Source: Cryphonectria parasitica EP155
Taxonomy: Eukaryota; Ascomycota; Sordariomycetes; Diaporthales; Cryphonectriaceae
DNA length: 37,746 nt
Assembly: GCF_011745365.1 (NCBI RefSeq)
Contig: NW_024468922.1
Coordinates: 1 to 37,746, forward strand
Reading direction: 5' to 3'
The notes below the pieces were generated by a model. The model did no database searches, was not told the origin of the DNA, and saw only the letters and a list, made by a program, of their open reading frames with translations. Within the stretch, counting starts at the first letter, position 1, and each line of letters begins with the position of its first letter. Of this stretch, positions 1 to 37,746 are shown piece after piece. Position numbers and translations under genes: made by a program.

Positions 1-3000
1 TAATTAAGCTTAAAATATCTTTTCTTTCCTTTTCTATACAATGTAGCTAGCATGAATAGCGCTAGCTGCTATGCATTTCATATAAGCAAGATTCTTAGAT
101 TGCTTCTTTTTTATTTATTATAAAGCAATCCTTCTTTAACTTTCTCTCTATTAATTCTATTATTAACTTATTTATAACAGCTGCAATATTTCGTTTAGAT
201 ATGAATATCACAGCTATATTTCCCTCTCCCAACAATATATACTCTAGAATGATTTCTCTGCTAATAGCTCTGCGTTTCTTAGAGTAGCTGCTAGCACTCA
301 GATTTTTGATATAGTTCTATATAAACTCTCTTCTTCAAGAAGTTTCTAATTGCTGATTATAGTAATCAGTTATACTCTTTCAAAAGCGAAGCTTGCATGA
401 AGAAATCCGAGAATAGAATAATCAAAGAAAAGCTTAGTTTGCATTATAAATAGCATTTCTAATAATATAAAATAATTTAGTAATATTAATTTATTATTAA
501 TAATATAGAATATTATCTATTTAAAAAAGCTACTATAGAAAATATTAGTTTCAAGAACTCTAATAAGCGCTATATCTGATTCATTGTATATATATAAGAT
601 AATATTTAATATTAGTATATAAAATAAATGCATATTCGAATACAGAGAAAGAGCTACTAAGCTTATTTCAGTATCTATATTCAGCATTGCTTATATAGAT
701 TCATTCTCTTTATTTCTTAGCTATAGAGGAATATATGCTACTGAAGCAATACTTTTATCTCGAATGCTGCTAAGAGCAGTTATGAAAGCTGTTACAGAAG
801 GAAATAAGGATTTATTAAAAGCTCGAATTATATTAATAGTAAGCTTAATATAGCTAGATTTAGCAATAAGAAATAAAGCTTGAACTGCAGATAATTAAGC
901 TAGTTTCGAAAGATACTTAATAATATTTCAAGTATTGATAATCTAACTATTAATAAGCTCTTTAAGCTGGAAAAGCATTGAGATTTCGAGTTTATATTGC
1001 AATAAATTAGCTAATTTAGCAGTATCTGCTTTATACAGATCCGAGCTAATTTGATTATTAAGATTAACAACTTTTCGAGCTTCAGAGCTAACTTCTTGAA
1101 GATTATAAATCAGATAAGCTTCTCATTCTAATAATATAATTATTATCTTCTAGCCTGAAATCTTTAACAAGTAATTTAGAAACTAATTCAGAAGCTTGTT
1201 ACTAATAGCTTGAACTATTAGCTCTTTATTCAGACTATTGAATTGCTTGTTAGATTTCTCTAATTCAATATTTCCGAAATATATAAGAATCTCAATAGTT
1301 CTTATATTTGCATCTTCTCTAATCTTACTATTATTATACTCAGCTTTATCAATATAGCGCTTCTACTTATAATATTAATACTGGAAAGCTTTGATAGATA
1401 TAGTTTAGCTTAAGCTAAAATAAGATATAACTTCTTTACTTAAATCTTGCTAGCATTGCTAAGAATCTTAATATTATTAATTCTATACTAATTATTATAT
1501 TTAAGAATAAGATTAATCTCTTTTTATAATATTTTATTCTTAGCTATCTTAGAATCTCTATGCTATTTCTTATTCTCTTAAATCAAGCTAATATATTAAG
1601 AGATTTAAGAATTCTTAATACTCTTTAGCTGCTAATTCTTACAAAAACTAAGAATTAGATGAATTATATCATTTTTGGAATTATCTTAAGTAGATATAAT
1701 CTAGCTATATAATACTAGTTTTAATTTAAAATTCAGAAATTCCAAATAATTGCTAAAATACTATTTTAACTTTGCTAATGCTAGAGTATAGCAGATATTA
1801 CAGTTTATAATAGTACGGAGTTTTATATATTCATAAGCTTTATAGGATTTCAATCTATAGCTATAGCATCTATATAGAGTTTCATTCTTCTTCAGGATTT
1901 CATTGATTTCCGCTTGCTATACTTCAGAGTACTGCTTACTCTTATTCTCCAAACTTATATAAATAATACTTATCTGTAAGGAATTTGTATTTCTCTAGAA
2001 AGAATTTCTTGTAGAAACAGTTTGGAAATATTTAATTAATTATAAGATTTCTTATAAAGCTTTGATTTGATTATATAAGATATCTTATATCTATCTGAGA
2101 ATATTAGTTTGCAGCTTTAAGGATTTTGCTATTATAATTTAATTAATACAGAATTGCTTTATTATTAAAGCTAACTAGTTATATTCTTAGTTGCTCTTCT
2201 AAGCAGATTTAGTTTTTAAAATCTGCTTAGTTAGTTTAAGCTAAGCTTGTTAATTATAAATTGATTATTAAAGCAATTAATAGTATAATAGCTCTACTGC
2301 TTATTCTAATAAGTTTATCAGTTAATTAAAAGTATTATACATTGAATATAGAATAGAAATAAGCTAAATCTGATTAAGAATTAGCTAAGATGAAAGTATA
2401 GAAGAATCTTGGAATTGAATCTGTTAATAAAGTCAAAGATTAGTAATACTGAAAGCAAGTTAGTCTTGAGTCTTCTCCTGAAATACTTTATAATAAACCT
2501 TTAACAGCTTTTCTATAAGATAAAGCTACTTCTTGTTGCTGATGCTTTCAGCAGTAATATCATGATTAGCTTGAAAGTGCTTAATTCAGATTAAAGGAAG
2601 CTTTATTCATACTTTTATTATAAATTAACTATCTTTAATCTTAAGATAAGTAAGAGCGTTATTATAGTTTACAATGAATAATCAGAAGCTAGCAGTATTA
2701 ATAATAAAATAGTTATTAATAATATTCAGATGCTTCTGCTCAGGAATATACATTTGAAGATAATCCTAAGAGCAATAAGCAACTAATAGTTGCTTCTTCT
2801 ATTTATTCCAAGTTTTAATGCTTATAATAAATCTCTTTATTTCTTTAGTAATAATTATATCTGTATAAAAGCTTTTTATAAAGTTGAATACTTGAGTATT
2901 ATTAATTCCTTTAATCTAATGCTACTAATCGAATTGCTTCAGCTATAAAGAAACTTTTATATAAGCAAATAATATCAATTCATTATTAGCAAGCTTACTG

Positions 3001-3839
3001 TAAGAGAGGAATCTGAAGTTCTGATTATAGTGATTATTAACTAAATAGTTAGCTGAACTGAGTATCTGATTGAAAGAGCTCTCAGATATAAAAGCTATCT
3101 TCTCTCTTAATTATTGCTTCCTCCAATATTTCTTTGCTTTTCTAATTCAAGATTCTTGAATTGAGAGCGCTATAGCCGGAATGCTTTCTATATTCTGCAG
3201 AAGATAATACTATAAAGATTAAGAGAATTTAGATGCTTAAAGAAGATTCAGTTTATAAATAAAGCATATATAAAATCTATCTTATAATAAATAATAAAAG
3301 ATTGAATTAGCTATTTTATACTATATTAGGATTTTCTTTATTAATAATTCTGCTAACTAATAAAAGCATTTCTAATTAAATATAAGATATTAATTAAAGT
3401 TTGATATTAGATAATATTATTATAATTCTTAATTTCTATTTCTTATATATATTAATAATTTCTTATTTTTATTTCTTTATATTCTTTGCTTTTAGAATAA
3501 TATAACTAGCAAGCTTTTAATTTAAAGAATTAATATAGCTAGATATATTCAGATAAAGCATGCTAATTGAATTATTATAAGAAGTATAAATCTTATTAAT
3601 CATGCTACTTTTCTCTGCAAAGTATTATTTATCAAAAGCATCTCATTCTATAATTTAATTATAAATCTACATTCAATATAGTTAAACTTTCCACTACAGC
3701 TTATATAAATCTAAGCTATATTAGCTTCTATATAGAATTGTTGATTAATATAAGAAATGTTGGAAAAAGAAATTTATTTCTTCGTAATATTAGCTTGCAA
3801 GCTCAATATATCGTTCACTAGCTCACAATTAGAATTCAT
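1..3839 (-). pseudogene. Element X large ORF, RIP-degraded, function unknown
   Basis: A minus-strand frame starts at an ATG at 3839 (MNSNCELVND...) and can be followed, with local frame uncertainty, to position 1. Nearly all stops are TAG/TAA where CAG/CAA is expected. Between about 1335 and 180 I count roughly 11 stops in 390 codons on the minus strand, against about 13 in 220 codons on the best plus frame. The best stretch (about 2990-2700) is polar and protein-like. The less mutated older copy at 15644-15728 reads SSNNEVEGDASMRTVEIP in the same frame. I recognise no family: no CCHC knuckle, protease, YxDD or DDE motif was found. It could be a gag-like or structural protein, or cargo. Plus-strand ORFs here, such as 3757-3972, are probably shadows. 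Confidence 0.45.
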
Positions 3840-3931
3840 ACCACTTCTCCTCTATTCACCCATCTCTTCTCTACAAGAAGTCTTAAGCATAACTCAGAGT
3901 TCAGATATAATATACAGCTTGTTATATAAGC

Positions 3932-3936
3932 ATGAT
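3932..3936. repeat. 5' target site duplication of G1 (ATGAT)
   Basis: ATGAT immediately precedes the first base of the 5' LTR and recurs right after the 3' LTR at 11314-11318. A 5-bp duplication is typical of Ty3/gypsy integrases and shows G1 was not rearranged after insertion. Confidence 0.9.
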
Positions 3937-4383
3937 TGTTATAACTCATCCAATATGCAGATTATAGGATAAAGCTCTACTAACTAAGAAATCAGATATC
4001 ACAACCCAACATCGGATACTAAGCAGAATTATGTAACCCGGGTTAGAATTGCTAGCACAACTATATTAACTATGAATATAATTAATATATTTGAAGAAAT
4101 AACTATAAGAGATTAGAATATAATTAGGATAATTAGAACTGAAGAGCTGAATATATAAGAACTTATCTATTACTATTAGATAAATTCAGTATATAGCTCT
4201 TCAATTATCAATCTAAGTATTCAGTCTTATATACTAAGTAGCTTCAAAAGCAGTAAATACTTGCATCGCTTATTAGAACTTATATAGTTCTATATTCAAG
4301 AACTTAATACTTTAATACCGCTCTTATTAGCATAAATCCTTTGTATACTTAGAAATCTTCAAATTGCTGCAGTACTTATTATA
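3937..4383 (+). repeat. G1 5' LTR (447 bp)
   Basis: Starts TGTTATAACTC and ends CTTATTATA, which is TTACA in less mutated copies. A TATA-like ATATATAAGA at about 4150 lies in an imperfect inverted repeat: GAAGAGCTGAATATAT on the left and ATATAGCTCTTC on the right. Just after the LTR comes TTTTAATAATTC (TTTTGATAACTC in the G-A copy), the position of a primer binding site. RIP prevents assigning a tRNA. Confidence 0.88.
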
Positions 4384-4459
4384 TTTTAATAATTCTTATT
4401 TAAGAATAATTCAGTATTACTCTCTTAAGCAATACAGAATATAATAGCTTCTTAGAAAA

Positions 4460-6540
4460 CTTCTTCATTCTTATATATTCTTACTTAGAAAGAACTAGTT
4501 AATTAGATATACTAGCTTATTCAGCATATTCAGAATCTGTATAATCAATAGCAAGCTTAAAGCGCTATTATTGCTGATTAATAAGCTCAGCTAGCTTAAT
4601 AAGCTTAGCAGGCATAGTTTATCTCTGCAATTACTAATAGCATTAGAAAAGCTTATAAAATGAATAAATCTGCTATATATAATAGCAATCAAAAAACACT
4701 GCATAGATTTCTTATTCACTATAAAGCATACTTTCTGCATTATGCAATTTAGTTTACTATAGAATCTGAGAAAATTATTCTTGCAGAAACTCGTTTCGAA
4801 AAGAATATTCTTATCTAATATAAGCTTTCTTTATATAACTACTTAAAGTATTAGAATAATTCTGATATATATATCTAGAATACTAAGAATATATTTAATT
4901 TCTTTATAGATTTTGAAAAAGCTTTTAAAGAAATCTTTAATAATTCTAATAAGAAATACATTATAGCTTAGCAGCTTATAAATCTCAAACAAACTAAATC
5001 AGCTTCTGCTTATATAATCAGATTTAAGCAACTATTAGTAAGATTTCTATAAAAAGATAAGAATCTTATAGAATATTATTATAAGGAACTTAAGAATAAT
5101 ATTAAAGATGAAATCTTCAAACAGAATTAGCTAGAAAACTTTGCAATATTCTCTAACTAAGCAATTCGCATTAATAATTATTTATACAAACAATAAGTAG
5201 AGAAATCTAAGAAAGAAAGAAGCTAGATTTAGAGATTTTCAGCTAGCATAAGCAAGAAATTCTAATACAAAAATAGCAGTTAATAGAGCAGTATAGCTTA
5301 GAGCAGCACTATATATGCTAGTTTCATGAAACTCAATACTACTAATAAGCAGTATAGCAAGAGAAATAATATTACTTGCTATAACTGCAGTAAACAGAAA
5401 TATATAGCATGCAATTGCTATTAATTTCGAAAGAATAAATAGCAACTAGTTCAGAAAGAATACTAGATAAATATTGCTTAGCAATAGAAACTTAATCAAC
5501 TAAGCAAAAATATTCCTTTGAAGCAAGTATCAAATTCTATTAATTATAGAAATCTTAGCTAAACATTCTGCTATAATAATAACTGCTTAATATATCTCTC
5601 AAGTAAGAAAGATTCAGAATAGTTTCCTTAGAAATCTAAGCGCTATAAGCAGATAGCAATAGCAGAACGGAGCTATATGCTCAGCATAACTATAAGCAGT
5701 AGCAATTCGAACTGCTTTAATATTACTAAATAAAGTATTCAAATATTGAAAGAAGAGCTTAGCAATAATATTCTTCATTATTTCTCGCTACTTATGCTAA
5801 GCATTACAATTAGAGATATGAATAAGGGATGATATCTTCTTAGTTATTAGTACAAATATCTGAACAATATCGAAAATGCTTTATAAGTAACAGAAGAACC
5901 TAGCTAAGATAAACGATTTGCTGATTCACTAGAATCTCTCATAAACAATGAACTCAAAAAGCTTACAGAAAGATTTCCTTTCAGCATTGAATAGAATAAG
6001 GAAACAATATAAATTAAATATCTTGTTTATAGAATAGAGCTAGAAAAGCTTTTTATCTATATTCCTTTACAAAATATCAAAGCATAATAAAACAAGAATT
6101 CTCGAATCAGCTCACTTCACAGCTTATACTACGAACTAGCATAAATCTTCTGCATCTATTATAGCTGCAGAATGCATTTCTCGGAAAAGATATAATACAA
6201 TTAGTTTCCTGTTAGAGAATCAGAATAAATCCTTCAGGCTGTTAAAGAATAGAAACTCTGCTTTAGAGAAGTTCTCAATAGATAGCATTATAATGCATAT
6301 ATTAAGCTATTAGATAATTGCTCTGAGCAATATATAAATAAGAAAATAGAATAGTAGCAATATGAAATAATGTTCTATATAATTCATATTAATAATAAGA
6401 TTTGCAATTAGTATGAATAGAAGAAAGATTAGAAATAATAATAATATAAGCAAAAGCAAGCTAAGAAGCTTGCTTAAGAAGCAGCAAAGCAAGCTTAGAG
6501 AAAGAATAAGCAGCTTTCAATAATTTCAAAAGAATAGGAT
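4460..6540 (+). pseudogene. gag: G1 gag (capsid/nucleocapsid), degraded
   Basis: The true N-terminus is uncertain. An in-frame ATG lies at 4660, but the G-B copy suggests a Gln-rich N-terminal extension upstream. The frame is followed through a CCHC zinc knuckle at 5377-5418, which reads C-Y-N-C-S-K-Q-K-Y-I-A-C-N-C. The His is replaced by Tyr (CAT/CAC to TAT/TAC), a RIP-type change that would break zinc binding. Downstream of the knuckle the same frame continues to a Lys/Ala/Gln-rich tail near 6448-6510. Stops are almost all TAA/TAG from Gln codons. The hydrophobic reverse ORFs at 5239-5445 and 6310-6492 are antisense shadows. Gag would form the particle shell and bind the element RNA. Confidence 0.8.
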
Positions 6541-9500
6541 TGTTTGTAAAGAAACTGCAGATGATTAAACTGAAATAGTTCCTATATAAAGCTTTCAAAG
6601 CAGATTATGCTTATATTAAGTTCAATATATATATTTAAGAATACAGATATAGCGCACTATTGAATAGTAGCGCTCAGAAAAACTTTATATTCCTATATAT
6701 TATTAATCAAACATAACTATAATGAAAATAAAAAAAGCAATTATATACTCTTAGCACTATAAAAGAATAATCTATTGCATATAACTAAGAAGTAATCAAT
6801 AAGAAGATTAATCATCTATCTATCTTGATTCAAGAATATATAACTAAGGTTTCTTTTAATATTACGAATACAGCACAGTATGAGCTGATTATGAAGCTTT
6901 TATAGCTTAAGAAGCACAATTCTCGAATCAATTGAACTACTGGCTAGATCTCATGAGAATAAGCTGTATTCAGAGAAATAGTTGCAATCAACAATGCAGG
7001 ATTGAAGCTAGTTATTGAAAAATACTCAGGAAAAGAAGCTTCAAACAACTTCACAGATATTTTCAAACCAGCAAAGCTGATAGTTCAAGGAGAAGAACTT
7101 AGTAACAAGCGAACTCAAACAGTGCTAGAGCGCTAACAGGTTAGCAAGACAACGGAAGCGAAGCTCTCAGCAGGTCGGCCTGCTCCGAAGCAACAAGGAA
7201 AAGCTTCAAAATGTGAATTGTGGGTTCACACAGAAACTTCGAAACCAGGCTCTCGAGCGGTCGGTTCAGCTCGGAGCAGACGCTTAAAGCTTTCAAAAAC
7301 AACGAACGAAAAGAAATACGCTCAACAGTACCTACTGTTCCTCCAGATAGCAGAAACAGCATATAAATCAGAACTAATACTCGCAAGCATATTACGAGAA
7401 TATTACAAGTTCAAAAAATTATTTCAGAAAAAACTGAATACAGAATTATTAGAATATAGCTTATACAACTATAAGATTCTGCTATAAAAAGAAAAACAGC
7501 TTAAGTTCTTTCTTATCTATGGATTAAATAAGATATAATTAGAAATACTCAAGAAGTATCTTAATGAGAATCTTAAGAAAGAATATATATAATCATTATA
7601 ATTATCAGCAGAATATCTCATTCTGTTTATACTTAAGAAAAATAGCAAGCTTAAGCTATATATTAATTATAAGCAACTTAATAATATTATAATTAAGAAT
7701 TAATATTTGTTGCTATTTATTAAGAAATTATGAAATAAATTGCAAGAAGTATAGTAATTTATAGCTCTGAATCTGAAAGAAGCTTATAATCTAATTAGAA
7801 TAAAGAAAGAAGAAGAATAGAAAACTGCTTTTAGAATATATTATAAATACTACGAATATTTGATTATACTCTTCAGTTTAATAAATACCTTAGCTTCATT
7901 TCAAGAAATAATCAATTATATTTTATATAAATATCTAAATTAGTTTATTATTATATATCTCAATAATATTCTTATTTACTTTCGAATGCTAAAAGAATAT
8001 AAGAAATATATGAAAACAGTATTGCAAACGCTTTAGAATGCAAAACTCCTTGTAGAATCTGCAAAAAGTTACTTTTATATACAAAAGATTAATTATTTCG
8101 AATTTATAATCAAGCTAGAATACATTAAGCTACAAAAAAATAAGATAAAAGCTATTAGAAACTAGCTAATTCTCAGAAATATTAGAAATATTAAATCTTT
8201 TCTTGAATATATTAACTTCTATAAGCAGTTTATTAAGAATTATAGCTAAATTGCATATTCTCTTATAAATCTTATTAAGAAGAAGCAGCTTTTTAAATAA
8301 ACTTTCAAAGCATAAAAAGCTTTTAATAAGATTATCAAGTATATTATCTTAGAGCTAATTCTATACAAAGCAGATCTTTATAAACTCTTTGAAATTAAAA
8401 TCAATACATTGGGATATATATTCGGGAAACAATTTGATTAGCAAGATAACTAAGAATGTTTAAGAATTATAAGCAATTTTTCAAAAAAGTTAAATAGCTT
8501 AGAAATCAATTATAAAATCTCTAATTAGAAACTTATAGCAATAATAAAAGCTTTTAAGGAATAGCAATATTATTTTATTAGTATACAATATTCAATTATA
8601 ATTTATTCGAATTATAAGAATCTAATTATATTTATAATAATCAAAGTTTTAAATAAGTAATAAGTTAAATAAGCAGAATTTCTTTTATAATTTAACTTCA
8701 GAATTATATACTGCAAAAGCTCAGAGAATGAATAAGCAGATGCTCTTAGCAAGCAATCAGATTATTGAAATGCAGATTTCTCAGATATATAGAATATCTT
8801 TGCTTAAAATGAATTAGGAAATCTTGTTAATATATATAGAGAACTGAATGCTATCTTTAGAATCAAATCTTTGGAAAAGAATTCAGAATTAATAATTTCA
8901 GATGAATAGAATAGCTATATCAAGAATATATATAGCGCATTAGCATACAGATATCAGAGAATCAGAGCAATCTATAAATATATTAGAAGATACTAAAATT
9001 TATTAAACTTTAGAAAAAGAATTGAGAATATTCTATAACAATGCAATAGCTATAAGAAGAATAAAGCAGAAAGATACAAGTCTTATAAACTACTGCATTT
9101 CTTATTAGTATTTATAACTATTTAGCAATCTATTAATTTAAACTTTATTATTAAGCTATTTCTTTTATAAGAACTCTTAATTAAGATATAATATAATAGC
9201 ATTTTAGTAGTAATTTGTAAACTGAGCAAGTATGCTTACTTTCTTTTTTATAAGAAAAGCAGTATAGCAGAAGAACTCGCATATACATTTCTCAGAATGA
9301 TTATTGCTAGCTACAGCATGCTAGAAGAAGTAATCTTTAATAGAAACAGAAAGTTTAATTCAAAGTTTTGAACTTTGCTTATAAAACAGCTTGAAATATA
9401 TTACAAAATATTCATAGCATTTCACTTGCAAATAAATAAATAAATAGAAAGAATAAACTAAGTTATTAAATAATATCTTTAATATTATATTAATTAGAAA

Positions 9501-10450
9501 TAAAATAACTGAATTAATCTATTGCTTCTTATATAGTTCGCTTATAATAATACAAATATAAGCATAATAAAGAAATCATTATTCTTCATACTTTATAAAT
9601 ACAATCTAACAGCTTATTACAAGATACTACTAGAAGCGAATGCAGAAGCTACAAATAAAAGAATTAAGAAAATCAAGAAGATTTAGAAAGAACTTCAATT
9701 AGAATTACAATTCATTCAAGAACAAATAATACAGTATACAAACTCCAAAAGAATTGAGAAACCAATTCTATAGGAAAGAGATAAGATCTATCTATTTCGA
9801 AAAAATATCAAAATAATCAAATCTAGCAACAAACTTAATTATAAAAAGTTAGAATTATTTAAAATCTTGCAACAGATTTTCCCAGTTAACTATGAATTAG
9901 CTCTATCTTATAAGATAAGAATATATCCAGTTTTTTATATCTTATTACTAGAATTAGCAGTATAGAAAATATTAGCAGATAATATAGCAGAAATAGAAAA
10001 TAATAAATCAGAGTATAAGATAAAGAAGATTCTTAAGTACAGAAGTATAGATAGTATGAAGGAATACTTTATCAAATGGAAAGATTACTTAGCAAGCGAG
10101 AATTTATAAAAACTATAGGAAAACATCAAAAACGCTTAGGAAAAAGTAGCTGAGTATTGGAAAAGAAAAGAAACTAGCACTTAGAATGATCACTTCATTC
10201 CAAACCAAAATTCAGAAACCTTGAAAACCTTACTCTTCAGAAAACTCAATCAGTTTATTACAGAGTTTCTTAAATCTACGGAACTCCAATCAAAACTCTC
10301 AAAAGAAGAATCCTTAGCTATAACAGCAGATTCCTTAGCCACTACAGCCTGCACTTTAGCAGCAATATGCATCCTCTCAGCCTCAGCCTTCTCAGCTTCT
10401 ATACAATCCAATTCCTTCATACAAGTAATATTATAATGCAGAGCATATTT
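6500..10450 (+). pseudogene. pol: G1 pol: protease-RT-RNase H-integrase-chromodomain
   Basis: This polyprotein sits in the -1 frame relative to gag. The protease active site reads A-L-L-N-S-S-A at about 6654-6674, where D-S-G is expected. A less mutated linker at about 7080-7490 leads into RT. The RT catalytic box Y-L-N-N is at 7956-7967, where Y-L-D-D is expected. The integrase core has N (aac 9141-9143), N (aat 9339-9341) and E (gaa 9447-9449) with D-x65-D-x35-E spacing, so both Asp are now Asn. A chromodomain at about 10011-10173 keeps its aromatic core (...F-I-K-W-K-D-Y...) and ends EKVAEYWKRK. The frame then runs on to about 10450 over the antisense ORF. All catalytic losses are G-to-A on the coding strand. 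The chromodomain places it among chromoviruses, whose integrase binds histone marks. Confidence 0.88.
7218..7487 (+). pseudogene. pol: Open fragment of G1 pol: protease-RT linker
   Basis: This is the longest stop-free piece of G1 pol (89 codons), in the pol frame between protease and RT. It is clearly less AT-rich than its surroundings and keeps C/G-rich codons (Arg, Ser, Gly). The corresponding regions of G-A (about 12160-12480, minus) and G-B (about 22370-22650, minus) are also GC-richer. The reverse ORF at 7141-7386 and the forward ORF at 12168-12428 are shadows of this linker on the opposite strand. Confidence 0.7.
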
Positions 10451-10828
10451 CATCTTCTCAGACTATATTCATTTCTATTAATATAAATAGAAAAGCTTAG
10501 TTTTTCTCTTTTCAATTTCATTTTCCAATTTTCAATATTAGATAGCAATATTGCAAAGCTTCTCAGAGAAGGGACTTATAATGTTGCATTTGGAGCAATC
10601 TAGGCGAATATATTCAATATAGCAAGAAGAGTTTCTGGAAAACATCTTGCAGAATTTGAAACTGCGCTTCTTATAATAGGAATAGATGAGCATTTTAACA
10701 AAGTTCTTCAAGAAGCGGGAAATCAGAAGATTTCGATCTTGAATACTTTTTGAAACAGAGAAAGATCTGCGAATACAGGATTTATTGATTCTATTCGATA
10801 TCTCAATCAGGAAAGCAAGATTATACAT
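10181..10828 (-). pseudogene. G1 antisense ORF: Cys-rich, coiled-coil protein
   Basis: Reading opposite to gag-pol, next to the 3' LTR, this region is homologous to the antisense ORFs of G-B (18938-19564) and G-C (28215-28832). The N-terminal part (10828-10538) keeps Cys residues of the paired C-x2-C-x7-C motif in diverged form (...RLDCSKCN...). The C-terminal part (10453-10250) has an Ala/Glu-rich helix (EAEKAEAERMHIAAKVQAVV) and the acidic tail FESFDW. The homologous stop is the TAA at 10183-10181. The N-terminus is more diverged than in the other copies, so the start is approximate. It overlaps the C-terminal pol frame tail-to-tail. Function unknown; a nucleic-acid-binding or regulatory role is only a guess from the Cys pairs. 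Confidence 0.6.
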
Positions 10829-10893
10829 ATGGAGAACTTGCTAGAATACTTATAGAAGATTATTGAGAATAATAATTAATAGAAAAGAAATAA

Positions 10894-11313
10894 TATTATA
10901 ATTCATTTAATATACAGATTACAGAATAAAGCTCTACTAACTAAGAAACTAGATATTATAATTTAATATTGAATACTAAGCAGGATTATATAATCCGGAT
11001 TAGAGTTGCTAGCGCAACTATATTAATTATGAATATAATTAATATATTTGGAGAAATAACTATGAGAGATCGGAATATAGTTAGGATAGTTAGAATTGAA
11101 GAGCTGAATATATAAGAATCTGTTCATTATTATTAGATAGATTCAGTATATAGCTCTTCAGTTATCAATCTAAGTATTCAGTCTTATACACTGAGTAGCT
11201 TCAAAGGCAGTGAACACTTGCATCGCTTATTAGGACTTATATGATTCCGTATTCAAGGACTTGATACTTTGATACCGCTCTTGTTAGCATAAACCCTTCG
11301 TGTACTCATTACA
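10894..11313 (+). repeat. G1 3' LTR (420 bp, 27-bp deletion)
   Basis: Starts TATTATAATTC and ends TCATTACA. It matches the 5' LTR but lacks 27 bp between two GTAC/ATAC copies near its end (about 11303). A purine tract AGAAAAGAAATAA precedes it; the G-C copy shows AGAAGGAAGATGA at the same place, the likely polypurine tract. The 3' target duplication ATGAT follows at 11314-11318. Confidence 0.88.
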
Positions 11314-11467
11314 ATGATAGATAAAGGAAATAAAAGAGCTCAGCAGGGAAAAAAAAATGCGCTCGTTTATAGAGTAAACTTGCTGCTCTTACTGATCCTT
11401 ACAAACTATAATACAAACAGCTCTAAGCTACCAGCCTGAATAGCTAAGTTTATACTCACTGCATCAT
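11314..11467 (-). other. Element X leader between G1 and the X 5' terminal repeat
   Basis: About 150 bp of X internal sequence that was adjacent to 3936 before G1 inserted. It holds no ORF. On the minus strand it directly follows the terminal repeat (after ...TGATTCA), where a primer binding site would lie (ATGATGCAGTGAG...). I cannot match this to a tRNA. An A9 run with a purine-rich stretch lies at about 11323-11358. Confidence 0.5.
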
Positions 11468-11783
11468 TGAATCAGAAATGAGCTGTTGCTCTCGAAAGAA
11501 AAAGAAATAAACAGCTGCTGAAGCAATGAGCAAGAACTTGTGCAACTCAAGCATGCTTGTACAAATGAGGACAGCAAACTAAGGCTACACGAGCGTAAGA
11601 ACAGAGTGAAAGATCTGTCTTAGACCTGTTCAAAGAGTTTAAAATTGAAAAGAAGAGAAAGGATGCTTTTTTTTTGCTTATAGCTAAAGAATTTGAAAAG
11701 TGAGTAGTATTCTTTATATGTATGAGAACTCTTAACTCACTGTACTCCACGTTCCACGAACTACTACTCTGGCTATTACAACA
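11468..11783 (-). repeat. Element X 5' terminal repeat (316 bp)
   Basis: On the minus strand it starts TGTTGTAATAGCC and ends CTGATTCA, so TG...CA. It matches 31247-32025 once the solo G LTR there is removed (316 and 318 bp). It contains a TATA-like ATATAAAGAAT at about 11715. It is followed on the plus strand by CTAG and then G pol sequence. Its GC content is higher than its neighbours. It is the empty-site version of the solo-LTR insertion point (TCTTA at 11730-11734). Confidence 0.75.
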
Positions 11784-13060
11784 CTAGAGCTATAAATCAC
11801 TATACTTCTTGCAATCTATCTTGCAATTTCTTAATAAGTAGTAATAAATATCAGTTCTTAATTATAATATTATTAAATTGCTTATAATCAATATATAGTC
11901 TGAGCTTGCTATTCTTCTTAAGTATAAATAGAATAGGATATTCTGCTAATAATTATAATAATTATATATATTCCTTTTTAAGATTCTTATTAAAATACTT
12001 CTTAAGCGTTTCTAGTTATATCTTATCTAGTCTATAGATAGGAAAGAATTTAAGCTATTTTCCTTCTTATAGCAGGATCTCGTGATTATATAAGCTGTAT
12101 TCTGATAATTCTGTATTCAATTCTTCTTGGAATAATTTCTTAAATTTGTAATATTCTCATAATATACTTGCAAGTATTGGTTCTGATTCATGTACTGTTT
12201 CTGCTATCTGGAGGAATAGTAGGTACTGTTAAGCATGCTTCTTTTTATTCTTTGTTTCTGATAGCGTTTTTGAGAGCTTTAAGCGTTCGCTCCGGGCTGA
12301 ACCGACTGCTTGAGAGCTTGGTTTCGAGGTTTTTCTCGTGTGAACTTACAATTCACATTCTGAAGCCTTTCCTTGTTGCTCCGGAGCGGATCGATTTGCT
12401 GAGAATCTCGCTTCTGTTGTTTTGCTAACCTATTAGCGCTCTGATACTGTTTGAATCCGCTTGTTACTAGGTTCTTCTCCTTGAACTGCTAGCTCTGCTA
12501 GCTTGAAGATATATATGAAGTTATTTAAAGCCTTTTTTCCCGAGTATTCTTTAATAACTAACTTTCATCCTGCATTATTAATTGCAACTATCTCTCTGAA
12601 TATAGCTTGTTTTCATAAGATTTAGCCAGTAGTTTAATCAATTCGAGGATTATGCTTCTTAAGCTATGAAAGCTTTATAATCAGCTCATATTGTGCTATA
12701 TTTGTAGTATTAAAGGAAACTCTGATTACATATTCTTAAATTAAGATAAGTAGATGATTAGTTTTCTTATTAATTACTTCTTAGTTGTATGCAATAGATT
12801 ATTCTTCTATAGTGCTGAGAGTATATAGCTGCTTCTTCCATTTCCATTGTAGTTATGCTTGATTGATAATATATAGAAATATAAAATTTCTCTAAGTATT
12901 ACTATTTAATAGTGCGCTATACTTATATTCTTAAATGTATATATTAAGCTTGATATGAGCATAGTTTGCTTTAAAAGCTTTATATAAGAACTGTTTCAGT
13001 CTAATCATCTGCAGTTCTCTTACAAGCAATTCTAGCTTTTTGAAGTTATTAAGAACTGTT
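11784..13060 (-). pseudogene. pol: G-A pol fragment: protease to RT N-terminus
   Basis: Minus-strand pol in the -1 frame relative to the gag tail. The protease motif reads A-L-L-N-S-N near 12915-12900, so D-S-G is lost. The GC-richer protease-RT linker follows (12480-12160), then the beginning of RT up to the conserved L-D-L-K segment, where X interrupts. The plus-strand ORF at 12168-12428 is a shadow. RIP stops are present throughout. Confidence 0.75.
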
Positions 13061-15100
13061 TGTTCTTCTTCTAAGCTTGCTTTGCTGCTTCTTAAGTAAG
13101 CTTTTTAGCTTGCTTTTGCTCATATTATTATTATTCCTAATCTTTCTTCTATTAATGCTAGTTGCAAACTTTATTATTAATATGAATCATATAAAGCATT
13201 ATTCTGCATTGCTACTATTCTATTTTCTTGTTTATATATTGCTTGAAGCAGTTATTTAGTAGCTCAATGTATGCATTATTATACTGTTTGTTAAGAATTT
13301 CTCTGAAGTAAAGTTCTTGCTTTTTAATAGCTTGAAGGATTTGTTCTAATTCTTTAATAAGGAACTATTCATGCTGTACTTTTTCCAAGAAATGCATTCT
13401 GCAGCTGTAATAAGCACAGGAGATTCATGCTAGCTTATAGTATAGATTATAAAGTAAGCTAATTCGAGGATTCTTGCTTTGCTATGCTTCGATGCTCTGT
13501 AAGAAAATGTAAATAAAGAGCTCTTCTAGCTCTATTCTATAAACAAGATATTCAATTCATATTATCTTCTTATTCCATTCAATGCTGAAGGGAAATCTTT
13601 CTTTTCGAACTTCTGTAGAGCTGTTAGGTTTGTTGTTTACGGAAGATTCTAATGAATTGCTAAGTCGTTTGCTCTAGCTGAATTCTTCTGTTGTCTGAGA
13701 GATATTTTCAGTATCATTTAGATATTTGTATTAATAGCTAAAAGAATATCATTTCTTATTCATATTCCTAATTATAATACTTGATATAGATAATAAGGAA
13801 TAATAAAGAGTATTATTACTAAGTTCTTTCTTCAATGCTTGAATACTTTGTTTAATAATATTAGAGCAGTTCGAGTTGTTGCTGCTCATAATTATGCTAA
13901 GCATATACTCTCGCCCTTCTATCGCTATCTATCTATAATGCTTAGATCTCTAAGAGAATCATTCTGAGCTTTTCTTATTTGAGAGATATATTAAGCAGTT
14001 ATTATTATAGCAGAATATTCAGCTGAGATTTCTATAATCAACAGAGTCCGATACTTGCTTCAAGAGAATGTTTTTGCTTAGTTAATTGAGTTTCTATTGC
14101 TAAGCAATATTCATCTAGCATTCTTTCTAAACTGATTGCTATTTATTCTTTCTAAATTAATAGCAATTGTATAATATGTATTTCTGTTTATTGCAGTTAT
14201 AGCAAGTAATACTGTTTCTTTTGCTATATTGCTTATTAGTAGCATCGAATTTCATAAAATCAGCATGCATAGTACTGCTTTAAGCTGTACTGCTATATTG
14301 ATTGCTATTTTTATATTGAAATTTCTTGCTTATATTAGCTAGAAATCTCTAAATCTAGCTTTTTTCTTTTCTAGATTTTTCTATTTATTATTCATATAAA
14401 TAGTTATTAATGCAAATTATTTAGTTAGAGAATATTGCAAAGTTTTCTAATTAATTCTGCTTAAAGATTTCATTCTTAATATTATTCTTAAATTTCTTAT
14501 AATAATATTTTATAAGATTCTTATCTTTCTATAGAAATTATACTGAGAATTACTTAAATCTGATTATATAAGCAGAAGCTAACTTAGTTTGCTTAAGATT
14601 TATAAGCTGCTAAGCTGTAATATATTCCTTATTAGAATTGCTAAAGATTTCTTTAAAAGCTTTTTCAAAGCTTGCAAAAAAATCAAATATATTCTTAGTA
14701 TTCTAAGTATATACATTGAGATTATTCTAATACTCTAAGTAATTGCATAGAGAAAGCTTATATTAGATAAGAGCATTCTATTCGAAATGAGTTTCTGCAA
14801 GAATAATTTTCTTAGATTCCTTAGTAAACTGAATTATATAATACAAAAAGTATGCTTTATAGTAAGTAAGAAACTTATATAATATTTTCTAATTGCTATT
14901 ATATATAGCAAGCTTGTTCATCTTATATGCTTTTCTAGCATTGCTAATAATTATAAAAATAAACTGCATTTACTAAGCTTAATAAGCTAGCTAAGCTTGC
15001 TAATTAGTAATAATAGCGCTTTAAGCTTGCTATTAATTGCGCAGATTCTGAATATACTGAATAAGCTAGTATATCTGATTAATTAGTTCTTTCTGAGTAG
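13050..15100 (-). pseudogene. gag: G-A gag, degraded
   Basis: Homologue of G1 gag on the minus strand. The CCHC knuckle lies at about 14214-14173 and the Lys/Ala/Gln-rich tail near 13110-13060. The knuckle and tail are out of frame with each other, so this copy has an indel between them. The tail-to-protease step is -1, as in G1 and G-B. The hydrophobic plus-strand ORF at 13077-13259 is its antisense shadow. Confidence 0.75.
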
Positions 15101-15197
15101 AGATACACAAGAACGAAGAGATTTCTTAAGAAGCTATTATATTCTGTATTGCTCAAGAAAATAATACTGAATTATTCTTAAATAAGAGTTATCAAAA

Positions 15198-15643
15198 TAT
15201 AATAAGTACTGCAGTAATCCGAAGATTCCAAAGTATACAAAGAGTTTATACTAATAAGAGCAGTGCTAAGTACAAGCCTTGAATACGGAAATATAACTGA
15301 GTAATTGTATAAGTATTCACTGCTTTTGAAGCTATCAGAGTAGAGAATAATCTGATACTTAGATTAATAACTGAAGAGCTATATACTAAATCTATCTAAT
15401 GATAATGAATGTATGATTATATATTTAGCTCTTTAATATAAATTGCGGGAATCGCTAGCAAGCTTAGCGATTCAAGATATAAGATTCGCTGGGATTAGTA
15501 GCAAGTTCAGCGATCCTCCCTCCTTTACAATCCTAACCCTGAGTTATATAATCCATGTTTTTGTCAGAACATTGAGTTCTTAACATCTAGTTCTTGTTAC
15601 TCGTGACCTGTTTCGTGACTTGCATATTGAATGAGTCATAACA
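15198..15643 (-). repeat. G-A 5' LTR (446 bp, U3 type II)
   Basis: Runs from TATAATAAG to ATAACA on the plus strand. The U3 contains two units of an about 43-bp repeat whose core is a palindrome-like GGATCGCT...AGCGATCC. The same two-unit U3 occurs in the G-C LTR, also 446 bp. The next five bases are TTAGA. Confidence 0.88.
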
Positions 15644-15728
15644 TTAGATTTCTCCAATCCAATATTCTCGAAATGTATAGGAATCTCAACAGTTCTCATA
15701 CTTGCATCTCCTTCAACTTCATTATTAG
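15644..15728 (-). pseudogene. Scrap of older element X copy
   Basis: Begins with TTAGA and matches 1250-1334. It keeps more GC than the younger copy, and the minus frame reads SSNNEVEGDASMRTVEIP, the clearest peptide from the X large ORF. It is the right flank of the G-A/G-C insertion; the left flank is 25828-27676. Homology ends close to the start of element Y. The ORF 15580-15828 (minus) is a chance fusion through this piece. Confidence 0.65.
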
Positions 15729-15732
15729 AGCT

Positions 15733-16129
15733 TGTATGCGCACAAAGGAAATAAGTGGCTCTTGCGACCCCTGGTAGCAGTTCAGAGCTGCTGCAAGAGC
15801 TTCGCTCCGAAGCAGCGCTCTCGTACAATACCGCATAGCTATCAAGCTATTGTCATCTCATTTAGTTCAGACCAATTGTGTATATAAGGGAAAGGGGAAT
15901 AACAGATTCAGCAGCGAAAAAGAGGAGAAGGGAAATAGGTTCAGTAGTCTCTTTGAATGGAAGTATCAACAGAGCAGCTTGGGAGCAGCTTATATCCCTT
16001 TATCTCACTTGTGTGCTCTTTTTACTCTGATAAGTCTGAACTTTTTATTCTTTCCCGGGAAGTAAGCTGTTAGAAGTGAGAATAGCTTCAGTTATATGAA
16101 GCAGTAGCGCTGCTTCAGAGCGATAATCA
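15733..16129 (+). repeat. Putative 5' LTR of element Y
   Basis: Bounded by TGTATGCGCAC and GATAATCA (TG...CA, 397 bp), ending 8 bp before a TGG-starting primer-site candidate. It contains TATATAAGGG at about 15876, suitable as a promoter. GC content is well above that of the surroundings. No second copy lies in the window to confirm the ends. The ORF 15850-16065 lies inside it and is probably not coding. Confidence 0.4.
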
Positions 16130-16249
16130 TAATGAGCTGGCGATTCCGATCTCTTATAGACTCTAAGCTAACTTTCTTCTTAAATCCTTTCTTCAAGCTC
16201 AAATTCAGATCCAGCTTACAAGAATCTCTTGCTCAAAGCATCAGCAGAT

Positions 16250-18351
16250 ATAGCTAGATTACAATGCTAGGAATACGAGCTTGATTATCAGTTAAAAGAA
16301 GAAGAGATATAGCAGCAGCTGAGAAGCAAGCGCGCTCGCTTAATACTACTCCAGAGCAGCAATATCAGCTCGGAGCTTCAGCCAGCTAGCTTCAGCCCTT
16401 TCAGCACCCCTCCTGTGCCAATCTCTTCAGAAGCACTCTCAACAGCGCTTGCACAGCTATATTGCAGCTTGCTAGCTCTTATATATAAGAGAGGATTATA
16501 TATAGAGTTAAAAATATTTCTATACAATCTGCAATACTATTTCAATATCTGCTACTTAATTAATAAAGCGGATAAGATGAAATATGCAGTATACTGCTTG
16601 AAAAATGATTCCAAGCAGAACTAGATCAACTATATTGCTTGCTAGAAGAAGGAACAGCATAAGCTTATTCTTATTATCTTTAAAGAACTTAAGTTCTTTC
16701 TAAAGAACTAGTTAGCTAATTCTATCATCTGCACTATTACTGCTGCAGCAATGCTTGCAAGCATTGCTTAAGATAAGAGCGAATTAGTAATAAGCTTTAT
16801 ATGCTAGTATTAGAAAGCGAAGCTTGAATTTCATTATTCTAATACCGAGCAATACTGCATAATAGCTATTCTTATATACTTTAAATTAGAGATTTGTATT
16901 GCTATCAGTATACAGATAATGCTCTTAAGCAGCTGAAATGCTCTGATTAGCTTAGCATGATATATCGAATTTGCTTAAGAGATGATTATTAATTCTTAAT
17001 CTGCTATCAAAATGCTTCTAAGCAGCAGCTCAGAAATTACTACTTCCTCATATTGTAGCTGTTATAGCTGTAGCAAGCTAGGCTATATAGCAAGGGACTG
17101 CATAGCTTTGCATAGTTCTTAAGCACTTCTTCTTATGAGCACTCAAGCTTTGTTAATACATTCTCAGACAGTTAATAACAACTTTGCTCGCTATTACAAC
17201 TATCAGAAGATAAGCTATTTTGCTAATCTATATTCGAAGCTTTAACGGAATATCTGTTACACTTGCAATAAGCTAAGCTACTATAGTTTCAGTTGCTTAG
17301 AAGCAGAATGTTAGATTTGCAGGAAGAAGAAGCATACAGCAAACAGCTGCAAGCAGGCTAACAAGGTGGCAACAGCTACGCAACAGAGCTGAGGAAACGC
17401 TGAGCAGAAGCTTTGCCAGCTTACCATTCATGCAAGGCTGTTGCTTGGAAACAAAAGGAAGCATACGTATAGATTGGTTAACTTGAGAGCAGAGAAGAAT
17501 CTGATTAATTGCTGCTTAGTTAAAGCTCTAGTGCAGAACTAATCTTTTAAAGCATTCTTCAAGCTTATCTCAATTAATTAGAAAGCTATTATTATATATA
17601 GCAGCTGCTCTATCGATATAAAAATTATAGATAGCTTAGAAACATTCAGAAAGCAGTGCTATCGCTTTATAGTAGCAGATATTAGCTAGCTCAGCTTGAT
17701 TCTGAAGTTTCTGTAGCTTGAGATCGTTAATCCAGTAATACAATAGAATATGAAGCAATGAAGATTTCCCCTCCAGCGCTCCCAGATTCAGCTCTGCATT
17801 ATGGCGAAAGGGCTTGAGAAAGCAAGGATTGCCTTTGCAGCATATTACTACCCAAGCTCACCAGACCTACTCCTCAAAGCTGAGCTAGAAAATGCAGCGC
17901 TAGAGCTGCACCTGCTCCCTGAGTACTGCAACTTTGTTAATCTATGCATGAAGAAGACATCAAAATCGCTCGCACCTCATACTAATATCGACTATTGTAT
18001 CGAGCTCGAAGAGGAAGCAAAACTGCTTTGAAAGCTCTTGTACGCTTTCTCTACAGCTAAACTAGAAATACTCAGGAAATATTTGGAGAAAATGCTAGCT
18101 AGAAGATGGATTCGACTCTCAACTAGCTCTGCTAGCGCATTTATACTATTTGTGCTAAAGAAAGAAAGCGAGCTGCGCTTCTGCATGAACTATAGAATGC
18201 TGAATCGGATTATATACAAGAACTGCACCTCATTGCCTTTGATTGCTGAGATTCTTAATTAACTAAGCTATATACAAATCTATATCAAGCTCGATCTTAA
18301 GAATGCATACTATTAGCTCTGAATCTATAAAGAAGATGAGTAGAAGACTGC
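16250..18351 (+). pseudogene. gag-pol: Element Y gag-pol (3 CCHC knuckles, protease, RT)
   Basis: A single reading frame (shared by all motifs below) runs from a Ser/Pro-rich region near 16380 to 18351, broken only by TAG/TAA/TGA. Three zinc knuckles occur at 17060-17101 (C-x2-C-x4-Y-x4-C, His lost), 17255-17296 (His lost) and 17309-17350 (C-x2-C-x4-H-x4-C, with a stop in place of the residue after the first Cys). The protease site at 17480-17488 reads N-L-R where D-S-G is expected: three transitions. A 77-codon open stretch (17801-18031) and another (18038-18262) carry the RT N-terminus, including R-F-C-M-N-Y-R, L-P-L-I-A-E-I-L and L-D-L-K-N-A-Y. Gag and pol appear fused in one frame, unlike G. 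It is truncated before the YxDD box by the G-B LTR. Confidence 0.8.
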
Positions 18352-18846
18352 TGTAATGAGCACTGCAGCAATCTGAGAATTCCTAAGTATACAAGAAGAT
18401 TTATGCTAACAAGAGCGGTATCAAAGTATTAAGTTCTTGAATACAGAATCATACAAGTCTTAATAAGCAATGCAAGTGTTTACTGCCTTTGAAGCTACTC
18501 AGTATATGAGACTGAATACTTAGATTGATAACTGAAGAGCTATATACTGAATCTATCTAGTAGTAATGAATGTGTTCTTATATATTCAGCTCTTCAGTAT
18601 AGCTTGTCGGGATTGTTAGCAAGCTCAGCAATCCTAAGTGTGAAGCTTGTTGGGATTGTTAGCAAGCCTAGCAATCCTAAATATAAAGCTTATCAGGATC
18701 ATTAGCAAGCTTAGCAATTCTCTCTTCTTTACAACCCTAATCCTGAATTATATAATTAATGCTTTATTAGAATATTAAGTTTCTAATATTTAGTTCTTAT
18801 TACTTGTAATTTATTTTGTAATCTGTATACTGAATAAGTTATAATA
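18352..18846 (-). repeat. G-B 3' LTR (495 bp, three-unit U3)
   Basis: Starts TGTAATGAG and ends GTTATAATA on the plus strand. It is about 49 bp longer than the 446-bp LTRs because of an extra copy of the 43-bp U3 repeat. It interrupts element Y RT. Confidence 0.85.
18602..18722. repeat. 43-bp tandem repeat in G-B LTR U3
   Basis: Three units begin at 18602, 18645 and 18688, each starting GCTTGT or GCTTAT. Each has a palindrome-like core GGATTGTTAGCAAG...AGCAATCC. G-A and G-C LTRs have two units. Expansion and contraction inside U3, near the promoter, could change promoter strength. Confidence 0.75.
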
Positions 18847-18937
18847 TTATCTTCTTTCTATTAGTTATTATTCTCAACAATCTTTTATAAGTATTCTAGC
18901 AAGTTTCTATATTCATGATCTTATCTTCCTAATCAAG

Positions 18938-19564
18938 ATGTTGAATAGAATTAACAAAGTTGCGAAACCGAAATCTTCGAATTCTCGTTCTGATAAAAAA
19001 AAACAGAAAAGCTTTCTTCTTTAGTTTATTCTCTCAAACAGTTTCAATATACATCCCTGTTCTTATTGCAATAATTAGAGTTTGCAATCATATATCGTTT
19101 CTTCTTATAATTCATTCTGTTGCTCGGAGTGCATTTCCTAGAATCGCGCTAAGTGCAACGTTCTGAAATTAACGAATGCTGCTGAACTTTTTCTTACTTC
19201 TACTCAATATCGAAAGCTGAAGAATGAGATAGAAGAGTTGGAGTTAAAATTGCTTCAACTGCATTAACAAAAGAAGATATAGCGCGAAAGGATGTTTCGA
19301 GCTATTCGTTGAAGCTTTACGAATCTTGAAAAGCTTGAGAGAGAGAAAGCTGAGGAAGCTGAAGCTGAGAGGGCGCATATTGCTGCTGAAGTGCAGGCTG
19401 TAGTAACTAAGGAATCTGCTGTTACAGCTGAGGATTTCTCTTTTGAGAGTTTTGATTGAAATTCTGTAAACTTGGGGAATTCTATAATTGACTGGTTAAG
19501 CTTTCTGGAGAATAAGGCTTCCGAGGCTTCTGAGTTTCGGTTTAGGGCGGAGCAACTGTTCTAA
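18938..19564 (+). pseudogene. G-B antisense ORF, paired C-x2-C-x7-C protein
   Basis: 209 codons including the stop, in one unbroken frame length from ATG (18938) to TAA (19564), interrupted only by RIP-type stops. It lies antisense to gag-pol, 91 bp inside the 3' LTR. Features in order: a Lys/Ser-rich basic N-terminus (KVAKPKSSNSRSDKKKQK); C-S-Y-C followed by seven residues and Tyr (third Cys lost); C-S-E-C-I-S then C at the right spacing; a coiled coil rich in Glu/Leu/Lys; an Ala/Glu-rich helix; and an acidic C-terminus with FESFD. G-C encodes the same protein, 206 codons including the stop. Similar Cys pairs occur in uncharacterised repeat-associated fungal proteins as I recall them. Function unknown. 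The ORF at 18960-19166 is a shadow frame. Confidence 0.65.
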
Positions 19565-22500
19565 GTGCTGGTTTCTTTCCTTTTCCAATACTCAGCTATT
19601 CTTTTCTAAGCATTTTCAACATTCTTCTATAGTTCTTATGAGTTTTCGCTTGCTGAGTATTCTTTTCACTTGATAAGATATTCTCTTATAATGTTTATAC
19701 TTCTATACTTAAGAATTTTCTCTATCTTGTATTCTAACTCATTGTTTTTCACTTCTGCTGTATTATCTATTAATGCTTTCTATACTGCTAGTTCCAGCAA
19801 TAAGATGTGGAAAACCGGATATATTCTTATCCTATAAGATAATGCTAATTCGTAGTTAACTGGGAAGATCTGTTATAAGATTTTGAATGATTCCAATTTC
19901 TTATAATCGAGTTTGTTGCTAGATCTGATTATTTTGATATTTTTCTAAAGTAGATAGATTTTATCTCTTTTCTATAGAATTGATTTCTTAATTCTTTTGG
20001 AGTTTGCATATTGTACTATTTGTTTCTGAATGAATTGTAATTCTGATTGGAGTTCTTTCTGAACTTTCTTAATCTTCTTAATTCTTTTATTTGCAGCTTC
20101 TATATCTGCTTTTAATAATACTTTATAGTAAGCTATTAGATTATATTTATAGAGTATAAAGAATAGCAATTTCTTTGTTATGCTTATATTTATGCTATTA
20201 TAAGCGAATTATGTAAGAAGCAATAGATTAATTTAGTTATTCTGTTTCTAATTAATATAGTATTGAAAGTATTATTCAATAATCTGATTTATTCTTTTTA
20301 TTTATTTATCTGTTTGTAAATAAAATGCTATAGATATTTTGTAGTATATTCTAAGTTGTTTTATAAGCAAAGTTCAAAACTTTGAATTAAACTTTCTATT
20401 TCTATTAGAGATTACTTCTTCTAGCATGCTATAGTTTGCAATAATCATTCTAAGGAATATATATATAAGTTTTTCTGCTATATTGCTCTTCTTATAAGAA
20501 AAAAAGTAAGTATACTTGCTTAATTTGCAAACTATTACTAGAATGCTATTATATTATATCTTAATTAAGAGTTTTTATAAGAAAGATAACTTAATAATAA
20601 AGTTTAGATTAATAAATTGCTAAATAATTATAAATACTAATAAGAGATATAATAGTTTGTAAAGCTTATATTTTTTTGTTTTATTCTTTTTGCAGCTATT
20701 GCATTATTATAAAATGTTTTCAATTCTTTTTCTAAAGCTTAATAGATTCTAGTATCTTTTAATGCATTTATAGATTGCTCTAATTCTCTAATATTCATAT
20801 GCTAATATACTATATACATTCTTGATATAGTTATTTTATTTATCTAGAATTATTAATTCTGAATTCTTTTCTGAAGATTTAATTCTGAAAGCAGCATTTA
20901 GCTCTTTATATGCATTAATAAGATTTTCTAACTTTTTTGAGCAAAGATATTTTATATATTCAAGAAATCTGTACTTCAATAATCTGATTTTCTGCTAAGA
21001 GCGTCTGCTTATTTATTCTCTAAGCTTTTGCAATGTACAATCTTGAAATTAAACTGTAAGAGGAATTCTGCTTATCTAACTTATTACTTATTCAAAACTT
21101 TAGTTGTTATAAATATGATTAGATTCTTATAATCTGAGTGAACTATGATCGGATGCTATATGCTAATGAGATAGTATTGCTATTCCTCGAAAGCTTTTAC
21201 TATTGCTATGAGCTTCTGATTAGGGATTTTATAGTTGATTTCTGAGCTATTTAACTTCTTTGAAAAGTTGCTTATAATTCTTAAATGCTCTTAATTATCT
21301 TGCTAATCAAGTTGTTCTCCGAATGCATATTCTAATGCATTGATTTCAATTTTAAAAGATTTGTAGAGATTCGCTTTATACAAAATTAGCTCTAAAGTAA
21401 TATGCTTAATAATCTTATTAAAAGCTTCTTATGCTTTGGAGATTTATTTAAAGAATTAATTCTTTTTGATAAGATTTGTAAGAAAGTATGCGATTCAGCT
21501 ATAGTTTCTAATGAACTGCTTATAGAAGTTAATATATTCGAGAAAAGATCTAATATTTCTAATATTCTTAGAAATTAGCTAGTTTCTAATAGCTTTTATT
21601 TTATCTTTCTATAGCTTAATATATTCTAGCTTAATTGTAAATTCGAAATAGTTAATCTTTTGTATATAAAAGTAACTTTTAGCAGATTTTATAAGAAGTT
21701 TTGCATCTTAAAGCATTTGCAATACTATTTCTATATATTTTTTATATTCTTTTAATATTTAAAAGAAAATAAGAATATTATTGAGATATGCAATAATAAA
21801 CTAATTCAGATGTTTATATAAAATATAATTAATTATTTCTTAAAATGAAGCTGGAATATTTGTTAAACTGAAGAGCATAATCAAATATTCGTAGTATTTG
21901 TAGCGTATTCTGAAAGCAGTTTTCCATTCCTCTTCTTCTTTTATTCTAATCAGATTATAAGCTTCTTTCAGATCTAGAACTATAAACTACTATACTTCTT
22001 GTAATCTATCTTGTAATTTCTTAATAAGTAGCAACAAATATTAGTTATTAATTATAATATTATTAAGTTACTTGTAATTAATATATAGCTTAAGCTTACT
22101 ATTTTTCTTAAATATAAATAGAATAAGATATTCTGCTAATAATTGTAATAATTATATATATTCTTTCTTAAGATTTTTATTAAGATATTCTCTGAATGCT
22201 TCTAATCATGCTATATCTAGTATATAGATAAAGAAGAACTTAAGCTATTTTTCTTCTTGTAGTAGGATCTTGTAATTATATGAATTGTATTCTAACAATT
22301 CTGTATTCAATTCTTTCTGAAATAGTTTCTTAAACTTGTAATATTCTCGTAGTATATTTGCAAGTATTAGTTTTAATTTATTCGCTGTTTCTGCTATCTG
22401 AAGGAACAGTAGGTACTGTTGAGCGTGCTTCTTTTTGTTCGTTGTTTTTAGTAATATTTTTGAGAGCTTTGAGTATTCGCTCTGAGCTGAACTGAGCGCT

Positions 22501-23250
22501 TGAGAGCTTAGTTTCGAGGTTTTTCCTGTGTAGATTTACAATTCACATTCTAAAGCTTTTTCTTATTGCTCCGGAGCGAACTAACTTGCTAAGAGTTTCG
22601 CTTCTGTTATTTTGCTAATCTATTAGTACTCTAGCACTATTTGGGTTCGCTTGCTACTAGATTCTTCTTCTTGAGCTGCTAGTCTTGCTAGTTTGAAAGT
22701 ATGTATAAAGTTGTTTAAAGCTTTTTTTCTCAAGTGCTCTTCAATAACTAACTTCAATCCTGTGCTATTAATTGCAACTATCTCCCTGAGTATAGCTTGT
22801 TCTTATGAGATCTGGCTAATAATCTAATCGATTCAAGAATTGTACTTCTTAAGCTATAAAAGTTTCATAATCAGCTTATACTATACTATATTCATGATAT
22901 CAAAAGAAGCTCTGATTATACATTCTTAGATTAAGATAAGTAGATAATTAGTTTTTTTATTGATTACTTCTTAATTATATGCAATAGATTATTCTTTTAT
23001 AATACTGAGAGTATATGAGCATTTCTTCTATCTCTATTATAATTGTGCTTAATTAATAATATGTGAGAATATGAAGTTTCTCTGAGTGCTACTGTTCAAT
23101 AGTGCGCTGTACTTATATTCTTAAATATATATACTGAACTTAATATAAGCATAGTTTGCTCTAATAGCTTTATATAAGAATCATTCTAGTCTGATCATCT
23201 GCAGTTTCTTTACAAGCGATTCTATTCTTTTGAATTTATTGAGAACTGCT
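19560..23250 (-). pseudogene. pol: G-B pol: protease to chromodomain
   Basis: Minus-strand homologue of G1 pol. The protease site reads A-L-L-N-S-S near 23105-23088, RT Y-L-N-N near 21790, and integrase N-F and S-N-R-N where Asp residues are expected. The integrase C-terminal segment is open at 20169-19972. A degraded chromodomain at about 19740-19575 ends beside the antisense ORF stop. The N-terminal pol segment (about 23240-23130) reads coherently in the -1 frame: L-V-K-K-L-Q-M-I-R-L-E, then a stop at a likely Trp. Confidence 0.82.
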
Positions 23251-25310
23251 TATCCTTCTGAGCTTGCTTCGCTGCTTCCTGAGCAAGCTTCTTAGCTTGC
23301 TTTTGCTTATATTATCATTATTTCTAATCTTTCCTCTGTTAATGCCAGTTGCGAATCTTATCATTGATATGAATTGTATAGAGCGCTATCTTGTACTGCT
23401 ATTATTCTATTTTCTTATTTATACATTGCATGGAATAGTTGTTTAGTAGTTCAATATATGCATTATAGTACTGCTTATTGAGAACTTTCCTGAAGCAGAA
23501 TTCCTATTCTTCAACAGCTTGAAGAATTTGCTCTAGTTCTCTGATAGGGAATTATTCGTATTGCATCTTATCTGAGAAATGCGTTTTGCAGCTATAATAA
23601 ATGCATAAGATCTATGCTAGTTTATAGTATAGATTATAGAGTAAGCTGATTCAGGAATTCTTGTTTTGTTGCATCTCGATGTTTTGCAAGGGAATGTAGA
23701 TGAAGAGCTTCTCTAGCTCTATTTCATAGACAAGATACTCAATTCATGTTATTTCCTTATTCCATCCAATGCTGAAGGGAAATCTTCCCGTAAGCTTCTT
23801 GAGTTTATTGGAAAATTTTGATGAATCGCTAGATCATTCATCCTAGCTTAATTCTTCTATCATCTGAGAAGCATTCTCAGTGTTGTTCAGATACTTATAC
23901 CAGTAGCTAAGAGGATATTACTTCTTATTCATATCCTTCGTTATAGTGCTCAGCATAAGCAATAAGAAATGATGAAGAGTACTGTTGCTAAGTCCTTCCT
24001 TCAACGCTTGAATGCTGCATTCTGTAATATTGAAGCAGTTCGAGTTGCTACTACTCGTAGTTATACTGAGTATATATACTCGCTCTGCTATTGCTATCTG
24101 CCTGCAGCGCTTAAGTTTCTGAGAAAACTATTCTGAACCTTTCTTACTCGAGAGATATATTAAGCAGTTGTTATTATAGCAGAATATTCAGCTAAGACTT
24201 CTGTAATTAATAAAGTTTGATACTTGCTTCAAGGGAATATTTTTGCTTAGTTGATTAGATTTCTGTTAGCAGGCAACATTTATTTAGCATTCTTTCTGAA
24301 TAGATTGCTATTTATTTTTCCGAGATTGATAGCAGTTGTATGCTATATATTTCTGTTTGTTGCAATTATAGCAAATAATATTATTCCTCTTGCTATACTG
24401 CTTGTTAGCTGCATTGAGTTTCATGAAATTAGCATGCATAGTGCTGCTCTAAGCTATACTGCTATATTGATTACTATTCTTATTTTGGAGTTTCTTGCTT
24501 ATATTAGCTGGAAATTTCTAAGTTTAGCTTTCTCTCTTCTTGAATTTCTTTATCTATTATTTATATAGATAATTATTAATGCGGATAGCTTAGTTGGAGA
24601 ATGTTGCAAAATTCTCTAGCTAATTCTGCTTAGAGATTTCATTCTTAATATTATTCTTAAGTTCCTTATAATAGTGCTTTATAAGATTCTTATTTTTCTA
24701 CGAAAATTTTGCTAAGAGCTGCTTGAATCTAACTATATAAGCTAAAGCTGATTTAGTTTGTTTGAGATTCATAAGTTGCTAAGCTATAATACATTCTTTA
24801 TTAAAATTACTAAAGATTTCCTTAAGAACTTTCTCGAAGCTTTTAAAAGAATTGAATATAATCTTGATATTCTGAATATGCATGTTGAGATTGTTCTAAT
24901 ACTTCAAGTGATTATATAGAAAAGGCTTATATTAGATAAGAGCATTCTTTTCGAAACGAGTTTCTGCAAGAATAACTTTCTCAAACTTCTTGGTAAACTA
25001 AGCCTTATGATACAGGAAATACGCTCTGCAGTGAATAAGGAATTCATGCAGTGTTTTCTGATTGCTATTATATATAGCGAGCTTGTTCATCTTGTATGCT
25101 TTTCCAGCGCTACTGGTAATTGCAGAGATGAACTGCATCTGCTGAGCCTGCTGAGCTAGCTGAGCTTGTTAGTTAGCGATAATAGCGCTCTGAGCCTGCT
25201 GTTATTTGCGCAGATTCTGAATATGCTGAATAAGCTGATATATCTGATTGATTAGTTCTTTCTGAGTAGGAGCGTGCAAGGATGAAGAGATTTCTGAAAA
25301 AGCTATTGTA
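23230..25310 (-). pseudogene. gag: G-B gag, degraded
   Basis: The least mutated gag of the three. The N-terminal region (about 25300-25100) is Gln/Ala-rich with heptad-like QQAQ runs and continues through M-Q-F-I-S-A-I into M-N-K-L-A-I-Y. The CCHC knuckle at 24373-24332 has Tyr for His. The Lys/Ala/Gln tail ends near 23240. The plus-strand hydrophobic ORFs 23264-23446 and 24251-24568 are its shadows. Confidence 0.78.
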
Positions 25311-25365
25311 TTCCGTATTGCTTAAGAGATAATACTAAATTGTTCTTGAATAAGAATTATTAAAA

Positions 25366-25827
25366 TGTAATAAGCATTGCAGCAATTCGAAGATTTCTAA
25401 GTATACAAAGAGGTTTATGCTAATAAGAGCAGTATTAAAGTATTAAGTTCTTAATATGGAACTATACAAGTTCTGATAAGTAATGCAAGTATTCACTGCT
25501 TTTGAAGCTACTTAGTATAGAAGACTGAATACTTAGATTAACAACTGAAGAGCTATGTACTGGGTTTATCTAATAGTAATGGATGTGTTCTTATATATAT
25601 ATTCAGCTCTTCAGTATGAACTGTAAGAGTCAGCGGCGACAGCCGCGGTTCAAGATTACATCGACGGAACCGCTAGCGGTCCCCACAGTTCATCCCTGCC
25701 TGGTAGAACCTATAACCCTAACCCTTGGTTACGTAATCCTCGTTGGTTATCCGATGTTGAATCATGACACCTGGTTCTTGTTGCTTGTGACTTGTTTCGT
25801 AACCTGCATGTTGAATGAGTTATAACA
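25366..25827 (-). repeat. G-B 5' LTR (462 bp, GC-rich U3 type)
   Basis: Starts TGTAATAAG and ends TTATAACA on the plus strand. The stretch 25616-25830 is largely free of RIP and contains short inverted repeats (GCGGCGACAGCCGC, ACCGCTAGCGGT) where the other LTRs carry the 43-bp repeat. It also contains CCCTAACCC. The ORF 25583-25825 is not considered coding. Confidence 0.85.
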
Positions 25828-27676
25828 AGTATAAAGATATTCTTAAAGCTATACTTATTATACTTTTAAGTATTATTAATCAGATATAAGCTATTATTCT
25901 TTTTAATAATAAGAAACTAGTTATTTCTATATAATATATAGCTTTTCTTAATAATCTTTCGCTTAATATATTATTTCAGAAGCTTTATTAACTTTAGCTT
26001 GAAAGTATTAAAGATTGGAATATATCTTGCTTGAAAGATCTTATAAAATATAATTCTGATTTCTTGCAAGAAAGCTACTTTCTTAATAATCTTTCCAATT
26101 TCAGTAAAGTTTCATGCAAAAGCTTTGATTCTGTTTCTCAATATATATTTGAATATTTCCTTCTTAGCTTCAGAAAACTTTTTACAGTTTTTTTCTTATA
26201 TAGCAGCTTACTGCTTAGATCTTAAGCGCTAATCAGAATTCAGATTGCTGAACTTAGATTCAATCTACTTATTATACTTAGTAAGCTTTATAAATTGCTA
26301 AGCTTATCTTATTTTTTCAATCTTAGCAAGCTTTCACTTGATTATTTCTTTTAATACTAAATCATTAGATTAGAAATTATTAATTAGCTTAACTTTCTTA
26401 TTTTTAAGCTTATAAAAAGTATTAATTAAGCTTAAAATATCTTTTCTTTTCTTTCTTATATAATATAGCTAGCATAAATAGCGCTAGCTGCTATGCATTT
26501 TATACAAACAAGATCTTCAGATCGCTCCTTTCTCATTTATTATAAAGCAACTCTTCTTCAACTTCCTTCTTATTAGTTCTACTATTAACCCATTCATAAC
26601 AGCTGCAATATCTCATTCAGATATAAATATCATAGCTATATTTCCTTTCTTCAACAATACTCACTCTGGAATAATTTCTCTGCTAACAGCTCTACATTTC
26701 TCAGAGTAGCTGCTAATACTCAGTTTTTTAGTATAATTCTGTATAAACTCTTCTCTTCAAGAAGTTTCTAACTGCTAATTATAGTAATCAGTTATACTTC
26801 TTCAAAAGCGAAGCTTGTATAAAGAAATCCGAAAATAGAATAATTAAAGAAAAGCTTAGTTTGTATTACAAATAGCATTTCTAATAATATAGAATGATTT
26901 AGCAATATTAATCTATTATTAATAATATAGAATATTACTTATTTAGAAAAGCTATTATAGAAAATATTAGTTTTAAAAACTCTAATAAGCACTATATTTA
27001 ATCTATTATATATATATAAGATAATATTCGATATTAGCATATAAGATAAGTATATACTTAAATATAAAGAGAGAGCTACTAAGCTCATTTCAGCATCTGT
27101 ATTCAGCATTACTTATACAGATTTATTCTCTTTATCTTTCAGCTGCAAAAGAATATATACTACTGAAGCAATGCTTCTATCTCGAATACTGCTAAGAGCA
27201 GTTATAAAAGTTATTATAGAAGGAAATAAGAATTTGTTAAAAGCTCGAATCATATTAATAGTAAGCTTAATATAGCTAGATTCAGCAATAAGAAATAAAG
27301 CTTAAACTGCAGATAGTTAAGCTAGTTTCGAAAGATATTTAGTAATATTCCAAGTATTAATAATCTAATTATTAATAAGCTCTTCAGATTGGGAAAGCAT
27401 CGAGATTTCGAGTTTATACTGCAATGAATTAGCTGATTTAGCAATATCTGCCTTGTACAGATCCAAGCTAGTTTGATTATCGAGATTAATAACTTTTCAA
27501 GCTTCAGAGCTAACTTCTTGAAAACTATAAATCAGATAAGCTTTCCATTCTAGTAATATAACTATTATCTCCTAGCCTGAAATCTTTAACAGATAATTTA
27601 GAAACTGATTCAGAAGCTTGTTATTAATAGCTTGAACTGTTAGCTTTCTATTCAAACTGTTGAATTGCTTATTAGA
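25828..27676 (-). pseudogene. Older element X copy, internal fragment
   Basis: 26423-27676 aligns base for base, without a net gap, to 1-1254 of the younger X; differences are almost all transitions. 25828-26422 therefore shows X sequence that lies upstream (plus strand) of window position 1. The minus frame of the X large ORF continues through most of it with RIP stops (for example a segment S-I-R-D-R-S-I-A-S-V-V-Y near 27190-27150). The left end was cut by a G insertion (now the right flank of G-B), the right end by G-C at TTAGA. The plus ORF 26031-26225 is of doubtful meaning. Confidence 0.7.
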
Positions 27677-28122
27677 TGTAATAAGCATTGCAGTAATCCG
27701 AAGATTCCAAAGTACACAAAGAGTTTATGCTAACAAGAGCGGTGCTAAGTATAAGCTTTGAATACGGAAATACAACTGAGTAACTATGCAAGTATTTACT
27801 GCCTTTAGAGCTATCAGAGTAGAGAATAATCTGATACTTAGATTAATAACTAAAGAGCTATGTACTGAATCTATCTAATGGTAATGAATGTATGATTATA
27901 TATTCAGCTCTTTAGTATGAATTGCGGGGATTGCTAGCGAGCTTAGCGATTCAAGATGTAAAGCTTGCTGAAATCAGTAGCAAGTTCAGCAATTCTCTCT
28001 TCTTTACAATTCTAATTCTGAGTTATATAATTCATATTTTTATTAGAATGTTGAGTTCTTAATATCTAGTTCTTGTTACTTATAATCTGTTTCGTAATCT
28101 GCATATTGAATGAGTTATAACA
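27677..28122 (-). repeat. G-C 3' LTR (446 bp, U3 type II)
   Basis: Same length and same two-unit U3 as the G-A LTR at 15198-15643, supporting that they are the two LTRs of one insertion. It starts TGTAATAAG and ends GTTATAACA. Confidence 0.88.
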
Positions 28123-28214
28123 TCATCTTCCTTCTATTAGTCATTATTCTCAATAATTCTCTGTAAGTATTCTAATAAGTTTTCTGTATATATAATCTTG
28201 CCTTTCTAATTGAA

Positions 28215-28832
28215 ATGAATAATAAAGTTGCGAAACTGAAATCCTCGAATTCTCATTCTAATAAAAAGAAGCAGAAAAGCTTTCTTCTTCAGTCTATTCT
28301 TTCAAATAGTCTCGATATGCATTCCTGTTTCTATTGCAATGATTAGAGTTTGAAGTTGTATATTATTTCTTCTTATGATTTGTTTCATTATTCAGAGTAT
28401 ATTTCTTAGAATCGCGCTAAGTATAATGTTCTGAAACTAATAAATGCTACTAAACTTCTTCTTATTTCTACTCAATACTAAAAACTGAAAGATGAGATAG
28501 AAGAGTTAGAGCTAAAGTTAACTAGATTGCATTAATAAAAGAAGATATAGCATGAAAGAATATTTCGAGCTATCTGCTGAGATTTTAAGAATCTTGAAGA
28601 GCTTAAGAAGAAGAAGGCTGAGAAGGCTGAAGCTGAGAGAGTGTGTATTGCTGCTGAAGTGCAGGCTGTAGTAGCTGAGGAATCTGCTATTATAGCTAAG
28701 GATTCTTCTTTTGAGGATTTTGATTGAAATTCTGTAAACTTAGGGAATTCTGTAATAGACTGGTTGGGTTTTCTGGAGAGTGAGATTTCTGAAGCTTCTG
28801 AGTTTCAGTTTGGGATGAAGCAACTGTTCTAA
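28215..28832 (+). pseudogene. G-C antisense ORF, paired Cys-motif protein
   Basis: 206 codons including the stop, from ATG 28215 to TAA 28832, in one frame, with RIP-type stops only. The layout is the same as the G-B protein: basic N-terminus; C-F-Y-C plus seven residues and Tyr; a second motif now Y-S-E-Y with Tyr at the last position, so several Cys are lost by G-to-A; coiled coil; Ala/Glu helix; acidic C-terminus FEDFD. Conservation of frame and length between G-B and G-C (208 and 205 residues) argues it was a real gene before RIP. Confidence 0.65.
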
Positions 28833-31246
28833 GTGCTGGTTTTTTTCCTTTTTCAATACTCAGCTACTTTTTCCTAAGCATTTTTAATGTTTTTCTATAA
28901 TTCCTACGAATTTTCGCTTGCTAAATAATCTTTTCATTTAATAAGATATTCTCTTATACTGTTTATGCTTCTGTATTTAAGAATCTTCTCTATTTTATAC
29001 TCTGATTCATTATTTTTCACTTCTGCTATATTATTCATTAGTATTTCTTATACTGCTAGTTTCAGTAATAAGATATGAAAAACTGAATATATTCTTATTC
29101 TATAGAATAATACTAGCTTATAATTAATTGGGAAAATCTGTTATAAGATCTTGAATAGTTCTAACTTCTTATAATTAAGCTTGCTGCTAGATCTTATTAT
29201 TTTAATGTTTTTTCAAAGTAGATAAATCTTATTTCTCTTCTATAGGATTAGTTTCTTAATTCTTTTGGAGTTTGCATACTATATTATTTATTTCTAAATG
29301 AATTATAATTTTAACTGGAATTTCTTCTAAATTTTCTTAATCTTCTTAATTCTTTTATTTGCAGCTTTTATATTTGCTTTTAGCAGTATTTTGTAATAAG
29401 CTATTAAGTTATATCTATAGAATATAAAGAATAGTAATTTCTTTATTATACTTATATCTGCACTATTATAAGTAAACTATATAAAGAATAATAAATTAAT
29501 TTAATTATTCTATTTCTAATTAATATAATATTGAAGATATTATTCAATAATTTAATTTATTTTTTCTATCTATTTATCTGTTTATAAATAAAATACTATA
29601 AATATTCTGTAATATATTTTAAGCTGTTTTATTAGCGAAGTTTAAAATTTTGAGTTAAACTTTCTATTTCTATTAGAGATTATTTCTTCTAGCATATTAT
29701 AATTAGTAATAATTATTCTGAGAAATATATATATAAGTTCTTCTACTATACTGCTTTTCTTATAAGAAAGAAAATAAGTATACTTGCTTAGTTTGCAAAT
29801 TATTATTAAAATGCTATTATATTATATTTTAGTTAAAAGTTCTTATAAGAGAAATAGCTTAATAATAAAGTTTAAACTAATGGATTGCTAAATAGTTATA
29901 AGTATTAGTAAGAAATATAATAGTTTATAAAGCTTATATTTTTCTGCTTTATTCTTCTTACAGCTATTGCATTATTATAAAATGTTCTTAATTCTTTTCT
30001 TAAAGCTTAATAAATTCTAGTATTTCCTAATGCATTTATAGATTATTCTAACTCTCTGATATTCATATGCTAATACGCTGTATATATTCTTAATATAGTT
30101 GTTTTATTTGTTTGAAATTATTAATTCTAAATCCTTTTCTGAAGATTCAATTCTGAAAGTAGTATTCAGCTTTTTATATGCATTAACAAGATTCTCTAAT
30201 TTATCTTAAGCAAAGATATTCTATATATCTAAGAAATCTATATTTCGATAGTTTAGTCTTCTGTTAAGAGCATCTGCTTATTCATTTTCTAAGCTCTTGT
30301 AATATATAATCTTGAAATTAAATTGTAAGAGGAATTCTGCTTATTTAATTTATTGCTTATTCAAAACTTTGATTTTTATAAATATAATTAGATTCTTATA
30401 ATTCAAGTAAACTATAATCGAGTATTGTATGCTAATGAAATAATATTGCTATTCCTTGAAAGCTTTCATTATTACTATAAGCTTCTAATTTAGAATTTTA
30501 TAGTTAACTTCTAAGCTGCTTAATTTTCTTGAAAAGTTGCTTATAATTCTTAAATACTTTTAATTATTTTGCTAATTAAGTTATTCTCCAAGTATATATT
30601 CCGATGCATTAGTTTCAATTTTAAAAGGTTTATAGAAATTTGCTTTATGCAGAATTAGCTCTAAGATAATATGCTTGATAATCTTATTGAAAGCTTGTTA
30701 TACTTTGGAAGTTTATTTGAAAAGCTGCTTCTTTTTAATAAGATTTATAAGAGAATATGCAATCTGATTATAGTTCTTAATGAACTGCTTATAAAAGTTA
30801 ATATATTTGAGAAAAGATCTAATATTTCTAATATTCTTGAGAATTAGCTAGTTTCTAATAGCTTTTATCTTATCTTTCTATAGCTTAATATATCCTAGTT
30901 CGATTGTAAATTCAAAGTAGTTAATTTTTTGTATATAAAAGTAATTCTTTACAGATTTTATAAGAAGTTTCGCATCTTGAAGCATTTGCAATACTGTTTT
31001 CATGTATTTCTTATATTTCTTCAGTATTCAAGAGTAAATAAGAATATTATCAAGATATGCTATAACAAACTAATTCAAGTACTTGTATAGAATATAATTA
31101 ATCATTTCTTAGAATAAAGCTGAGATATTTGTTAAACTAAAGAGTATAATCAAATATTCATAGTATTCGTAGCATATTCTGAAAGCAGTTTTCTATTCTT
31201 CTTCTTTCTTTATTCTAATCAGATTATAAGCTTCTTTTAGATCTAG
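28830..31246 (-). pseudogene. pol: G-C pol fragment: RT core to chromodomain
   Basis: Minus-strand continuation of pol from just after L-D-L-K in RT. The catalytic box at about 31060 reads Y-L-D-N, intermediate between functional Y-L-D-D and the Y-L-N-N of G1 and G-B. Integrase shows N-F and S-N-R-N at the Asp positions. A chromodomain remnant lies at about 29000-28850. The 5' remainder of this pol is at 11784-13060. Confidence 0.8.
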
Positions 31247-32025
31247 TGAACCAGAACTAGGGCGCCGTCGCCCTCGAAAGAAAAAGGAATAAACAGCTGC
31301 CGAAGCAATAAGCAAGAGCTTGTGCAACTCAAGCATGCTTGTACAGATGAGAACAGCAAACTAAGGCTATACAAGCGCAAGAACAGAGTGAAAAACCTGT
31401 TTTAAATCTGTTCAAAGGGTTTAAAATTGAAAAGAAGAGAAAGAATGCTTTTTCTTTGCTTATAGCTAAAGAATTTAAAAAGTGAATAATATTCTTTATA
31501 TGTATGAAAACTCTTGTATTATGACTCATTCAACATACAGGTCGCGAAACAGGTCACGAGTAACAAGGACTAGGTATTAGGAACTCAACGTTCTAACAAA
31601 GCATTGATTACATAACCCAGGGTTAGGGTTATGAGCAGGATTAATCAGAAAGAATAGCTCTGAATAAGTGCTATTCAAAGCTAGCAGAATAACTTGAATA
31701 TGTTACTATTCAACATATTCATACTGAAGAGCTGAATATATAAGAACACGTTTATTACCATTAGATAGATTTAGTGCATAGCTCTTCAGTTATTAATCTA
31801 AGTATCAGATTACTCTTGTACTCTAATAGCTTCAAAAGCAGTAAACACTTGCATCACTCATCAAAACTTATACAGTTCCGTATTAAAGACTTAACATTTT
31901 GATACCACTCTTGTTAGCATAAACCCCTTCGTATACTTAGAAATCTTCGGATTGCTGCAGTACTCATTATATCTTGATTCACTATACTCTATATCCTACG
32001 AACTACTACCCTAGTTACTACAACA
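31247..32025 (-). repeat. Element X 3' terminal repeat, with solo LTR inside
   Basis: Starts TGAACCAGAAC and ends TACTACAACA on the plus strand. Without the 461-bp solo LTR plus duplication it is 318 bp, matching 11468-11783. It is preceded by CTAG (31243-31246). Read in reverse, the next inner bases (32045-32026) are purine-rich, GCTAAGGAAGAAC, a candidate polypurine tract that defines this as the 3' end. Confidence 0.75.
31517..31972 (+). repeat. Solo LTR of family G (456 bp), TSD TCTTG
   Basis: A single G LTR from TATTATGACTC to CATTATA with no internal region, flanked by TCTTG at 31512-31516 and 31973-31977. The paralogous empty site is seen in the X 5' terminal repeat at 11730-11734. 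Its U3 is a fourth variant, with AATAGCTCTGAATAAGTGCTATTC and GGGTTAGGGTT. Solo LTRs arise by recombination between the two LTRs of one element. Confidence 0.92.
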
Positions 32026-32099
32026 GTTCTTCCTTAGCAACTTTCTTCCAAAGTTGCAATAAGTTCAATGATATGCTAGATCTAATTAGAGAGAGATGA

Positions 32100-33950
32100 A
32101 GTAAAGAAATAAAGAATTTATTGCAAACTGCTAAAGGAAATACTGCAAATCAAACTATTCTTTCAATTCAATCCTTATATTTCTCTTTATTGTTTAAGCT
32201 ATTATTTAAATTAATATAGAAGTATTAGTATTCATTTTTAGTTTATTTGTAATATAAGTATAATCTGAATAGATTCTAATGCTAATCTTTTCTCTATTTC
32301 TATTTGCTTTCAAACTCTGCTTAAGCAGCAGCAGCAGCAGCAGTTCTCTTCTGATTCTGTATTCTTATTTAATAAATTCTTTTGCAATTCGCTTTATATA
32401 TATTTATCTTAATAGCATAATTGAACTCTATTCAGTTCGGAGAATCTACTAAGAGCCTAATAGAATTAAAGCTATAAAGCTTATTTCATAGAGATATATA
32501 AAGCTTTTAAGATTTATTAGGAAAACTAAGAAGCATAATATTGCTGCTTCTCAGTTTCTAATACAATAGAGCTTCAGTAGCATATCCAGGCTTAGCTATT
32601 TGCTGCATTGATAGATTAATTATCAGTTCTGAATTAATAAGCATTTCTCAAAGTAAAGAGAAGTAAGGATTAGTAGAAGTTCCGAATAAAAGTTAACTTA
32701 ATGCTAAGCTAATATTATATTCTCTTAATAAATATAAGATTAAGCTAGCTAAAGCTATACTTTCTTAAGATTATTATTTTAATAAAACTAAATTGAATGC
32801 TCTATTTACTCTGAAATCCTTTAGAGCAAAAGCTAATATATCTCTTCTTATTTTGTTAAGATTGCTTTCAATAAATAGTTTAAGCAAGTCTGCAATTTCT
32901 TTTACAAAAAAGATAATATTCAGCTTATAGATTATATTCAATACTTTATTAGCTTTTATTTATATAATCTTGTATTCTTGAAATAAGATACTTCTTTTTA
33001 ATAGCTAATTAGAATATTGCATATAATTGCTATATTCTAGCTTATAAAAGAAAGCTTAGCAGTACAAGCTTATTATAGCTATTTTTATATCTTATTCTTT
33101 TATATTTTATACAATTTCTTTATAATTAAGATAAAGAGCTTGCTTTCAGTTTAAACAGCTACTAGATAATTAATAGAAATCAATAGATTTTAGGATTTGA
33201 AAGCAAAATAGTTCGATTATATAGAGCAGAGCTGCATTCGAATTATTATTTAGCAATATAGTTGGAATATTCTTGAAATTCCAATTCTGATTAGCTTTAG
33301 TACTTCTGAGCTAATTATTCAGATAGTGCTTGCTTGTATAAGCTAGTAGAATATTGCTGAATTTATATATAGCTATATAAAATTCTTTTTCAGTTTTTAT
33401 ATTAAGCTAAGATAAAATATAAGCTGAAATCGCTATATTAACTAAAAGAAAAACTTATAAGCGCTTCTATCTAGCTTTATATTTAAGTAGATTCTGCTTA
33501 TTAAGAATATCAGAAGAGCTAAATAAATAAGCTATTAATAAAATATAAAAGCATTCTATTAAGAATACATCTTATTAATTATATTAAGCATAATAATAAA
33601 AAACAGCTATAGTATACTGCAGACTAATATCTTAAGAGATTTCTGCATTTAAGAATCCGATTAGATTATAGATATCGAGAAGATATCTAAAAGAATTAGC
33701 GCTAAAGATTGTAAGCAAGTATAACTTATAAGAGAATAATCCTAAGAAATACTTCTTAATAAGTTCTGCTACTAGATGATTTTCTTTATTTCTTAAATTG
33801 AAATAAAGCGAATGATTCTTAATTACTTTAATTGAATATAATACACTGAAAAAGATAGTTTGAAAGCAATAAGTCTTAATTATTCAGTTTTCTTAGCTAT
33901 ACTGAACAGATAGAAACAAAGAGTACTTGAATTCAGCTATTGCTGCTGAG
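32100..33950 (-). pseudogene. Element X ORF next to 3' repeat, function unknown
   Basis: A minus-strand frame of around 580-600 codons can be followed from about 33950 to about 32150 with only scattered TAA/TAG (Gln) and TGA (Trp/Arg) stops. The N-terminal part contains N-H-L-V-A-E-L-I-K-K-Y-F-L-G; the middle R-R-D-I-L-A-F-A-L-K-D-F-R; the C-terminal part F-G-T-S-T-N-P-Y-F and A-K-P-G-Y-A-T-E-A. Near the end a CAG/CTG repeat (32324-32343) reads as a Cys run in this frame. I do not recognise a family; it is not an obvious RT or integrase. Start and end are approximate. CT-rich sequence on the minus strand at 34250-33960 could be its promoter. Confidence 0.45.
32324..32343. repeat. CAG trinucleotide repeat (about 7 units)
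   Basis: AGCAGCAGCAGCAGCAGCAG within the X ORF region. It is striking that seven CpA sites in a row escaped RIP. Confidence 0.8.
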
Positions 33951-33959
33951 TTAAAAGAA

Positions 33960-34450
33960 AAGTAAAAAGAGAAGAATAGTTTTATTGAAAGATAAGCAAT
34001 TGCAAGAGAGATTTGCAAAGATGTAAAGTTAAGAAACTGAGAGAGTATTAACTGAGAAAGAAAGATAGAAAAGAATATAGCTTTAGCTAGAGGATTTATT
34101 AAGAAAGATAATATTATATAAGTAGAGCAGTTAATAATTTGCTCTAATATTAGTATATAGGTTTGAGATAGCGTTGATAAGAAAGAAAAAGAATATATAT
34201 ATGCTTGAGAAAGATAATTGTAAAGAAGTTAAAGAAGGAGAAAGAATAGCTGGCTGCAAGTATGAATAGAATAGCTGATTTATCTTATTTAGCAACTACT
34301 TAAGTAATTCACTGCTTTTCATTTATTATAAAGCAAATAGCTTTATTCTTAGCTAAATAGAAGCTATTTAGCAATAAACTAAATAGAAAGCATAATAACT
34401 TAGTTTAGTATATTTGTTATTCATTACTATTTTATCAATCTTTAGCAAAC
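33960..34450. promoter_or_regulatory. Possible divergent promoter region in element X
   Basis: 33960-34260 is strongly purine-rich on the plus strand, so CT-rich on the minus strand, upstream of the minus ORF. 34410-34530 is CT-rich on the plus strand, upstream of the plus ORF. CT-rich tracts before start codons are common in fungal promoters. No coding frame stands out between them. The 60-codon ORF at 34414-34596 coincides with the CT tract and is probably not real. Confidence 0.3.
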
Positions 34451-34649
34451 TATTTAATAACCTCTTTCTTAGTTTACCTTGCTTTTCAATTTATTCTTCA
34501 TATAATAACTTCTTCTTCTATCAATCTTTCCTTATTCAGCTCTGCAATATACTCAAGATATCTCGAATTATTACTAATGCTGTTTTCTCTTTATAAATAA
34601 ACACTGCTCTTCAAGAGATTAATAAGATCTAAATCTAATTTTCTTCTTT

Positions 34650-35790
34650 AATTCCTCTTTCTTAGAGCAGCAATTACTACTAGCTTAAAGATATCCATAT
34701 TAACTTTCTTAATATTATAAACTTCAATACTATTAAGAAAGATTTTAGCTTAATATATACTTCTTGGAATATTCAAGATAATATTATGTTTTGAAACAAC
34801 TTATTGCTAAGCTTTAGCTTTGCTGCTTATTTTATAAAGCTGAATAATAAGAATTCTATCAAACTAAATTCTATTATAATATATAAAGCTAATTAAAAGT
34901 TCTTTAGCAAATATCTTATTCGCATCTTCTTCCGCTCTAAGCAAGTAAATTCCCTTCTTATTCAGTTCTATAATCAGTATAATCTAATTCCTTGCAATTG
35001 CTGCTTCTATCAGTATATTACTGCTTGCATGCTTATACAGAAGCAGCAGATTAATATTAACTAGCTTTTTCTAGAATACATTTCAATAGAAAGCTTCTTT
35101 AATGAAAAGTATAGCAACTGCATTTATTATATAGAATCTGAATATAACTATACTAAAAACTTCTCTTATATTAAAAAGCGTAATATATAAGTAAGATTCT
35201 TATTCTGATATCTTTAATTAGATTTAAGCATATATTAATTATTATTCTTCTTGTAGTATTAGTATTTATTTTATTAATTCAGCTTTTAATATATAATTAA
35301 AATAGATTCTTAAATTAATTCTAATACTAATATTAAGCATATTATTAAAGCTTAATATAAGCTTATACAGAATAAAGATATTATATATAATTAGATTAAA
35401 TAAATTCTTCTTATATTAAAAAAGTAATATTCATAAAATATTATAAGTTTTATAATTAATTATAATTGCAATGCTTAGGAAGATTATTGCTAACTTTATT
35501 TATACAGATTAGCAAGAAGAGTACTGCTTCTTCTGCTCCCAAAAAGAGAATATCTGAGTCTGAATAAGCAGCTCTACAACTTATATCTTATAGCAAGAAT
35601 AAAAGCAAGAGCAAGGCTATAGTAGAATCTTGTATTAAGAAACGAGCTAAATCTATTCAATCTCAGAATTCTTTCTCTATTTTTGATAACGATTTTTCAG
35701 TAGATAATATGAATAATATAGATTTAAATAAAATGAGAAGAGAGCTATCAGATAATATTTATAAATATTCTAATAATAAGAATAATATAT
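34650..35790 (+). pseudogene. Element X antisense ORF region with paired C-x2-C-x7-C
   Basis: On the plus strand, antisense to the other X ORFs, one frame carries two motifs: C-N-C-C-F-Y-Q-Y-I-T-A-C (34993-35028, C-x2-C-x7-C) and Y-S-N-C-I-Y-Y-I-E-S-E-Y (35110-35145), which is the same spacing with two Cys turned to Tyr. A second, almost unbroken frame follows at about 35478-35790 (one stop in about 100 codons), Ser/Lys-rich with APKKRISES and KSKSK and an acidic stretch FDNDF. An intron or indel would be needed to join them. The motif spacing is the same as in the antisense ORFs of family G. Function unknown. Confidence 0.4.
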
Positions 35791-36089
35791 AAAAGTAAGG
35801 AGTTTCTATAGATTGCAGTATTTCTTCAGCGCTCTGCATTTTTCATGCATTGCATTTCAATATACTGCAATTTTTTTGAATAATGAAAATAGCTTCAGAG
35901 CTAATTAATATGCTTTATGCTGAATACTTTGAAATTTTTAAATAGATTTATAGTATTCTGTAGCAAGTAGTAGCAGATGATACTTCATTTCTTCTTTTTC
36001 AGTAAAATATATAAGATAGAATAGAAAAAATGAAAAGAAAATATATTTTGTAAATAAAAAGGAAATATAAATAGAAAGAAATTAATTTT
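35791..36089. other. AT-rich stretch with no supported feature
   Basis: Between the plus ORF region and the minus ORF of element X. I see only short frames and A/T runs. It may hold the two 3' ends of the convergent ORFs. Confidence 0.4.
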
Positions 36090-37746
36090 TTCTATAAGCT
36101 AGAAATGCTAATTTAGTTAGAATTAGTATAAATATTCTACTTCTATCTACTTTTTCCTGTTCTTACTTTTCCTTCTTCGCTACTTATATGAAATATTCAC
36201 TATTATCAACTCCATTTCCATTCTCAGTATTATTATTTGCTTTAATTGCTAGATTAATAATTTCTAAATCAGAACTAGTTTAGCTAGATATAGAATTATA
36301 CTTAATAATATCTGGAATTCAGAATATAATATTATTGCTTAAATCTGCTTTCTGAATTTCAAGGATATTATTATCTGATTCTTCTTGCTAGAAAGTTCTT
36401 ATTGAATCTAGCTTTTCTACTAATAATTAGCTAGATTGAAGCTCGATATCTTCTTCTTAGAGCATAAGCATCTTGAGTTTCCAAATGCTATTTATATTTC
36501 ATATAAACTTTTTGAAATTAGTAATTAAATATATGCTTTTTAGCAGAATTCTATTTATAATCTTAAGCTTATAAATATATTTATTTAGAATCTAAGTAAT
36601 CAGATATGAATTCTTCTACTTATAAGAAATCTTAGTATTATATAAATAGCTTATTTTCCGAATATAATTATAAATAAGCATAAGATTTCTAATATTTAGT
36701 TAAGATTTTTATATTAAATTCTATATTTAACTTTTAGCTACAATCTTTTAATAGTATATCTAAATAGCTTTAATTGCTTTCTATATATTATCTTTCTTAG
36801 CTATAATTATTCTTAACTATATTTCAAATGCTTTCTAAGAGAATTGATCTTTAGTTTATATAAAAACTTTTTATATTAGGATTTCAGTTTCAATTGGAAT
36901 AAGCAGCTTTCAACTGAAAATTAAATAGAAGAAGCTATATTTATATAATTAGCAGATTATAATTCTTTTAATAAAGAATATAAGTTTTAAATACTGCTTT
37001 TATCTTTAGAATTAAATATTAGTTAGCTTAGTAAGAGCATTTGCTAAGAAAAAATAATTAGCTTCTACTTATTCTTAAATATAAGAATTATAATTAAAGA
37101 TTTGAATAAGCAGAATCTCAAGAGCTTTAATGATCTTAGCTATTTTAGCTTTATTTTCTAGTTCTCTATTAATAGTAATTTTGAGAGAGCATTCGAATAT
37201 AAGAATAATCTTCTTCAAAATAAACTTTCTTATTTTCGCAGCTATAGCTTTCTTAAGAAGTTTTGCAAATATATAGCTAGTTAGATTATAGCAAGCTTTT
37301 GTAAGATATCTGTAATTGCTATTCTTAGCTATATATTAAATATTAATGCTGATTCTTATAAAGAATTGATTTGAAAGAATCGGAATTATTTCTTTCTTTT
37401 ATATCTTTAAATCAAATTTTATATACTTCTTGCAACTTAAAATAGTATTAGCTATATTTATTCAGAAATCTTTTCAGTAGTAGAATTGCTTAATATAAGC
37501 TACTATAGAGTTTTGATCTCGATATTCAAACTTAGCATAATATTCTTTAATAATTCAGTAATAAAGATTAGAATTATTCATTATTCATTAGCATAAAAGT
37601 TTTATACTAGTACAGTGCTATAAAGCTTAATTAAATATTTAATATTTTAATACTTTCATTATAAAATTCTTATAATTCCTTTTAAAGAGTTTTAATAGAA
37701 TAATTCTATAGCATAAGAACTCTATATACTATTTTAACTATTCCAT
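36090..37746 (-). pseudogene. Element X ORF, internal part, function unknown
   Basis: A minus-strand frame enters from beyond the window (37746) and runs to about 36090 with RIP-type stops. Parts are Lys/Ile-rich (K-I-R-K-F-I-L-K-K near 37230). The 36480-36170 part is acidic and Asn/Ser-rich (E-N-G-N-G-V-D-N-S-E-Y), like a linker or tail. The plus frame over the same stretch is hydrophobic, as antisense shadows are elsewhere in the window. No domain recognised. It may be the 3' part of the large ORF at 3839-1. Confidence 0.4.

Follow-up and report, generated by a model that had tools for sequence, protein, structure and literature searches.

The window analyzed here is the whole of an unplaced contig, C14 (37,746 bp), from the genome of Cryphonectria parasitica EP155, which is assembled into 17 contigs totaling 43.8 Mb. 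Its DNA is AT-rich and built of nested retrotransposons, the positions of which are collected in Table 1. Three kinds of component make up the contig: elements of a type that we call G, an element X that is present in an older and a newer insertion, and Y, probably another long terminal repeat (LTR) element, the first 304-310 bp of which are repeated elsewhere. When seven stop-free pieces were compared with Pfam, the sole match above the cutoff was a chromodomain (E value 7e-15) in a piece taken from C2:727000-729460, C2 being the contig that carries a second copy of most of the window; four pieces had no family at an E value of 0.1, and two had only families below the cutoff. Two stop-free pieces of Y had no Pfam match.

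Table 1. Components of contig C14 (window positions)
Feature	Positions	Strand	Remarks
New X, right part (X 7871-12314)	1..11783	+	G-B sits inside; ends in AACA, then CTAG target duplication; colinear with C2:762067 downward from window 793
G-B, G element nested in new X	3937..11313	-	Target duplication ATGAT
G-A (= G-R), right part of split G insertion	11784..15643	+	CTAG at start; LTR 15198-15643; TTAGA after
Old X, continuation past the G insertion	15644..15726	+	Full-X match to 15710; meets Y near 15727
Y, probably another LTR element	15727..18351	+	Carries G-D (G1 on C2) at ACTGC
G-D, hybrid G element, putative recombination joint	18352..25827	+	Left flank ACTGC (G1 type); right flank AGTAT (G2 type)
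Predicted crossover interval within G-D	20990..21330		From the last transversion-type site specific to G1 to the first specific to G2; single breakpoint best placed at 21169-21210
Old X fragment (X 7276 to about 9124)	25828..27676	+	
G-C (= G-L), left part of split G insertion	27677..31246	+	TTAGA before; LTR 27677-28122; CTAG at end
New X, left part (X 1-6044)	31247..37746	+	First bases TGAACC
Solo G LTR, inverted, within left LTR of new X	31517..31972 (approximate edges)	-	

A sequence-only reading of this DNA had proposed that a single G insertion in old X was split by new X into two halves, G-C and G-A, which lie in the wrong order. This was confirmed: TTAGA flanks both outer sides, CTAG stands at new X, and an empty TTAGA site is present in new X at window 1250. 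With G-B as a reference, the end of G-C adjoins the base at which G-A starts, the arms at 28617-31242 and 11786-12268 corresponding to 7771-10396 and 7286-7768, respectively, as inverted repeats. The LTRs of the two halves, both 446 bp as had been noted, align without a gap and differ by 58 transitions and 0 transversions. New X begins with TGAACC at 31247 and ends with AACA at 11783, with CTAG on either side; an empty CTAG site lies in G-D near 21970. A left edge of new X displaced by 14 bp was considered and rejected; X copies have the tip TGAACCAGAACTAG in common, and the border at 31246/31247 is right. Past G-A, old X picks up again (15643-15710 equals 9119-9186 of the full X), and the match to Y starts at 15727. 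New X in the window does lack the counterpart of 25828-26422: relative to a full X copy on C2, the two ends of the contig fall at X6044 and X7871, with 1,826 bp of X absent between them. C14 thus ends within a multicopy element and may lie at a dispersed position.

A second copy of the block was found on C2. BLAST against this contig aligned window 793-18567 with C2:762067-744253 (17.8 kb, 94.9% identity, 1 gap opening) and window 19345-37535 with C2:790259-772068 (18.2 kb, 93.7%, 5 gap openings). The C2 block is inverted relative to C14, and its parts, read across a run of N, are in normal order; on the minus strand, they are G2, old X, G-L, new X, G-R, the end of old X, Y, and G1. The G/X borders at 11783 and 31246 recur there once each, and no different X insertion precedes G-A, since on C2 the right part of new X precedes G-R and the left part follows G-L. 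Seven nested borders were searched, with the 40 best candidates scored per search, and all seven had one full-length second copy (92-98%) on the minus strand of C2; for one of them, a third match (83%, on C11) was present among the matches listed. The border between G-B and new X at 11313, for example, has its second copy at C2:751415-751614 (95%, 200 of 201 bases), and C2 also carries a G LTR in the left LTR of new X, at about 777625-778086. The shared nested borders rule out chance as their cause, and site-specific insertion of X into G was rejected because these borders are common to C14 and C2.

On C2, new X is interrupted by a run of exactly 10,000 N, at the place where the two ends of C14 fall. 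We infer that this run is an assembly gap and that new X of C2 continues across it; the round length of the run and its location within X speak against the less likely alternative of a deliberately masked stretch. The pieces of new X end at X5833 and about X8663 on C2 and at X6044 and X7871 on C14, all within about 2.8 kb of X. The first 792 bp of C14, which extend past the edge of the C2 gap, have no close second copy (the best among the matches listed is 88%), and for the last 400 bp, none of the matches listed exceeds 87%, as would be expected if the partners of these stretches sit in the gap. The duplicated unit is larger than the window, as the sequence-only reading had required, at about 39.6 kb compared to 37,746 bp. 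Its length is 39,572 bp when calculated from C14 (37,746 + 1,826) and about 39,613 bp when calculated from C2 (minus the N run and a later G insertion, plus the missing X); the 41 bp between the two estimates nearly equal a 40-bp deletion of X in C14.

The two stretches that match C2 are separated in the window by G-D, and this accounts for the swapped order of the G halves. Two G copies flank the block on C2, G1 (C2:744468-729454, interrupted) and G2 (C2:791198-783776), both on the minus strand and therefore in direct orientation; their identity, taken per 200-bp step over 20000-22599, is 79-87%. G-D is G1-like to the left of about 21,190 and G2-like to the right. Its leftmost kilobase has G1 as its best non-self match among the 40 places scored (93%, with the next at 87% and G2 at 86%), while the rightmost kilobase has G2 (93%, with the next at 84% and G1 absent from the 40 places scored). 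The flanks of G-D are also unlike, with ACTGC on the left being the G1 target site and AGTAT on the right being the right flank of G2. On C2, G1 lies between ATTGC and ACTGC, equal but for one transition. G2 is not a clean insertion, because its left flank (CAAGG) differs from its right flank (AGTAT).

Transversion-type informative sites favor G1 over G2 by 122 to 0 to the left of 21,200 and G2 over G1 by 41 to 0 to the right. As many as 115 of the 122 fall within 18568-19344; because G2 belongs to another subtype in this stretch, they favor G1 as the source but do not place the switch; in 19345-21199, where G2 is clearly alignable, the count is 7 to 0 for G1. From 19345 onward, a single switch accounts for 908 of 1,165 informative sites, compared to a maximum of 762 in 5,000 shuffles. 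The informative sites that go against the switch (181 of 852 on the right and 110 of 600 on the left) are all of the transition type and were attributed to later repeat-induced point mutation (RIP); at 20 sites, G-D equals neither G1 nor G2. A hybrid of this kind would be the joint expected from unequal crossing-over between G elements in direct repeat.

Of the differences between C14 and C2 over 36,594 sites, 1,924 are transitions and 6 are transversions; in paralogous G controls, 45 transversions were counted in 4,291 sites and 44 in 5,741. Differences that are almost purely C:G to T:A bear the mark of RIP, a process tied to the sexual cycle and to a RID-type methyltransferase. RIP appears to have altered both copies: the T or A state is found in C2 at 984 of the differing sites and in C14 at 940, the direction being assumed to be C to T. 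The C-to-T rate, broken down by the next base, was 0.196 for CpC, 0.158 for CpA, 0.128 for CpG, and 0.048 for CpT, and the C14-C2 comparison thus revealed no CpA preference of the Neurospora type. RIP in Neurospora and Podospora is described as acting mostly on CpA, whereas here CpC, CpA, and CpG all exceed CpT; the same source notes that RIP differs from fungus to fungus (PMC10787394). RIP is described as acting between mating and meiosis (PMC2621366).

We consider it probable that a nested-retrotransposon block of roughly 39.6 kb was duplicated in tandem, head to tail, by unequal crossing-over between G1 and G2, that C14 is the middle of this duplication, and that RIP followed. G1 on one chromatid would have recombined with G2 on another (the partners may have been chromatids or homologues), giving the order G2, unit 1, hybrid G, unit 2, G1. 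C14 would then begin in new X of unit 1, pass through G-R, Y, the hybrid G-D, old X, and G-L, and end in new X of unit 2, and since it runs from one new X into the next, the right half of the split insertion comes before the left half. Later, both copies would have acquired C-to-T (G-to-A) changes by RIP, a further G would have inserted into an LTR of G1 in C2 only, and 40 bp of X would have been lost from C14. The assembler may have broken inside new X of both units, leaving the 10,000-N gap in C2 and C14 unplaced. The most likely position of C14, as a tandem duplicate, would be within the gap of C2, since the N run lies inside new X exactly where the ends of C14 fall. The probable cause of the swap (a crossover between G1 and G2, with the switch inside G-D), the divergence by RIP, and the C2 gap are additions to what had been read from the window itself.

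The same G1 × G2 product could instead lie elsewhere as a dispersed second copy, for instance if a circle had integrated again through homology with another X or G. Both ends of the contig are in X, at least 39 other places exist for each end, and any X could serve as a landing site. However, this route needs an extra step and leaves unexplained why the break in C2 falls in the very 2.8 kb of new X that also contains the ends of C14, and we regard it as improbable.

We give slightly less credence to an extrachromosomal circle of about 39.6 kb, which would have been excised when G1 and G2 recombined within a single chromatid and which the assembler would then have opened. The sequence-only reading had named a duplication of the whole block and a circle as the two ways in which the halves could be swapped; with a second copy in normal order on C2, the duplication gained support, although it is not proven, and the circle is now the less favored. 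A circle would have the same order of parts and the same hybrid G, but the ends of C14 neither overlap nor abut, with the 1,826 bp of X missing between them; the transitions are spread over both C14 and C2, so that both appear to have passed through RIP; and the N run in C2 would have no explanation. A circle without a centromere would hardly persist through to RIP.

On a par with this in our estimation is an assembly chimera, in which C14 derives from a second copy or haplotype in normal order that was misjoined within a G element at G-D. G elements are abundant, the joint lies inside a repeat, the contig is unplaced, and differences confined to transitions would also be expected between two haplotypes altered by RIP. 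On the other hand, G1 and G2, at their level of similarity, would form a poor bridge for a misjoin, and G-D switches once and cleanly. C14 is 5-6% off C2, so it is no misread of C2, and a second copy of the block would still be required. A chimeric join within the window, which was raised at the outset as a way in which the arrangement could be false, is unlikely.

Less probable again is that C14 exists as a separate retrotransposon molecule, circular or otherwise, that has persisted through sexual cycles beside its chromosomal source and been mutated by RIP along with it. Separate insertions of X at one favored site in each of two G copies, without any duplication, could explain why both X borders in G are at CTAG but can be dismissed, since C14 and C2 alone contain the full G/X borders among the genome matches scored, five further nested borders are held in common, and the difference over 36.6 kb is nearly confined to transitions.

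A tandem duplication by unequal crossing-over is a clear but ordinary type of event, and the case of C14 leaves the general view of how such genomes evolve unchanged. As an instance of chromosome growth driven by retrotransposons in DNA subject to RIP, it is well resolved: the two parent elements, the hybrid joint, much of the succession of events, and the mutation that both copies later underwent can be read from one assembly. The case shows that a duplication can be traced through transversions where RIP has blurred all else, and that small unplaced AT-rich contigs may represent tandem copies that belong in chromosome gaps.

Unequal crossing-over between dispersed retroelements is known from yeast Ty elements and from Drosophila, where direct repeats paired out of register duplicate the intervening DNA in tandem and leave a hybrid element where the copies meet; in C14, such a product is inferred from one assembly, and RIP followed. 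In Colletotrichum higginsianum, segmental duplications have been put down to nonallelic homologous recombination between transposable elements, and as in our case the duplicated blocks are described as bounded by repeats able to serve recombination (PMC5576322). Four of the six duplications reported there are near chromosome ends beside subtelomeric repeats, from which recombination was proposed (PMC5576322), whereas here the block itself consists of nested retrotransposons, and a hybrid element and its switch point are visible. Recombinant copies of an LTR retrotransposon under RIP are also described for crapaud of Podospora anserina, 7 of 150 full copies of which have disparate 5' and 3' ends that were put down to gene conversion or ectopic recombination (PMC10787394); in C14, by comparison, the two parent copies are identifiable, as is the large rearrangement that resulted.

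The window coincides with an entire contig, C14 (37,746 bp), of an assembly of 43.8 Mb in 17 contigs. It is AT-rich (19 to 39% GC per kb) and consists for the most part of nested repeats of three elements, G, X and Y. A stop-free piece from C2:727000-729460, a stretch on another contig (C2) in which another G copy begins, carries a chromodomain (Pfam PF00385; E = 7e-15) on the strand opposite to the orientation in which G had been named, which suggests that G is a Gypsy-type element with a chromodomain, read on that opposite strand.

Elements, copies and nested borders in C14 (positions without prefix) and C2, with the identity of the second copy of each border on the C2 minus strand
Feature	Position	Description	Second-copy identity
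G		element of ~7.4-7.5 kb; LTRs 446-493 bp where measured	
X, full copy	C2:807120-819433	LTR element of ~12.3 kb; LTRs 319 bp; starts TGAACC, ends AACA	
Y	C14	third element	
G-A	11784-15643	right part of split G	
G-C	27677-31246	left part of split G	
G-D	18352-25827	hybrid G	
G1	C2:744468-744253 + 736757-729454	G copy broken by later G	
G2	C2:791198-783776	G copy	
Solo G LTR	31517-31972	inverted, within left LTR of new X; G LTR at same place on C2	
Border	11313		95%
Border	11783		92%
Border	15643		93%
Border	18351		92%
Border	25827		95%
Border	27676		92%
Border	31246		98%

The sequence-only reading had described two parts of one G insertion in swapped order, and this description holds: G-A, the right part, lies ahead of G-C, the left part. 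With G-B (an inverted G nested in the younger X insertion, new X) as a ruler, the end of G-C adjoins the base at which G-A begins, and the 446-bp LTRs of the two align without gaps. TTAGA stands at the outer ends of both parts and occurs as an empty site in new X (window 1250), while CTAG stands on either side of new X and occurs as an empty site in G-D near 21970. Because the parts are complementary, their LTRs gapless and their flanks matched by empty sites, they represent a G insertion in the older X insertion (old X) that was later split by new X.

Genome-wide searches with the seven nested borders, in which the best 40 candidates were scored per border, returned one full-length second copy for each (92 to 98%), all on the C2 minus strand at 744-784 kb; these include the G/X junctions at 11783 and 31246, for which the sequence-only reading had suggested such a search. 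Among the matches listed, the 18351 border alone of the seven had an additional near-full-length match (83%, C11:895201-895508). This match spans the Y/G border of window 18202-18501 and could be an older copy of that insertion or a separate insertion nearby. Over whole alignments, window 793-18567 corresponds to C2:762067-744253 (94.9%, one gap opening) and window 19345-37535 to C2:790259-772068 (93.7%, five gap openings). Outside the block, in C2:680001-729400 and 791300-850000, no window match of at least 300 bp exceeded 88.4%. On C2 the order is normal, running from the left part of G through the left part of new X, a run of N and the right part of new X to the right part of G.

The N run is exactly 10,000 long (C2:762068-772067) and lies within new X. 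The four ends of the new X pieces, at X5833 and about X8663 on C2 and at X6044 and X7871 on C14, all fall within ~2.8 kb of X. Were C14 the middle of a tandem duplication, there would be two copies of new X, their outer halves on C2 and their inner halves on C14, and C14 would fit at the N run. We infer that C14 is linked to C2 and that the N run reflects a gap in the assembly rather than a withheld stretch. The duplicated unit is 39,572 bp when computed from C14 (37,746 + 1,826) and ~39,613 bp when computed from C2 (54,290 between crossover points, less 10,000 N and ~7,506 of a later G, plus ~2,829 of missing X), both figures presupposing no further insertion in the unseen part of new X; they differ almost entirely because of a 40-bp deletion. 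For the first 792 bp of C14, past the C2 gap edge, the best listed match elsewhere is 88%; for the last 400 bp, the best of the 40 listed is 87%. Of those 400 bases, 189 pair with C2 at the opposite edge of the gap, over too short a length to enter that list. C14 begins and ends in a multi-copy element and may therefore, though less probably, be a dispersed copy of the block.

Three stretches (36,594 aligned sites, excluding 149 bp around the switch in G-D described below) contain 1,924 transitions and 6 transversions between C14 and C2; the gaps are 40 bp absent from C14 at 1363 (retained in the full X copy, judged by length) and one base at the extreme edge of a stretch. In control comparisons, paralogous G copies had 45 transversions among 4,291 sites and 44 among 5,741; the C14 and C2 copies are therefore young by ordinary mutation and altered by repeat-induced point mutation (RIP). 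The T/A state is found in C2 at 984 sites and in C14 at 940, which, with C to T assumed as the direction, indicates that RIP struck both copies. This mutation pattern also suggests a fungal host. A circular C14 would present the same sequence order, but is less likely than a tandem duplication: its ends fall short of each other, RIP has marked both copies, and the gap in C2 would be left without explanation.

In C14, G-D bridges the two C2 blocks, following the end of one and preceding the start of the other. The corresponding positions on C2 are occupied by distinct G copies, G1 and G2, which share an orientation. When the alignment is confined to contiguous stretches, 490 of the 600 informative sites left of 21,200 place G-D with G1 rather than G2, and 671 of the 852 to the right place it with G2 rather than G1. 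At sites with a transversion between G1 and G2, a kind of change that RIP does not make, the counts are 122:0 for G1 on the left (7 in 19345-21199, and 115 further left, where G2 is another subtype) and 41:0 for G2 on the right. From 19345 on, a single switch fits 908 of 1,165 informative sites (maximum of 5,000 shuffles, 762); the best breakpoint is 21169-21210, the last G1-only transversion-type site being 20990 and the first G2-only 21330. Among the copies scored across the genome, G1 comes closest to the left kb of G-D (93%; next, 87%; G2, 86%) and G2 to the right kb (93%; next, 84%). The left flank, ACTGC, is the G1 target site (ATTGC and ACTGC on C2), and the right flank, AGTAT, is that of G2. 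Judged from sequence, G-D is the product expected of unequal crossing-over between two direct repeats. G1 and G2 share just 79 to 87% identity in this region, which makes it unlikely that the assembly chimerically joined a second copy or haplotype inside G-D. The two flanks of G2 also differ from each other (left, X near position 71; right, X7276), and its first 0.9 kb diverges from G-D, a pattern that an earlier recombination between two G insertions in old X, with loss of the intervening X, might have left.

The order of events can be deduced from nesting, which does not fix the order across different branches before the crossover. Old X would have come first and received a G (TTAGA), which new X then entered (CTAG) before being itself entered by G-B (ATGAT); Y would have entered or landed beside old X and then received G1 (ACTGC). 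Unequal crossover between G1 and G2 would come next, and after it RIP on both copies, the loss of 40 bp from C14 and, on C2 only, a G insertion into the G1 LTR. This last G (C2:736758-744258, target duplication CTAGT) is present on C2 and absent from the C14 copy, and its insertion is therefore most likely later than the duplication; its LTRs, compared over 453-bp stretches, share 94.5% identity and show 25 transitions but no transversion.

Events of this type are already known; what makes the case valuable is how completely its steps can be read. Published work describes segmental duplications bounded by repeats in Colletotrichum higginsianum (PMC5576322) and recombinant LTR elements in Podospora, a fungus with RIP (PMC10787394). 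In Neurospora, a CpA preference of RIP has been reported, whereas the RIP-type changes between C14 and C2 favor CpC, CpA and CpG (C to T rates of 0.196, 0.158 and 0.128, respectively) and spare CpT (0.048).
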